From: Acidimicrobiia bacterium
Lineage (GTDB): Bacteria > Actinomycetota > Acidimicrobiia > Spongiisociales > UBA5794
Reading direction: 5' to 3'
Assembly (NCBI GenBank): GCA_024762335.1
Contig: JANTHO010000011.1
Location: 1-51,529 of the forward strand
DNA: 51,529 nt
Shown: in pieces, positions 1 to 51,529 of the stretch
Position numbering within the stretch: the first letter of the stretch is position 1
How the letters are laid out: each line of letters begins with the position of its first letter
Notes under the pieces: model-generated
What the model saw: the letters and a program-made list of their open reading frames with translations, nothing else
Databases searched by the model: none
What the model was told of the DNA's origin: nothing
Translations under genes and position numbers: made by a program

Positions 1-316
1 AAATCACGACGAGCAGCGTGATGAAGGTCGACAGGATGACGAGCGGCAGCGAGATTCCGTCGATGCCGATGTGGTAGTTCGCGCTGATCGCGTCGATCCA
101 CGGGAGGTTGGTGCCGAACTGGATGTCGGCCGCTGCGCCGTAGTCGAACCGCATCGCGAGCACGATCGAGACGATGAACGTCACGATCGCCGTGATCAGC
201 GCCACCCATTTCATTGCGGCCTCGTTGGCGCGCGGGATCGCCGCAAGGACCAGTGCCCCAACGAGCGGCAGGAACACGACGAGGCTCAGGCCCCATCCAC
301 TGTCGAACCACTCCAT
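1..316 (-). CDS. nuoM: NADH-quinone oxidoreductase subunit M, cluster 1 (C-terminal part outside window)
   Basis: Only the first 105 codons lie in the window; the gene continues past the left edge. The protein opens MEWFDSGWGLSLVVFLPLVGALV and later has the segment NYHIGIDGISLPLVIL, which is typical of the N-terminal part of the antiporter-like proton-pumping subunit NuoM. At least three hydrophobic segments are visible. ATG at 316-314 is preceded by a strong AGGAGG ribosome site. It begins 16 bases after the nuoL stop and is the last gene of cluster 1 seen here; nuoN would be expected next, outside the window. The family is certain enough from the GIDGISLPL motif; completeness cannot be judged. 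Confidence 0.9.
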   Translation of the reverse strand, partial: MEWFDSGWGLSLVVFLPLVGALVLAAIPRANEAAMKWVALITAIVTFIVSIVLAMRFDYGAAADIQFGTNLPWIDAISANYHIGIDGISLPLVILSTFITLLVVI

Positions 317-332
317 CTCGTTGCTCCTCCTA

Positions 333-2393
333 TCAGAAGATCATGAACAGCGCGGCGATGATGACCACGCCCGCGAAACTCATCGCTGCATATTGTTGGA
401 CTCGTCCGGTGAGCGCCTTGCGCAGGAATCCGCCGGCGGCGCCGGTTCCGGCACTCACCGAGTTGTATACCCCGTCGACGGCGTTCTGATCGACGGTGTT
501 GACGGCGGCGGCAACGTGTTTGGCCGCCCCGCCTGCAAGGTTCGGGACCGCGTCGACGATGTTCTCGTCGATCCAGAGGGTGCCGTCGGCCAGCGGCCCC
601 ATCGTGGGCCGGATGATGCCGTCCATGTAGAAGTCGTCGATGTAGTACTTGTGCTCGAGAAGCGGATAGAGCACAGGGATATCGAACGTGTCACGTGCTG
701 CTTGTGTCTCTTTCGGACGGAACAGCCAGAACCCGATGCCGAGGGCGATCAGGACGATCGGCGTGACGATCGAGATGAGCGCCCAGTTCGGTGCGGTGAA
801 GTGATGCTCGGAGATCGGGAAGGCCCGCACCGTGACCCACTCGATGAATGTCTCAGTGATTCCCGGCATGTTGAGGAATCCGGCGAAGGCGGCGAACGCG
901 GCGAGGCCCATCAGCGGGATCGTCATGATCTTCGGCGACTCGTGCGGATGCCCGTGGCCGTTGTACTCGCCGAAGAACGTCAGCGACACGGCCCTCGCCA
1001 TGTAGAACGCGGTGATGAAAGCGCCTGCGATCGAGAGGATCACCATGAACCAGGCGGCGGCCGTCGGGTCGGTCGACGCGTTGTAGTAGGCGGAAGCGAT
1101 GATCTCATCTTTCGACCAGAACCCGGCGAATGGGAACAGGCCGATCAGCGCGGCGGTGCCGATGAGGAACGTCCAGAACGTGGCCGGCATGTACTTACGC
1201 AAGCCCCCCATGTCCGACATGTTGTTGGAGTGAACGGCGTGGATGACCGATCCGGCGCCGAGGAAGAGCAGCGACTTGAAGAATGCGTGGGTGAAGAGGT
1301 GGAAGAGGCCGGCGCTGTACGCACCGACGCCCATCGCCGCCATCATGTAGCCCAACTGGCTGACCGTCGAGTAGGCGAGCACCTTCTTGATATCGTCCTG
1401 GACGATCGCGAGCAGGCCCATGAAGAAGAGGGTGATGGCTCCGATGACGACGATGTAGCTGTCGACGTTGCCTGCGAACTCCGGCATCTGATAGAAGGGG
1501 AACAGTCTGGCGATGAGGTAGATGCCGGCGGTGACCATCGTCGCTGCGTGCATGAGGGCCGACACGGGCGTCGGGCCCGCCATGGCGTCGGGGAGCCACA
1601 CGTGGAACGGGAACTGTGCGCTCTTCCCCATCGCCCCGATGAACAGTGCCAGTCCGGCCCAGAAGCCGAATTGGGCGAGCAGCGTGTGTCCCTCGATCAT
1701 CCGGGAGAAGATCTCGGAGAACTGGAACGATCCGGCCGACAGCGCCATGATGATCGCCCCGATAAACAGGCCGACGTCGGCGATCTTGTTCGTCATGAAC
1801 GCCTTGTTGCCGGCATCGACGTTGTCGAAGTCCTCCCAGTAGTGGGCGATCAGCAGGTAGGACGAGACGCCGACGAGTTCCCAGCCGACGATGAGCTGGA
1901 TGAGGTTCGGGGCGGAGACAAGGACGAGCATGCCGCCGGCGAACAGGGAGAACGCTGCGAAGAACCACGTGTAGCGGACGTCGCCCTTCATGTAGCCCTT
2001 GGCGTACACGAACACGAGGAATCCGACGATGCCGACGAGGAAGTACATCATGATCGACAGGCCGTCGACGACCCACCCCCACTGGAGGGCGAACGGCCCG
2101 ATCTTCCCGATGTCGATCGCCCCTTCGTAGAGGATCCCCTCCTGGAGGTTCACCCAGGCGAGGACGGCTCCGTACACGGCGACGAACGCCATGCCGAACG
2201 TGGCCATCCCCCAGCCCTTGAGCGGCGACTTCTTGCCGAAGAAGACGATGAGGAACGTGATGACGACGGGAACGACGACGATCAGCCACGCCCACTGGGC
2301 GAGTGCGCCGCCGTCGCCGGCGTGCACCTCATGGCCGCCCTCCTCCGACAGGAAGGCGAACGCAGCGAGGAACGGGGTGAGTGCAGCGAACAT
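333..2393 (-). CDS. nuoL: NADH-quinone oxidoreductase subunit L, cluster 1
   Basis: This 686-residue polytopic membrane protein is the largest antiporter-like subunit of complex I, which carries one of the proton channels and the long lateral helix. Family landmarks are WVVDGLSIMMYFLVG near residue 110, the channel motif HVWLPDAMAGPTPVSALMHAATMVTAG near residue 265, and KKVLAYSTVSQLGYM near residue 335, with the channel lysine and glutamate context intact. A C-terminal hydrophobic anchor ends the protein. Its ATG overlaps the nuoK stop by one base (TGATG), so translation is coupled. It shares architecture with the second NuoL at 16974-18845 but is about 60 residues longer, so the two are diverged paralogues rather than a recent copy. 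Confidence 0.97.
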   Translation of the reverse strand: MFAALTPFLAAFAFLSEEGGHEVHAGDGGALAQWAWLIVVVPVVITFLIVFFGKKSPLKGWGMATFGMAFVAVYGAVLAWVNLQEGILYEGAIDIGKIGPFALQWGWVVDGLSIMMYFLVGIVGFLVFVYAKGYMKGDVRYTWFFAAFSLFAGGMLVLVSAPNLIQLIVGWELVGVSSYLLIAHYWEDFDNVDAGNKAFMTNKIADVGLFIGAIIMALSAGSFQFSEIFSRMIEGHTLLAQFGFWAGLALFIGAMGKSAQFPFHVWLPDAMAGPTPVSALMHAATMVTAGIYLIARLFPFYQMPEFAGNVDSYIVVIGAITLFFMGLLAIVQDDIKKVLAYSTVSQLGYMMAAMGVGAYSAGLFHLFTHAFFKSLLFLGAGSVIHAVHSNNMSDMGGLRKYMPATFWTFLIGTAALIGLFPFAGFWSKDEIIASAYYNASTDPTAAAWFMVILSIAGAFITAFYMARAVSLTFFGEYNGHGHPHESPKIMTIPLMGLAAFAAFAGFLNMPGITETFIEWVTVRAFPISEHHFTAPNWALISIVTPIVLIALGIGFWLFRPKETQAARDTFDIPVLYPLLEHKYYIDDFYMDGIIRPTMGPLADGTLWIDENIVDAVPNLAGGAAKHVAAAVNTVDQNAVDGVYNSVSAGTGAAGGFLRKALTGRVQQYAAMSFAGVVIIAALFMIF

Positions 2394-2698
2394 CAGAACC
2401 TCATCACGTCCAGTTCGTCGATGTTCGCCGACCGTCGGTTCCGGAAGACGAGGAGCACGATGGCGATTCCGATCCCGACTTCGGCTGCGGCGAGGGCGAT
2501 GAGGAACAATGTCATGATCTGCCCGGCGTGCGAAGCGTCACCGAGGTAAACGTCGAAGGCGACGAGGTTCACGTTGACGGCGGCGAGCATCACCTCGACG
2601 GAGGCGAGCACGAGCACGGCGTTCTTTCTCGTCAGCACGCCGTAGAGGCCGATGGAGAACAGGGCGGCGCCCAGGAGAACGAATTGGATGATCGTCAT
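2393..2698 (-). CDS. nuoK: NADH-quinone oxidoreductase subunit K, cluster 1
   Basis: A 101-residue three-helix membrane subunit of the proton-pumping arm. The conserved pattern is visible: [22 protein letters not shown] in the second helix, with the buried glutamate (SVE) that lines the E-channel, and [11 protein letters not shown] in the third helix, with the second conserved glutamate. The length is normal for the family. ATG at 2698-2696 overlaps the nuoJ stop by four bases and the stop overlaps the nuoL start by one base, so the gene is fully embedded in the operon. An upstream in-frame extension exists but has no family support; the chosen start gives the canonical N terminus [14 protein letters not shown]. 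Confidence 0.95.
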
Positions 2699-3243
2699 AC
2701 CTCTCCCTCCTCCGCCGGGTCCTGTCGTGCGAGGGCGATGCCGCCGATCAGGGCTGCGAGCAGCACGAACGAGACGACCTCGAACGGAATCACCCAGTTC
2801 GTGAACAGCGTCTCGCCGATCGACGCCGTCGTGGTGGCTTCGTCCGGCAGCGGGATGGCCGCCCCACCGAACGAGGCAGCGACGGCGCCGCCGATCACGG
2901 CGAACAGGATGACGGAGAGCAGTGCCGCGGGAACCCGCATCGATATCGGCTGGCTCAGATCGGCGTTCTTCGTCAGCGGCGCCCGGGTGATCATGATGCC
3001 GATGAGGAACAGGATGATGACGGCGCCGATGTAGACGAGGACGATGGTCCAACCGACGAACTCGGCTCCCAACATGAGGAACAGGGCTGCGGTGCCTGCG
3101 AGGGTGACGACGAGGGCGAGGACGGCCCGGACGATGTTCTTCGCGGAGACGACGAGGACCGCCGCACCGAGGGTCGGCAGTGCGATGGCGAGGAACACCC
3201 AGTTGGCGATCTCCGTGATCCAGTCTCCGAAGGTGATCGTCAT
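2695..3243 (-). CDS. nuoJ: NADH-quinone oxidoreductase subunit J, cluster 1
   Basis: A 182-residue membrane subunit with five predicted helices. The third-helix region [23 protein letters not shown] is the NuoJ signature (the pi-bulge helix of the E-channel region). ATG at 3243-3241 overlaps the nuoI stop, and the gene ends in a four-base overlap with nuoK. The C terminus is short and charged ([10 protein letters not shown]). Its closest relative here is the NuoJ at 19152-19691, which has the same core helix but different loops and tail. Confidence 0.93.
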
Positions 3244-3737
3244 GACGACTCCCCCTGCGGTTCGAGAGCCGGCGGTTCGGGAACCGTCTCGAGCCAGTCC
3301 TTCAGACGGGTCTTGCCGTGGATGAGGTCGGCGACGTCGTGTGTGCTGTATTCGTACTCGGGGCTCCAGTAGAGCGCATCGAAGGGGCAGACTTCGACGC
3401 AGATACCGCAGTACATGCACAGCGAGTAATCGATCTCGAACCGGTCGAGTTCGTTCTGCGTCCTGGCACGACCGCCCGGCTTCGACGGCGCCTTCGGCTC
3501 CTTGTGGCCCTCGATGTAGATGCACCAGTCGGGGCACTCCCTCGCACACAACATGCAGACGGTGCAGGCCTCCGGGTCGAGTGCGATGACGCCGCGGGCC
3601 CGCGGCACCGGGACCTCCTGCTCCTGCGGATACATCACCGTCGGCACCGGCTTGAACAGGTACTTGAGCGTGAACCACATGCCCTTCCACAGACCGGGGA
3701 AGGCGAACCGGCTGCGCTTGTTCAGCGGGGCAGGCAT
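3240..3737 (-). CDS. nuoI: NADH-quinone oxidoreductase subunit I, cluster 1 (2x[4Fe-4S])
   Basis: A 165-residue peripheral-arm subunit that carries clusters N6a and N6b and feeds electrons to N2 in NuoB. Both ligand sets are complete: [12 protein letters not shown] (about residues 58-69) and [12 protein letters not shown] (about residues 107-118). The N-terminal stretch [14 protein letters not shown] is the usual amphipathic membrane-contact helix. ATG at 3737-3735 overlaps the nuoH stop. Unlike its counterpart at 19684-20415, it has a short ordinary C terminus and no repeat-encoded tail. Confidence 0.96.
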
Positions 3738-4756
3738 CAGAACACCACCACCTTGAAGAATGCGATGACGAGGACGTTCAGCAGAGCGATCGGGATCAGC
3801 CAGCGCCACGCCATGTCCTGCAACTGGTCTTCACGTAGCCGCGGCCACGTAGCCCGGATCCAGAGGATGAAGAAGACGAGGAGCGAGATCTTGGCGATGA
3901 GGATGAACGGTCCGAAGTAGAGGAGCGCCGTCTCCGAGACGAACGGGATCCAGTAGCCGCCGAGGAACAGGGTGGCGGCGATCGCGGACATGGAGATCAT
4001 GGCGGCGTACTCGCCGAGGAAGAACATGGTGAACCGCAGCGACGAGTACTCGGTCAGGTACCCCATCGTGAGTTCCGATTCGGCGATCGGCATGTCGAAC
4101 GGGATGCGGGAGAGTTCGGCGACCGAGGCGACCATGAAGATGACGAAGCTGACGATCTGGCCGGTGAGGAGGAACGGAAGACTGATGGAGAGGCCGCCGA
4201 TCGTGATCGGTGCGGCCTGCGCTTCGACGATGCCGACGAGCGACATCGTGCCGGCCTGGACGACGACGGCGACGACGGCGAGGGCCAGCGGGAGTTCGTA
4301 GGCGATGAGCTGGCCGGCGGCACGGAGACCACCCATGAGCGAGTACTTGTTGGCCGACGACCATCCAGCCATGAGCACACCGAGCGTCGTGAGGGACGAG
4401 ACGGCGAGCAGGTAGAAAACGCCGAGGTCCAGGTCGCGGGCGACGAGGCTCGGGCTGAACGGGATCACGACGAAGGTCGCGAACGTGGCGGCGACCACGA
4501 TGTACGGGGCGGCCCGAAACACCGTCGAGTCCGCACCTTCTGGAACGAGGTCCTCTTTCTGGATGAACTTGAGTGCGTCTGCGAACGGCTGCGCCCATCC
4601 CCATCTGCCGCCCGCGTAGTACGGGCCGATGCGGTGCTGCATGTGCGACATCACCTTGAGTTCGGCGTAGATCGCGACGAGTGCCATGCCGATCATGGCG
4701 GCGAGCGCCAGGATCACCTTGACGATCACGTCTGCCCAGAACCATCCGGTGATCAT
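3737..4756 (-). CDS. nuoH: NADH-quinone oxidoreductase subunit H, cluster 1
   Basis: A 339-residue, eight- or nine-helix membrane subunit that forms the quinone-access chamber where the arms meet. Landmarks are [20 protein letters not shown] near the N terminus (the conserved E-R-RIGP loop), [25 protein letters not shown] in the middle, and [26 protein letters not shown], the acidic quinone-channel loop. Near the C terminus is the usual ...[22 protein letters not shown]. The ATG at 4756-4754 was chosen because it gives a normal N terminus (MITGWFW) and overlaps the nuoD stop by four bases; a longer in-frame reading adds an Arg-rich stretch that is antisense noise. Confidence 0.96.
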
Positions 4757-5943
4757 CGGTCCACGTCTCCCAGCACGAAGTCGAGGCTGCCCATGACCGC
4801 GACGAGGTCGGGGACGAGGGCGCCCTTGAGCACCCACGGCAGGATCGAGAGGTTCGAGAACGACGTGGAGCGGATCTTCAGCCGGTACGGCTTCTGGCCG
4901 CCCTCGGAGATCAGGTAGTAGCCGAACTCACCCTTCGGGTTCTCGCCCCGGACGTAGATCTGCCCCTTCGGGACCTTGAGGACCCGCGGTGCCTTCGCCC
5001 GCAGCGGCCCTTCGGGGATCTTGTCGATGGCCTGGAGGACGATCTTGACCGATTCGCGGATCTCCTGGAGTCGCACCCAGTACCGGTCGTAGCAGTCGCC
5101 ACCGGGAGCGCTGATCACGTTGAAGTCAACCTGGTCGTACGGAAGGTGGAACTCGTGCTTCCGCAGATCGAACGGGACACCGGACGCTCGCAGATTCGGT
5201 CCCGACAATCCGTACTCGATGGCCTTGTTGCCGGGGATCACGCCGACGCCGACCGTTCGGGCCTTGAAGAGTTCATTGCCGGTGACGAGCGTGTCGCTCT
5301 GTTCGGTCGACAGTAGGACCCGCTCCATGGCGGCCCGGGTGGCTTCGAGCCATCCTTCCGGGATGTCCATCGAGACCTTCTTCTGGGTCTTGCCCCCGCC
5401 GGCGGCCGGCTTGATGCCGCCGACCCGGTTGAAGTTCGGATGGAACCGTCCGCCGGTCATCCCTTCGATCAGTTCAAGGACCCGCTCCCGCTCACGCAGC
5501 ACGTGGAACAGCGGGGTCGTCGCCCCGAGTTCGAGCGGATACGAGGAGGTGAAGACCATGTGGGACGAGATCCGGAACAGTTCGGTGAGGATGAGCCGGA
5601 TCCACTGGGCCCGCTCTGGCGGTTCGATCCCCATCAGTTTCTCGACGGCGACGATAAACGGCACTTCGCTGGCGAACCCGGAGACCCAGTCGATGCGGTT
5701 GACGAGCGCCGTCATCTGGGCGTAGGTGCGGACTTCCGCGAGCTTCTCGTATCCGCGGTGCATGTACCCGATGACCGGTTCGACGCTCGAGATCCGCTCA
5801 CCATCGACCTGTGCGACGAGTCGGAGCACACCGTGCGTCGACGGGTGCTGCGGTCCGATGTTGAGTGTCATGTCCTGCGTCTGCAGTTCGACGGAGACCG
5901 CGACCTCGGACCGGTGCATCAAAGCCCGATACTCCTCGTTCAT
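4753..5943 (-). CDS. nuoD: NADH-quinone oxidoreductase subunit D, cluster 1
   Basis: A 396-residue 49-kDa-type subunit that forms the quinone-binding pocket with NuoB. The signature MTLNIGPQHPSTHGVLRL begins near residue 25, after a short leader. HRGYEKLAE and the C-terminal [17 protein letters not shown] are both standard for the family. The [NiFe]-hydrogenase-type metal cysteines are absent, as expected for NuoD. It overlaps nuoC by four bases and nuoH by four bases. It differs from the second NuoD (25818-27251) in lacking the long acidic N-terminal extension. Confidence 0.96.
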   Translation of the reverse strand: MNEEYRALMHRSEVAVSVELQTQDMTLNIGPQHPSTHGVLRLVAQVDGERISSVEPVIGYMHRGYEKLAEVRTYAQMTALVNRIDWVSGFASEVPFIVAVEKLMGIEPPERAQWIRLILTELFRISSHMVFTSSYPLELGATTPLFHVLRERERVLELIEGMTGGRFHPNFNRVGGIKPAAGGGKTQKKVSMDIPEGWLEATRAAMERVLLSTEQSDTLVTGNELFKARTVGVGVIPGNKAIEYGLSGPNLRASGVPFDLRKHEFHLPYDQVDFNVISAPGGDCYDRYWVRLQEIRESVKIVLQAIDKIPEGPLRAKAPRVLKVPKGQIYVRGENPKGEFGYYLISEGGQKPYRLKIRSTSFSNLSILPWVLKGALVPDLVAVMGSLDFVLGDVDR

Positions 5944-6551
5944 GCTTCACCCCCACCGGCAGGCTCTTCCGGCTCCGGGGGCATGTCTTCCACGTCCACC
6001 GTGCCCGGCCAGGGCTTGACCTCGCGGGCCAGCAGCGGATAGGACTTCAGGAGCGGATGCCCGATGAAGCCTTCCGGAAGGTAGATGGGTGAGAGGTTCG
6101 GGTTCCCGGTGAACTCGATGCCGAACATGTCGTGCGCTTCCCGCTCGTGCCACTCGGCCCCGCCGAAGACACCCGTGATCGAATCGATGACGGCGTCGTC
6201 CTTCGGGAGCGCCGCGATGAAGTGGGCACCGGCGACGCCTTCGACCGAAGACAGGCGGCACATCACTTCGAACCGTTCCTCGAGCTCATCCGGCTCGGCG
6301 ACCGTGTCACCGACCTCGACGTCCTTCGACCAGTCGATGCCGGTGAGCCAGGAGAAGAAATCGAGGCCTTCTTCGTCGCGGGCCCGGCGGATCGTCTCGA
6401 CCCAGTTGCTCCGATCGACGTAGATCCTGATGGTATCGTGCTCGACGACGGCGCGTCCGCCCAGACGTTCGGCGAGCGCCGTGCCGTACTCGAGATACGG
6501 GTCGCGAACTTCCTCTTCGAGAGGTTCGGTGGCGTCAGGCTGGTCGTTCAT
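5940..6551 (-). CDS. nuoC: NADH-quinone oxidoreductase subunit C, cluster 1
   Basis: A 203-residue 30-kDa-type subunit that packs against NuoD and NuoB. The family motif is present as [21 protein letters not shown] followed by [17 protein letters not shown], matching the usual E-R-E-x-x-D-M-[FL]-GI ... GHPLRKDYPL. The C-terminal tail is acidic and proline-rich. It is a separate gene, not fused to nuoD. ATG at 6551-6549; its start lies inside the 3' end of nuoB (17-base overlap) and it ends in an overlap with nuoD, so it is translationally coupled on both sides. Confidence 0.95.
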
Positions 6552-7032
6552 CGACCTTGCTCCATACTTCTCTCGGATCTTCGTTCGTGATCTGCTGCTG
6601 AAGCAGCACGATGCCTTCGAGGAGCGCCTCGGGACGGGGCGGACATCCCGGCACGTAGACGTCGACGGGCATCACCTGGTCCACACCCTTCAGCACCGAG
6701 TACGAGTCCCAGTAGGGGCCGCCGGTGTTCGCACACGATCCCATCGAGATGATGTACTTCGGTTCGGGCATCTGCTCGTATAGGCGCTTGACGGCAGGAG
6801 CCATCTTGTCGGTGACGGTTCCGGCGACGACCATCAGGTCGGCCTGACGGGGCGAAGCGGGGAGCGGCACGATACCGAACCGCATGAAGTCGTATCGGGG
6901 ACTGGAGACGGCCATCACCTCGATGGCGCAGCAGGCGAGACCGAACTGGAAGTACCAGAGCGAGTACTTGCGCGACCAGTTGAGCAGCCACGAGACGGGT
7001 TTGATTCCGCCGAACTTCTCGACTACTCCCAT
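6535..7032 (-). CDS. nuoB: NADH-quinone oxidoreductase subunit B, cluster 1 (cluster N2)
   Basis: A 165-residue subunit that holds the terminal [4Fe-4S] cluster N2, which reduces quinone. All four ligands are visible: the tandem cysteines in [11 protein letters not shown], the cysteine in [15 protein letters not shown] and the cysteine in [14 protein letters not shown]. The quinone-pocket stretch [22 protein letters not shown] is normal. ATG at 7032-7030 gives the N terminus [11 protein letters not shown] and overlaps the nuoA stop by ten bases. Intact N2 ligands mean that this E/F/G-less cluster still encodes a quinone-reducing module. Confidence 0.96.
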
Positions 7033-7406
7033 CGCAGAACCCCTTTGCGGATCGCGTAGATGAGGCCGAGCAGCAGGATCAGGACGAAGGCGGCCATCTC
7101 GAAGAAGACGAGTGCACCGTTGCCGATGCTCTTGAAGTAGTCGGTGGAGACGGCCCACGGGAAGATGAAGACGGCTTCGACGTCGAAGATGAGGAACAGG
7201 AGGGCGAACACGTAGTAGCGGATGTGACTCTGGTTCCACCCGCCACCGATCGGTTCGATGCCGGACTCGTATGGGGTGGCCTTGAGGCGGCTGGGGCGAC
7301 GAGGTGCGACGATGCGAGCTGTGATGATCGCTGCAGCGACGAGCAGCGCACCAGACAGAAGGAAGACGGCGACCGTCATGTAGTCGCCGAAGTATTGGTT
7401 GCGCAC
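7023..7406 (-). CDS. nuoA: NADH-quinone oxidoreductase subunit A, cluster 1
   Basis: A 127-residue, three-helix subunit. The diagnostic motif [11 protein letters not shown] (normally PYECG) sits after the first helix, and [23 protein letters not shown] is the conserved second helix. The start is a GTG at 7406-7404, giving [10 protein letters not shown]; an alternative ATG nine codons later (MTVAVFLL) would leave the first helix almost bare, so the GTG is preferred. It is the first gene of cluster 1. A sigma-70-like promoter lies about 54 bases upstream. The second nuoA (28302-28724) has the more common PYECG. Confidence 0.93.
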
Positions 7407-7460
7407 GAGTGTCGCCCTCTCGGTCTTCCGCCTGGCCCCGTGAGGGCCTTCGAATCCAGA

Positions 7461-7488
7461 AGTCTATCCACTTGGTGGAGCAGGCCAA
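7461..7488 (-). promoter_or_regulatory. Putative promoter of nuo cluster 1
   Basis: Read on the minus strand there is TTGGCC (7488-7483), a 16-base spacer and TAGACT (7466-7461), about 54 bases before the nuoA GTG. The -10-like box and following bases (TAGACTTC) also occur upstream of the second nuoA, which is the main reason for calling it. It is a pattern match only. Confidence 0.4.
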
Positions 7489-7579
7489 ATCGAGAACGCC
7501 GCGGGCCGTGACCGGGGTCCGGTCCTCAGGTCTTTCCGCCATCGGCATCGATCGTTCCGCCGTGCGCTACCGTCGTTTC

Positions 7580-8674
7580 GTGCCTTCGATCACCATCCCC
7601 GACTACTCCGGAGGGTCGCTCGTCAACCTCGTGGCGGAGTTGGAGACCCGTCTCACGGGATCGAGCCCCGCACCCCGATTGCACAGCGACCTGGGAGCGC
7701 TCATTCCCGCTGCCCGGACGTACATCCTCTTCCTCTTCGACGGGCTGGGGGCGCAACAACTCGACCACCCGGCCGCGGCACCGCTGAGCGGCTACCGGCG
7801 GGCGAGTATCGACTCCCCGTTCCCCGCGACGACAACCGTGAGCCTGGCGACGATCGCGACCGGACTCCCCCCGTCGCAACACGGGCTCCTCGGATACCAG
7901 TTGTGGATGCCCGACATCGATCGCGTCGTCAACACGATCAAGTGGACGACGCTGTGGGGCGAGAGCGTCGACTACGACACGACCGGCTTCCTCCCGACGC
8001 CGAACCTGTGGGAACGGCTATCCGCCGCCGGAATCGAGCCGATCACCGTCCAGCCGGGCAATTTCATGGGGACATCCCTCTCCCGGCTGCTCTACCGGGG
8101 TTGTCGCTACGAGCCTGCGTTCACCGTCGATGAGACGATCGACGCGACCCTCCAACTCGCCGCCGAACCGGGACGGCTCATCCTCACCTATCTCCCTCAC
8201 GTCGACTTCGCCGCCCACGTCTACGGCCAGAATGCGGTCGAGTACGCCAGGGCAGTCGCAACCGTCGCCGATGCGTGGCGACAGGTTGCGGATCATCTGC
8301 CGGACGGTGCCGTGATGGTCGGAACCGCCGACCATGGTCACGTCGATTTCCCGAAGCAGCGGCAGATCCGGATCCCGAAATCCGCACACACGGATCGCAT
8401 CTTCTACGGGGACGGCCGGGTGATGTTCGTCAAAGGTGAGGGAGCCTGGCTCCCAGATGGGTTGCCCGCCACGTGGATTCCCATCGACCAGATGATCGAC
8501 TGGTGGGGACCCCCTCCACGACACCCATCGTTCGACGACCGGGCCCCCGACGGCGTCCTCGTCGCCGACGACGATGTGCTTCTTCTCCACCGTCACTCCG
8601 ACGATCGGATGACCGGCAACCACGGTGCGCTCACGGACGCCGAACGGCTGATCCCCCTCCTCGTCGCCGGCTGA
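7580..8674 (+). CDS. Type I phosphodiesterase / nucleotide pyrophosphatase family protein
   Basis: A 364-residue soluble protein of the alkaline-phosphatase superfamily. Motifs that would bind the two metals and carry the nucleophile are visible: ILFLFDGLGAQQLD (first Asp), SPFPATTTVSLATIATGLPPSQHGLLGYQ (the Thr nucleophile region and conserved GLxPxxHG), LPHVDFAAHVYG and GTADHGHVDFP (Asp/His ligands). The family hydrolyses phosphodiester or pyrophosphate bonds; the substrate cannot be read from sequence. GTG at 7580 gives MPSITIPDYSGG; another GTG at 7563 is possible and neither has a clear ribosome site. It is transcribed divergently from nuo cluster 1. No signal peptide is seen. Confidence 0.75.
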   Translation: MPSITIPDYSGGSLVNLVAELETRLTGSSPAPRLHSDLGALIPAARTYILFLFDGLGAQQLDHPAAAPLSGYRRASIDSPFPATTTVSLATIATGLPPSQHGLLGYQLWMPDIDRVVNTIKWTTLWGESVDYDTTGFLPTPNLWERLSAAGIEPITVQPGNFMGTSLSRLLYRGCRYEPAFTVDETIDATLQLAAEPGRLILTYLPHVDFAAHVYGQNAVEYARAVATVADAWRQVADHLPDGAVMVGTADHGHVDFPKQRQIRIPKSAHTDRIFYGDGRVMFVKGEGAWLPDGLPATWIPIDQMIDWWGPPPRHPSFDDRAPDGVLVADDDVLLLHRHSDDRMTGNHGALTDAERLIPLLVAG

Positions 8675-8752
8675 GTCCCCGCCACGGCGGCTTTGGCCGG
8701 GCGGGCAAGGAATCCCGTAACGCTTCCCTCCCTGCCGCGACTGTGTCTAGGC

Positions 8753-9376
8753 ATGGCACACAAACGCGACGCTGGCGCTCTCGAAGGTCTCCGCTCCTAT
8801 GCGGCCGATCTCGTCGAGTCCGCGCCACCACTCGATACGGCTTCCCTCCACCTGTTGGAGGGCTCTCCGGTCCCGAGCCGGCCCCACCACCTGACGGCAC
8901 CACTGATGGCGGTTGTGGGCGTCGCAGCCATGCTCTTCTTCGCCGAAGTCGGGGTCGCGGTCGTGGCAAACAGCGCCGTACCGGGAGACCAGATCTACGG
9001 AATCGACCTGCTCGTCGAGAGCGCCCTGACCACAGTCGGCGTCCCGATCGACAGGCCGGCGGAACGGATCGACGAGGCAGAGACCCTGCTGGCGCGCGGC
9101 GACGTTGATGAGGCCGTTCGGACCGCGCGGACCGGCTACCGGGACATGGACCACACGATCTCGGGCATCACCGTGCTGCGCCTCGTCCAGACGGAGACCG
9201 CCCTTGCATCCAACCCCGATCCGGCGACCGAAGCGGCCGTCAAAGAAACGCTCACCGACCTGATCGAGACGACGAAACAGGCCGGAGCGATCGAAGCGAG
9301 CGACGTGCGAGCGATCAACGATGCAGCGGAACGAGTGCTGCGGGCTGCAGAAGCAAACGGGGACGGTGCACCATGA
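8753..9376 (+). CDS. DUF5667-like single-pass membrane protein, possible anti-sigma partner
   Basis: A 207-residue protein with a charged N-terminal part, one transmembrane helix (about residues 45-70: APLMAVVGVAAMLFFAEV) and then a region starting VPGDQIYGIDLLVESALTT. The pattern of PGD, Y and a helix of the kind seen in actinobacterial DUF5667 proteins is recognisable; such proteins often sit beside sigma factors. The rest is a helical domain (AERIDEAETLLARGDVDEA). The stop overlaps the ATG of the sigma factor by four bases, so the two are co-translated. I infer, but cannot show, that it controls that sigma factor. Start: ATG at 8753, weak ribosome site. Confidence 0.6.
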   Translation: MAHKRDAGALEGLRSYAADLVESAPPLDTASLHLLEGSPVPSRPHHLTAPLMAVVGVAAMLFFAEVGVAVVANSAVPGDQIYGIDLLVESALTTVGVPIDRPAERIDEAETLLARGDVDEAVRTARTGYRDMDHTISGITVLRLVQTETALASNPDPATEAAVKETLTDLIETTKQAGAIEASDVRAINDAAERVLRAAEANGDGAP

Positions 9377-10035
9377 CGAGTGCCGCCGTACCGGTCGACG
9401 AAATGATTTCGTTCACGCGCGGCCTCCGAACCGCCGATAATGCGTGGGTGGGTGCACGCGCGCATGCAGAGCCGGCAGGTCGGCCGTTGGACGTTGCCGA
9501 TGAGCAACGCCTCGTTCCGCTCGCCACTGTCACCGCCGCACGCGACGGCGACCGGGACTCTCTCGGCCGTCTCTGCACACTGATTCACCCCAGACTCATC
9601 GGCTTCTACCGCTACTCGGGGCTGACATCGGTTCAAGCCGAGGACCTCGCCGCGGACGTGCTCGAAAATGTCATCACCAGCCTGGCAACGCTGCGGAACC
9701 CGAAGGTCTTCGACGCCTGGATGTGGTCGATCGGCAGGAACCGCCTGAAGGGTTGGATCAGGGTGAACCGCCGTCGGGACCGGTTCGAGCCGACGGCACC
9801 TACCGTCTCGGGGCCGGAGGAACGTGCCATCGACGCCGAAGACCATTCAAGGATCCGGGAGGCCTTGTCGATGCTGAAGATGAGAGATCGCGAACTGCTC
9901 TGGCTTCGCGAGGTTGAAGGATTATCGTATGAAGAGATCGGTGGACGCCTCGGCGCCGCGAGCGGAACTGTCCGCGTCGCCTGCCATCGAGCCCGCAAGA
10001 AACTCGAGCAGGCGTACCAGAAAGAGGGGATCTGA
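9373..10035 (+). CDS. RNA polymerase sigma factor, ECF/sigma-70 family
   Basis: A 220-residue sigma factor. Region 2 spans about residues 60-125, with the DxLAxxVLxxV helix and the helix ending WMWSIGRNRLKGWIR. Region 4 spans about residues 160-215 with the helix-turn-helix GLSYEEIGGRLGAASGTVRVACHRARKKL. Regions 1 and 3 are missing, as in group IV factors. It overlaps the upstream membrane gene and the downstream tadE-like gene by a few bases each, so the factor, a membrane partner and two pilus-type envelope proteins form one transcript. I infer that it regulates its own operon and possibly other envelope genes. It is not a WhiG-type factor, so the RsiG-like protein at 40178-40720 is not its obvious partner. 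Confidence 0.85.
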   Translation: MTSAAVPVDEMISFTRGLRTADNAWVGARAHAEPAGRPLDVADEQRLVPLATVTAARDGDRDSLGRLCTLIHPRLIGFYRYSGLTSVQAEDLAADVLENVITSLATLRNPKVFDAWMWSIGRNRLKGWIRVNRRRDRFEPTAPTVSGPEERAIDAEDHSRIREALSMLKMRDRELLWLREVEGLSYEEIGGRLGAASGTVRVACHRARKKLEQAYQKEGI

Positions 10036-10487
10036 TGTTCCGATTGTTCCGTAGAGACCGTGAAAAGGGCGCTGCTCTCGTAGAATTTGCCGTGGTCCTG
10101 CCACTCTTCATCACCCTCATCTTCGGCACGATGGAGGCCGGCTGGCTCTTCGCCCAACAGGTGGAATTGCGAAATGCGACGAGGGAAGGCGCTCGGTTGG
10201 CGGTCGTCGACTACTCAGACGCAAGCGGAATCATCACCGAAACGTGCGCCCGAGCAGACCTCTCTGGGAATGGAGCCAATGTCGTGATCACTCTCAATGG
10301 AAGCGACACGTCGTTCGATCCGGTATCTCCTGCGTCCGTCACCGTCGCGATGACCAAGAATTACCAATCACTCACGGGACTGCTCGACTTTGCCTTTGGC
10401 AGCGTGACCATGGCATCGTCCGCCGAAATGCGCACTGAGCGGCCGCTCGTCAACCTCACTGCGGGAGGCTCGGGAACATGCTCGTGA
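10035..10487 (+). CDS. TadE-like pseudopilin / pilus assembly protein
   Basis: A 150-residue protein with a basic N terminus (MFRLFRRDREKG) followed by AALVEFAVVLPLFITLIFGTMEAGWLF, the classic TadE transmembrane segment with the glutamate five residues after the processing-type Gly-Ala. It continues with the usual RNATREGARLAVV. Such minor pseudopilins are exported and anchored in the membrane by this helix. ATG overlaps the sigma-factor stop (TGATG). No tadA, tadB/C or rcpA homologue is in the window, so a complete Flp/Tad machine is not shown here. Confidence 0.85.
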   Translation: MFRLFRRDREKGAALVEFAVVLPLFITLIFGTMEAGWLFAQQVELRNATREGARLAVVDYSDASGIITETCARADLSGNGANVVITLNGSDTSFDPVSPASVTVAMTKNYQSLTGLLDFAFGSVTMASSAEMRTERPLVNLTAGGSGTCS

Positions 10488-12487
10488 CGAATCATCGACT
10501 CGTAGAAGACCAACGCGGATCCGTCCTACCGATTTTCGCCCTGCTGATCGTCATTCTGCTCGTCTTCGCCGCCTTCGCCGTGGATCTTGGAGCCGCTTGG
10601 GCGCAGCGCCGACAGTCGCAGACTGCCGCTGACGCGGGCGTCATGGCGGCCGCATTGGAATACCTGCGGGATACCCCATCCGACGAGTCCGGGATCTTCA
10701 ACCTCGTCAACGATTATGCCAACTCGAATCTCACCGGACCGAACCTCACGTGGAGCGACTGGGCAAGACCGACCTGCACCGACCCGGATCGGCCGATCGA
10801 CTACGACCCACTCGGTACGAGCGGTCTCCTCGACGGCGACGGAGATGGCACAGCCGGTGATATTACCGACTGCATCTCGATCAAACAGGTCGATAACGAA
10901 CCGGCGATCCTGCGCGTCCGCCTCCCCGACAAGGACGTGCCGACGGCATTCGCCAGCGTCATCGGGATCGACTCGATCCCTGTGTCGGCATTTGCCGAGG
11001 CGGAGATTCGCTATCTCGAATCCTCCAAGATCATCCCCTTCGCCCTGCCAGCCGATGCCGGCGAGGAGGAGTGTCTCAACACGCCGCCGAACGGCCAGCT
11101 CCCAGACGTGACTCCCGGGTGCGGATCTGATTCCGGGAACTTCGGATTCCTCGACCTCAATTGGTACGGATCGCCGGACCCGCACGACAACGTGGCACAG
11201 AGTTGCGGAAACACTCCGTACCCGAATTTCGCAAGCCGCACGCCGGCGAACCTGGCGCTCGGCATCGACCACGTGCTGACACCGTGGCCGGACGAGGCAG
11301 GCGACGGCCTGGACATTTACCCGCCGTACACCGGGTACGACGGACCGGCGATCGACACGGACGTGCCTTCAAACGACCCCTACGTGGATAGCTGCACCAG
11401 CGCCGCATCCGGCATTCCGCCATACGCTGTGAAGACCGAGACCGGCAATGCACAACTACTCGACGCCGGTCTTCTCGGTACGCCGCAGTTCGGACTGAAT
11501 AACGCACCCGGTCGCCTGCGACAAGACACCCCATACGCTCCGACCAGCTGGGTCTCCAGCGCCGACACGCGCCTCACACTGTCTGATAATGCCGAAACCT
11601 TCGACGTCGACAACGTGGGTCTTTGGGAATACCTCGACTTCGGTGCGATCGGCGGTAGCGACGATTGCTCCCTGAGCGAGTTCTCCACAAAGGAAGGCCG
11701 AGCGCTCACCGACCAGATGCACCTCTGCCTGACCGATGGCAATCCACAGTTCAAGAAGGAAATCATCGACTCACCGCGGTTCTCGCTCGTGCCGGTCCTC
11801 AACTACACGACCCAGTCAGGAACGGACGCCTGGGCCATCATCACGATGCGACCGATCTACATCCAGACGACGTGGTACGCGTGCAAAGACAACCAGTCAC
11901 TCGACCCGTGGTGCATGTTCACCCCCGACGGTTTCGACACCTACGTCCCGCCCGCTGCACCCTTGGTCGTAGAACTCACAGCACCGAGTGACCTGGCCCT
12001 GATATCGGGAACGAACGTTTCGATCGAAGCCGACGCTTCTGTGTCGAACGGCAACTCGATCGTTGACGTCGAGTTCTTCGTCGATGGTTCGTCAGTAGGC
12101 TCTGATACCCCGCCGCCAAATCCGAACTACTCGGTGGTGTGGGACTCAACGAGCAAAAAGAAGGACGGCCCAGTCACGATATCCGCCGTGGTCACGGACG
12201 ACGAAGGGAACACTGCGACAGATACCATCACCGTTGCAGTGAACAACAAGGGCGGACAAGCCCCTCCCACTCCGCCGGCCCGCCAGGGGAAAAGCATCTT
12301 CTTCAACCCCGGCGAGGGTTCGGCCGAGCCGTGTCTGCCGGACAAGAACGACGAGAACTGCATCAACCCCAACGAGATGGAAGTTGACGGCATGACGGCA
12401 CTCGTCATCCTCCAGGATTGGCTGCCCGAATCGATCAAGAACACGCTCGGCAGTTCGTCGCCGTTCGAGGTCTACCTGCGTAGGTAG
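10478..12487 (+). CDS. TadG-like membrane protein with Ig-like domain
   Basis: A 669-residue protein. Residues 12-60 are the TadE/TadG N-terminal module: RGSVLPIFALLIVILLVFAAFAVDLGAAWAQRR then QTAADAGVMAAAL, the standard helix and following A-D-A-A motif. The large middle part (about 150-490) is extracellular in type, rich in Asp, Asn, Pro and with paired cysteines. About residues 495-590 form an Ig-like fold segment (SNGNSIVDVEFFVDGSSVGS ... VVTDDEGNTATDTITVAV). The start lies inside the tadE-like gene (ten-base overlap). A likely role is an envelope or pilus-associated adhesin-like protein; the specific function is unknown. It ends 14 bases from the convergent gene at 12502. Confidence 0.75.
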   Translation: MLVTNHRLVEDQRGSVLPIFALLIVILLVFAAFAVDLGAAWAQRRQSQTAADAGVMAAALEYLRDTPSDESGIFNLVNDYANSNLTGPNLTWSDWARPTCTDPDRPIDYDPLGTSGLLDGDGDGTAGDITDCISIKQVDNEPAILRVRLPDKDVPTAFASVIGIDSIPVSAFAEAEIRYLESSKIIPFALPADAGEEECLNTPPNGQLPDVTPGCGSDSGNFGFLDLNWYGSPDPHDNVAQSCGNTPYPNFASRTPANLALGIDHVLTPWPDEAGDGLDIYPPYTGYDGPAIDTDVPSNDPYVDSCTSAASGIPPYAVKTETGNAQLLDAGLLGTPQFGLNNAPGRLRQDTPYAPTSWVSSADTRLTLSDNAETFDVDNVGLWEYLDFGAIGGSDDCSLSEFSTKEGRALTDQMHLCLTDGNPQFKKEIIDSPRFSLVPVLNYTTQSGTDAWAIITMRPIYIQTTWYACKDNQSLDPWCMFTPDGFDTYVPPAAPLVVELTAPSDLALISGTNVSIEADASVSNGNSIVDVEFFVDGSSVGSDTPPPNPNYSVVWDSTSKKKDGPVTISAVVTDDEGNTATDTITVAVNNKGGQAPPTPPARQGKSIFFNPGEGSAEPCLPDKNDENCINPNEMEVDGMTALVILQDWLPESIKNTLGSSSPFEVYLRR

Positions 12488-12501
12488 GGCGGCATTCCAG
12501 C

Positions 12502-13926
12502 TCAGCCCGTGGGCAGGCCCCAGTCGTCGGAACCGGAGCCGCCGGGCTGCGGGCCTGGGCCGTCCGTATCCGGGGTTTCGGCCCCTTCGTCGTCTGCGGC
12601 ACCTTCCCCTGAGGGGGAGGAAGGTGAATACCCCCCTGCGTCGTCGCTTCGCTCCTCCCCGTCCCCCCGCCCTTCGGTCGGGGGGACAGGATCGGACGGC
12701 GGCAGGGGGTAATCCCAGTTTTCGGGGATCTCTTCGGTCTTCGTCGTCATCGATTCGGGGAGTGGATCGCGTGTCGGTGGGCGCGCATTTCGCATGCGCC
12801 AACCCGCAAGAACCCAGCCGCCGGTGCCCCAGATGAGACCTGCTAGGTACAGAAGGGCTCCGACGAAGGGGATCAGCCAGATGCCGAGGCGCCATAAGAC
12901 GGCACCAACCACGAAGGCGCCGAAAAGGCCGCCCTTGCGGCGCAGCAGCACGTCGCCGAACGCGCCCACTGCCGGGATCGGGCCGAAGACGAAGGCCAGG
13001 AGCATCGTGATCAGCAACAATGCCGACAGCGGCAATCCGACCAGTGTGAACGCCAGGATGATCACGAGGAGTGGTGCTCCGACGATGAACCCGAGGCCGA
13101 CGAGCAGCGTCTTGCCGGGATGGCGCTCCACCGCTTCGACCGCGGCCGCGCCGGTGGCGCGGAACAGCCACAGGAGAATGATCCCCGACACGATGAACGC
13201 CAGGAACCCGACGATGTTCGCCAGCGTCAGAATCACACCGAAGATGAAGTTCGACTGGGCCGGCAGTTGGACGACCTGGCCGCCGACCGTTCCCGAAGCG
13301 ATCTCAGCCTCACTCGTCGAGCGATAGAGCACATCGCCCGTCACCAACGCACCGGAACCGACGACGAGCCGCTCGACGGCAATGTCGATGTCCCGGCCGA
13401 CCGTGCCGGACACATCGGCGGCGATCAGACGGCCCCGCACGTCGCGCCCGACCGAACCGTCGAGTGTCAGCGAACCGCCGAACACGATCACGTCACGCCC
13501 CACCACGCCGGTCGAACCGACCGAGGCGGCGATGCCGGTGACGAACAGGTCCTTGCCGATCTCGCCGTCGATCTGCACCTGCGGGCCCACAGCACGCACC
13601 GACCCTCCGACGACGCCGCCCTTCTCCACGCGAACGATTCCGGAAGTCAAGGCGAGCACGTTCCCGGTCACCGTCCCGGCGATCGTCAGGTCTCCGGTTG
13701 CGATCACGAGGTCGCCGTCGATCACTCCGTCGACACGCCCCGATGTCGAAGCCACGTAGACGTCCTCCGCGATCGGTTCGTCGTCGGCAACGATGAAGAG
13801 ATCCGTCGTTACGACCGACGGGGCGATCGAAGCAAGCAGCGGACCGACGGCAAACAACGCAGCGAGGAAGACGACGGCGCGGAGCCGGGTCCCCCCGACG
13901 TCCGGATCAGAGCGGTAGCGCTTCAC
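12502..13926 (-). CDS. Bactofilin-like (polymer-forming) repeat protein with membrane domain
   Basis: A 474-residue protein. A basic N terminus plus a hydrophobic stretch (VVFLAALFAVGPLLASI) looks like a signal peptide or anchor. About residues 50-225 are a beta-repeat region of short G-x-V-x-G-D-x-x-x turns (VDGVIDGDLVIATGDLTIAGTV, GSVGRDVRG), as in polymer-forming cytoskeletal proteins. Three to five transmembrane helices follow (about 228-375). The C-terminal tail is acidic and proline-rich. GTG at 13926-13924 is chosen because it places basic residues before the hydrophobic segment; an ATG at 13959 is possible. The start is inside the 3' end of nuoN, so the gene is probably the last of the nuo cluster-2 transcript. 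Function unknown; a membrane-scaffold role is inference. Confidence 0.65.
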   Translation of the reverse strand: MKRYRSDPDVGGTRLRAVVFLAALFAVGPLLASIAPSVVTTDLFIVADDEPIAEDVYVASTSGRVDGVIDGDLVIATGDLTIAGTVTGNVLALTSGIVRVEKGGVVGGSVRAVGPQVQIDGEIGKDLFVTGIAASVGSTGVVGRDVIVFGGSLTLDGSVGRDVRGRLIAADVSGTVGRDIDIAVERLVVGSGALVTGDVLYRSTSEAEIASGTVGGQVVQLPAQSNFIFGVILTLANIVGFLAFIVSGIILLWLFRATGAAAVEAVERHPGKTLLVGLGFIVGAPLLVIILAFTLVGLPLSALLLITMLLAFVFGPIPAVGAFGDVLLRRKGGLFGAFVVGAVLWRLGIWLIPFVGALLYLAGLIWGTGGWVLAGWRMRNARPPTRDPLPESMTTKTEEIPENWDYPLPPSDPVPPTEGRGDGEERSDDAGGYSPSSPSGEGAADDEGAETPDTDGPGPQPGGSGSDDWGLPTG

Positions 13927-15400
13927 GGACCAGATCGAGCAGCGGCCACGGATCGACACCGAGGACCAAGATCGTCACGACGACGGCGGCGATCGTCATG
14001 CGCGCCGTCATCGGTGCTTCGATCGCCGGGGCGTCGTCGTCCGGGGCGTTCAGGAACATCGTCGCTGCGACCCGGAAGTAGACGTACAGGCCGATCACGG
14101 TGGTGAGCAACGCCAGGATCGTGAGCCACAGATAGTCGGCGCTCGCCGCGGCGGTGAACGACGACAGCTTCGCAACGAAACCGGCGGTGAACGGGATGCC
14201 ACCCATCGCGAGAAGCAGGATCAGCATGGACCAGGCCATCTCCGGCGAACGCCGCGACAGGCCGGACCAGTCCTCGATCGGAGAACCGCCGGACGAGTGG
14301 CGAGACACGACGCCGACGATGGCGAACGCTCCGACCAGGGTGACGGCGTAGACAGTCACGTAGAAAAGCACCGGGCCGATCCCGTCGACGCCCGCCACGA
14401 ACGCCATCATGATGTAGCCGGCGTGCGACACGCCCGAGTATGCGAGCAGGCGCTTGACATCGGTCTGGACCGCTGCGAGCACGACGCCGATGATCATCGA
14501 CAACCCGGCGATGATCGCCAGGATCGGCGCCCAGTCGTCGATCTGCGAGGGCAGCGCCCCGATGAGGATCCGGCCGAGGGCAACGAAACCCGCCACCTTG
14601 ACGCCCGCGGCCATCAGACCGACGGCTCCGGTGGGTGCGCCCTGGTAGACATCGGGCGCCCATTGGTGGAACGGAGCGGCCGACACCTTGAACGCGAGAC
14701 CGACGATGACGAAGCCGATCCCGAGGAGGAGGACGCCCGGTTCTCCGAGGATCGTCGTGACGAAGAAGTTCTTCATGCCGCCTGCGCCGTAGAACGACGT
14801 CGATCCGGTGGCGGCGAAGAGCAACGCTGCACCGTAGACGAAGATCGCAGAAGCGAGCGATCCGAGCAGGAAGTACTTGACCGCGGCCTCGTCCGACTCG
14901 GGGCGTTCCCTCGTGAATCCGGCGAGCACGTAGAACGAGATGGATGCCGTCTCGAGGCCGAGGAACATCACGACGATGTTCGCCGACATCGTCATCATGT
15001 GCAGACCGGCGACGGAGAGCAGCACGAGCGTGACGAACTCTGCGCCGCGGGAGCCGAGACGTTCGACGAGTTTCCACGCCGCTCCCAGACCGAGCAGGCC
15101 GACGGCGAACAGGACGAATCCGGCGAATGCCGAGTAGTGGTCCATGACGACCATCGGGAGCCGGAGGACCGGAAGGTTTCGGGCGCTGAAGAACAACAGG
15201 TCATTGCCCTCGGCGATGAGCGTGTCGACCGCCCTCCACTGGAGGACCGAGAAGGCCATCGCGATGACGAACGACAGTCCGGCGATGAATCCCCACTCCT
15301 TGCGGGAGTGCTCGAGCATGACGGCGCTGATGATGACGAGGAGTGCGCCTGCCAGGAGGACCACTTCCGGTGCGACTGCGAGGAACGAAGCGTTGTTCAT
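13907..15400 (-). CDS. nuoN: NADH-quinone oxidoreductase subunit N, cluster 2
   Basis: A 497-residue antiporter-like proton-pumping subunit with about 14 helices. The channel motifs are FVIVGLAFKVSAAPFHQWAPDVYQGAPTGAVGLMAAGVKVAG (conserved lysine and WAPDVYxGAP) and KRLLAYSGVSHAGYIMM. The length is normal. ATG at 15400-15398 overlaps the nuoM stop by four bases and has a GAGGAGGG ribosome site. It is the last nuo gene of cluster 2 and overlaps the start of the beta-repeat membrane gene by 20 bases. Confidence 0.96.
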   Translation of the reverse strand: MNNASFLAVAPEVVLLAGALLVIISAVMLEHSRKEWGFIAGLSFVIAMAFSVLQWRAVDTLIAEGNDLLFFSARNLPVLRLPMVVMDHYSAFAGFVLFAVGLLGLGAAWKLVERLGSRGAEFVTLVLLSVAGLHMMTMSANIVVMFLGLETASISFYVLAGFTRERPESDEAAVKYFLLGSLASAIFVYGAALLFAATGSTSFYGAGGMKNFFVTTILGEPGVLLLGIGFVIVGLAFKVSAAPFHQWAPDVYQGAPTGAVGLMAAGVKVAGFVALGRILIGALPSQIDDWAPILAIIAGLSMIIGVVLAAVQTDVKRLLAYSGVSHAGYIMMAFVAGVDGIGPVLFYVTVYAVTLVGAFAIVGVVSRHSSGGSPIEDWSGLSRRSPEMAWSMLILLLAMGGIPFTAGFVAKLSSFTAAASADYLWLTILALLTTVIGLYVYFRVAATMFLNAPDDDAPAIEAPMTARMTIAAVVVTILVLGVDPWPLLDLVREALPL

Positions 15401-16974
15401 TCCGATCCCTCCTCGCTGTGCTCGCCCACGATCTCAGCGCGAACGTCCTGCGGTTGCACGATCTCTTCTGCCCGGCCGTATTCGGGCGGCTGGTAGTCGG
15501 TCGTGGTCTGGATCCGGTCGAGGATGATCTCTACGGATGGATCGATCCGGTCGAGGACCGGCTTCGGATAGATGCCGATGCCGATGATGATCACGATCAG
15601 GGGCACGAGAATGGCGATCTCCCGGAACCCGAGGTCGCTGAGGCCTTCGTTTTTCGGGTTGAGGACCGGCCCGGTGAACATCCGCTCGTACATCCAGAGG
15701 AGGTACACGGCGGCGAGGATGACGCCCGATCCGGCGATGATTGCCAGCACTGGCAACGTCAGATAGGACCCGAGCAGCACGGTGAACTCGCCGATGAATC
15801 CGGAGAGGCCGGGGAGACCGATCGAAGCGAACGCCATGAAGAGGAAGATCCCGGCGTAGATCGGCATCACCTTCGCGAGTCCGCCGTACTCTGAGATCAG
15901 GCGGGTGTGCCGGCGCTCGTAGATCATGCCGATGAGGAGGAACAGTGCGCCGGTGGTGAGTCCGTGGCTGATCATCACGAACACGCCGCCCGAGAGTCCC
16001 TGGCTGGTGAGCGCGAAGATGCCGAGCACGACGAAGCCCATGTGGCTCACCGACGAGTAGGCGACGAGCCGTTTGGCGTCGGGTTGGACGATGGCGACGG
16101 CGGCGCCGTAGATGATGCCGATCACGCCGATGATCCCGAGGATCTGTGCGAGATCGACGGACGCCTGAGGGAAGAGCGTCAGGTTGAATCGCAGGAAGCC
16201 GTACGCCCCCATCTTCAGGAGTACGCCGGCCAGGATGACGGAGCCGGCGGTCGGTGCCTCGGTGTGGGCGTCGGGAAGCCATGTGTGGAACGGGAACATC
16301 GGGACCTTGACCGCGAAGGCGATCCCGAAGGCGAGGAACAGCCACAGTTGCGTCGTCGGCGACAGGTCGAGCGACAGCATCTGTCGGAAGTCGAACGAGG
16401 TGATCGTCCCTGCGGCATCGCCCGCGGTGATGGCGATCACGATGATGCCCGCGAGCAGGAAGATGGACCCGAATGCGGTGAACAGCACGAACTTGATCGA
16501 CGCGTACTTCCGGTTCTCGCCGCCCCAGATACCGATCAGCAGGTACATGGGGACGAGAACGATCTCGAAGAACGCGAAGAACAGCAGCAGGTCGAGCGAT
16601 AGGAAGACGCCGAGCAGTCCGGCTTCGAGGACGAGCATCGAAACCATGTACTGCTTGGTCCGGTCGGTGATCGACTTCGACCCTGCGATGGCGAGCGTCA
16701 TCAGGATCCCGGTGAGGACGATCATGAACAACGAGATGCCGTCGACACCGAGCCGCCAACCGATGCCGAGCGAGTCGGACAGCGCGTAGTCCTCGGTGAA
16801 CTGGAACCCGGCCTCGCCGACGGTGAAGTTCCATAGGATCCACAACGATGCGACGAGTGGAAGGATGCTGACGCCGAGCGAGACGGGGAAGATGAGTTCC
16901 GGACGCCGTTTCGGCAGGAACCCGACGACCAGCGCACCGAGCAGCGGCAGGATGATGAGGAGTGTCAGTTCCAT
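15397..16974 (-). CDS. nuoM: NADH-quinone oxidoreductase subunit M, cluster 2
   Basis: A 525-residue antiporter-like subunit. Landmarks are WRLGVDGISLFMIVLTGILM, FAFFEIVLVPMYLLIGIWGGENRKYASIKF (with the conserved membrane glutamate) and KVPMFPFHTWLPDAHTEAPTAGSVILAGVLLKMGAYG, all diagnostic of NuoM rather than NuoL or NuoN. ATG at 16974-16972 overlaps the nuoL stop by one base (TGATG). The C-terminal tail after the last helix is acidic (EEIVQPQDVRAEIVGEHSEEG). Confidence 0.96.
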   Translation of the reverse strand: MELTLLIILPLLGALVVGFLPKRRPELIFPVSLGVSILPLVASLWILWNFTVGEAGFQFTEDYALSDSLGIGWRLGVDGISLFMIVLTGILMTLAIAGSKSITDRTKQYMVSMLVLEAGLLGVFLSLDLLLFFAFFEIVLVPMYLLIGIWGGENRKYASIKFVLFTAFGSIFLLAGIIVIAITAGDAAGTITSFDFRQMLSLDLSPTTQLWLFLAFGIAFAVKVPMFPFHTWLPDAHTEAPTAGSVILAGVLLKMGAYGFLRFNLTLFPQASVDLAQILGIIGVIGIIYGAAVAIVQPDAKRLVAYSSVSHMGFVVLGIFALTSQGLSGGVFVMISHGLTTGALFLLIGMIYERRHTRLISEYGGLAKVMPIYAGIFLFMAFASIGLPGLSGFIGEFTVLLGSYLTLPVLAIIAGSGVILAAVYLLWMYERMFTGPVLNPKNEGLSDLGFREIAILVPLIVIIIGIGIYPKPVLDRIDPSVEIILDRIQTTTDYQPPEYGRAEEIVQPQDVRAEIVGEHSEEGSE

Positions 16975-18845
16975 CAGAACGCACCTCCCTGGAGGAGGAG
17001 CCAGAGGATGACGCCGAGGCTCCCTGCAACGATGCCGGCGCCGTAGGAACGAACCCATCCGGTCTGGAGGACACGCAGCGACGATCCGAAGGCCTTCGTA
17101 ACGACGGCCATGCCGTTCACAATCCCGTCGACCACTCTCACGTCGAAGATCATGGCGAGCCACGTCGCGGCCGCCTTGCCCGGTGCAACGATGACCTTGC
17201 CGTAGAGGTCGTCGACGCCGTAGCCATCGAGAGCCGCGGCCCAGTAGCCGCCGTCCTCCGCCGGCAGCTCACCCCGCCCGTACCGCTGGTAGGCGAGCAG
17301 GATGCCGACCGCAATGACGGCCAGGGAGATCAGGGCCAGCGCCACAATGGTCACATTGCCGAGGGGATGCACTTGATGCACGTTCTCGAACGTCGGCTCG
17401 AGGAAGTGCTCGAGACCGAGCCGCACCGGTGTGTTCCACAGGCCGATGACCGCCGCGAAGAACGCGAGGACGATGAGCGGGATCGTCATGGTCGACGGAG
17501 ACTCGTGCGGATGGGTGTCGGGGTCCCATCGCTTCTCACCGAAGAACGTGAGGATGATGAGTCGCGTCATGTAGAAGGCCGTGATGAGCGCCGTGATGAC
17601 ACCGATCGCCCACAGGCCAATGAACCATCCGCCCTTGGCGAACGCCGCGCCGAGGATCTCGTCCTTCGACCAGAAGCCGGAGAGCGGGAACACACCGCTG
17701 ATCGCCAGCCAGGCGATCGCCATCGTCCAGAACGTCGTCGGCATGTACTTGCGGAGCCCGCCCATCTTCCACATGTCCTGCTCGCTCGACATGGCATGGA
17801 TCACCGAGCCGGCTGCGAGGAAGAGGAGGGCTTTGAAGAAGGCGTGGGTCATGAGGTGGAAGATGCCTGCGGTGAGGGCGGTGAGGCCGACAGCCATGAT
17901 CATGTAGCCGAGCTGGCTGATCGTCGAATAGGCCAGGACCTTCTTGATGTCCCGCTGGCCGACGGCGAGCGTCGCTGCGAACAGCGCGGTGAGGGCACCG
18001 ACGGTCGCGACGACGGCGAGGCTGACGGGCGCCAGTTCGAAGAGCGCTGCGGTTCGGGCGATCATGTAGACGCCGGCGGTGACCATCGTCGCTGCGTGGA
18101 TGAGAGCCGACACCGGTGTGGGGCCTTCCATCGCGTCCGGGAGCCATACGTACAGCGGCAACTGCGCCGACTTGCCGGTCGCACCGATGAACAGCATGAG
18201 CGTGATCGCCGTCGCCATCCCGACGCTGAGGACGCCCTCGGCCCGTGCGAAGACGATGTCGAAGTCGAGCGTGCCGAAGGCGGCGAAGATCATCATGAGG
18301 CCGACGAGGAAGCCCCAGTCGCCGATGCGGTTGACGATGAACGCCTTCTTGCCCGCCGCGGCGGCCGACGGCTTGGAGAACCAGAAGCTGATCAGCAGGT
18401 ACGACGACAGTCCGACGAGTTCCCAACCGACGAACATCAGGGCGAAGTTGTCGGCAAGGACGAGCGTCAGCATCGAACCGATGAACAGGTTCATGTAGCT
18501 GAAGAACCGCGGGTACCGCTCGTCCCCGTGCATGTAGCCGATCGAGTAGATGTGGATCAGCCCGCCGACGCCGGTGACGATGAGCGTCATCAGAGCCGAC
18601 AGCGGGTCCCACAGCAGCGACGCGTTGGCACCGATCACCGGGATCCAGGAGAACACGAACACATGCTCGGTTTCTGCACCGCCGAGGAACGGTACGGCGA
18701 GGATGACGGCCATGAGGAACGGGATCGCGACCAGTGCCGATGCGAACCACCCAGAGGCGGGTTCACCGATGCGCTTGCCGAACACGATGAGCGTCAACGC
18801 CCCGAGGAGCGGGAGAGCGATGAGGAGCCAGAGATAGTCGATCAC
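16974..18845 (-). CDS. nuoL: NADH-quinone oxidoreductase subunit L, cluster 2
   Basis: A 623-residue antiporter-like subunit with the long lateral helix region. Motifs are YVWLPDAMEGPTPVSALIHAATMVTAGVYMIAR, KKVLAYSTISQLGYMIMAVG and HAFFKALLFLAAGSVIHAM. The start is GTG at 18845-18843, four bases after the nuoK stop, with GGGATGATGGC in front; no better start exists in frame. It is shorter than the cluster-1 paralogue at 333-2393, mainly in loops and the C terminus. Confidence 0.96.
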   Translation of the reverse strand: MIDYLWLLIALPLLGALTLIVFGKRIGEPASGWFASALVAIPFLMAVILAVPFLGGAETEHVFVFSWIPVIGANASLLWDPLSALMTLIVTGVGGLIHIYSIGYMHGDERYPRFFSYMNLFIGSMLTLVLADNFALMFVGWELVGLSSYLLISFWFSKPSAAAAGKKAFIVNRIGDWGFLVGLMMIFAAFGTLDFDIVFARAEGVLSVGMATAITLMLFIGATGKSAQLPLYVWLPDAMEGPTPVSALIHAATMVTAGVYMIARTAALFELAPVSLAVVATVGALTALFAATLAVGQRDIKKVLAYSTISQLGYMIMAVGLTALTAGIFHLMTHAFFKALLFLAAGSVIHAMSSEQDMWKMGGLRKYMPTTFWTMAIAWLAISGVFPLSGFWSKDEILGAAFAKGGWFIGLWAIGVITALITAFYMTRLIILTFFGEKRWDPDTHPHESPSTMTIPLIVLAFFAAVIGLWNTPVRLGLEHFLEPTFENVHQVHPLGNVTIVALALISLAVIAVGILLAYQRYGRGELPAEDGGYWAAALDGYGVDDLYGKVIVAPGKAAATWLAMIFDVRVVDGIVNGMAVVTKAFGSSLRVLQTGWVRSYGAGIVAGSLGVILWLLLQGGAF

Positions 18846-18849
18846 GCCA

Positions 18850-19155
18850 TCATCCCTTCAGCTCCGACAGTTCATCCACGTTCGCCGTCGCCCGGCGTCG
18901 GAACACGGCGACGAGGATCGCCAGTCCGATCGTGACCTCCGCTGCGGCGACCACCATCACGAAGAGCGCTGCGACCTGTCCTTCGACAAGACCGAGTTCA
19001 GTCCCTGCGGCGATGAAGGTGAGGTTCACCGAGTTCAGCATCAGTTCGACCGACATGAACATCACGAGTGCGTTGCGTCGGGTCAGCACGCCGGCCGCAC
19101 CGATCGCGAACAGCACCGCTGCGAGGCTCATGTACCAGCCGATGGTGACGGTCAT
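18850..19155 (-). CDS. nuoK: NADH-quinone oxidoreductase subunit K, cluster 2
   Basis: A 101-residue three-helix subunit with the family core GVLTRRNALVMFMSVELMLNSVNL and the second glutamate in VVAAAEVTIGLAIL. ATG at 19155-19153 overlaps the nuoJ stop by four bases. It ends four bases before nuoL. The protein is the same length as the cluster-1 NuoK and ends similarly (ANVDEL), which shows clear paralogy of the two clusters. Confidence 0.95.
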   Translation of the reverse strand: MTVTIGWYMSLAAVLFAIGAAGVLTRRNALVMFMSVELMLNSVNLTFIAAGTELGLVEGQVAALFVMVVAAAEVTIGLAILVAVFRRRATANVDELSELKG

Positions 19156-19691
19156 TGCCCCTCCTCCGACTCGGTCTCACGCAACTGCGGTGTGCCGAAC
19201 ATGGCGAGCGCCACGGTGCCGACGGCGGCGATGGTGAGGAGGAACACCGTCGCGAGGAACGCGACGGTCCAGGTGCCGAAGAGGGCATCGGACACCGTCT
19301 CGATCGTTCCGTTGAGATCCGGGGCGCTGAACGCGGTGTTGCCGGTGATCCAGGCCTGGCGACCGGCCATGATGATGACTCCGGCGAGGCCGAGACCGAT
19401 GACGACGGTGAGGCCCCGCTGGAACGGGATCGTCTCCGCCGTGTCCTCCTTCTTGTCGACGCCGATCATCATGATGACGAACAGGAAGAGGGTCATGACG
19501 GCGCCGGCGTATACGAGGATCTGGACGACCGCGACGAAGTGCGCGTCGAGCAGGATGTAGAACAGCGCCATCGTGAACATCGTGGTGAGCAGACCCATCG
19601 CCGAGTAGACGGGGTTCTTGGCGGTCACCATGACGATCGCACCTGCGAGTGCCACGGCGGCGAAGATGATGAAGAGAACGACCTCAGTCAT
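19152..19691 (-). CDS. nuoJ: NADH-quinone oxidoreductase subunit J, cluster 2
   Basis: A 179-residue membrane subunit. The NuoJ core is visible as FVAVVQILVYAGAVMTLFLFVIMMIGV. ATG at 19691-19689 gives the normal N terminus MTEVVLFIIFAAVALAG and overlaps the nuoI stop by eight bases. The same frame stays open upstream through the heptamer array, giving a spurious Lys/Arg/Gln-rich extension that is not part of the protein. The N-terminal position of this gene right after the array means that its translation depends on where nuoI ends. Confidence 0.93.
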   Translation of the reverse strand: MTEVVLFIIFAAVALAGAIVMVTAKNPVYSAMGLLTTMFTMALFYILLDAHFVAVVQILVYAGAVMTLFLFVIMMIGVDKKEDTAETIPFQRGLTVVIGLGLAGVIIMAGRQAWITGNTAFSAPDLNGTIETVSDALFGTWTVAFLATVFLLTIAAVGTVALAMFGTPQLRETESEEGQ

Positions 19692-20415
19692 CGGTCCCCT
19701 CCTCACCGTCGCCTCTTGGCTCTTGGTTCTTGGTTCTTGGCTCTTGGCTCTTGGTTCTTGCCTCTTGACTCTTGACTCTTGACTCTTGACTCTCGCCTCT
19801 TGCCTCTTGCGCAGGTTCCGCCGGGGCGAGTCCGCCCATGCGTGCACTCGGCGACCATGCTTCAACACCTTCGAATTCGGCCCGTCCGGACGGAGAGGTC
19901 GCCCGAAGCCAGCCGTCGCCGAGACGCAGCTCCTTGATGTCGATGAGCGGCGTGTCGGGCAGCGGATGGTTCGGCGTGCCGTCCGGCTCGACGAGCAGCA
20001 CGTCCTTGGTGAAGATGCCTTCCTGACGATCCGAGACGGACATCTCGAAGAGATGCGTCATCGTGATCGCCTCCGTGGGACACGCTTCGACGCACATCCC
20101 GCAGAAGATGCAGCGCAGCATGTTGATCTCGTAGACGAAACCGAAACGCTCCCCGGGGCTGACCGGGTCGTCCGGCGGGTTGTCTTCGCCGCGCACGTAG
20201 ATGCATCGGGCCGGGCACACGCTCGCGCAGAGTTCGCACCCGATGCACTTCTCCATGCCGTCCGGATAGCGGTTGAGGGCATGACGGCCGTGGAAGCGCT
20301 GCGGCTTGACCCGCTTCTCCTTCGGATAGCGCGTCGTCAGCTTCGGCTTGAACATCTGACGCCATGTCACGGTGAAGCCCCGCCAAGGGCCGAGGAGATC
20401 TGCGAACCAGCTCAT
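19684..20415 (-). CDS. nuoI: NADH-quinone oxidoreductase subunit I, cluster 2, with repeat-encoded C-terminal tail
   Basis: A 243-residue protein, about 75 residues longer than the cluster-1 NuoI. Both [4Fe-4S] ligand sets are intact: CIGCELCASVCP and CIFCGMCVEACP, followed by the usual EAITMTHLFEMS. The ordinary fold ends near residue 195. The remaining tail is hydrophilic and repeats a seven-residue pattern (S-Q-E-x-R-x-K), because a tandem array of seven-base units encodes it (19711-19808). Seven is not a multiple of three, so a change of one unit would alter the frame of the last codons and the stop, which overlaps nuoJ. The tail has no known role. ATG at 20415-20413. Confidence 0.93.
   Translation of the reverse strand: MSWFADLLGPWRGFTVTWRQMFKPKLTTRYPKEKRVKPQRFHGRHALNRYPDGMEKCIGCELCASVCPARCIYVRGEDNPPDDPVSPGERFGFVYEINMLRCIFCGMCVEACPTEAITMTHLFEMSVSDRQEGIFTKDVLLVEPDGTPNHPLPDTPLIDIKELRLGDGWLRATSPSGRAEFEGVEAWSPSARMGGLAPAEPAQEARGESQESRVKSQEARTKSQEPRTKNQEPRGDGEEGTDD
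19711..19808. repeat. Heptanucleotide tandem array, 14 units, inside nuoI
   Basis: Fourteen consecutive seven-base units of consensus G-N-Y-T-C-T-T on the plus strand run without a break: ggctctt, ggttctt, gcctctt and gactctt are the main variants, and one unit ends in C. The array is 98 bases, lies within the 3' end of nuoI and ends 19 bases upstream of the nuoJ start codon. No reading frame of the array contains a stop. Heptameric short tandem repeats of this kind are well known in cyanobacteria but are not expected in a core respiratory gene. Confidence 0.95.
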
Positions 20416-20428
20416 CGTCGTACTCCCC

Positions 20429-21469
20429 TCATGCCCACGGCAACCCGAATCGGCGGATCCCGACGGCGATCATCGCGAGGATGATCCATGCCAGCGAAAC
20501 GGGAATGAGGCGTTTCCACCCGAAACTCATCAGCTGGTCGTACCGCAATCTGGGCAGCGTTCCACGCACCCAGATGAACAGGAACACGATGGCGAACGTC
20601 TTTGCGAAGAAGTAGATCACGGGGAGGATCCATTGGACGACGGTCGGTCCGAACACCGGGCCTTGCCATCCGCCGAAGAAGAACACGACCGTGAGAGCGG
20701 ACATATTGAACAGGTTGATGTATTCGGCGAGGAAGAACAATGCGAAGCGGAACCCCGAGTACTCGGTGTGGAAGCCGCCGACGATCTCCTGTTCGGCTTC
20801 GACGAGGTCGAACGGTGCACGGTTCGTCTCGGCGAACATGGCGATGACGAACACGACGAAGGACGGGAGAAGCACGATATTCCACGCCGGGAGGAACCCG
20901 AAGTAGGTCGCTCCCTGCGCTTCGACGATGCCGGCGAGCGACGTGGTGCCGTTGAACATGATCACCGGGACGAGGGCGAGGCCCATCGCCGCCTCGTACG
21001 AGATCATCTGCGCCGCCGAACGCACCGAACCGATGAGCGGGTATTTCGAACCGGACGACCATCCCGCGAGAGCGATCGCGTAGACCGCCATCGAGGACAT
21101 GGCGAGCACGTAGAGAACTCCAACGTTGAGGTCGGTGACCTGGAGGGTGTACTCGGTTCCGCCGATCGTGATCGGTGCTCCGATCGGGACAACGAGGAAG
21201 ATCAGGAGTGCCGGTACGAGCGCCATGATGGGCGCCGCCAGATAGAGCCAGACTTCGACCCGGTCCGGCGTCATCGACTCCTTGAAGATCAGTTTCAGAC
21301 CATCGGCGAGCGTCTGGAGGATCCCGAGCGGCCCCGCCCGTGTCGGTCCGAGGCGGTTCTGCATGAACGCCACGATCCGGCGCTCCGCCCAGACGAGGAT
21401 GAGAACGACTGTGAACAGCAGGGCGAAGGCGATGACCGTCTTTACGGCTGCGACGATGAAGTCTTCCAT
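20429..21469 (-). CDS. nuoH: NADH-quinone oxidoreductase subunit H, cluster 2
   Basis: A 346-residue membrane subunit. Motifs are WAERRIVAFMQNRLGPTRAGPLGILQTLADGLKLIFKE (conserved RxGP loop), GWSSGSKYPLIGSVRSAAQMISYE and AETNRAPFDLVEAEQEIVGGFHTEYSGF, the quinone-channel acidic loop. The last is the textbook NuoH form, whereas the cluster-1 protein has [22 protein letters not shown], so the two belong to different NuoH lineages. ATG at 21469-21467 overlaps the nuoG stop by one base. It ends 13 bases before nuoI. Confidence 0.96.
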   Translation of the reverse strand: MEDFIVAAVKTVIAFALLFTVVLILVWAERRIVAFMQNRLGPTRAGPLGILQTLADGLKLIFKESMTPDRVEVWLYLAAPIMALVPALLIFLVVPIGAPITIGGTEYTLQVTDLNVGVLYVLAMSSMAVYAIALAGWSSGSKYPLIGSVRSAAQMISYEAAMGLALVPVIMFNGTTSLAGIVEAQGATYFGFLPAWNIVLLPSFVVFVIAMFAETNRAPFDLVEAEQEIVGGFHTEYSGFRFALFFLAEYINLFNMSALTVVFFFGGWQGPVFGPTVVQWILPVIYFFAKTFAIVFLFIWVRGTLPRLRYDQLMSFGWKRLIPVSLAWIILAMIAVGIRRFGLPWA

Positions 21470-23907
21470 CAGGCGTCACCTCCTCGCACGGCGTCGATCC
21501 GCAGCGTTCCGACGGCGCCGAGACCGGCCGTTGACGCGAGGTTGAACGGGACATAGACGGTGCCTTCAACGAGGCTCGGGTCGATCACGACGGGGAGCGT
21601 GACTTCGCCGTCGACGGTGAGCGTGATCAGATCGCCTTCGGCCAGAGCAAGCACCGACGCGTCGCGGGGGTGCAGATGGGCGGCGGCCGCCGGTGCGAGA
21701 CCGGCGATGCCGGAACTGTGGCGGACGATCACGCCATCGTCGTAGAGAACCCTGGCCGTGTGCAGGATCCGGTGTCCGGAGACGATCGGGACGCTGCGAT
21801 CGACGGGGGTGTACTCGAGCGGCTGGGATCCATCGGCCGTCGGAAGAACGAACCCGTCGCGTCCCTCGCCCCACGAGAGACGATCCCACGCCACGCCGGC
21901 GTAGGCGGGGGCGACACGGGTGATCTCATCCCCGACGGCTTCGGCCGATGCTGCACCGAACTCGGATCCCATCGCCAATGCGAGATCGTCGATGATCGAC
22001 CAGACCGGACGGGCCATGCCGGAGGGTGGGACGATCCGGTTGATCTTCTGGACGCGTCCTTCGATGTTCGTCGCCGTTCCCTCGACTTCGCCGAGACCGG
22101 CGACCGGGAAGATCACGTCGGCGTAAGCGGCCGAGTCGGACATGAACATCTCGAATGCCACGATGAATTCGGCGGAGTCGAGGCCGGCTCTCGCCACCGA
22201 CGGGGTGGGATGGTCCCGCACGGGGTCGGCGCCGTTGAGAACGAGAGCACCCAGTTCACCTTCGGCGAGGCCGGTAAGGATTCCGGTGGCGTCGAGGCCC
22301 GGACCCTCCGGCAACGAACCCCACGCTGCTTCGAGGGCGGAGCGTCCCGAGGCATCGTCGACATCGACCCTCCCGGGGAGCAGCGTCGGGGCGACGCCCA
22401 TGTCGAGGGCGCCGAACACGTTGCCTCTGCGCAGCAGCGGCATGACCTTGGCGTCCGGCAGGTCGACGGCGAACGCAGCGACGGCCTCGGCCAGGTCTGG
22501 ATCCTCTCCGAGACCGGCCCGGCCCACGAGCGCCACCACCGGACCTTCGGAGAGCGTGTCACGAACCGCGGCGTAGTCGCCGTCGCCGGCCGCGAGCTTG
22601 CGGAGCAGGTCGGGTCCCGTTCCCGGTCTGTAGGTGATGCTGTGGGTGGCGACACCGTCGAGGCCGGTGCGCCTCGGATGAACGATGACGAGCTTGGCGC
22701 CCAGATGCGTCGCGGCTCTCCGGACCCGCAGATAGAGCACCGGGAGCTCTTCTTTCAGGTCCGGGCCCCAGAGGAGAATCGTCTTCGCCGTTTCGAGATC
22801 GCCGATCTCGGCACGGGGGGTGACGGCCGCGGCGAACTTCGCATCGAGTCCGTCACCGACCTGCGCATCGAGATGCGGGGTACCGACGACGGAGCGGAGG
22901 AACTTCGAGAACGCGTATGCGTCTTCGTTGGTGGAGCGTGCTCCGCCGATGCCGGCGACCTTCGCTCCGTCGAACGATCCGAGCCGTTCGCCGACGAGGC
23001 TGATCGCCTCCGCCCACGTGGCTTCCCGGAAGTCGCCGTTCTCTCTGATGAGCGGCCTCGTGATCCGGTCCTCTGCGTAGATGTGATCGTGGACGAAGCG
23101 GTCCTTGTCGGAGAGCCAGCCGTGGTTCGTGGCGTCGTTGTCCACGCCGTAGATCCGGATGATCTCGTTCTGACTTGCCTGGACCGAGACCTTCGAGTGG
23201 ATGGTGTCGACGAGGGACACGGACTCGACGGCTTCGAGATCCCACGGGCGGGCCTTGAACCGGTACGGCTTGGCCGTGAGCGCACCCACCGGACAGATCT
23301 GCACCGTGTTGCCGGAGAAGTATGAGGCGAACGGCTCGTCCGGGAAGGTGATGACCTGGACGTAGTTGCCCCGGTCCTTGAACTCGATGAGCGGATCGCC
23401 CGAGATGTCCTCGGAGAACCGGGTGCATCGTGAGCACAGGATGCAGCGTTCCCGGTCGAGGAGGATGAGGTCGGAGATGTCGATCGGCTTCTCGAAGTGC
23501 CGTTTCTCTTCGACGTAACGCGACTCTCCTGCGCCGAAGGCGAAGGCTTGATCCTGGAGCGGGCATTCCCCGCCCTTGTCGCAGACCGGACAGTCGAGCG
23601 GATGGTTGGCGAGCAGGAATTCGAGGACGCCGGCCTGGGCCTTTTCGACGGTGTCCGACTTGGTGTGGACGACCATGCCGTCGCCGACCGGTGTCGTGCA
23701 CGACGGGACCAGCGCCGTTCCCCGTGGTCCTTCGACTTCGACGAGGCAGGCACGGCACATGCCGGCCGGTTCCAGGCGCGAGTGGTAGCAGAACCGGGGG
23801 ATGTAGGTCCCTGCCTTCTGGGCTGCTTCGATGAGCGGCTGACCGGCAGCGACGTCGACGTCGACGCCGTCGAGGTTGATCGTCACGGTGGCTGGCTTAT
23901 CGGCCAT
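21469..23907 (-). CDS. nuoG: NADH-quinone oxidoreductase subunit G, cluster 2
   Basis: An 812-residue iron-sulphur subunit of the NADH-oxidising module. N1b ligands are in CYHSRLEPAGMCRACLVEV plus a later Cys (VPSCTTPV). N5 ligands are in HPLDCPVCDKGGECPLQ (His plus three Cys). N4 ligands are in CILCSRCTRF plus CPVGAL. The C-terminal half is the molybdopterin-oxidoreductase-like domain. The Cys set for the extra cluster N7 is absent: the place where it would sit reads VDTIHSKVSVQ ... GWLSDKDRF. ATG at 23907-23905 gives MADKPATVTINLDG; it overlaps nuoF by 11 bases. Only cluster 2 has this gene. Confidence 0.95.
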   Translation of the reverse strand: MADKPATVTINLDGVDVDVAAGQPLIEAAQKAGTYIPRFCYHSRLEPAGMCRACLVEVEGPRGTALVPSCTTPVGDGMVVHTKSDTVEKAQAGVLEFLLANHPLDCPVCDKGGECPLQDQAFAFGAGESRYVEEKRHFEKPIDISDLILLDRERCILCSRCTRFSEDISGDPLIEFKDRGNYVQVITFPDEPFASYFSGNTVQICPVGALTAKPYRFKARPWDLEAVESVSLVDTIHSKVSVQASQNEIIRIYGVDNDATNHGWLSDKDRFVHDHIYAEDRITRPLIRENGDFREATWAEAISLVGERLGSFDGAKVAGIGGARSTNEDAYAFSKFLRSVVGTPHLDAQVGDGLDAKFAAAVTPRAEIGDLETAKTILLWGPDLKEELPVLYLRVRRAATHLGAKLVIVHPRRTGLDGVATHSITYRPGTGPDLLRKLAAGDGDYAAVRDTLSEGPVVALVGRAGLGEDPDLAEAVAAFAVDLPDAKVMPLLRRGNVFGALDMGVAPTLLPGRVDVDDASGRSALEAAWGSLPEGPGLDATGILTGLAEGELGALVLNGADPVRDHPTPSVARAGLDSAEFIVAFEMFMSDSAAYADVIFPVAGLGEVEGTATNIEGRVQKINRIVPPSGMARPVWSIIDDLALAMGSEFGAASAEAVGDEITRVAPAYAGVAWDRLSWGEGRDGFVLPTADGSQPLEYTPVDRSVPIVSGHRILHTARVLYDDGVIVRHSSGIAGLAPAAAAHLHPRDASVLALAEGDLITLTVDGEVTLPVVIDPSLVEGTVYVPFNLASTAGLGAVGTLRIDAVRGGDA

Positions 23908-25201
23908 CGGCCACCTCCCCATGTCCGCCCGGGATCATGGCTTCGACTTCGTCCCGGAAGTACCGCATCATCGAAACGACCGGCGCCGTCGCCGACGGGC
24001 CGAGTGGACAGATCGTCGTCATCGCCGGTGGCCAACGCAGCCCGGGGCTAATGTTGTCCGACACGTCGAGCAGCAGGCCGATGTCTTCCGGCCGTCCGTA
24101 CCCATCGAGGATCCTGGCGAGGATGCGTTCGAGCCACGTGGTGCCTTCGCGACACGGCGTGCACTGTCCGCAGGATTCGTGGGAGAAGAAGCGAACGAGC
24201 CGATGCGCCGCACCGACGACGTTGGTGGAGTCGTTCATGACGATGACGGCGCCGGATCCGATCATGGAACCCTGCTTTGCGATGTCGTCGATCGTGACCG
24301 GCGTGTCGAGGTGCTCGGCCGGAACGAACCAGGGTGCGGATGCGCCGCCGGGAACCCATGCTTTCAGCTCGCGGTCGTCGAGGATGCCGCCGCCGATGTC
24401 GTAGATGAGGTCCCGCCAGGTGAGGCCCGCCACGACCTCGTAGTCGCCCGGCTTGTTGACGTGCCCGGACAGGGACATCACGCGCGTACCGGATGAGGTT
24501 TCGGGCCCGATCGCCGCGTATGTTGCCCCGCCGTTGTTGATGATCCAGGGCACGTTGGAGATCGTCTCAACGTTGTTGACGATCGTCGGTTTCGCGTACA
24601 GACCTTCGATGGCGGGGAACGGCGGCTTGATGCGCGGTTCGCCCCGTCGCCCTTCGAGGCTGGACAGCAACGCCGTCTCCTCGCCGCAGATGTATGCACC
24701 ACCGCCGAGGTGAACGGTCACATCGAGGTCGAATCCGGAGCCGAGGATGTCGTCCCCCAGATAGCCGGCTTCGTACGCTTCGTCGATCGCCCGCTGCAGA
24801 CGACGGGCCGGTTTCGGATACTCGCCGCGGATGTAGACGAACGCTTGGTGCACGTCGAGGGCGTATGCGGAAACGATGATGCCTTCGACGAGTTGATGCG
24901 GGTCGCGTTCGAGCAACATGCGGTCCTTGAAGGTCCCCGGCTCGGACTCGTCGCCGTTGATCACGAGGTATCGGGGTCGGGTGTCCGGCGGGAGGAATCC
25001 CCATTTGACGCCGGTGGGGAACGATGCTCCGCCGCGGCCCCGAATGTTCGACGCTTTGACTTCGGCGGCGACATCGGCCGGCTCCATCTTGGAGAGCGCC
25101 TTGCGCAGTGCCGTATATCCGCCCGTGTCGAGATAGCGGGCGATGGTGTTCGAGTCGGCCGGGTGGGCTTCCATACGGGAGAGCAGGATCTTGTCGGTCA
25201 T
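23897..25201 (-). CDS. nuoF: NADH-quinone oxidoreductase subunit F, cluster 2 (NADH/FMN)
   Basis: A 434-residue subunit that binds NADH, FMN and cluster N3. Visible signatures are NIRGRGGASFPTGVKW (glycine-rich FMN/NADH site), YLVINGDESEPGTFKDR, GAYICGEETALLSSLEG and the N3 ligands ESCGQCTPCREG with a further Cys in TTICPLG. It catalyses NADH oxidation by hydride transfer to FMN. ATG at 25201-25199 overlaps the nuoE stop. It is the only nuoF in the window, so any NADH use by the cluster-1 complex would have to borrow it. Confidence 0.97.
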   Translation of the reverse strand: MTDKILLSRMEAHPADSNTIARYLDTGGYTALRKALSKMEPADVAAEVKASNIRGRGGASFPTGVKWGFLPPDTRPRYLVINGDESEPGTFKDRMLLERDPHQLVEGIIVSAYALDVHQAFVYIRGEYPKPARRLQRAIDEAYEAGYLGDDILGSGFDLDVTVHLGGGAYICGEETALLSSLEGRRGEPRIKPPFPAIEGLYAKPTIVNNVETISNVPWIINNGGATYAAIGPETSSGTRVMSLSGHVNKPGDYEVVAGLTWRDLIYDIGGGILDDRELKAWVPGGASAPWFVPAEHLDTPVTIDDIAKQGSMIGSGAVIVMNDSTNVVGAAHRLVRFFSHESCGQCTPCREGTTWLERILARILDGYGRPEDIGLLLDVSDNISPGLRWPPAMTTICPLGPSATAPVVSMMRYFRDEVEAMIPGGHGEVADGR

Positions 25202-25821
25202 CGCTTCTCCCCTTTCGCCGTGCCGTACGGGGAGAAGGCCGGGAGCGGTGCGATGGCGCCTTCGATCTCCTTCGGACCCCAGTCGAACGAGGGGCGTCCG
25301 CCGAAGAGCAGTTGCATCTCGTCGCCGAACACGACTTCGGGTTTGGCCTCACGCAGCCACTTGATGAGGTCCCGTGCCTTGTCGGGTTCGAGGCCTTCGA
25401 TGAGCTCCCAGTTGACGGAGACGGCGGGTGCGCCGCCGCAGGCGCCGGAGCATTCGACGTGTTCGACCGAGATCAGCCCGTCCGGCGTCGTTTCGCCGTC
25501 GAGGACTCCCGCCTCTTCTTCGATGGCGGCAAGCACGTCGTCCGCACCGCGCAGATAGCACGAGATGGAGGTGCACACGGACACGACGTACTTGCCGACC
25601 GGTTCGCGGTAGTACATCGTGTAGAACGACGCGACCGACTGCACCTGCGCCGATGTGAGGCCGGTCAGTTCGGCGACTTCGCGCATCGCGTCGTTGGAGA
25701 CATAGCCGTGTTCGAGGGCGGCGATGTAGAGGAGCGGCATCACGGCGGATCGCTTTTCCGGGTACTTGCCGAGTACCTCTTCAGCCCGCTGCTGATTCTC
25801 GGTGCTCCAGGTGCTGCTCAT
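25198..25821 (-). CDS. nuoE: NADH-quinone oxidoreductase subunit E, cluster 2 (2Fe-2S)
   Basis: A 207-residue thioredoxin-like [2Fe-2S] subunit. The N1a ligands are visible as CTSISCYLRG and, 40 residues later, CSGACGGAP (C-x4-C ... C-x3-C). The helical N-terminal domain contains YVSNDAMREVAELTGLTSAQVQSVASFYTMY, typical of NuoE. ATG at 25821-25819 overlaps the nuoD stop by four bases, and the stop overlaps nuoF. A longer in-frame reading lacks family support. Confidence 0.95.
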   Translation of the reverse strand: MSSTWSTENQQRAEEVLGKYPEKRSAVMPLLYIAALEHGYVSNDAMREVAELTGLTSAQVQSVASFYTMYYREPVGKYVVSVCTSISCYLRGADDVLAAIEEEAGVLDGETTPDGLISVEHVECSGACGGAPAVSVNWELIEGLEPDKARDLIKWLREAKPEVVFGDEMQLLFGGRPSFDWGPKEIEGAIAPLPAFSPYGTAKGEKR

Positions 25822-27251
25822 CGGTCCACATCCCCCAGTACCGGATCGAGCGAAGCGAGCGTGGCGATCACGTCGGGGATGATCAGGTCGGTCATCATCA
25901 CCGGCAGCGCCTGGACGGTTGCGAACGAGGGGGTCCGGACGTGGAGACGCCACGGTTTCGATCCGCCCTTCGCCACCAGATACATGCCGAGCTCACCGCG
26001 CGGCGACTCGACGGCCTGGTAGGCCTCGCCCGGAGGAACCTTGAAACCTTCGCTGAAGATCTTGAAGTGATGGATGAGGGCCTCCATCGACTCGTCGATA
26101 CGTTTGCGCGGCGGTGGGGTGACCTTGCGGTCCTCGGTCCGGTAGTCGCCGGGCGGCATCGTTTCGAGAATCTGTTCGACGATCCTCATCGACTGGCGTA
26201 TCTCCTCCATGCGGACGAGGTACCGGTCGTGCGTGTCGCCGTACTTCCCCAGCGGCACGTCGAACTCGTACTGTTCGATCCCGCTGTACGGGAAGGCTTT
26301 GCGGAGATCGAAGTTCACCCCTGCCGCACGGGCGATGGGCCCGGTCGCCCCGTACGCCTGCGCCTCTTCGGGGGTGATGATGCCGACGCCCTGGGTGCGG
26401 TCGAGGAAGATCGGGTTCCCGTTCAGGAGGTCCTCGTAGTCGGTGAGACCGGCACGCACGATGTCGAGCGCCTCCTCGACATCCTCCTCCCAACCGGCCG
26501 GGAGGTCGGCGGCGACACCGCCGGGGCGGATGTAGTTGTGATTCATCCGCAGCCCCGTCACCTTTTCGAAGAAGGCGAGGATCGCTTCGCGTTCGCGGAA
26601 GCCGTAGATCATCATCGACAGGGCGCCGATGTCCATGCCGAACGTCGCGACCCAGATGAGGTGGCTGGCGATCCGGTTGAGTTCGGTCATCAGGACGCGG
26701 ATCGCCTGCGCCCGTGGCGGGATCTCGACACCGAGGAGTTGCTCGACGACGAGCGAGTAGCAGAGTTCGTTGTTGAGCGGTGAGAGGTAATCCATGCGGG
26801 TGACGTTCGTGCTTCCCTGCATGTACGACAGGGTCTCCGCCGTCTTCTCCATGCCGGTATGGAGGTAGCCGATGATGGGCTTGACCCGCCGGACCGTCTC
26901 GCCTTCGAGTTCCATGTGGAGACGGAGCACACCGTGGGTGGCCGGGTGCTGCGGACCCATGTTGATGATCTGCCGCTCGTCTTCGATGACCGTCGGCTCT
27001 TCCAGGTAGTCGTCGTCGACAACGAGACCGCGCTGGACTTCGACCGCCGGGTCGATGTCCCTCGGCAGAAGTTCCTGGGCGCCCTCGTCGGTCGAACCCG
27101 CCACCCAATCCGGTTCCTCGGTGCCCGCGACCCAGATGTCGTGGGCGCGACGACGCTCGACGGCGTCCAGTCCCTCGTCGGCCGCCTGGATCGGCGGTTC
27201 GAGCACCGGTGCCTCGGTATCACCCTCGACGTTGTGTGGTGTTTCGCTCAT
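25818..27251 (-). CDS. nuoD: NADH-quinone oxidoreductase subunit D, cluster 2, with long acidic N-terminal extension
   Basis: A 477-residue protein. The NuoD fold starts near residue 95 (INMGPQHPATHGVLRLHMELEG) and ends in the standard LASLDPVLGDVDR. Conserved helices TEIGYLHTGMEKTAE-like (here PIIGYLHTGMEKTAE) and MTELNRIASHLIW are present. The first 94 residues are acidic and Pro/Glu/Asp-rich with no recognised domain; the cluster-1 NuoD has only about 24 residues before the same core. The extension is real in the sense that it is in frame and begins at an ATG overlapping the nuoC stop; a start just before the core would lack any ribosome site. Confidence 0.95.
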   Translation of the reverse strand: MSETPHNVEGDTEAPVLEPPIQAADEGLDAVERRRAHDIWVAGTEEPDWVAGSTDEGAQELLPRDIDPAVEVQRGLVVDDDYLEEPTVIEDERQIINMGPQHPATHGVLRLHMELEGETVRRVKPIIGYLHTGMEKTAETLSYMQGSTNVTRMDYLSPLNNELCYSLVVEQLLGVEIPPRAQAIRVLMTELNRIASHLIWVATFGMDIGALSMMIYGFREREAILAFFEKVTGLRMNHNYIRPGGVAADLPAGWEEDVEEALDIVRAGLTDYEDLLNGNPIFLDRTQGVGIITPEEAQAYGATGPIARAAGVNFDLRKAFPYSGIEQYEFDVPLGKYGDTHDRYLVRMEEIRQSMRIVEQILETMPPGDYRTEDRKVTPPPRKRIDESMEALIHHFKIFSEGFKVPPGEAYQAVESPRGELGMYLVAKGGSKPWRLHVRTPSFATVQALPVMMTDLIIPDVIATLASLDPVLGDVDR

Positions 27252-27817
27252 GACGACTTGTGTGATCCTTTGAACTGCACCGGTACGGAACCGACGCTGT
27301 AGTCCTTGCGCAGCGGATGCCCGGTCCAGTCGTCGGGCAGCACGATGCGGGTCAGGTCCGTGTGACCTTCGAACACGATCCCCATCAGGTCCCAGGCTTC
27401 GCGTTCGTAGAAGTTCGCTCCGGCATACACCGGCGTGATCGAATCGAGCCTGGGATCGTCTCCCGGGAGACCGACCTTGATCATCAGCCGCTGCGTGTGC
27501 TGCATCGACAGCAGGTTGATGACGATGTCGTATCGCGGGTCCCGGTTGAGGTGGTCGACGGCGCACGTGTCGACGAACGTCTCGAAACCGGCGTCTTTGA
27601 CGGCGGTGACGAACGGGATGAGGTCCTCGCGTGCGACGTGTGCCGTGTCCTGGCGCGGTCCGGTGATCGGTTGGAAGGATGTGAACTCGACGGACGGGAA
27701 CGCCTCGGCGAGCGGGTCGAGGATCGGATCACCGGGCAGGGGACGTGCCTCCGTTTCCTGCTCAACGGTCTCGTCGACGTCGACCGCTTCCTCTTGTGGT
27801 GTGGTTTCTTCGGCCAT
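27248..27817 (-). CDS. nuoC: NADH-quinone oxidoreductase subunit C, cluster 2
   Basis: A 189-residue 30-kDa-type subunit. The family core is GANFYEREAWDLMGIVFEGHTDLTRIVLPDDWTGHPLRKDYSV. Its first 35 residues are strongly acidic ([20 protein letters not shown]), like the extension on the neighbouring NuoD. ATG at 27817-27815 overlaps the nuoB stop by one base; a GTG one codon earlier is also possible. It is coupled to nuoD by a four-base overlap. Confidence 0.94.
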   Translation of the reverse strand: MAEETTPQEEAVDVDETVEQETEARPLPGDPILDPLAEAFPSVEFTSFQPITGPRQDTAHVAREDLIPFVTAVKDAGFETFVDTCAVDHLNRDPRYDIVINLLSMQHTQRLMIKVGLPGDDPRLDSITPVYAGANFYEREAWDLMGIVFEGHTDLTRIVLPDDWTGHPLRKDYSVGSVPVQFKGSHKSS

Positions 27818-28302
27818 CACACCAACCCCGTCGAGCGCCGGATCTCACCGGCCATGATCTTGTCCTGCAACGTGAGGATCCCGTGCATGAGCGACTGCGG
27901 ACCCGGAGGGCATCCCGGCACGTAGATGTCGACGGGAACGATCTCATCGACGCCCTGCACGAGGGCGTAGTTGTTGAACATCCCTCCGGTGGATGCGCAC
28001 GCCCCCATCGAAATCACCCACTTGGGTTCCGCCATCTGGTCGTAGACCTGGCGAAGAACGGGCGCCATCTTCTGGGAGAGACGCCCGGCAACGACCATCA
28101 GGTCGGCCTGGCGGGGCGAGGCCCGGAAGACCTCCATCCCGAATCGCGCAAGGTCGTGGTGTGCGGCTCCGGTCGCCATCATCTCGATGGCGCAGCACGC
28201 TAGGCCGAAGGTTGCCGGCCACATGGAGCGGGTCCTCGTCCAGCTGACGCCCTTCTCGAGTGTTGTGAGGAGGAAACTCGGATTGTCGACTTCGCCGGCC
28301 AT
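27817..28302 (-). CDS. nuoB: NADH-quinone oxidoreductase subunit B, cluster 2 (cluster N2)
   Basis: A 161-residue subunit with all N2 ligands: [31 protein letters not shown] and [12 protein letters not shown]. The quinone-pocket stretch [22 protein letters not shown] is normal. Compared with cluster 1, the pocket sequence differs ([22 protein letters not shown] there), so the two copies come from separate NuoB lineages. ATG at 28302-28300 overlaps the nuoA stop by one base. Confidence 0.96.
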
Positions 28303-28724
28303 CAGGCGGCCTCCTCGATCTCTGGTTCGGGAGCGACGACTCTGCGGTAGCGGGCACGGCTGGCGACGTTCCAGTCGAGCGCTCCGCGCTTCCAGACGTA
28401 TCCGAGCGTCTCGATGAGAAGCAGCATGAACAGGCCGACCGAAGCGATCCCCGCCCAGCCGAACTCGTCCATGCGGACGGCCCAGGCGAAGAGGAAGATG
28501 ATCTCGACGTCGAAGATGACGAACAGCATGGCAACGAGGTAGAACTTCACGGGGAACCGTTCGACCGGTTCCTGGAGCGGAACGATGCCGCACTCGTACG
28601 GAGCGAGTTTCTCGGGAGATGGATTGTTCGGAGCAATCCTCCACGAGATCAGCATCGCAGCCGCGGCGAACACAACGCCGAGGATGAACATCAGAGCGAT
28701 CGGAAGATACGCGGCGAGATCCAT
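28302..28724 (-). CDS. nuoA: NADH-quinone oxidoreductase subunit A, cluster 2
   Basis: A 140-residue three-helix subunit with the classic [33 protein letters not shown]. The ATG at 28724-28722 has no ribosome site; the predicted transcription start is about three bases upstream, so the message may be leaderless, which is common in actinobacteria. It is the first of 14 nuo genes, all overlapping or spaced by at most about 13 bases. Confidence 0.95.
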
Positions 28725-28733
28725 ATGGGTGGA

Positions 28734-28763
28734 AGTCTACGGATAGTCGCGCGGCTTGCCCAA
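28734..28763 (-). promoter_or_regulatory. Putative promoter of nuo cluster 2
   Basis: On the minus strand, TTGGGC (28763-28758), an 18-base spacer and TAGACT (28739-28734) lie just before nuoA. Transcription would start about three bases before the ATG, which fits the missing ribosome site. The -10 box and following two bases (TAGACTTC) match the ones before the cluster-1 nuoA. Confidence 0.45.
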
Positions 28764-28774
28764 AACCGAACCAG

Positions 28775-28807
28775 GGTCGTTCGACCAGTTCTCGAATTGG
28801 AACGACC
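28775..28807. promoter_or_regulatory. Inverted repeat in the divergent nuoA / DUF3054 region
   Basis: GGTCGTTC (28775-28782) and GAACGACC (28800-28807) form an 8-base perfect dyad with a 17-base spacer, immediately upstream of the putative nuo cluster-2 -35 box. It could be an operator or a weak hairpin. It does not resemble a Rex site (TTGTGA-N-TCACAA). Confidence 0.3.
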
Positions 28808-28855
28808 CCAACCCGAGCACGACCGAACGCTGCGAGGACGTTTACGCTCCCCTCC

Positions 28856-29245
28856 ATGCCTGAATTCGCAGATCGGAAACTGGTTCAGTGGGCGGCCATC
28901 GGGGACGCGATCGTGCTCGCGGCGATCACGGCCGTCGGCTTCGCCACCCACGGAACACTCGACGAGACAACCCGTGTCGCAGTCACGACGATCGGTGTCC
29001 TCGCCGCCTGGGCGATCGTCTCCCCGTGGTTCGGCGCCTTCTCCACGGCGGTCCTGACACGTCCGCTCTCCGTGTGGAGGGTGGCGCTGGCGTGGGCGAT
29101 CGCAGCACCGGTCGCCGGCTTCCTGCGCGGGTGGATCCTCAGCCTCGTCGTCTCACCGACGTTCATTCTGGTGATGATCGCGGTGAACGGCTCGGCTCTC
29201 GTGGTGTGGCGTGGGGTGTACGCCTTCCTCAACCGCCCCCGCTAA
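28856..29245 (+). CDS. DUF3054 family membrane protein
   Basis: A 129-residue protein with four predicted helices. The arrangement fits DUF3054: an opening D-A-I-V helix, [12 protein letters not shown] (the region usually reading GRRSH), a second helix ending in SPWFGAF, the arginine-rich loop before GFLRGWIL, and a last helix with [11 protein letters not shown]. The function of the family is unknown. It is divergent from nuo cluster 2 and convergent with the reductase at 29312. The stop codon is followed at once by the palindromic element. ATG at 28856. Confidence 0.7.
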
Positions 29246-29246
29246 C

Positions 29247-29301
29247 CCGACACGAACCCAGGGTTCTCTGCGCCCTATATGGCGTCCCGGGCCCGCGGTT
29301 C
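29247..29301. repeat. 54-bp palindromic element, single copy A
   Basis: This copy fills the gap between two convergent genes. The unit runs CGACACGAACCC-AGGGTTCTCTGC, a 12-base core, then GTCCCGGGCCCGCGGTTC. It contains the small palindrome GAACCCAGGGTTC and a GC-rich second dyad. From 29248 to 29301 it matches the reverse complement of 42976-43029 at 53 of 54 positions. It may act as a bidirectional terminator, since both flanking genes end here. Confidence 0.85.
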
Positions 29302-29311
29302 AGCGGGCGCG

Positions 29312-30562
29312 TCAGGCTTTGATGCGACGAACGCCCGGGAGATCGACGGCCTGCTCGATCGTCCGGTAGATCTTCTCCGATATGCCGCGCTCTTCGGGTT
29401 CGAGAAGGTTCGCCATCACCTTGAGCACCCACTCCATCAGCGGCCGGGATCGCATGCCGACCGTCGTGAGCGTCCTCATCACGGTGGGGTTCCCGATCGC
29501 TGAAACGAAGATCCTCGCCACGCGGTGATACGCCGCATACTCGTCGACGAGGGCGTCCTCGTAGCGGGAGAGTGCGGACGGATCGCCGGTCGCGAGCGCT
29601 TCGGCAACGAACCCGGCCGCCATCCGCCCCGTCTCATAGGCGTAGTCGATTCCCTCCCCGTTGAATGGATTGACGGCACCGGCGGCGTCGCCGACGAGCA
29701 TCCAGTTCCTGCCCGTCTTCGGGCCGACGGAGAGCGCCATCGGCAACTTGCCGCCGATCGGTTTGGCGATCGGGTCGGCTTCGATCTGCCAGTGCTCGGG
29801 AAGTTCGGCCAGGTAGGCATCAAGGATTCGGCTCGTGTTGATGTCCTTCCAACCTTTGAAGGTCGAGACGAGTCCGGCGCCGACGTTGATGGTCCCATCC
29901 CCCATCGGGAACACCCACCCGTAGCCCGGCATCGCCCGCCCCTCCCGATCGCGAATGTCGAGTTGACTTTCGATGAAACCGTCGGTCGAGTTCGGACTCT
30001 CCCAGTAGGCGCGCACGGCGAGACCGAATGGATAGTCACGGCGCCGATGAGTTCCGAGCGCCCGTCCGAAGCGGGAGAGCGACCCGTCGGCGATCACAAC
30101 GTACTCCGGCGTGACCGTGCGCATCTCGTCAGAGCCTTGGTTCAACTGGACACCAATGAGTTCGCCATTCTCAACGACCGCCGTGGCTTCGACCCCCTGG
30201 AGGACCGTTGCTCCTTGTTCTTCTGCGAGCGACGCGACCCGTCCGTCGAGATCGGCTCTGCGCAGCGTTGCTCCCCAATTGGGGAAGACGGAATGCTCGG
30301 GCCACGGCATCTCGAGCATCACATCACCGGCGTAGGATCGGAGGCCGACGATCCGGTGAACGTCGGGCTGATCGAAGTCGAAGCCCATGTCGACGAGTTG
30401 CCTGACGGCCCTTGGTGTCAGCCCATCGCCGCACGCCTTCTCGCGTGGGTACCGCTTCTTCTCCACCAGGAGAACGTCGACACCGCTTCGCGCAAGCCAG
30501 TAGGCGGCGGATGCCCCACCGGGCCCACCACCGACAACGAGTACCTGAGGAGATGCAGACAT
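29312..30562 (-). CDS. Geranylgeranyl reductase family flavoprotein (MenJ-like)
   Basis: A 416-residue FAD enzyme. The dinucleotide fold is VLVVGGGPGGASAAYWLARSG near the N terminus, followed by EKKRYPREKACGDGLTPRAVRQL, the family signature. The FAD-binding motif GRNWMLVGDAAGAVNPFNGEGIDYAYETG is at about residues 280-310. The family reduces double bonds in isoprenoid chains; next to nuo, the likeliest target is the menaquinone side chain (MenJ), though archaeal-type lipids or chlorophyll precursors are the other family substrates. ATG at 30562-30560. It lies upstream of no other minus-strand gene and ends 11 bases before the palindromic element. Confidence 0.85.
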   Translation of the reverse strand: MSASPQVLVVGGGPGGASAAYWLARSGVDVLLVEKKRYPREKACGDGLTPRAVRQLVDMGFDFDQPDVHRIVGLRSYAGDVMLEMPWPEHSVFPNWGATLRRADLDGRVASLAEEQGATVLQGVEATAVVENGELIGVQLNQGSDEMRTVTPEYVVIADGSLSRFGRALGTHRRRDYPFGLAVRAYWESPNSTDGFIESQLDIRDREGRAMPGYGWVFPMGDGTINVGAGLVSTFKGWKDINTSRILDAYLAELPEHWQIEADPIAKPIGGKLPMALSVGPKTGRNWMLVGDAAGAVNPFNGEGIDYAYETGRMAAGFVAEALATGDPSALSRYEDALVDEYAAYHRVARIFVSAIGNPTVMRTLTTVGMRSRPLMEWVLKVMANLLEPEERGISEKIYRTIEQAVDLPGVRRIKA

Positions 30563-30627
30563 CCGTTGCAGGCTATCGGGCTCCCGCCGGTTCAGCCGCA
30601 GATCCCGTCGGATCGTCGCCGATGCCC

Positions 30628-31860
30628 TCAGCTCGGTATCACCATGAGGTAGACCACGGTGAGCACGGACGCAAGGAGCATCGCCACCGCCACCCATGCC
30701 ACATAGGTGGGTCCGTTCGAGGGTGCCGGCCGCTTCTTCTCGACGGGTTCGGGAACTGCCGCAGGCGTCGGGGCTACCCGGACCTTCGGAGCGATCGAAA
30801 CCATTCGCGCCCGCGGAGCGGTTCGAGGCTTCGGTTCAGGGGCAGGCTCTGGTGCCGGCTTCGGAGGCGGCGGTGCGGCCACCGGTGTCGTCGGGGCCGG
30901 AGCGGGGGCAGTATCGCCGCCGAGACCCGCTTCGGCAGCCCACTCCCGCAACACGTCATCAACCGACCGACCCGACTTCTTCGCATTCGCCTTCGCCGAC
31001 CGCTCCGTCAACGACTCCGGCATCCCCCGAGCCGCCGCCACCGCAGCCAACAACTCAGCACCCTCCAACCCAACACCAACCGGCTCAACAACCGCAGCCG
31101 GAACAGCAGCCTCAGCAGCCGGAGCAGCAGCCGGGACAGCAGCGGCAGGAGCGGCCGGTGCCGCAGGAGCAGCCGGTGCCGCAGGAGCAGCCGGCGCTTC
31201 GCCAACGTCGATACCTGCCTCTTCGGCCCACTCACGCAGGACATCGTCGAGCGGAACGCCGATCGTCCTGGCCCGCGCTGATGCCGACCGTTCGACCATC
31301 GACTCGGGAAGTCCCCTTGCCTCCGTGACGGCTGCCAGGAGAGCGGTACCCTCGAGCAATGACCGGCCGTCACCCTCAGAGGTGGTCGTCGAAGCCGGTG
31401 CTGGTGCCGCTTCGACGATCTCGGGGGACGCGTCCGGAATTGTTGAATCCACGGCCACTACAGCCGGTGCCGGAGTCGTCGTGAGACCCTCCTCAGCCGC
31501 CCACTCCCGCAGCACGTCGTCGACCGACGATCCGGCAGCGCTGGCCCGCGCCTTCGCCGAACGACCGATCACCGATGCCGGCATCCCACGGGCTTCCGCA
31601 ACGGCCTCAAGCAGCGCATCGCCTTCGAGACCCACATCGAGGCCTCCGGTGGCGACGGCAACTGAAGGCGCGGCCTCAGATTTGGCCGTTTCCGACACCG
31701 ACGGTGAAGGGACGTCGCCGGCACCCGTTTCCGTCGTCCACGCCTGAAGAACCGACTCGGGGGTCGTGCCGGACGCTTTGGCTCGTGCAGCGGCAGAACG
31801 CGCGAACAGCCATGCCGGCGCGCCGTATGTGTCTTCGAGTTGTTGAGCGATCTCTTCCAT
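30628..31860 (-). CDS. Tail-anchored protein with four repeats of an unrecognised helical module
   Basis: A 410-residue protein. A module of about 45-49 residues occurs four times: residues 1-47, 78-126, 168-216 and 264-312. Its pattern is a helix (LLEAVAEARG), M/L-P, a helix with R-S-A-x-A-R/N-A, a Gly turn, then S-V-D-D-V-L-R-E-W-A. Linkers are Pro/Ala-rich, including a run of AAP units. After residue 312 comes a Pro/Lys/Arg-rich region and then one C-terminal transmembrane helix (about 386-408: AWVAVAMLLASVLTVVYLMV). This suggests a cytoplasmic multi-module protein anchored by its tail. I do not recognise the family. The second ATG (31860) sits five bases after GAGG. Module 4 has different codon use. 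Confidence 0.7.
   Translation of the reverse strand: MEEIAQQLEDTYGAPAWLFARSAAARAKASGTTPESVLQAWTTETGAGDVPSPSVSETAKSEAAPSVAVATGGLDVGLEGDALLEAVAEARGMPASVIGRSAKARASAAGSSVDDVLREWAAEEGLTTTPAPAVVAVDSTIPDASPEIVEAAPAPASTTTSEGDGRSLLEGTALLAAVTEARGLPESMVERSASARARTIGVPLDDVLREWAEEAGIDVGEAPAAPAAPAAPAAPAAPAAAVPAAAPAAEAAVPAAVVEPVGVGLEGAELLAAVAAARGMPESLTERSAKANAKKSGRSVDDVLREWAAEAGLGGDTAPAPAPTTPVAAPPPPKPAPEPAPEPKPRTAPRARMVSIAPKVRVAPTPAAVPEPVEKKRPAPSNGPTYVAWVAVAMLLASVLTVVYLMVIPS
31154..31189. repeat. 18-bp tandem repeat in the Ala/Pro linker
   Basis: The 18-base unit GCCGGTGCCGCAGGAGCA occurs twice in tandem (31154-31171, 31172-31189) with a degenerate third copy after it and looser copies before it. It encodes the A-A-P linker between modules 3 and 4 of the tail-anchored protein, so linker length may vary between strains. 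Confidence 0.8.
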
Positions 31861-32104
31861 CATTACCTCAGCGAACGCGGTTATTCGGTCGGGTCATCGT
31901 GGTCTGCCCGAAGCAGTTACCCGTAGGATGGCATGATCGTGCGCGATCGTCGTATCGAGCGAGCCTGATATGGCAGTGGAGTATCCGGGCACGAACGCCA
32001 TGACCGAGCGCATCCCCGGACAACGACCGGACAACAAGCCGGCCGCGGCGCACACGCTGCGCATCACCCGGCATACAATCGTCGGTGTGTGGAGAGGATC
32101 CCAT

Positions 32105-32230
32105 ATGACCGAACACCAAGAATTCGCCGCCGAACCCGTGACGCTCGGAGTGCCGCGCGCCATCGATCGTTCACACGATCCACGGGACACCGGATCCGCG
32201 CGAGACATCTCAGGAGGTCGCCGTGGATAG
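32105..32230 (+). CDS. Small protein (41 aa), first of a three-gene chain
   Basis: A 41-residue reading frame that starts at an ATG with GGAGAGGA six bases upstream and a TACAAT -10-like box at 32074-32079. The product is hydrophilic with no recognisable domain. Its end overlaps the start of the next small gene by eight bases, and that gene has its own AGGAGG inside this frame, which supports a real coupled unit. The frame stays open back to an ATG at 31970, so a longer product is possible. Function unknown. Confidence 0.4.
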   Translation: MTEHQEFAAEPVTLGVPRAIDRSHDPRDTGSARDISGGRRG

Positions 32231-32495
32231 CTACCCGATCATCGCGCTCGCCGTCATCGCCGTCGTCGTCGTGACTCATCAGCGTGCCGACGGGCTCGTC
32301 TTCGCCGCGGGCAAAGCAAGATCCGTTTCGTCGTTTGGCCGTCCCCTGCGCAAAGGCCCGGGCTTTCCCACTGCACCCGAGCCGGCCGAAGAGCCGAACG
32401 AAGAGGCGAAGCCCGAACCGGAACCGCAAGGTCCCGGGTCGGAGGGCCCCGTGTCGGCCTTCGGGCGTCCGCTGCGACCCGGGCGGGGCCGGTGA
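32223..32495 (+). CDS. Small membrane-anchored protein with repeated FGRPLR motif
   Basis: A 90-residue product. The start is GTG at 32223 with a perfect AGGAGG five bases away. The N-terminal hydrophobic helix (YPIIALAVIAVVVV) would anchor it in the membrane. The rest is Pro/Glu-rich with two copies of FGRPLR, one near residue 38 (SSFGRPLRKG) and one near the C terminus (SAFGRPLRPG). The spacing between the copies is an acidic Pro/Glu linker. No known family; the motif pair looks like a binding epitope. Confidence 0.6.
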   Translation: MDSYPIIALAVIAVVVVTHQRADGLVFAAGKARSVSSFGRPLRKGPGFPTAPEPAEEPNEEAKPEPEPQGPGSEGPVSAFGRPLRPGRGR

Positions 32496-32704
32496 GTTCG
32501 ACGATCGTTCTCGTCGCGGGCATCGCTGGCGCGGGGATCCTCACAGCGGTCGGGATCTTCGCAACGGCGTTGCGGCCCCCGTCCACCGGACCGCGAAGCA
32601 TCACTCCGCCGACTTCCCCCTCATTCGCCCCGTCGACGACGGCAGCCGACAGGTTCGCAGCGGGAGGCACAGATCCCACGGCGGGGACGCCCGACGCCAG
32701 CTGA
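32492..32704 (+). CDS. Small membrane protein (70 aa)
   Basis: A GTG start overlaps the previous stop by four bases (GTGA). The 70-residue product has one transmembrane helix (IVLVAGIAGAGILTAVGIFATAL) and then a Pro/Ser/Thr-rich tail. It is probably a bitopic membrane protein co-produced with the FGRPLR protein. Function unknown. Confidence 0.55.
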   Translation: MSSTIVLVAGIAGAGILTAVGIFATALRPPSTGPRSITPPTSPSFAPSTTAADRFAAGGTDPTAGTPDAS

Positions 32705-32796
32705 TCGACCGCCCGGGATGGGACTTCAGAAGGAGCGCGGTCGAGTCGGAGCAGGTGTCTCCGCCGGATGTTGCCGCGGCGGGTGGCCCTCCTGCA

Positions 32797-32836
32797 CACT
32801 CGCAGAGCGAGTGCGCGTCCCCCAGCACGCTGGGGG
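32797..32836. terminator. Two adjacent hairpins between convergent genes
   Basis: CACTCGC-AGA-GCGAGTG (32797-32813) gives a 7-bp stem with a 3-base loop, and CCCCCAG-CACG-CTGGGGG (32819-32836) a 7-bp stem with a 4-base loop. They lie between the end of the small plus-strand genes (32704) and the end of the minus-strand gene (32930). There is no clear T tract, so they are placed as possible terminators on position and structure only. Confidence 0.45.
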
Positions 32837-32897
32837 GACATGGAAGAAGAGGAACCCACAACGGGCACCGGGCCCCGGCACGCTGGGGGGACATGGA
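32825..32897. repeat. 20-bp direct repeat, 53 bp apart
   Basis: The 20-base sequence GCACGCTGGGGGGACATGGA occurs at 32825-32844 and again at 32878-32897. The first copy overlaps the 3' arm of the second hairpin. Its meaning is unknown; it may be what is left of a duplication. Confidence 0.8.
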
Positions 32898-32929
32898 GAA
32901 GGGGACGGGTCTTCGATCTGTTCCGGTCG

Positions 32930-34261
32930 TCAGTTGGTCTGTAGGTCGTGCTCGATGAGGAAACCGGCGAGGATTTCGCCGAGTTTCGCTGCGGCCTCAT
33001 CACCGAGGTCGTAGTAGACCCTCGTCGAGGGCACGTCGATCGAGATGATGTTCGCTAGGTCCACCGGGGTGCCGACCACGACCGTGTCGGGAGCGGCGCG
33101 GCGAATCGTCTCTTCCAACTCGGCACGCTGGGTGGCTCCGTATCCCATGGCGGGAAGGACCGGTCCGATGTGTCCGTACTTCTCGTACACGCCGACGATC
33201 GAACCGACGGCGTACGGCCTCGGATCGATGATCTCGGCGGGTTCGAGGTTGGCAGCGACGACGTATCCGGCGCCGAACGGCATCTGGCCGTGGGTAATCG
33301 TGGGGCCGTCGTCGAGGACGAGCACGCGCTTTCCCGTTACCGAATCCGGGTCGTCGATGCGGATCGGTGAGGCCGCTTCGATGATGGTTGCATCCGGGAC
33401 CATCGCCTCGACCGACCGGCGCAGCTCCGCAACCGCCTCCTCGGGTGCCGTATCCACCTTGTTGATGATCACGACATCCGCCATGCGGAGGTTCGCCTCG
33501 CCAGGCCAGTAGCGGGACTCGTGGCCCGACCGGAACGGGTCGGTCACACAGATCGACAGGTCGGTCTCGTAGAAAGAGAGGTCGTTGTTGCCGCCATCCC
33601 AGACGATCACATCGGCTTCGGCTTCGGCGGCTTCGAGAATCTCGCCGTAGTCGACACCGGCGAAGATCACCGAACCCTCCCGGATGTACGGCTCGTACTC
33701 CTCCCGCTCTTCGATCGTTGTGTCGGCAGCCACCAGATCCTCGAACGTTGCGAATCGCTGAACCCGCTGGGCCGCGAGATCTCCGTACGGCATCGGATGC
33801 CGGATCGCTGCGGAGCGAAGTCCCCGATCGGCCAGCATGCGGTGGATCAGACGACTCGTCTGACTCTTGCCGGCCCCGGTCCGAACGGCGGTGACGGCGA
33901 TCACCGGCTTGTGAGACTTCAGCATCGCCCGGCGTCCCGCAACCGCGAACGCAGCACCCGCAGCAACCGACCGCGCGGCGACGTGCATCACCTGTTCGTG
34001 GGTGACGTCGGAGTATGAGAACAGAACCAGGTCGGCACCGAACTGTTCGATGAGCGACTCGAGTTCCTCCTCGGGGAAGATCGGAATGCCGTCGGGATAG
34101 AGCTCCCCGGCCAACTCCGGCGGGTAGGTACGTCCGGCGATGTCCGGAATCTGCGTGGCCGTGAACGCGACCACTTCGAATCCCGGATCATCGCGATAGA
34201 GGACATTGAAGTTGTGGAAATCCCGGCCGGCGGCGCCGACGATGATCACGCGTTCTCTCAT
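32930..34261 (-). CDS. Cyclic 2,3-diphosphoglycerate synthetase-like P-loop protein (COG2403)
   Basis: A 443-residue protein. The N-terminal half is Rossmann-like (VIIVGAAGRDFHNFNVLYRDDPGFEVVAFTA). Residues 128-133 are a P-loop, TGAGKSQTSR, followed by later VIINKVDTA (an NKxD-like nucleotide motif) and DVIVWDGGNNDLSF. This arrangement is the COG2403 family, whose archaeal members make cyclic 2,3-diphosphoglycerate. Whether bacterial members do the same is not established, so only the family is asserted. ATG at 34261-34259; 23 bases after the rex gene, so probably co-transcribed. A possible link to stress or central metabolism is inference. Confidence 0.75.
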   Translation of the reverse strand: MRERVIIVGAAGRDFHNFNVLYRDDPGFEVVAFTATQIPDIAGRTYPPELAGELYPDGIPIFPEEELESLIEQFGADLVLFSYSDVTHEQVMHVAARSVAAGAAFAVAGRRAMLKSHKPVIAVTAVRTGAGKSQTSRLIHRMLADRGLRSAAIRHPMPYGDLAAQRVQRFATFEDLVAADTTIEEREEYEPYIREGSVIFAGVDYGEILEAAEAEADVIVWDGGNNDLSFYETDLSICVTDPFRSGHESRYWPGEANLRMADVVIINKVDTAPEEAVAELRRSVEAMVPDATIIEAASPIRIDDPDSVTGKRVLVLDDGPTITHGQMPFGAGYVVAANLEPAEIIDPRPYAVGSIVGVYEKYGHIGPVLPAMGYGATQRAELEETIRRAAPDTVVVGTPVDLANIISIDVPSTRVYYDLGDEAAAKLGEILAGFLIEHDLQTN

Positions 34262-34284
34262 TGTTCCTCCGTAGTCGCTTCGGT

Positions 34285-34908
34285 TCAGTTCCCGGACCTC
34301 TCCTGCAAGTGGTAGGCGAGGATCTGGAGTTCCGTCGACAGGTCAACCCGGCGGATCTCCGCTGCTTCAACGGAGATCACCGTCGGGGCGAAGTTGAGGA
34401 TCGAACGCACGCCTGCCCCAACGAGCCGTTCCGCCGCCGTCTGGGCATGGATCGCCGGAGTTGCGACGATTCCGATCTCGATGTTCCTCTCGGCCACGAT
34501 CGCTTCGAGGTCGTCCATCGATTCGACGACCGAGTCTCCGATACGGCTGCCGATCTTCCTGGCGTCGACATCGAGGATCGCCCCTACCGAGAACCCCCAT
34601 TCGCGGAAGCCGCCGTAGTTCGCGAGCGCGCGTCCGAGGTCGCCTGCACCGGCGATCACGATCGGGAACTCGTGGGTCAGGCCGAGTGCCTTCCGGATCT
34701 CGAGCCGCAATTCGTCCACGTCGTATCCGACGCCGCGCACACCCTGGGCATCGAGAAACGAAAGATCCTTGCGGACCTGGGCTGAGTTCACGCCTGCGGT
34801 TCTGGCCAGGTCCTGAGACGAACAGGTCCCGGTCCCGGCCCGCATGGACAAACAGCGGAGATAGACGGGCAATCGAGCGACGGTCGCGTCGGGGATATGC
34901 GTCCTCAT
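34285..34908 (-). CDS. rex: Redox-sensing transcriptional repressor Rex
   Basis: A 207-residue protein. Residues 1-75 form the winged-helix DNA-binding domain (LPVYLRCLSMRAG, QDLARTAGVNSAQVRKDLSFL, GVRGVGYDVDEL). The Rossmann domain follows with IVIAGAGDLGRALANYGGF and ends with LNFAPTVI, matching Rex. Rex senses NADH/NAD+ and represses respiratory genes. In actinobacteria it commonly controls nuo, cydAB and its own operon; here both nuo clusters are in the window but no good Rex operator was found. ATG at 34908-34906; the frame is open slightly further upstream. Confidence 0.92.
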   Translation of the reverse strand: MRTHIPDATVARLPVYLRCLSMRAGTGTCSSQDLARTAGVNSAQVRKDLSFLDAQGVRGVGYDVDELRLEIRKALGLTHEFPIVIAGAGDLGRALANYGGFREWGFSVGAILDVDARKIGSRIGDSVVESMDDLEAIVAERNIEIGIVATPAIHAQTAAERLVGAGVRSILNFAPTVISVEAAEIRRVDLSTELQILAYHLQERSGN

Positions 34909-34967
34909 CGAGGCCACATTACCGGCCCGGCACCGTGTCGGATCCGCAGGTCGAGGAAGGGCGGCTA

Positions 34968-35819
34968 TCAGAGTCCGTCGAGCGTGAACGGCGTGACCGG
35001 GATGCTGCTCGACCCGGGTTGGCGGAACGTGATCGCCGTGCGCACCGTCAGCGGATAGGCCTCATCCGCTCGTCCGTCCCGCACCGCAACGGCGATCTGT
35101 CCGTACGAGTCGACGTGGAGCAAGCCCTCCCCCGGTTCAACGTCGCCGTACGCACCGGTCCACGAGATGCGACGTTCGATTCCGGCGATGACCATCGCTA
35201 CCTCGTCCCCGCTGCTCAGCCCGAGCGAGGCGAGATCGGCCGGCGATACGTTCGTCTGTGCGTTGCCGAAATGGTCGATCCACAGCACCTCTCCCAGCAT
35301 GCCACCCATGCCGTCCGGTTCGACGAGCGGGATCATCAGCGGCGTCACAGACCCGGGGTCGACGGTCGGACCGAGATCCTCGATCGACGCCTCACCGGAT
35401 GCGAGAACGGCTGCAGCAGGGCCGAAGACATCCCTCCCGTGGAACGTTTCTCCTTCGGCAGGCAGCCGGTAGCGCGGATCCTCGATCGAGACGATGAGAT
35501 CCGCTCCGCCCACGATCGCGACGGCGGGAGCGAGCAACCCGTTGTCGGGTCCAACGAAAAACCCCCATGGCGTTCGGGCTGCGATCGCTCGTCGCTCCGT
35601 GCCGACACCGGGATCGACGACGGCGAGCGCCACTCCCTCCGGCAAGTACTGAATGGCTCGCATCAGGGCCAGTGCCGACGACTGGACGTCGCCGCGGGGG
35701 AAGTCGTGTCCCACGTCGATCACGCGGGCTTCCGGTGCGATCCTGGCGATGACTCCGTGGACGACACCGACGAATTCATCGACGAGTCCGAAGTCGGAGA
35801 GGAATGAGATGGGGAGCAT
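34968..35819 (-). CDS. SAM hydroxide adenosyltransferase (DUF62) family hydrolase
   Basis: A 283-residue protein. Family motifs are present: SDFGLVDEFVGVVHGVI (the first Asp), VVDPGVGTERRAI, VGPDNGLLAPA, TFHGRDVFGPAAAVLASG and LWIDHFGNAQTNV. These proteins use SAM and water to give adenosine and methionine, and are relatives of the fluorinase and chlorinase. The fluorinase-type active-site loop is not present, so hydrolysis is the expected reaction. ATG at 35819-35817. It lies between rex and an HMG-CoA-lyase-like gene on the same strand. Confidence 0.9.
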   Translation of the reverse strand: MLPISFLSDFGLVDEFVGVVHGVIARIAPEARVIDVGHDFPRGDVQSSALALMRAIQYLPEGVALAVVDPGVGTERRAIAARTPWGFFVGPDNGLLAPAVAIVGGADLIVSIEDPRYRLPAEGETFHGRDVFGPAAAVLASGEASIEDLGPTVDPGSVTPLMIPLVEPDGMGGMLGEVLWIDHFGNAQTNVSPADLASLGLSSGDEVAMVIAGIERRISWTGAYGDVEPGEGLLHVDSYGQIAVAVRDGRADEAYPLTVRTAITFRQPGSSSIPVTPFTLDGL

Positions 35820-35912
35820 GGGGCTACACAGTAGAACAGGGAATCCGCGAACGATTCCCCTTCAATCTCCCCGTGAGAAGCTAGTGGACCCCAACCTGGT
35901 CGCCCTGTTCGG

Positions 35913-36878
35913 CTACCGGTCCCCCATCGACGGCCACCAACCGGCGCGGCCGATCGCAGACGGCAACGTCTTGCCAAGATGTTCGCCGAGCCATCTCGCC
36001 GTGTCGATGATCCCATCGTGATCGACGCCCGTGTCGACGCCCATGCGCTCGAACAGATACAGCAGGTCCTCCGTGGCGACGTTGCCGGTGGCGTTGGGCG
36101 CGAATGGGCATCCGCCCGCACCTCCAACCGATGCGTCGAGGCTGCCGATCCCGGCGGCGTAGGCGGCCGCGGCATTTGCCACACCCGTGTTGCGGGTGTC
36201 GTGAAAGTGGCCCCGCAACGGGACGTCGGTCGCCGATCGAATAGCCTCAACCATGCGCGTCACGTCGCTTGGAACGGCGACGCCGATCGTGTCGCCGAGC
36301 GCGATCTCGTCCGTCCCTGCATCTGCCGCACGAACCGCGAGACGGACGACACTCTCCACCGGGACGGGACCGTCGTACGGGCAACCGAACGCCACCGAGA
36401 TGGTCACGGTGGTCTTCAAACGGTCGGCGGCTTGCAACATCGCCTCGATCTCCGTCATCGTCGTCTCAGGAGACGCTCCCGCGTTCGCCCGGTTGAACCC
36501 TTCCGACGCGCCGACGACGAAATTGACCTCATCGACGACGGTTGCCATCGCCCGATCGAGCCCCCGGCGGTTGAGGACGAGCCCGATGAACGAAACACCT
36601 TCGGGACTCGGACCGAGCCCTTCGAGGACGGCTTCGGCATCGGCCATCTGCGGAACACGCCCGGGGTGAACGAACGACGCTACCTCGATCCGCGACGTTC
36701 CCGCGGCGATGAGTCGGCCGATCAACTCGATCTTCGTGGCGGTGTCGATGACGGCCGATTCGTTCTGGAGGCCGTCCCTGGCTCCCACCTCGACGAGATG
36801 GACACGACCGACTTCGCCCGCCTCGATCGTCCGGTGGTTCGTTTCGCTTCTCAACATCACTCCGGGAGATTCCAGCAT
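35913..36878 (-). CDS. HMG-CoA lyase-like aldolase (DRE-TIM metallolyase)
   Basis: A 321-residue TIM-barrel protein. VEVGARDGLQNESAVI opens the barrel with the family R-D-G-L-Q-N signature, followed by IEVASFVHPGRVPQMAD, HFHDTRNTGVANAAAAYAAG and SVGGAGGCPFAPNATGNVATEDLLYL, the catalytic glycine-rich loop with its conserved Cys. This is diagnostic for the HMG-CoA lyase / leucine-catabolism lyase family. ATG at 36878-36876 is preceded by GGAG at 4 bases; a second ATG 21 bases later also works. Other members of the DRE-TIM family remain possible, but the loop fits HMG-CoA lyase best. Confidence 0.85.
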   Translation of the reverse strand: MLESPGVMLRSETNHRTIEAGEVGRVHLVEVGARDGLQNESAVIDTATKIELIGRLIAAGTSRIEVASFVHPGRVPQMADAEAVLEGLGPSPEGVSFIGLVLNRRGLDRAMATVVDEVNFVVGASEGFNRANAGASPETTMTEIEAMLQAADRLKTTVTISVAFGCPYDGPVPVESVVRLAVRAADAGTDEIALGDTIGVAVPSDVTRMVEAIRSATDVPLRGHFHDTRNTGVANAAAAYAAGIGSLDASVGGAGGCPFAPNATGNVATEDLLYLFERMGVDTGVDHDGIIDTARWLGEHLGKTLPSAIGRAGWWPSMGDR

Positions 36879-36993
36879 TAGCTCCGATTATGGCCCAGAA
36901 CAGGTCGGGACGCGCCGGGTGCGTGTCGTCCCGCCGTACGATGTCGATTGTGGATCACGACTCCGAGACTCTGCTGCCGGCGAACTCCGACCG

Positions 36994-37893
36994 ATGGCAC
37001 TCCTGATTCCCGATTCTCGTGGAGCGCTCTTCAGCGGGCTCGTCGACGACGCACGGCTGCTCGGAGATCAGCGGGTCTCACTCGAGGACGCCGTTGAGCA
37101 GCACCGGTCACTCCGGACCGGCGACAACGGATGGATCGTCGGCCGGTTCATGCTCCCCGCCACGATGCTCGAGGATCTCGCCGGCATCCTCATCCGCACC
37201 ATGACGGCCGGAGAGACACCCTGGCGTATCGCCGCCATCTTCGGCGACGACCCGGCACGGGATGCATCCATCGCCGCCTCGTTTCATGCTGCGATGGATC
37301 CGGCGGCATCGATCGACTCCGTCCACGTCCCATGGAACCGCCGTCGGCCCATCGAGTTCGCAACGGACTCCCTCGTTGCAGGGCACGGAGTGCATCCGGA
37401 CGTGTTGCCGCTCCTGAGCACGGACATCGCTTATCACCCCGAAGCGGCCCTCGAGATCGTCGATCGCACTCGCGCCGACACGCTCAGACCGGTCGGCCTG
37501 AGCCTCGAGTCGACAGCCCGCCACGATCCTGCGCTCCTCCTGGAGATGATGGATCGGTGTGCCCGCGCCGGTGTGCCGTTCACGATCGGTCCAGACTCGC
37601 GCGCAGCCGTGACCCGTTCGGATCCATCCGACTCGGGGTTGAAGTATGGCGTGGTCAACCTCATCGGCACCATGCTCATGGGTTCTACAGCACACCCCGA
37701 CGACCGTATGGACCTGCTCCTCGACGATGACCCGGGTTCGTTCGAGATCGGATTCGCCGGCATGAGATGGCGGAGTACATCCATCGGATCGAACGCACCC
37801 CTCGGAGGGAGGAGGGATCCGCTCCTCTCGATCGGCTCCGTCAATCCGGACACCGCTGTCCGCACGATCGGAGAGATCATTACGGCAGGATGA
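36994..37893 (+). CDS. Hypothetical actinobacterial protein
   Basis: A 299-residue soluble protein. It opens MALLIPDSRGALFSGLVDDARLLG, then a helical stretch (DAVEQHRSLRTGDNGWIVGRFMLPATMLEDLAGIL) that resembles an unnamed actinobacterial family starting with G-L-V-D-D-A and followed by G-R/P-F-x-x-P. No catalytic motif was identified. ATG at 36994 is chosen because the family N terminus starts here; upstream in-frame GTGs would add an unrelated leader. It is followed 58 bases later by the MoaD-fusion gene. Function unknown. Confidence 0.5.
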   Translation: MALLIPDSRGALFSGLVDDARLLGDQRVSLEDAVEQHRSLRTGDNGWIVGRFMLPATMLEDLAGILIRTMTAGETPWRIAAIFGDDPARDASIAASFHAAMDPAASIDSVHVPWNRRRPIEFATDSLVAGHGVHPDVLPLLSTDIAYHPEAALEIVDRTRADTLRPVGLSLESTARHDPALLLEMMDRCARAGVPFTIGPDSRAAVTRSDPSDSGLKYGVVNLIGTMLMGSTAHPDDRMDLLLDDDPGSFEIGFAGMRWRSTSIGSNAPLGGRRDPLLSIGSVNPDTAVRTIGEIITAG

Positions 37894-37951
37894 CGCGCCG
37901 ATCCACCGGTGGTCCTCGGACGAATGCCGCACACGACTACTCTGTGGCCCG

Positions 37952-38953
37952 ATGCCGACGCTACGACTCTTCGCCCGTTTCAGAGAGATCGCAGGAACCG
38001 ATACGCTCACCGTCGAGGAGGGCACCGTCGGCGAGATTCTCGATGGCCTCTCGAGCGAGTACGGGCCCGCCTTCGAGAACGGACTCAAAGCCGCCGGAGT
38101 CTGGGTGAACGGCAATCCTGTCGAACGCTCCGCCCCCGTGGGAGAAGACGACGAAGTGGCGATCATTCCCCCCGTCTCGGGTGGTACCTACGCGCAACCG
38201 CGTACCCGATCCCAGCTCACCGTCGATCCCGCCGACGGAATCCTGCCCGTCATCGTGCTCGCCGCTCTGCTCATCTCCGCGTGGGTCCCCCTCGAATGGT
38301 TCGTCGTCATCTCCGTCGGTGCGGCTCTCGCTTGGCTCTGGGACCTGGCCGACACCGATGCGTCCCAGGCCGGATCAGTCAATCTCTACGCCGTTCTGTT
38401 CGCCCCCCCGATCACCGCAGCAGCGACCTATGCGTGGGGCTATGAAGGCTTCGCCGGCGGTCTCGCCCTCTCGGTGGCGGTCGCGATCTTCTGGCCGATC
38501 TTCCAACCGCACCAGCGCAACGTCGAAGCGATCGCCATGACGACGACCGCGGGGGTCATCTCGGCCGTGGGCACTGGGACCCTGGTCATGCTGCGGATGA
38601 TGTCGACGACGGTCGCATTGACGTTCATCCTGATCGTGGCGGTGGCGATCATCGCCGCCCTCCTGACGTCCGTGTACGGAGGTCAGACCGTTGATCCGAA
38701 CGTAGGAACCCTCGCCGGTGCTCTCGTTGCGGGCCTCATCGCCGGGATCGCAACCTCGGAGATCGATATCGCGACCGGACTGTTCGCCGCCGTGGCCGTC
38801 GCAGCAGGCTTGATCGCAGGACGCGTCTTCGGCTCGATGATCCGCTCCGGATCCATCATGTACACCGTGCGAACTCCCGGCCAGCTCAGCGCACTCGACG
38901 GATTGTGGATCGCTGCACCACTCTTCTGGCTCGCTCTGGTCCTTCTGGGCTGA
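37952..38953 (+). CDS. MoaD/ThiS-like domain fused to a degenerate CdsA-like membrane domain
   Basis: A 333-residue protein. Residues 1-78 are a ubiquitin-like MoaD domain (LRLFARFREIAGTDTLTVEEG, GVWVNGNPVE, EVAIIPPVSGG) that ends in a Gly-Gly (77-78). In MoaD this Gly-Gly must be C-terminal to be activated as a thiocarboxylate. Here it continues directly into about eight transmembrane helices (about residues 95-333). The end, GRVFGSMIRSG...SALDGLWIAAPLFWLAL, resembles the C terminus of phosphatidate cytidylyltransferase (CdsA), but the usual K-D catalytic motif is missing. Either the protein is cleaved after Gly-Gly, or the domain is non-catalytic. ATG at 37952. Confidence 0.75.
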   Translation: MPTLRLFARFREIAGTDTLTVEEGTVGEILDGLSSEYGPAFENGLKAAGVWVNGNPVERSAPVGEDDEVAIIPPVSGGTYAQPRTRSQLTVDPADGILPVIVLAALLISAWVPLEWFVVISVGAALAWLWDLADTDASQAGSVNLYAVLFAPPITAAATYAWGYEGFAGGLALSVAVAIFWPIFQPHQRNVEAIAMTTTAGVISAVGTGTLVMLRMMSTTVALTFILIVAVAIIAALLTSVYGGQTVDPNVGTLAGALVAGLIAGIATSEIDIATGLFAAVAVAAGLIAGRVFGSMIRSGSIMYTVRTPGQLSALDGLWIAAPLFWLALVLLG

Positions 38954-39001
38954 AGGATCCGCTGTTCGTTTCGCGACTTGTCCGTTAGCCTGACATGACG
39001 T

Positions 39002-40150
39002 ATGGCATCGCATCGAGCCCCTCGCGGCCTCATCTTCCTGATCGTTGTCGCCCTCCTGGCGATCATTCCGATCGCTGCCTCGGCCCAGACCGATGGCGAC
39101 GTCAAGCGCGCCGAAGGACAACTGGATCGGGCCAAGGAGAACACGTCCGCCGCATACGGCAGGTGGGTTGCGGCACAGGATGAGGTAGATGCGGCGTTGC
39201 TCGCTCTCGACAAGGTGACGAGTGAACTCGACAACCTTGCCTACACGATCGGGCTGCTCGACAGCAAGATCTCGAGCTATCAGGGCAACGTCGATGAGCT
39301 CAGAGCCACAGCCCAGCAACTCGTCCTCGAGGCGTACACGTCTGGTGGGCGCGGCATGGTCACGGCAGCGTTCGAGGCGGGATCGATCCAGGACCTCCTC
39401 ACCTCGCAGCAGCTGATGAACAACGCGGCCAGCCGCGACATCGCCGATCTCGACCGCCTCCAGGCGGTCTCTCGTGAGATGGATCGTCTCAAGCTCGAGA
39501 AGAAGGAGAAGAAGGCGGAAGTCGAGGTTCTCGAGGCGGATGCCGCCGCCTACGCCGAACGGGCGAACGCCCTGGCCGACCAGGCGAAAGCCACCTACAA
39601 CGAGGCCAGCGCGGCCGAGCAGCGAGCGATCGACAATCTGGCGAAGGAGCGACGCGAGCGTCAGGCGGCCATCGCCCTGAAGAAGGCACGCGACGTGGCC
39701 GCGGCGAACTCGAAACCCGGGAAGGCCGCCGGTCTTCCACCCGCCGCCACACCGGGTTTCTACTGCCCCGTCCAGGGTGGCGCCTCGTTCATCGATTCGT
39801 GGGGATTCCCCCGCTCCGGTGGCCGCAAGCACAAGGGCGTCGACATGTTCAACAAGCGCAACACCCCGCTCATCGCCGTCGTGGACGGCCGGGTCAAGTT
39901 CTCGTCGAATAGTCTCGGCGGACTGTCGACCCATCTCTACGCTGCCGACGGCACCGTCTACTACTACGCGCACCTCGAGCGTCATCCAACGAATATCGCT
40001 TCCGGCTCGTTCGTCAAGGCCGGCACCGTCGTCGGCTACCTTGGAAACAGCGGCAACGCCCGCTATACGTCACCCCATCTTCATTTCGAGATCCGCCCCG
40101 GAGGCGTCGCGGTCAATCCCTACCCGACCGTGCGCCACTACTGTCCCTGA
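39002..40150 (+). CDS. Murein hydrolase activator-like M23 peptidase with coiled coil
   Basis: A 382-residue secreted protein. Signal peptide MASHRAPRGLIFLIVVALLAIIPIAASAQ is followed by a long coiled-coil region (about residues 32-235, EnvC/NlpD-like), then a LytM/M23 domain. The zinc site is intact: HKGVD (His277, Asp281) and HLHFE (359-363, His-x-His). It should cleave peptide cross-links in peptidoglycan or activate amidases during division. ATG at 39002. It is adjacent to the RsiG-like gene, 27 bases downstream; whether they share a promoter is unclear. Confidence 0.88.
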   Translation: MASHRAPRGLIFLIVVALLAIIPIAASAQTDGDVKRAEGQLDRAKENTSAAYGRWVAAQDEVDAALLALDKVTSELDNLAYTIGLLDSKISSYQGNVDELRATAQQLVLEAYTSGGRGMVTAAFEAGSIQDLLTSQQLMNNAASRDIADLDRLQAVSREMDRLKLEKKEKKAEVEVLEADAAAYAERANALADQAKATYNEASAAEQRAIDNLAKERRERQAAIALKKARDVAAANSKPGKAAGLPPAATPGFYCPVQGGASFIDSWGFPRSGGRKHKGVDMFNKRNTPLIAVVDGRVKFSSNSLGGLSTHLYAADGTVYYYAHLERHPTNIASGSFVKAGTVVGYLGNSGNARYTSPHLHFEIRPGGVAVNPYPTVRHYCP

Positions 40151-40177
40151 CGCGAAGCACATACGGGAGCCGCATCA

Positions 40178-40720
40178 GTGGAACCTCGCAGGAGACGCAT
40201 CGATCAAGTGACCGACCCGGCGTTCGTCGAGAACCTCGAGTCGCTCGCAATGGAAGAACTCAGAGGACGCCGTCGCGTCCTCGACGACCTCGACACGGAA
40301 CTGTCGTTCTATCGCAGGATGCTGCACGGACGCATGGATCTGCTCGCCTTCGAGATGCGTCGCAGGTCCGGTGAGGAGACTCGATCACTGATCGAAGCGC
40401 TCCCCCAGATCCTCGCCGACGGCAACGTTGGACCCGGTCGGAACGTCATTCCCAAGGACCTTCCGCTGACGCTCCCGGAATTCAGCGGCGAGGGCAACCG
40501 GACGATCGATCATGTGCTCGATGACGGATTTCTCGCGCGCCTCCCGAGCCTCGACGAGGACGAACTCCGCGAGATCCAGGCCATGCTCACCGCAGCCGAG
40601 CGGGACATCTCCGCACAGCGTCGTGCCGTCTACTCGGCCTACGATCGCATCACTGAGGAGATCACCCGGCGATACCGCGAAGGAACCGTCGACGGCTCCG
40701 ACCTCCTCGCCGAGCACTAG
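40178..40720 (+). CDS. RsiG-like cyclic-di-GMP-binding anti-sigma protein
   Basis: A 180-residue helical protein. It contains two copies of the RsiG helix motif E-x3-S-x2-R-x3-Q-x3-D, with the same spacing but some substitutions: D39-S43-R46-H50-D54 (TELSFYRRMLHGRMD) and E141-S145-R148-Y152-D156 (ERDISAQRRAVYSAYD). In Streptomyces, RsiG uses these helices to bind a c-di-GMP dimer and to sequester the sigma factor WhiG. The GTG at 40178 has GGGAG eight bases upstream. The usual partner whiG is not in the window. The substituted residues (Q to H and Y, E to D) leave it open whether c-di-GMP is bound. Confidence 0.75.
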   Translation: MEPRRRRIDQVTDPAFVENLESLAMEELRGRRRVLDDLDTELSFYRRMLHGRMDLLAFEMRRRSGEETRSLIEALPQILADGNVGPGRNVIPKDLPLTLPEFSGEGNRTIDHVLDDGFLARLPSLDEDELREIQAMLTAAERDISAQRRAVYSAYDRITEEITRRYREGTVDGSDLLAEH

Positions 40721-40725
40721 CCGCT

Positions 40726-41652
40726 TTGGAGTTCCTCGCCACTCGCAGCGGGCTTGCCGAGTCGTCGTACAACGTGACCGTCTTCGCCACGGACATGCAT
40801 GGAGCCGAGTTGTACCGCTCGGGAGATCCCGACCGGCCGCTGTTCTATCGCTCAGCAGTGAAACCGTTCCAGGCAACCGCGGCTCTTGATGCGGGGCTGT
40901 CTCTTCCGCCCGAGCATCTGGCACTCGCTTGCGCCAGTCACGGCGGATGGCCGGCGCACCTCGCAATCGTGCGAGCGATCCTCCACGGAGCCGGACTCGA
41001 TCAGACGGCGCTGCAGACCCCGCCATCGTGGCCGCTCGCACAAGGGGCACGGGACATCCAGATCGCCCGGGGAGTTCGGAACCCGCAGCGCATATTTCAC
41101 AACTGTTCCGGGAAGCACGCCGGCATGTTGGGCGCCTGTGTGGCGGCCGGTTGGCCGATCGACTCGTACCTCGACCCCGACCATCCGCTCCAGCGCGCCA
41201 TCCGTGATGTCGTGGCGGATGCCACCGGAATCCGGCCCGAACCCGTGGGCATCGATGGGTGCGGGGCCCCGACGTTGCGCGGTTCGGTTCGCGGCCTCGC
41301 CCGTGCCTTCGCCGCCCTGAGTTCTTCAGAACGGTGTCGGCCCGCTGCGACCGCCGTCTCTCGATTCCCCGCTCTGGTGGCCGACAACGACCGTCCGGAC
41401 GGGAAGTTGGCACGTTGGTGGGGCGGGCCGATCAAGGTGGGGGCGGAGGGTCAGATCGGGATCGGACGGCACGGCATCGGGATCGCCGCCAAGGCCGATG
41501 CCGGACGATCCGATGTTGCCGTTGCCGCGGTGATCGCCGCCGCCGATGAGCTCGGACTCGTATCGGAGGCGATGCGCGAGGGGCTGGCTTCCGAGATCGA
41601 ACCGCCGCTCTTCGGCGGCGGGCGTCCGGTCGGAGCGATCGTCAGGGCATAG
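40726..41652 (+). CDS. L-asparaginase II family protein
   Basis: A 308-residue protein of the Asparaginase_II family. Signatures are RSAVKPFQATAALDAG near residue 45, LALACASHGGWPAHLA, NCSGKHAGMLGACVAAGW and DGCGAPTLRGSVRGLARAFA. These match the family described in Rhizobium asparaginase II, whose fold differs from the classical type I/II enzymes. It should hydrolyse L-asparagine. The start is a TTG at 40726, six bases after the upstream stop, giving MEFLATRSG. The C terminus ends in GAIVRA, normal for the family. Confidence 0.88.
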   Translation: MEFLATRSGLAESSYNVTVFATDMHGAELYRSGDPDRPLFYRSAVKPFQATAALDAGLSLPPEHLALACASHGGWPAHLAIVRAILHGAGLDQTALQTPPSWPLAQGARDIQIARGVRNPQRIFHNCSGKHAGMLGACVAAGWPIDSYLDPDHPLQRAIRDVVADATGIRPEPVGIDGCGAPTLRGSVRGLARAFAALSSSERCRPAATAVSRFPALVADNDRPDGKLARWWGGPIKVGAEGQIGIGRHGIGIAAKADAGRSDVAVAAVIAAADELGLVSEAMREGLASEIEPPLFGGGRPVGAIVRA

Positions 41653-41957
41653 CCGCGTAGCTGCGGCGGCTCGACTCGAAGAGTTGTCAACACCGGTTGT
41701 GCACAACCACCTGTGGATACGTGTGGATATGTGCAGAACCATCAGCGGGCGTCGTCTCACACAAGGAGAGCGCGCAAATCAAACGTGCCGATCCACCTCA
41801 GGGGTATTGAATCCGTCTCCGCGGTCCCATATGGTCGACGACAGATGGCCCGAGGTGCCGAGCAGAACGACCTCGTTCGGGGAAGTGCGGGGACAGACTG
41901 CGAAGGTTCCTCGGGCCATCATGCGCCCCTCCACCCCGCATGGCGTCGGCTGTGGTG
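41653..41957. other. Convergent intergenic region, 305 bp, no convincing gene
   Basis: This gap lies between the asparaginase stop and the Clp1-like stop. It starts with a possible hairpin (AGCCGC 41651-41656 with GCGGCT 41666-41671), then a group of DnaA-box-like 9-mers (41684-41730). The rest is unstructured to the eye. The weak frames through it have skewed composition and no homology that I recognise. A small RNA cannot be excluded. Confidence 0.5.
41684..41730. promoter_or_regulatory. Cluster of DnaA-box-like sequences
   Basis: Four 9-mers, each one base from a DnaA box: TTGTCAACA (41684-41692) and TTGTGCACA (41697-41705) against TTGTCCACA, and TGTGGATAC (41712-41720) and TGTGGATAT (41722-41730) against TGTGGATAA. 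The last two are a 10-bp tandem repeat. The second lies in the perfect palindrome GTTGTGCACAAC (41696-41707). No dnaA or dnaN gene is near, so it is not oriC on this evidence. Confidence 0.4.
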
Positions 41958-42842
41958 TCAGATCCCGAAGATCAGTTGCCGGAGCCGGACCCGCTGAGTA
42001 TCGAATGTCTCCAGATCGACACGCAGAGATCCAAGCCGGAGCCCGCGCATCGCTTCGCCGTGATGGGTGGCAACGCGCAAGACACCGTCCACGGACTCGA
42101 CCACACCGAGCCCGAGACAGCGCCCCTCGTCGTCCTGCACACCAACCAGCATGCCGTCGAGCCGGTCGAGATCGAACTCGGCCGGAAGGGTCGGAGCAAA
42201 GACCGTTGTCTGAACCCGCCACCGTTGCAGTGGTGCAGAAAGGGCGGTCCGGAACGCATCAGCCTGTCGCTCGTGACGCTCTGTGGGGGAAGGCGGCGGA
42301 GCGTCGGACGGCGGTTCGACGGTCGCGATCTTTGCCGAGAGGAAACGGCGCAGCATTCCGATGATCGGCTCGAGCTCTTCGCCTCGTTGGAGCGCCACAC
42401 CGAGCGAGGGTTGGGCGAGTTCCCATAGGTGGTACTTGAGGGTCTGGCCGACCACCCCGCCGACAACGCTGCTCGTGTCGAGAATGACGAGATCGGCCCG
42501 GGGTCGCGCGATCTCGACGAGCGAGCCGACGGCGACCACGTGGGGAAGCACAACGCCTTGTGGCGAAATGGAACCCACGAAACGCATCTCTGCAGCAGGA
42601 ACGTTCGGGTCGAGATCGGCTGCGGTCTCGACGAACTTCAGGCCGACACATCCGGGTGGCCCGGCGACGGTAGAGGCGACGTCTCCATCGACGTAGGCCA
42701 CCGTACGGCCCGCGTCGATCGCGTCGAGCACGAGCAGTTTCGCTAGGGTTGTCTTGCCCGTCTCCGGCGCGCCGATGAGCATCACCACACCCGACACGTC
42801 GGCCAGACGCTCTCGTAGCGCCGCATAGGCCCGACCCGGCAC
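41958..42842 (-). CDS. Clp1-family P-loop protein (predicted polynucleotide 5'-kinase)
   Basis: A 294-residue P-loop protein. The Walker A is LIGAPETGKTTLAKLL, followed by VAYVDGDVASTVAGPPGCVGLKF. The remainder, including ADLVILDTSSVVGGVVGQTLKYHLWEL, LGVALQRGEELEPIIGMLRRFLS and the C-terminal GLRLGSLRVDL, fits the bacterial branch of the Clp1/Grc3 kinase family. Eukaryotic and archaeal members phosphorylate RNA or DNA 5'-OH ends. The bacterial function is not established. GTG at 42842-42840 is preferred because AGGAGG ends six bases before it; the frame is open further upstream through the palindromic element, which is not coding. Confidence 0.7.
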   Translation of the reverse strand: MPGRAYAALRERLADVSGVVMLIGAPETGKTTLAKLLVLDAIDAGRTVAYVDGDVASTVAGPPGCVGLKFVETAADLDPNVPAAEMRFVGSISPQGVVLPHVVAVGSLVEIARPRADLVILDTSSVVGGVVGQTLKYHLWELAQPSLGVALQRGEELEPIIGMLRRFLSAKIATVEPPSDAPPPSPTERHERQADAFRTALSAPLQRWRVQTTVFAPTLPAEFDLDRLDGMLVGVQDDEGRCLGLGVVESVDGVLRVATHHGEAMRGLRLGSLRVDLETFDTQRVRLRQLIFGI

Positions 42843-42907
42843 CACGCACCTCCTGAAGACGACACGTCCATTGTAGGAAGCGAACACCCTGTAGCCGCGC
42901 GCCCACC

Positions 42908-42960
42908 CCGACACGAACCCAGGGTTCTCTGCTTTGTATACGCGGTCCCGGGCCCGCGGT
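42908..42960. repeat. 54-bp palindromic element, left copy B
   Basis: This copy runs left to right in the same orientation as 29247-29301. The first 24 bases and the last 16 match; the 12-base core differs (TTTGTATACGCG instead of GCCCTATATGRC). It forms the left arm of an inverted pair with the copy at 42976-43029, separated by a 15-base loop. Confidence 0.85.
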
Positions 42961-42975
42961 ATGGAGAAGCCTCGT

Positions 42976-43029
42976 GAACCGCGGGCCCGGGACGTCATAT
43001 AGGGCGCAGAGAACCCTGGGTTCGTGTCG
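42976..43029. repeat. 54-bp palindromic element, right copy C
   Basis: This copy is inverted relative to the other two and is 53/54 identical to 29248-29301. Its last base is directly next to the stop codon of the minus-strand amidotransferase at 43030. Together with the left copy it would form one hairpin about 50 bp long. Confidence 0.88.
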
Positions 43030-43731
43030 TCAGTGGGGGAGGAAGTCGTCGAGCCAGGCGTCGAAGACGGCCTGTGCCGTCGCCTCCGCCTCGGCCTCCG
43101 CCGCGGCGAAGATCGCTCCGAGCTCGTCCGGATCAGTCCCGGCCCGGAAGGCGAGTTCGCGAGCGCTGTCGTGGCCGAACCACATCGAGAGGAGCGCCGG
43201 AGTGACCTCCGGATGGGGCTGGATCCCGACGGCCGACCCGAACCGGAACGCCTGGAGGAACCCGCCGCCGGTCGCCAAGAGTTCGGCTCCCGGGGGCAGA
43301 TCGAACGTGTCCTGATGGAACCGGATGACCCTCCGCCCCTCCATGGCTGCGACGACGGGGACCGACCGGCCGGCCGCCGTCAGATCGATTGGTTCGAACA
43401 CGACTTCGGCTGATCCGGCGAGATAGGCACTCCCCCCGAGTGCGTCGGCGAGCAACTGGCAACCGAGACAGATCCCGAGCACCGGCACACCGGTTTCCGC
43501 ACAGGCACGGAGGAAGCGCTTCTCATCGGCAAGGAACGGGAAGCTCTCCTCGTCGTATGCCCCCATCGCTCCGCCGAGGACCGCGACACCGGACACGTCT
43601 TGGGGAAGCGGCAGCGGATCGCCGGCATCGAGCCGCACGGTCTGCCACGACCATCCCCGGCGATCCAGCGCATCGCCGAGATATCCGGCAGGCGCGTCCG
43701 GCTCGTTGCGAAGGACGACGATCGGTTTCAC
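43030..43731 (-). CDS. Class I glutamine amidotransferase-like protein (GuaA-type)
   Basis: A 233-residue protein. The nucleophile motif is VLGICLGCQLLADALGGSAY (Cys in G-x-C-x-G), and the His/Glu pair is in GIQPHPEVTPALLSMWF. This is the GMP-synthase-like single-domain amidotransferase family, which releases ammonia from glutamine or acts on gamma-glutamyl compounds; the substrate is unknown. The GTG at 43731-43729 overlaps the acyl-CoA synthetase stop by four bases, so the two are co-translated. Its stop is directly followed by the palindromic element. Confidence 0.8.
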   Translation of the reverse strand: MKPIVVLRNEPDAPAGYLGDALDRRGWSWQTVRLDAGDPLPLPQDVSGVAVLGGAMGAYDEESFPFLADEKRFLRACAETGVPVLGICLGCQLLADALGGSAYLAGSAEVVFEPIDLTAAGRSVPVVAAMEGRRVIRFHQDTFDLPPGAELLATGGGFLQAFRFGSAVGIQPHPEVTPALLSMWFGHDSARELAFRAGTDPDELGAIFAAAEAEAEATAQAVFDAWLDDFLPH

Positions 43732-45556
43732 CGGTATCGCTCCCGCAGGGCACGTCGCATCACCTTCGCAGAAGCCGTTCGCGGCAACTCTGAGATGACC
43801 ACCACGTCCTCGATTCGGAACAGCGGATTCAACTCCGACCGGATCGCCTTCTGCATCTCCTCCTTCCACCGTCCGGTGTCCGGCGGAACACCCGCCATGG
43901 GAACGCAGTACACAACCAGGCGACTCGGCCCCCCACCGGCCGGGGGAACGGCGACGGCGGCCACCTCAGACACGCCCTCGACGCCTCCGATCACACGCTC
44001 GAGCTCGGCGGAGGAGACCTTGATCCCACCGAGGTTCATCGTGTCGTCGACCCGTCCGAGTGCCCGGTAGCGCCCTCCGGGCAGTCGTTCCATGTGATCG
44101 CCGTGGCGTCGGAGCGGAACGTCGCTCTTCGGGACACCTTCGTAGTAGACGGTGTCGTGGTCGCGGTTCAGGAGTTCCTTGGACAGACCGATCGATGGCG
44201 GTACGACGAATACCTCCCCCTCGTCGGTCCGGTTGCCGTCTTCGTCAAGTAGCCGGATGTCCAGCCCGAGTGTGGGTGTGGTGAACGTGGCGGGTATCGC
44301 GTCGTCGAGAACAGTCCCGATGATGTAGCCGCCGCCGATCTCAGTCCCCCCGCAGTACTCGATGACGGGAGCGTGCCCCACGGTCCTCATCAGCCAGGCA
44401 TAGTCATCTGGTACCGAGGCCTCGCCGGAGGACGACATGACCCGGACCGTCGGCCAGTCGTCGGTGTCGAGTACACCGGCGGATCTCCATGCGGCGACGA
44501 TCGACGGAACGAAGCCGAGAATCGTGACACCGGCGTCGCGGACGAAGTCGACGAAACCCCTCGTCGTCGGAACGTCGTCGTAGAGCGCCATCGCGGCACC
44601 GTTGATCAGCGAGGTATAGATGAGCCAGGGACCGAGCATCCAACCGAGATTCGTCGGCCATGCGACGACGTCGTCCGGATGAATGTCGTGATGGAAGTGG
44701 CCGTCCATGGCGCACTTGATGGGTGTCAAATGGGTCCAGGGGATGCCCTTCGGTTCACCGGTCGTTCCCGAGGAGAAGAGGATGTTCATGTGGGCATCGG
44801 GTTCGACGGGGACCGCCGAGAATGGCTCATCGGCGCCCGGGAAGCCTTCCCAGGCGACGTCGCCGTCACGCAGCGGAATACCGGCCCCCGTCTCCACGAC
44901 GACGCATCGTTCGGCGCCCGCCTCGACGACCTTCATATACATGGGGTGCGTTCGCCCGGCCCGGTGAAATACATCCTGAGTCACCACGAGCACGGGTTCG
45001 GTCATCTCGAACCGTCGGGCGATCTCGTGGGGTGCGAATGAATCGGCGATCGAAACCACGGCCGCGCCGGTTTCAACGATCCCGAGGTACGCGATCACCG
45101 ATTCGACGGTCATCGGCATGGCGATCGCCACCCGATCGCCGATCCCGATGCCCCGGTCAGCAAGACCGTGGGCGAAACGATCGACGCGGCGTCGCAGTTC
45201 GCCGTACGTCACCGTCCGGTTCTTCCCGTCGCGGCGGTGGATGACGGCGACCCGATCCTCCGAAGCCGTGAAACACGACTCCACGATGTTCATCCGGGCT
45301 CCCGGGCACCAGGCGGGTTCGATCGCGGTCCCGGCGAAGGCGGAAACCGGTGGCTCGGAGAACACGATGCCGAGACGCTCACACACCATCTGCCAGAACT
45401 CCGGCCGAGACTCGACCGACCAGCGGAATAGGTCCTCATACGAGGCGAATCCGCCCTCGTTCATGACGGCGGTCAGGTTCGCGTGCTCAATCACCCGCTC
45501 GTCGGGCCGCCACGTGATTGATTCTGCTCCGAACATGGTCGTCGAGATTACTCCCA
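43728..45556 (-). CDS. Acyl-CoA synthetase, acetate-CoA-ligase-like (AMP-forming)
   Basis: A 609-residue adenylating enzyme. An ACS-type N-terminal domain (YEDLFRWSVESRPEFWQMV) comes first. The P-loop is ILFSSGTTGEPKGIPWTH, followed by PTNLGWMLGPWLIY, the adenylate motif EYCGGTEIGGGY, GRVDDTMNLGGIKVSSAELERV and the C-terminal catalytic-lysine region LPRTASAKVMRRALRERYR. It should activate a carboxylic acid via AMP to a CoA thioester; the pattern of the C-terminal region resembles plant AAE17/18-type proteins more than acetyl-CoA synthetase itself. Start ATG at 45556 or 45536; both lack a ribosome site. Confidence 0.82.
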
Positions 45557-45614
45557 TCCCGTGAGCGCGTTCCGTAGAGTGATGGATGCAGTGATCCCAC
45601 TTGAAAGGGGGACT

Positions 45615-46190
45615 ATGTCGAAACGCTTCCGAACGGGCACGGCGACCACGCTCACGGTCCTGATGCTCGGGACGATCCTGGCGCTCCTTCTCGCCGCACC
45701 GGCCGGTGCCGAAGTGACACGGGGCACGTGTGTCGGCACGGCCGATTTCCCATCGAAGACGTCGGATAAGACCCTCGACGCTGAACGACCCCGATCGGAC
45801 GTCTTCCTCGTGCCGAAGCAGGAAACCGTCGCGTACGTGGGAGCGCTCGCTCCCGATGCTCAACCGTTCGACAGTCCGGTTGCCTTCGAGGGTGGTCTCA
45901 CCCTGCAGCTGCCCCGAACGAGCTGGCAGGTCGTGAGCTGGGGCGGCGAGTCGACTCAGGTCATGGCCGACGGCACGTACACGTACGACATACCGAGCTG
46001 GGTTCCTGCCGGTACGGGCGAATTCCAACTCACCGGCACGCATCGTCAGGGCGACATCGACTGTGAGGTCGTCGTGACCGTCCAGCTCGACGGCGAACCC
46101 GGCCCTGCGGCACTCATCGCAGCAGCGGGCACGGTCGTGTTCGGAGCGGGTGTCCTCGCTGCCGGATCCAAGAAGGGGGTGGCATCGTGA
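45615..46190 (+). CDS. Secreted or membrane-anchored protein of unknown function
   Basis: A 191-residue protein. The N terminus MSKRFRTGTATTLTVLMLGTILALLLAAPAGA is a signal peptide. The middle is a hydrophilic domain with a possible disulphide (TRGTCVGTAD ... GDIDCEVVV). The C terminus is a hydrophobic stretch then Lys-Lys (LIAAAGTVVFGAGVLAAGSKKG), the layout of a protein held in the membrane after secretion, without a sortase motif. ATG at 45615 has GAAAGGGGGA before it. It overlaps the next gene by four bases. Confidence 0.6.
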   Translation: MSKRFRTGTATTLTVLMLGTILALLLAAPAGAEVTRGTCVGTADFPSKTSDKTLDAERPRSDVFLVPKQETVAYVGALAPDAQPFDSPVAFEGGLTLQLPRTSWQVVSWGGESTQVMADGTYTYDIPSWVPAGTGEFQLTGTHRQGDIDCEVVVTVQLDGEPGPAALIAAAGTVVFGAGVLAAGSKKGVAS

Positions 46191-46447
46191 AGGGGCGTCC
46201 GATCCTGGGAGTGATCACCGGTTTCCTCTTCGGCCTGTTCCTCGGAGTGACACTGTTCCTCTACGGCGTGATTCCCCTCAGCAGCGACTGGCTGTGGATC
46301 CTTCCCCTCCTCGGCATCCTTCTCGGTCTGATCATGGCCGCGTGGGCACCGTTCGGAAAGGGACCCGGGCCCGCCCCGGCCCCCGTAGCCACATCGGCCG
46401 CCACCGCGACCGCACCTGAGAGCGACGACACTTCCAACGCTGAATAG
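46187..46447 (+). CDS. Small two-helix membrane protein
   Basis: An 86-residue protein with two transmembrane helices (residues about 8-30 and 35-55) and a Pro/Ala/Thr-rich, acidic C-terminal tail. The GTG start overlaps the upstream stop by four bases (GTGA), so it is translated with the secreted protein before it. Function unknown. Confidence 0.6.
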   Translation: MKGRPILGVITGFLFGLFLGVTLFLYGVIPLSSDWLWILPLLGILLGLIMAAWAPFGKGPGPAPAPVATSAATATAPESDDTSNAE

Positions 46448-46473
46448 CCGCACACCGGCGGGAGACGGGCACA

Positions 46474-47904
46474 ATGGCATCGATGCAACGCGCCCGTTCC
46501 CGCTGGTGGGGTAACCAGACTCACGTCGTCTACACGATCGTCGTGTTCGTCGTGCTGGCATCGCTCGACAACGCCGCGCTGGCGATGATCCCTTCGATGG
46601 TCCTGCCGATCTCCGACGCGCTCGACACGTCGTCGGGAGCGATCGGGGCGCTCACGGGTGCAACGATCTTCGTCACGGCGCTCACCGCCGTCGCCTGGGG
46701 GTACGCAGGCGACTCGCGGACCCGCAAGCCGCTGCTCTTCTGGGGCACGATCATCTGGGCGGGCGGTTCCCTGGTCTCTGCAACGGCGACGACCTTCTGG
46801 GCGCTCGCGGCGTGGCAGATGCTTGTGGCCGTTGGTCTCGGATCGATCGCGTCGGTGGGCTTCTCGGTGATTTCGGATTTCGTCGGCCCTCGCAGGCGCG
46901 GTCTTGCGATGAGCTTCTGGGGTCTGTCGCAGGGGGTCGGTGTACTCGTCGGAGGCCTTCTCGCTTCCCAGCTGGGGGCGACGAACTTTCGCATTCCGCT
47001 CGTCGTGATCGCAGGAGCGGGCTTCGCCTTCGCGCTGCTCTACCTCACGACCTATGAAGCCCCAAGGGGCTTTCGCGAACCGCAGCTCGCCGAGATGTAC
47101 GCAGCAGGCGGGGACTACGAGTACCGCATCGATCGATCGCAGCTCCCCGTGCTGTTCCGTAGACGAACGAATCTGTGGCTGATCCTCCAGGGTTTGACGG
47201 CGCAGGTGGCGTATGGGTCGCTCATCTGGGTCCCGTTGTTGTACCAGCAGAAGGTGATCGCTGAGGGGTACAGCGACGCGACGGGAACCCGCGTCGGGGG
47301 GCTGTTCGCTGCGATCTTCACCGTCGGAGCCTTGTTCTCGATCCTCTTCGGACATCTCGGGGACCGCCTCCAACGGCGAACGCCCCGAGGTCGAGCGCTG
47401 CTCAGCGCAGCCGGCATCCTTGGAGCGATCCCCGTCTTCCTGGTCTTCTTCTGGGTCCCGCTCAGAGGCCTCGACGTCACCGACGGCGCGGGCACCATAG
47501 AGTTGGCCGGTGAAGTCCTCCGCAGCGTCCTAACCAACCCCTGGGCGGCTCTGTCGTTCCTCACGGCAGTCGTCGCCATTGCCCTCACCTCCGCCGACTC
47601 TCCGAACTGGTTCGCCCTGATCTCCGACGTGAACCTCCCCGAACACCGCGGCACCGTGTTCGGTCTTGGAAACTTCGTCAACGGAATCGGACGATCGGCG
47701 GGAACGATGCTCACCGCAGCAGCGGCCACGGCGATTGAACGCTCGGTGCCGCCGCCCTTCAACTGGGCGCTCGGTTTGTCGGTGTTCCAGTTCTTCTTCC
47801 TGCCGACCGGGTGGTGCTACTGGAAGGCGTCGACGACATGCCCGGCCGACATCGCGGAGGTGGCCGAGACGCTCACCGAACGGGCGGAGCGTGCGGTCCC
47901 GTAG
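46474..47904 (+). CDS. Major facilitator superfamily transporter
   Basis: A 476-residue protein with about 12 transmembrane helices. The MFS loop 2-3 signature appears as WGYAGDSRTRKPLLFWG and a second one as GHLGDRLQRRTPRGRALLS after helix 8. A long cytoplasmic loop (about residues 195-225) contains EMYAAGGDYEYRIDRSQLP. The family transports small molecules in exchange for protons; nothing indicates the substrate. ATG at 46474, 26 bases after the small membrane gene, so possibly one operon. Confidence 0.85.
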   Translation: MASMQRARSRWWGNQTHVVYTIVVFVVLASLDNAALAMIPSMVLPISDALDTSSGAIGALTGATIFVTALTAVAWGYAGDSRTRKPLLFWGTIIWAGGSLVSATATTFWALAAWQMLVAVGLGSIASVGFSVISDFVGPRRRGLAMSFWGLSQGVGVLVGGLLASQLGATNFRIPLVVIAGAGFAFALLYLTTYEAPRGFREPQLAEMYAAGGDYEYRIDRSQLPVLFRRRTNLWLILQGLTAQVAYGSLIWVPLLYQQKVIAEGYSDATGTRVGGLFAAIFTVGALFSILFGHLGDRLQRRTPRGRALLSAAGILGAIPVFLVFFWVPLRGLDVTDGAGTIELAGEVLRSVLTNPWAALSFLTAVVAIALTSADSPNWFALISDVNLPEHRGTVFGLGNFVNGIGRSAGTMLTAAAATAIERSVPPPFNWALGLSVFQFFFLPTGWCYWKASTTCPADIAEVAETLTERAERAVP

Positions 47905-48054
47905 GCGTACACGGCGCTTCGCGAAAACAATCGGATCTTCCGCGAAAACCTCCCACCGATCTGGCTTGTCCTTGCTCCTGAAGTGTTCTAGAAATACGAA
48001 TCGGCCCCGAATTGCGGCCTTTCAGAGCGGTTTTGCAGCCCTCCGACATGGTGT

Positions 48055-48083
48055 TTGACGAACGGCATCGGTGTAATTACACT
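48055..48083 (+). promoter_or_regulatory. Putative nrdJ promoter
   Basis: TTGACG (48055-48060), a 17-base spacer and TACACT (48078-48083) form a near-consensus sigma-70 promoter. The -10 overlaps the perfect palindrome GTGTAATTACAC (48071-48082). The predicted transcription start is near 48090, directly before the NrdR boxes. The upstream part of the gap (47905-48054) holds no recognised element. Confidence 0.6.
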
Positions 48084-48092
48084 CATGCAACC

Positions 48093-48140
48093 GCGCTACA
48101 TATGGGGGGTTCGACACTTCCCAACCCCAATATGTAGTGG
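48093..48140. promoter_or_regulatory. Pair of NrdR-box-like sites upstream of nrdJ
   Basis: Two 16-mers resemble the NrdR box (ACACTATATATAGTGT-type): 48093-48108 (core CTACATAT-x-G) and 48125-48140 (core AATATGTAGTGG). Ten or more positions match in each. Their centres are 32 bp apart, three helical turns, which is the spacing of known NrdR box pairs. They would let NrdR repress the ribonucleotide reductase when dATP is high. nrdR is not in the window. Confidence 0.6.
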
Positions 48141-48153
48141 GTGTGGGCAAATT

Positions 48154-48162
48154 TGTGGATAA
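48154..48162. promoter_or_regulatory. Perfect DnaA box upstream of nrdJ
   Basis: TGTGGATAA (reverse complement TTATCCACA) lies in TTTGTGGATAAG, 36 bases before the nrdJ ATG. It is an exact match to the E. coli DnaA box. DnaA regulates nrd genes in some bacteria; whether it does so here is inference. Confidence 0.5.
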
Positions 48163-48197
48163 GAGATTCCGGCTGTTTCGCCGGCTGAGGAGGAACG

Positions 48198-51100
48198 ATG
48201 ACCGAAGGACTCACGATCGATCGGCGGTTCACGACCGCCGGGGTAGATCCGTTCTCCACCGTGGAGTGGGTCCGACGGGATTCACGCATCATCAACCCGG
48301 ACGGGTCGATCGTTTTCGAGATGGAGGACGCCGAGGTCCCCGCCTCGTGGTCCCAGGTTGCAGCCGACATCATGGTGTCGAAGTATTTCAGGAAGGCCGG
48401 TGTCCCCCAGAAGGACGCCGAGGGCCGTCCCCTCCTCGACGAGGACGGCGAACCGGTTCTCGGGCCGGAGCGGTCGGTCCGCCAGGTCGTCGATCGCCTC
48501 GCCGCCACCTGGCGGTGGTGGGGTGAAGAGAACGGCTACTTCGCATCGTCCGATGACGCGCAAGCCTTCGAAGACGAACTCGTCTACATGCTCATCCACC
48601 AGATGGCCGCACCGAACTCCCCCCAGTGGTTCAACACCGGCCTCAACCATCGCTACGGCATCACGGGCGTCGCACAGGGATTCTGGTACGTCGACCCCGA
48701 GACCGGCGAGAACGTTGAGTCACCCGACTCCTACAGCCGGCCCGCACCGCACGCCTGCTTCATCATGAGCGTCGACGACGACCTCGTGAACCCCGGCGGC
48801 ATCATGGACCTCTGGGTCCGGGAAGCACGCCTCTTCAAGATGGGAGCGGGCGCAGGAGCCAACTATTCGAAAATCCGCGGCGAGGGTGAGCCGCTCTCCG
48901 GCGGTGGGAAGTCCTCCGGTTTGATGAGTTTCCTCAAGGTCGGTGATCGCGCCGCCGGTGCGATCAAGTCGGGCGGTACGACCCGCAGGGCCGCCAAGAT
49001 GGTCATCGTCGACATCGATCATCCGGACGTCGAGACCTTCATCGCATGGAAGGCGAAGGAAGAGGACAAGGTCCGGGCGCTCGTGGCGGCCGGCTACTCC
49101 TCCGACTTCAACGGCGAGGCCTACGCAACGGTGTCCGGGCAGAACTCGAACAACTCGGTGCGATTGACGAACGACTTCGTCCAAGCCGTCCTCGACGACG
49201 CCGACTGGGATCTGACGAGCAGAACCGACGGAAGCCCCGTCAAGACCGTCAAGGCACGAGACCTCTGGCATCAGATCGCGGAAGCCGCATGGGCGAGCGC
49301 CGACCCCGGTGTCCAGTTCCACACCACCGTCAACGAGTGGCATACCTCCCCCGCCGCCGGTGAGATCCGCGCTTCGAACCCGTGTTCCGAGTACATGTTC
49401 CTCGACAACACGGCATGCAACCTGGCATCGCTCAACCTCGGACGGTTCTACGACGACAACCAGGGTGTCTTCGACCTCGACGCATACCGCCACGCCGTCC
49501 GCCTGTGGACGATCGTGCTCGAAATCTCCGTGACGATGGCCCAATTCCCCGCGAAGGAGATCGCTCAGGGCTCCTACGACTACCGGACCCTCGGCCTCGG
49601 GTACGCGAACCTCGGTTCGCTCCTGATGCGCATCGGTGTCCCGTACGACTCAGCAGAAGGACGGGCGATCGCCGGGTCCCTCACAGCCATCCTCACCGGA
49701 GACGCCTACGCGACCTCGGCCGAGATGGCCGGGGTTCTCGGGCCGTTCCCGAAGTTCCCGGAGAACCGCGACTCGATGCTCCGGGTCATGCGGAACCACC
49801 GCCGTGCGGCCTACAACGCAGATCAGAACGAGTATGAAGGTGTCAGCCACCTCGTCAGCGGCATCGACCCCGAGTTCGGACCGCCGGAGATGGTGGCCGA
49901 GGCCCGCGAGTCCTGGGATCGTGCGGTCGAACTCGGCGAACGATTCGGCTACCGCAACGCCCAGGCCACCGTGCTCGCACCGACGGGAACGATCGGTCTT
50001 CTCATGGATTGCGACACCACCGGTGTCGAACCCGATTTCGCCCTCGTGAAGTTCAAGAAGCTCGCAGGCGGCGGCTACTTCAAGATCGCCAACGGGTCGA
50101 TCGCTCCGGCGCTGAAGCGGCTCGGCTACAGCGACGACCGGGTCCAGCAGATCATCGACTACGTGATCGGAACGATGAGCATCCAGCGGGCGCCGCACAT
50201 CAACTCGGCGACCCTCATGACCAAGGGGTTCACCGCCGCCGACATCGACAAGATCGAAGCGGCACTCCCCGCCGTGTTCGAGATCGGCTTCGCGTTCAAC
50301 CAGTGGACGCTGGGTGAAGAGACGATGCAGCGACTCGGCTTCACGCCGGATCAGTACAACGGGCTCGGATTCTCGATGCTGCACGAGTTGGGGTTCACCG
50401 ACGAGCAGATTCGCGACGCCAACGACTACGTCTGCGGCCGGCAAACGATCGAAGGGGCGCCCGGTCTCCTCGATGAGCACCTCCCCGTGTTCGACACGGC
50501 AAACCGCAACGGACGCTACGGGCGTCGGTACATCCACCACACCGGCCACATCAAGATGATGGCAGCCGCCCAGCCGTTCATCTCGGGAGCCATCTCCAAG
50601 ACGATCAACATGCCCGGCGAGGTGGCCGTGGAAGATATCGAGGAGTCGTACCGGCTCTCGTGGGAGCTGGGGCTGAAGGCCATGGCCCTGTATCGCGATG
50701 GTTCCAAGGCGTCCCAGCCGCTGTCGTCCACATCCGACGATTCTGCGGGTGAGGACGAACCGGAGGAAGTGACCGAAGCCGTCACCAGGGAAGTCATGAT
50801 CCACGCCGGCATGTTCCATCCCGGTATGTCGCCAACCGAGGCCTACAGCGATCTTTCGAGGCCACGATTCTTGTTGCCGGCACGAAGGGTCGGGTTCACC
50901 CAGGAAGCCAGAGTCGGCGGCCACAAGGTGTTCCTCCGAACGGGTGAGTACGCCGACGGCACTCTCGGAGAGCTCTTCATCGACCTCGCAAAAGAGGGGG
51001 CCACCCTGCGCGGCGTTCTGAGCTGCTTCGCGATCGCCGTGTCGAAAGGCCTCCAGTACGGCGTTCCGCTCGAGGAGTTCGTCGACACGTTCACGTTCCA

Positions 51101-51529
51101 GACGTTCGAGCCGCGCGGTTTCGTCGAAGGCCATCCGAACATCAAGATGTCGAACTCGATCATCGACTACGTGTTCCGCGCCCTCGGTGTCGAGTATCTC
51201 GAGCGAGACGAACTGGTGCAGGTGCCGCCGGATCGTTCCGGCGAACTGCCGGAGCCGCCGAAGGGTCTCGCCGTCGAAGCGGGAACGCAACTCGACCTGA
51301 CGGATGCCGCCGCAGAGGCCGATATCGATGCGCAGGTCGCAGCAGCGAAATTCGTCGACGACGATGTCAGCTTCGCCCCGGAACCGGCGCCGACCCGCAC
51401 GACTGTTGCGGTCTCGGACGGACCGGGGACCGCTGCAGCGGTCGCCACAACGGCGGCGGAGGCGTCGCTCGGAGATCTGATGGGCGACGCTCCGGTCTGC
51501 GGATCGTGCGGTCACATGACCGTCCGCAG
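48198..51529 (+). CDS. nrdJ: Adenosylcobalamin-dependent (class II) ribonucleotide reductase, C terminus outside window
   Basis: 1110 codons lie in the window. It begins MTEGLTIDRRFTTAGVDPFSTVEWVRRDS and contains the active-site region ASNPCSEYMFLDNTACNLASLNL (Cys396) and LAPTGTIGLLMDCDTTGVEPDFALVKFK. A TSCPD domain spans about residues 885-995 (RFLLPARRVGFTQEARVGGHKVFLRTGEY). The window ends in the start of the C-terminal Cys motif (VCGSCGH). It makes deoxyribonucleotides with B12 as radical source and is oxygen-independent. It belongs to the long (about 1200-residue) NrdJ type. ATG at 48198 has AGGAGG four bases upstream. No cobalamin riboswitch was found; regulation seems to be by NrdR and perhaps DnaA. 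Confidence 0.93.
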   Translation, partial: MTEGLTIDRRFTTAGVDPFSTVEWVRRDSRIINPDGSIVFEMEDAEVPASWSQVAADIMVSKYFRKAGVPQKDAEGRPLLDEDGEPVLGPERSVRQVVDRLAATWRWWGEENGYFASSDDAQAFEDELVYMLIHQMAAPNSPQWFNTGLNHRYGITGVAQGFWYVDPETGENVESPDSYSRPAPHACFIMSVDDDLVNPGGIMDLWVREARLFKMGAGAGANYSKIRGEGEPLSGGGKSSGLMSFLKVGDRAAGAIKSGGTTRRAAKMVIVDIDHPDVETFIAWKAKEEDKVRALVAAGYSSDFNGEAYATVSGQNSNNSVRLTNDFVQAVLDDADWDLTSRTDGSPVKTVKARDLWHQIAEAAWASADPGVQFHTTVNEWHTSPAAGEIRASNPCSEYMFLDNTACNLASLNLGRFYDDNQGVFDLDAYRHAVRLWTIVLEISVTMAQFPAKEIAQGSYDYRTLGLGYANLGSLLMRIGVPYDSAEGRAIAGSLTAILTGDAYATSAEMAGVLGPFPKFPENRDSMLRVMRNHRRAAYNADQNEYEGVSHLVSGIDPEFGPPEMVAEARESWDRAVELGERFGYRNAQATVLAPTGTIGLLMDCDTTGVEPDFALVKFKKLAGGGYFKIANGSIAPALKRLGYSDDRVQQIIDYVIGTMSIQRAPHINSATLMTKGFTAADIDKIEAALPAVFEIGFAFNQWTLGEETMQRLGFTPDQYNGLGFSMLHELGFTDEQIRDANDYVCGRQTIEGAPGLLDEHLPVFDTANRNGRYGRRYIHHTGHIKMMAAAQPFISGAISKTINMPGEVAVEDIEESYRLSWELGLKAMALYRDGSKASQPLSSTSDDSAGEDEPEEVTEAVTREVMIHAGMFHPGMSPTEAYSDLSRPRFLLPARRVGFTQEARVGGHKVFLRTGEYADGTLGELFIDLAKEGATLRGVLSCFAIAVSKGLQYGVPLEEFVDTFTFQTFEPRGFVEGHPNIKMSNSIIDYVFRALGVEYLERDELVQVPPDRSGELPEPPKGLAVEAGTQLDLTDAAAEADIDAQVAAAKFVDDDVSFAPEPAPTRTTVAVSDGPGTAAAVATTAAEASLGDLMGDAPVCGSCGHMTVR

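Follow-up and report, generated by a model that had tools for sequence, protein, structure and literature searches.

What is the role of a membrane-anchored protein built of repeated helical modules that is encoded beside a reductase and complex I genes in an Acidimicrobiia bacterium? The stretch of DNA analysed here, referred to as the window, comprises 51,529 nucleotides of contig JANTHO010000011.1 (GenBank assembly GCA_024762335.1; GTDB lineage Actinomycetota; Acidimicrobiia; Spongiisociales; UBA5794). In this study, the architecture, distribution and gene neighbourhood of the module were investigated using profile searches, structure prediction and comparison of gene order among relatives. 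The module is a protein domain without a counterpart in the databases searched, and it is spread over subunits of complexes III and IV in a whole bacterial order. The window protein appears to be an unusual case within this family, namely, a cytochrome stripped of its haem domain whose putative docking arms were retained under selection.

Architecture of the window protein

The gene occupies positions 30,628 to 31,863 of the reverse strand, starts with ATG at 31,863 and encodes 411 residues. The initial annotation had described four repeated modules, Ala/Pro linkers and a C-terminal helix, and this plan was confirmed by module identities against shuffled controls, by profile search and by an AlphaFold2 model: four modules of ~46 residues are joined by disordered Ala/Pro linkers and followed by a single hydrophobic helix. 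Module 1 (residues 1–47; 31,723–31,863), module 2 (residues 80–126; 31,486–31,626), module 3 (residues 171–217; 31,213–31,353) and module 4 (residues 267–313; 30,925–31,065) all match profiles A1/A2 of the module family. Modules 2 to 4 share 64–70% identity among themselves, and the divergent module 1 shares 30–36% with them; shuffled modules reached a mean of 11% and a maximum of 28% in 2000 trials. A profile search of the same genome recovered the four modules at E values between 1e-20 and 1e-19, and no further hit had an E value under 0.17.

The pattern ARGMP...RSAxARA...SVDDVLREWA, originally given for all copies, holds for modules 2 to 4, and module 1 instead reads YGAP...RSAAARA...TPESVLQAW. 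Across 66 modules, the family is defined by the core R-S-A-x-A-[RK]-A, the proline preceding it and W or M in the third helix, at columns that are ~90–100% conserved; N replaces the second R of this core in module 4. Module 4, predicted alone with the alignment of 66 modules, formed a three-helix bundle at a mean pLDDT of 97. In the full-length model, four three-helix bundles exceeded a pLDDT of 90, module 1 included, the linkers were mostly below 50 and the membrane helix at residues 386–408 (30,640–30,708, reverse strand) reached ~90. The pTM of this model was 0.28, and the beads are thus not packed on each other in it. The modules are acidic, with net charges of −7 to 0 and a mean of −2.6. 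A basic stretch immediately precedes the membrane helix, so the positive-inside rule predicts a cytoplasmic N-terminus and cytoplasmic modules.

The view of a tail-anchored protein made of regular, unrecognised helical modules was borne out. No Pfam family scored above its cut-off for the protein or for 28 single modules, no match to the module was obtained in NCBIfam, no significant match was found among PDB sequences, and Foldseek returned no PDB fold at E ≤ 0.001, with designed alpha-toroids as the best hits. No description of these modules was found in open-licence papers. An HMM match to an Lsr2-like or E3-binding-like fold, which the initial annotation had named as evidence against novelty, was sought and did not appear. 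The Lsr2 DNA-binding domain (PF23359) scored 19.8 bits over just 13 residues against a gathering score of 26.9 and matched 0 of the 28 single modules at E ≤ 1; a basic DNA-binding surface would be expected for it, but the modules are acidic, and nucleic-acid binding was rejected on this charge. The ANTAR (EutV, AmiR) and ribbon-helix-helix (Arc) folds stood far down the Foldseek list at E 6.9–8.9. The E3-binding domain was not among the Pfam families matched by the protein or the 28 modules at lenient thresholds. The E2 peripheral-subunit (E3) binding domain resembles the window protein in that a small, helical unit for binding sits on arms rich in Ala and Pro, but the window protein lacks a Pfam E3_binding match, has three helices per module, is membrane-anchored and contains no enzyme core.

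Distribution of the module and its respiratory carriers

A first scan of genome contigs with the window protein as query gave no match. The profile search that had been proposed for actinobacterial proteomes, including the check for fusions, revealed that the module is fused to respiratory cytochromes in the order of the window. Matches were present in 47 of 60 relatives and in 79 of the 81 genomes of this order, which is represented by uncultured genomes within the class Acidimicrobiia. When 396 genomes were drawn across the phylum, all 10 from the same order contained the module and a single marginal match was seen elsewhere; other classes of the phylum had no module at E ≤ 1e-4. The idea of a genus-specific orphan was refuted by the presence of the module in other genera of the order.

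Carrier proteins were identified by translating the top-scoring module loci. They are the cytochrome b C-terminal subunit (PF00032), a cbb3-subunit-III-like cytochrome c and often a FixO-like cytochrome, and in most genomes of the order they hold one to five module copies on flexible Ala/Pro linkers. A further carrier has six or seven membrane segments and is neighboured by the aa3 oxidase genes COX1, COX2, COX3 and COX4_pro (Pfam); such a multi-span protein, with one N-terminal module and without a specific Pfam domain, adjoined aa3 genes in five of five loci (L067, L072, L074, L081 and L099). With the profiles used, neither the module nor its short relative described below was found outside respiratory proteins in the order. 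All module copies of the translated respiratory carriers precede the first membrane segment. The N-terminus of these respiratory subunits is cytoplasmic, and the modules are therefore predicted to face the cytoplasm.

Orders of Acidimicrobiia other than that of the window possess only a forerunner of ~20 residues, borne by cytochromes b and c. In these orders, one or two such segments, matching [IV]P[EA]HLLxR[SA], open the cytochrome b subunit, and a single one is often present on the cytochrome c encoded in the divergent direction. A single change suffices to separate the short motif from the full module on a tree of cytochrome b, as judged by label count alone and with three truncated rows standing outside the group. 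We infer from this the direction of change, in which the module would have grown from a short helix of ~20 residues. Matches to the short motif outside the class resembled frame noise or were too weak. A soluble protein of Acidimicrobiales (GVVRFELNRTLSGQGHER; L277, L278, L279, L280 and L281) carries at its very C-terminus the short motif VPAHLLERSRAAR, the same motif that opens cytochrome b, and one member of this protein group gave a sub-threshold match to Nfu_N.

Gene neighbourhood and the missing haem domain

Downstream of the module gene lies a GGR-family flavoprotein gene (menaquinone/geranylgeranyl-reductase-like; 29,312–30,559, reverse strand), whose product matches FAD_binding_3 and reaches GGR_cat only below its cut-off; NuoA and NuoC are also encoded nearby. 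In relatives, the order is GGR, module-bearing cytochrome c and a CcoN-like gene that is not always present, all on the reverse strand, followed on the forward strand by a small membrane protein ending in SxYGRPL, then a ferredoxin-like gene and the N and C parts of cytochrome b (forward strand); nuoA often stands beside GGR. The window reads nuo, GGR (reverse), module protein (reverse) and FGRPL-tail protein (forward), and between GGR and the GRPL-tail gene its order and strands match those of relatives including L102, L103 and L170. This conserved order places the window protein in the cytochrome c slot. The initial annotation had considered the position beside a menaquinone reductase and complex I possibly meaningful; the neighbours are as it described, and their proximity is traced to the ancestral synteny of the module-bearing cytochrome c, which stands next to GGR and often next to nuo genes.

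The window protein ends three residues after its membrane helix and has no CxxCH haem-binding domain, and a tblastn search of the window detected no remnant of one. The CcoN-like and cytochrome b genes are missing from the locus along with it. Outside the genus, the best matches of the protein are cytochrome c fusions, one alignment spanning the membrane helix to residue 410. When compared with the membrane segment of the cytochrome c family, the window helix ranked 4th of 328 segments, a resemblance that is only suggestive. From these comparisons, the window gene looks like that of a module-bearing cytochrome c from which the haem domain is missing. Like its module-bearing relative of the cbb3 subunit III/CcoP type (Pfam Cytochrome_CBB3), it would combine a cytoplasmic N-terminus with one membrane helix at the same gene position, and it differs from CcoP-type cytochrome c in having no haem domain. 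We know of no CcoP protein with such modules.

Conservation within the genus and the GRPL-tail protein

The genome of the window contains no module-bearing cytochrome b, only cytochrome b proteins without modules, and congener G001 likewise keeps such proteins; because the assembly is 93% complete, the absence of the bc/CcoN-like cluster is likely but not certain. Within the genus, the module-bearing bc cluster occurs only in G005. The module gene is conserved in three congeners (G001, G004 and G006), where it and the FGRPL gene lie at the same place, both on the forward strand, with the module gene after the GRPL gene. The three contigs (L084, L085 and L086) all end inside the module gene, and the C-termini lie beyond the contig ends. 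The flipped strand of the module gene indicates that a rearrangement happened within the genus. The dN/dS of the module gene was 0.15–0.32, with synonymous sites near saturation in pairs that include the window; the best pair (G006 and G004) gave 0.26 at a dS of 0.98. The module gene is under purifying selection.

Divergent from the module gene, a small predicted membrane protein of ~90 residues is encoded at 32,223–32,495 on the forward strand, with a GTG start after AGGAGG and two tail motifs of the form S.FGRPLR.G. Four species of the genus, namely, that of the window and the three congeners, have the SxFGRPL motif twice. A highly conserved tail S-x-[YF]-G-R-P-[LMI], 9–12 residues from the C-terminus, is shared by almost every bc cluster inspected in the class Acidimicrobiia (L064–L246), and it recurs beside the window-type module gene in those four species. 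Co-occurrence of tail and module within a bc operon is trivial, and the sole separate case is the locus in the genus of the window, which descended from the same cluster. The tails are basic and the modules acidic. Remote tail matches in the same genome were noise.

Possible function of the modules

We give about even chances to the reading that the window protein is a headless counterpart of the module-bearing cytochrome c, whose modules are docking domains that tether partners at the cytoplasmic membrane face, with the GRPL tail as candidate partner. In the genus of the window, the module-bearing bc/CcoN-like cluster would have been largely lost, and the cytochrome c would persist as four modules and a membrane helix together with its small FGRPL-tail membrane neighbour. 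Selection persists although the redox parts have been lost and a detectable module is seen on no other protein of the genome; the modules therefore presumably bind something that is itself module-free. The partner is probably not another module-bearing respiratory subunit for the same reason, and the most economical candidate would be the basic S-x-F/Y-G-R-P-L tail of the neighbouring protein, to which the acidic modules would bind. The proposal of a multivalent adaptor is plausible.

The absence of further module proteins also bears on the alternative that the modules bind one another, so that complexes III and IV (and I) are held together on the cytoplasmic side, with the window protein as an unattached cross-linker. 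This fits the occurrence of one module on several different respiratory complexes, predicted to be cytoplasmic throughout and variable in copy number; however, the genome of the window would offer no module-bearing complexes to bridge, and the unpacked modules of the full-length model, weak evidence in itself, point the same way, so we regard homotypic binding as unlikely. In a further alternative, put forward only tentatively, the modules would dock a soluble partner common to bc-type proteins, for example a chaperone, an assembly factor, a redox partner or an Fe-S donor, and the window protein would keep this factor at the membrane. The forerunner motif at the C-terminus of the Acidimicrobiales soluble protein, one member of which approaches Nfu_N, and the ferredoxin-like protein of the bc cluster are in its favour, but no such factor was identified, and the confinement of module and short motif to respiratory proteins in the order, as judged with the profiles used, argues against it. 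A functionless remnant, decaying after the loss of a cytochrome c gene, would account for the missing haem domain, the disappearance of most cluster genes and the rearranged gene order, but reading frames that stay open in four or more species (in three of them truncated at a contig end), the low dN/dS and the confidently folded modules render it very improbable.

The docking reading can be widened, more doubtfully, to an undescribed domain–peptide pair that would order the respiratory chain on its cytoplasmic side in Acidimicrobiia: the acidic modules, grown from the class-wide 20-residue helix, would bind the basic SxY/FGRPL tail, and in the genus of the window the pair would have outlived its cytochrome complex as a free-standing multivalent membrane scaffold. 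Respiratory supercomplex accessory proteins, such as yeast Rcf1 and the actinobacterial bcc-aa3 subunits, offer a functional analogy as extra parts that possibly hold complexes III and IV together; they differ from the present case, in which a repeated cytosolic module is common to several complexes. The locus thereby provides a testable example of a respiratory chain organised by multivalent modules in the cytosol, for which both a short ancestral form and a candidate peptide partner are proposed.

Additional genes of the window and its relatives

Two complex I-like clusters are present in the window, at 1–7,406 and 12,502–28,724, comprising a long nuo set and a shorter set of NuoA-, NuoC-, NuoD- and NuoL-like genes. 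In relatives, CcoN-like genes of the COX1 family separate the bc genes from the gene of the module-bearing cytochrome c (L076, 7,253–8,692; L064, 8,643–10,586; both reverse strand). Compared with PDB chains, their products appear to be without the histidines for the low-spin haem, the high-spin haem and CuB of cbb3, and they look like non-catalytic scaffold subunits. The L064 protein is fused to a FixO domain.

Follow-up and report, generated by a model that had tools for sequence, protein, structure and literature searches.

How can a MoaD-like sulphur carrier, whose thiocarboxylation is described in part of PMC4326299 as needing a free C-terminus, be encoded at the front of a membrane protein? 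The question is raised by an open reading frame in the window, the 51,529-nucleotide stretch of Acidimicrobiia DNA analysed here (Table 1), which starts with ATG and runs without an internal stop in a single continuous frame. Its amino-terminal part matches PF02597 (ThiS/MoaD) over residues 5-78 in a Pfam scan (E 6.3e-12) and the MoaD family TIGR01687 in an NCBIfam scan (E 2.2e-13), both above cut-off, and the MoaD domain has PPVSGG as its C-terminal end. As encoded, this end is not free: Gly78 is followed by 255 residues in the same frame, and for that reason the product is at most a MoaD precursor until it is cut. The preliminary description of the locus had proposed a MoaD-like domain joined to a membrane domain, with Gly77-Gly78 followed by about 255 residues of membrane protein, and on both counts it was right. 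Structures predicted for the whole fusion (seven sequences) have a mean pLDDT of 46.1 (about 66-80 in the MoaD part), and the membrane part predicted alone has a pLDDT of 38.7; neither of these low-pLDDT predictions was taken on to a comparison of folds.

Table 1. The fusion gene, its parts, and two neighbouring genes in the window.
Feature	Position	Strand	Basis and remarks
Whole fusion ORF	37952..38953	+	333 aa plus stop; full-length relatives across the order
MoaD/ThiS ubiquitin-like domain, residues 1-76	37952..38179	+	PF02597, TIGR01687
Gly77-Gly78, end of PPVSGG; proposed cleavage after Gly78	38180..38185	+	Alignment of 70 copies
Variable linker, residues 79-95	38186..38236	+	Alignment; Thr79 comes first here
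CdsA-like membrane domain, residues 96-333	38237..38950	+	Profile comparison; about nine hydrophobic segments
Region matching the CdsA signature, residues 298-316 (R298...P309-G310...D316)	38843..38899	+	Motif correspondence by eye
M23 peptidase gene	39002..40150	+	Pfam; downstream on the same strand in 41/46 fused loci
RsiG-like gene	40178..40720	+	Pfam; downstream in 36/46 fused and 12/19 sister-order loci

The arrangement is an old gene fusion that is conserved across the order to which the window belongs. A search of 395 genomes of the class with the fusion protein gave matches in 297; within the order these are mostly full-length, at 28-93% identity, and the matches listed from other orders are confined to about the first 80-95 residues. 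Counting any match to the fusion protein as a fusion, a few of them partial at contig ends, 127 of the order's 138 genomes carry it, as do 77 of the 78 genomes of high quality (completeness of 90% or more, contamination of 5% or less), a tally that includes G249 (E 1.1e-16), which may have the MoaD part only. The homologous fusions that the preliminary description had suggested seeking are thus found, at full length, in most genomes of the order.

Within an alignment of 70 full-length copies from 70 genomes (L031-L036, apparently repeats of same-genus genomes, being set aside), Gly77 and Gly78 are each present in every copy, as are Pro73, Pro74 and Val75; PPVSGG as a whole occurs in 69, the exception, L053, having PPVAGG. 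Overall identity among the copies drops below 30% while Gly77-Gly78 stays invariant. Behind these residues the linker is variable: over residues 76-90 the commonest residue at each position has a mean frequency of just 0.33, even though S76-G77-G78 are among them. The position directly after Gly-Gly is occupied by Ala (39 copies), Thr (13), Ser (13), Glu (4) or Asp (1), so that Ala, Ser or Thr stands there in 65 of the 70. Recurrence across the order with Gly-Gly invariant argues that the fusion is more than chance, and pN/pS values of 0.22 for the MoaD domain, 0.25 for Gly-Gly plus linker and 0.20 for the membrane part, obtained from 21 pairs among seven same-genus copies, indicate that the frame is under selection throughout.

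What the MoaD domain is joined to is less readily recognized. The sequence from about residue 96 to 333 is hydrophobic and has about nine stretches that may cross the membrane. Taken singly, the membrane parts match Pfam CTP_transf_1 in two of the 70 copies only (best E 0.93), and a PDB profile search of the membrane part returned nothing at E ≤ 10. Scattered weak matches of single membrane parts in Pfam and NCBIfam, to GPI2 (6/70, best E 0.028) and to an antiporter model (3/70, best E 4.3e-5) were taken as composition noise. A profile built from the 70 membrane domains matched 15 of 396 genomes of the phylum, seven of them members of the order and eight others, and all eight matches outside the order are CdsA genes, as judged by the KRDLGIKD, PGHGG and DRxDS motifs read in their sequences. 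Seven of these eight entered an alignment of CdsA (phosphatidate cytidylyltransferase), against which the membrane domain gave an hhalign probability of 98.4 (E 8.1e-15, 240 columns); the score of 105.8 compares with 15.1 and 20.5 for reversed controls and with a maximum of 45.0 in 30 block shuffles. By profile comparison the two are therefore homologous. They differ in that the K-D and HGG residues, invariant in the seven CdsA sequences, are missing from the fused domain, so that the CdsA signature (K-D, PGHGG, DRxDS) is absent from the membrane half; the early impression of a CdsA-like domain without its catalytic K-D is supported by the profile comparison. Invariant in all 70 membrane domains are W128, D131, R298 and G310, and D316 is kept in 69. 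On sequence grounds, then, the membrane half is a CdsA relative that lost its catalytic motif, a pseudo-CdsA that looks like a dead lipid enzyme. Its homology to CdsA might be read as that of an active cytidylyltransferase for which MoaD serves as a regulatory domain, a proposal we find scarcely credible when the K-D and HGG residues are gone and a bona fide CdsA is encoded separately, both in the source genome (C32) and in 76 of the 78 high-quality genomes of the order. Positively charged residues cluster in loops 135-145, 186-193, 214-217 and 295-314, of which all but 214-217 fit a cytoplasmic N-terminus in a nine-segment model, and from this charge pattern we infer that MoaD lies on the cytoplasmic side of the membrane.

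The sister orders suggest where the fusion came from. There moaD is a separate gene, and since the RsiG-like gene follows it in both settings (Table 1) the moaD locus is orthologous across fused and sister orders. In 10 of 24 sister loci, moaD is immediately followed by a second gene that encodes a hydrophobic protein of 262-319 aa and overlaps moaD by 4 bases in seven of the ten pairs; the other 14 loci have no CdsA-like partner gene after moaD. These partners were assigned by a mechanical rule on position, length and hydrophobicity. A profile of the sister partners matches CdsA (E 2.5e-8; score 63.5, against a maximum of 30.2 in shuffles), and its match to the fused domain is weak (hhalign probability 44.6, E 2.3e-4), with a score of 36.1 against a maximum of 25.6 in 30 shuffles. 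Kinship between the fused domain and the sister partner is suggested by their shared homology to CdsA taken together with their shared position. A tree of MoaD domains separates the 70 fused from the 19 standalone sequences with none of the 89 misplaced (local support 0.89), a split that is what a single old fusion event predicts. Judging from these comparisons, an operon pair probably became one gene once, in the ancestor of the window's order, and it is less likely that two CdsA relatives were recruited independently.

The same gene pairs, with their frequent 4-base overlaps, could be taken to mean that the two halves are separate products in the window's order as well, whether through a frame error, a missed stop or an independent internal start, and candidate internal starts occur in many copies: an in-frame ATG is present at residues 79-112 in 29 of the 70, and any of ATG, GTG or TTG in 64. 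The membrane half may on this showing also be translated from a start of its own, yet such a start would leave the length of the MoaD product unchanged; moreover the junction has no stop in 70 copies from 70 genomes, the linker itself has a pN/pS of 0.25, and fused and standalone MoaDs part cleanly in the tree. We consider separate products very improbable, and because the frame is continuous in all 70 aligned copies we regard the gene as a true fusion and not a frame error. The preliminary description had reckoned that a frame problem, or separate genes in relatives, would remove the fusion. No frame problem was found; separate genes do occur in sister orders (10/24 loci), but in the window's order all 70 frames are continuous, and since the separation lies one level up the sister-order gene pair explains the fusion and does not remove it.

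Thirteen of the 24 sister MoaDs end exactly at Gly-Gly. We note that the other 11 (within L077-L095 and L121-L125) carry 1-39 further residues past Gly-Gly and would need trimming too, as if C-terminal trimming were routine in the class.

Whether the fusion can supply a functional MoaD depends on the company it keeps. In the source genome, which is 93% complete, it is the only ThiS/MoaD-family match, and the same family search found no cysO-like carrier. The genome encodes one MoaE, one E1-like rhodanese-ThiF protein (L100:7444-8496, C24) and one JAMM protein (PF14464; L101:1900-2787, C43) that has an N-terminal DUF2007-like stretch and an HxHPx6SxxD motif read by eye. The rhodanese domain of this E1 is N-terminal, unlike that of mycobacterial MoeZR, which the cited portion of PMC3227635 places at the C-terminus. 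All three genes lie on contigs other than that of the fusion, and the flanks of 46 fused loci, covered for up to about 6 kb and for less where a contig ends sooner, contain no match to JAMM, E1 or MoaE. The genomic linkage of a JAMM protease or an E1 that had been envisaged was thus not borne out, and the JAMM-free surroundings of these 46 loci are not those of a CysO-type gene beside mec.

The fusion is the sole carrier in 65 genomes of the order, with MoaE present in 59 of them and JAMM in 53. In the high-quality subset the corresponding figures are 35 of 38 for each gene and 33 of 38 for both together. JAMM is present in 74 of the 78 high-quality genomes of the order, as against 168 of 190 elsewhere in the class, and, being nearly as common outside the order, it is weak evidence; as evidence specific to the fusion it was rejected after this class-wide control. 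Several genomes have JAMM next to a second ThiS-family gene, in a CysO arrangement (G094:C205, G236:C35, G074:C154). The presence of JAMM is necessary for the idea of cleavage yet not specific to it, and its retention in the window's family, where no other carrier is found, is suggestive. Among the 78 high-quality genomes a JAMM match is absent from four that carry the fusion (G210, G232, G062, G245) and a MoaE match from six (G133, G210, G042, G249, G180, G268); the fusion is the sole carrier in G210, from which both are missing, in G232, which has no JAMM match, and in G133 and G042, which have no MoaE match. Incompleteness of the genomes may account for these gaps.

We think it likely, though by no means certain, that the fusion is a MoaD precursor, cut by a JAMM protease after Gly78 to give a free MoaD that is loaded by the E1 and pairs with MoaE. 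The MoaD domain would fold on the cytoplasmic side, with the dead CdsA-like membrane protein following in the same chain. A protease, most likely the single JAMM (DUF2007-JAB), would then cut after Gly78, so that the released MoaD has Gly-Gly at its C-terminus; Gly78 would next be adenylated and thiocarboxylated by the one rhodanese-E1, and the freed MoaD together with the single MoaE would constitute molybdopterin synthase. The membrane half would remain and act like the separate CdsA-like neighbour of moaD in the sister orders, perhaps by docking cofactor assembly at the membrane or by regulating it. We infer the cleavage, its protease and the role of the membrane half. The reading is favoured because Gly-Gly is invariant across the order with a variable linker behind it that mostly opens with Ala, Ser or Thr, because the source genome offers no other ThiS/MoaD-family match while MoaE, E1 and JAMM are all present, and because MoaD needs a free C-terminal Gly, for the exposure of which MoaX offers a precedent. 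Of the three options first put forward, the cleaved precursor is accordingly preferred, and the tethered carrier and the non-catalytic fusion less so.

MoaX, a MoaD-MoaE fusion of Mycobacterium tuberculosis, is cut between Gly82 and Ser83, and the cited part of that report does not identify the protease (PMC4326299). Like the fusion described here, it continues past the Gly-Gly of its MoaD domain with a small residue and then another domain, and it needs a free C-terminus; its second domain, however, is the catalytic partner MoaE, whereas the present fusion has a CdsA-like membrane protein in that place and MoaE comes from a gene of its own. DrMoaD-MoaE is cut after GG by DRJAMM (PMC8832034), and so is the linear fusion SAMP1-MoaE by HvJAMM1, deletion of Gly-Gly or Val-Ser-Gly-Gly having abolished its detectable in-cell cleavage (PMC4443979). 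These are likewise ubiquitin-like carriers with Gly-Gly, and SAMP1 ends in VSGG as does the MoaD domain of the fusion, but their release by JAMM is on record whereas here cleavage is a prediction; their partner, too, is MoaE and not a membrane protein, and the SAMP1 fusion is artificial in its host.

Were the fusion to stay uncleaved, its MoaD domain would be a membrane-tethered carrier or scaffold in which Gly-Gly is kept for structure or binding. The stability of the fusion over the order, the purifying selection on the membrane half and the CdsA-like gene adjoining moaD in part of the sister orders are all in keeping with this, and the operon pairing there would fit a function that lies in membrane association itself. 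We nonetheless judge a permanently tethered carrier unlikely, as the known chemistry requires a free C-terminal Gly, an unused internal Gly-Gly should drift and yet is invariant in all 70 copies beside a variable linker, and the source genome has no other MoaD candidate though MoaE is present.

Release of the domain does not by itself settle what it is released for, and its main task could be to carry sulphur for cysteine in the manner of CysO, or to modify proteins as ubiquitin does, and not to act as the MoaD of molybdopterin synthase. The JAMM gene of the source genome adjoins metallo-beta-lactamase and RNase PH genes, an arrangement like that around mec in M. tuberculosis; two high-quality genomes, G133 and G042, have the fusion without a MoaE match; and the fusion gives a sub-threshold match (E 1.1e-10) to NF041918, the model for SAMP1. 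Set against this, MoaE accompanies the fusion in 35 of the 38 high-quality genomes in which it is the sole carrier, and where a carrier does adjoin JAMM it is a different ThiS-family gene (G094:C205, G236:C35). A role chiefly outside molybdopterin synthesis seems improbable to us, and it is possible that the released domain has both kinds of role.

Sulphur carriers fused to other proteins are known, and the sections cited of PMC1779556 list ThiS-ThiG, ThiS-sulphite reductase and MoaD-aldehyde ferredoxin oxidoreductase. None of the three has a CdsA-like membrane partner, and in ThiS-sulphite reductase the carrier is C-terminal. In the same sections the sole membrane-fused ubiquitin-like domain is an actinobacterial YukD, which is joined to 12 membrane helices (PMC1779556). 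It resembles the present fusion in joining a ubiquitin-like domain to a multipass membrane protein, and differs in its ubiquitin-like family, its membrane part and its gene neighbourhood; a Pfam search of the fusion at E ≤ 1 gives ThiS and weak GPI2 only, with no YukD-type domain. The 12-helix protein is presumably EccD of the ESX system, and we know of no Gly-Gly in YukD. A fusion of MoaD to a CdsA-like membrane protein was not reported in the literature searched, judged mostly from titles and abstracts. The new element is thus the tie of MoaD to a dead CdsA relative, as fused and probably processed carriers were already known.

The fusion draws attention to a so far unstudied membrane protein that would partner MoaD and that looks like a lipid enzyme gone dead, and raises the question of whether cofactor assembly is membrane-organised. 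If the cleavage of the precursor is confirmed, a whole order makes the small subunit of molybdopterin synthase only by proteolysis of a membrane precursor, and offers a case in nature on which Gly-Gly processing outside MoaD-MoaE fusions can be tested. More tentatively, and with rather more doubt than confidence, the CdsA-like protein may be a partner that this class dedicates to MoaD, encoded next to it in part of the sister orders and forming one polypeptide with it in the window's order; it would dock synthase assembly or sulphur loading to the membrane, and in the fused form JAMM cleavage would set the amount of active MoaD. Were this so, the fusion would be a membrane-gated, protease-activated sulphur carrier.

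Several neighbours of the fusion in the window deserve mention in their own right. The RsiG-like gene lies near moaD class-wide, whether moaD is fused or separate. Directly upstream of the fusion, the ORF at 36709-37893, the start of which is uncertain, has no match in Pfam or NCBIfam, and its homologues vary in position and strand among related loci. Further downstream, 41958-42998 encodes a CLP1-type polynucleotide kinase P-loop domain, here in a bacterium (PF16575, E 3.3e-22). The 443-aa P-loop protein encoded at 32930-34261 has only a weak match to CobW, and resembles proteins annotated as cyclic 2,3-diphosphoglycerate synthetase.
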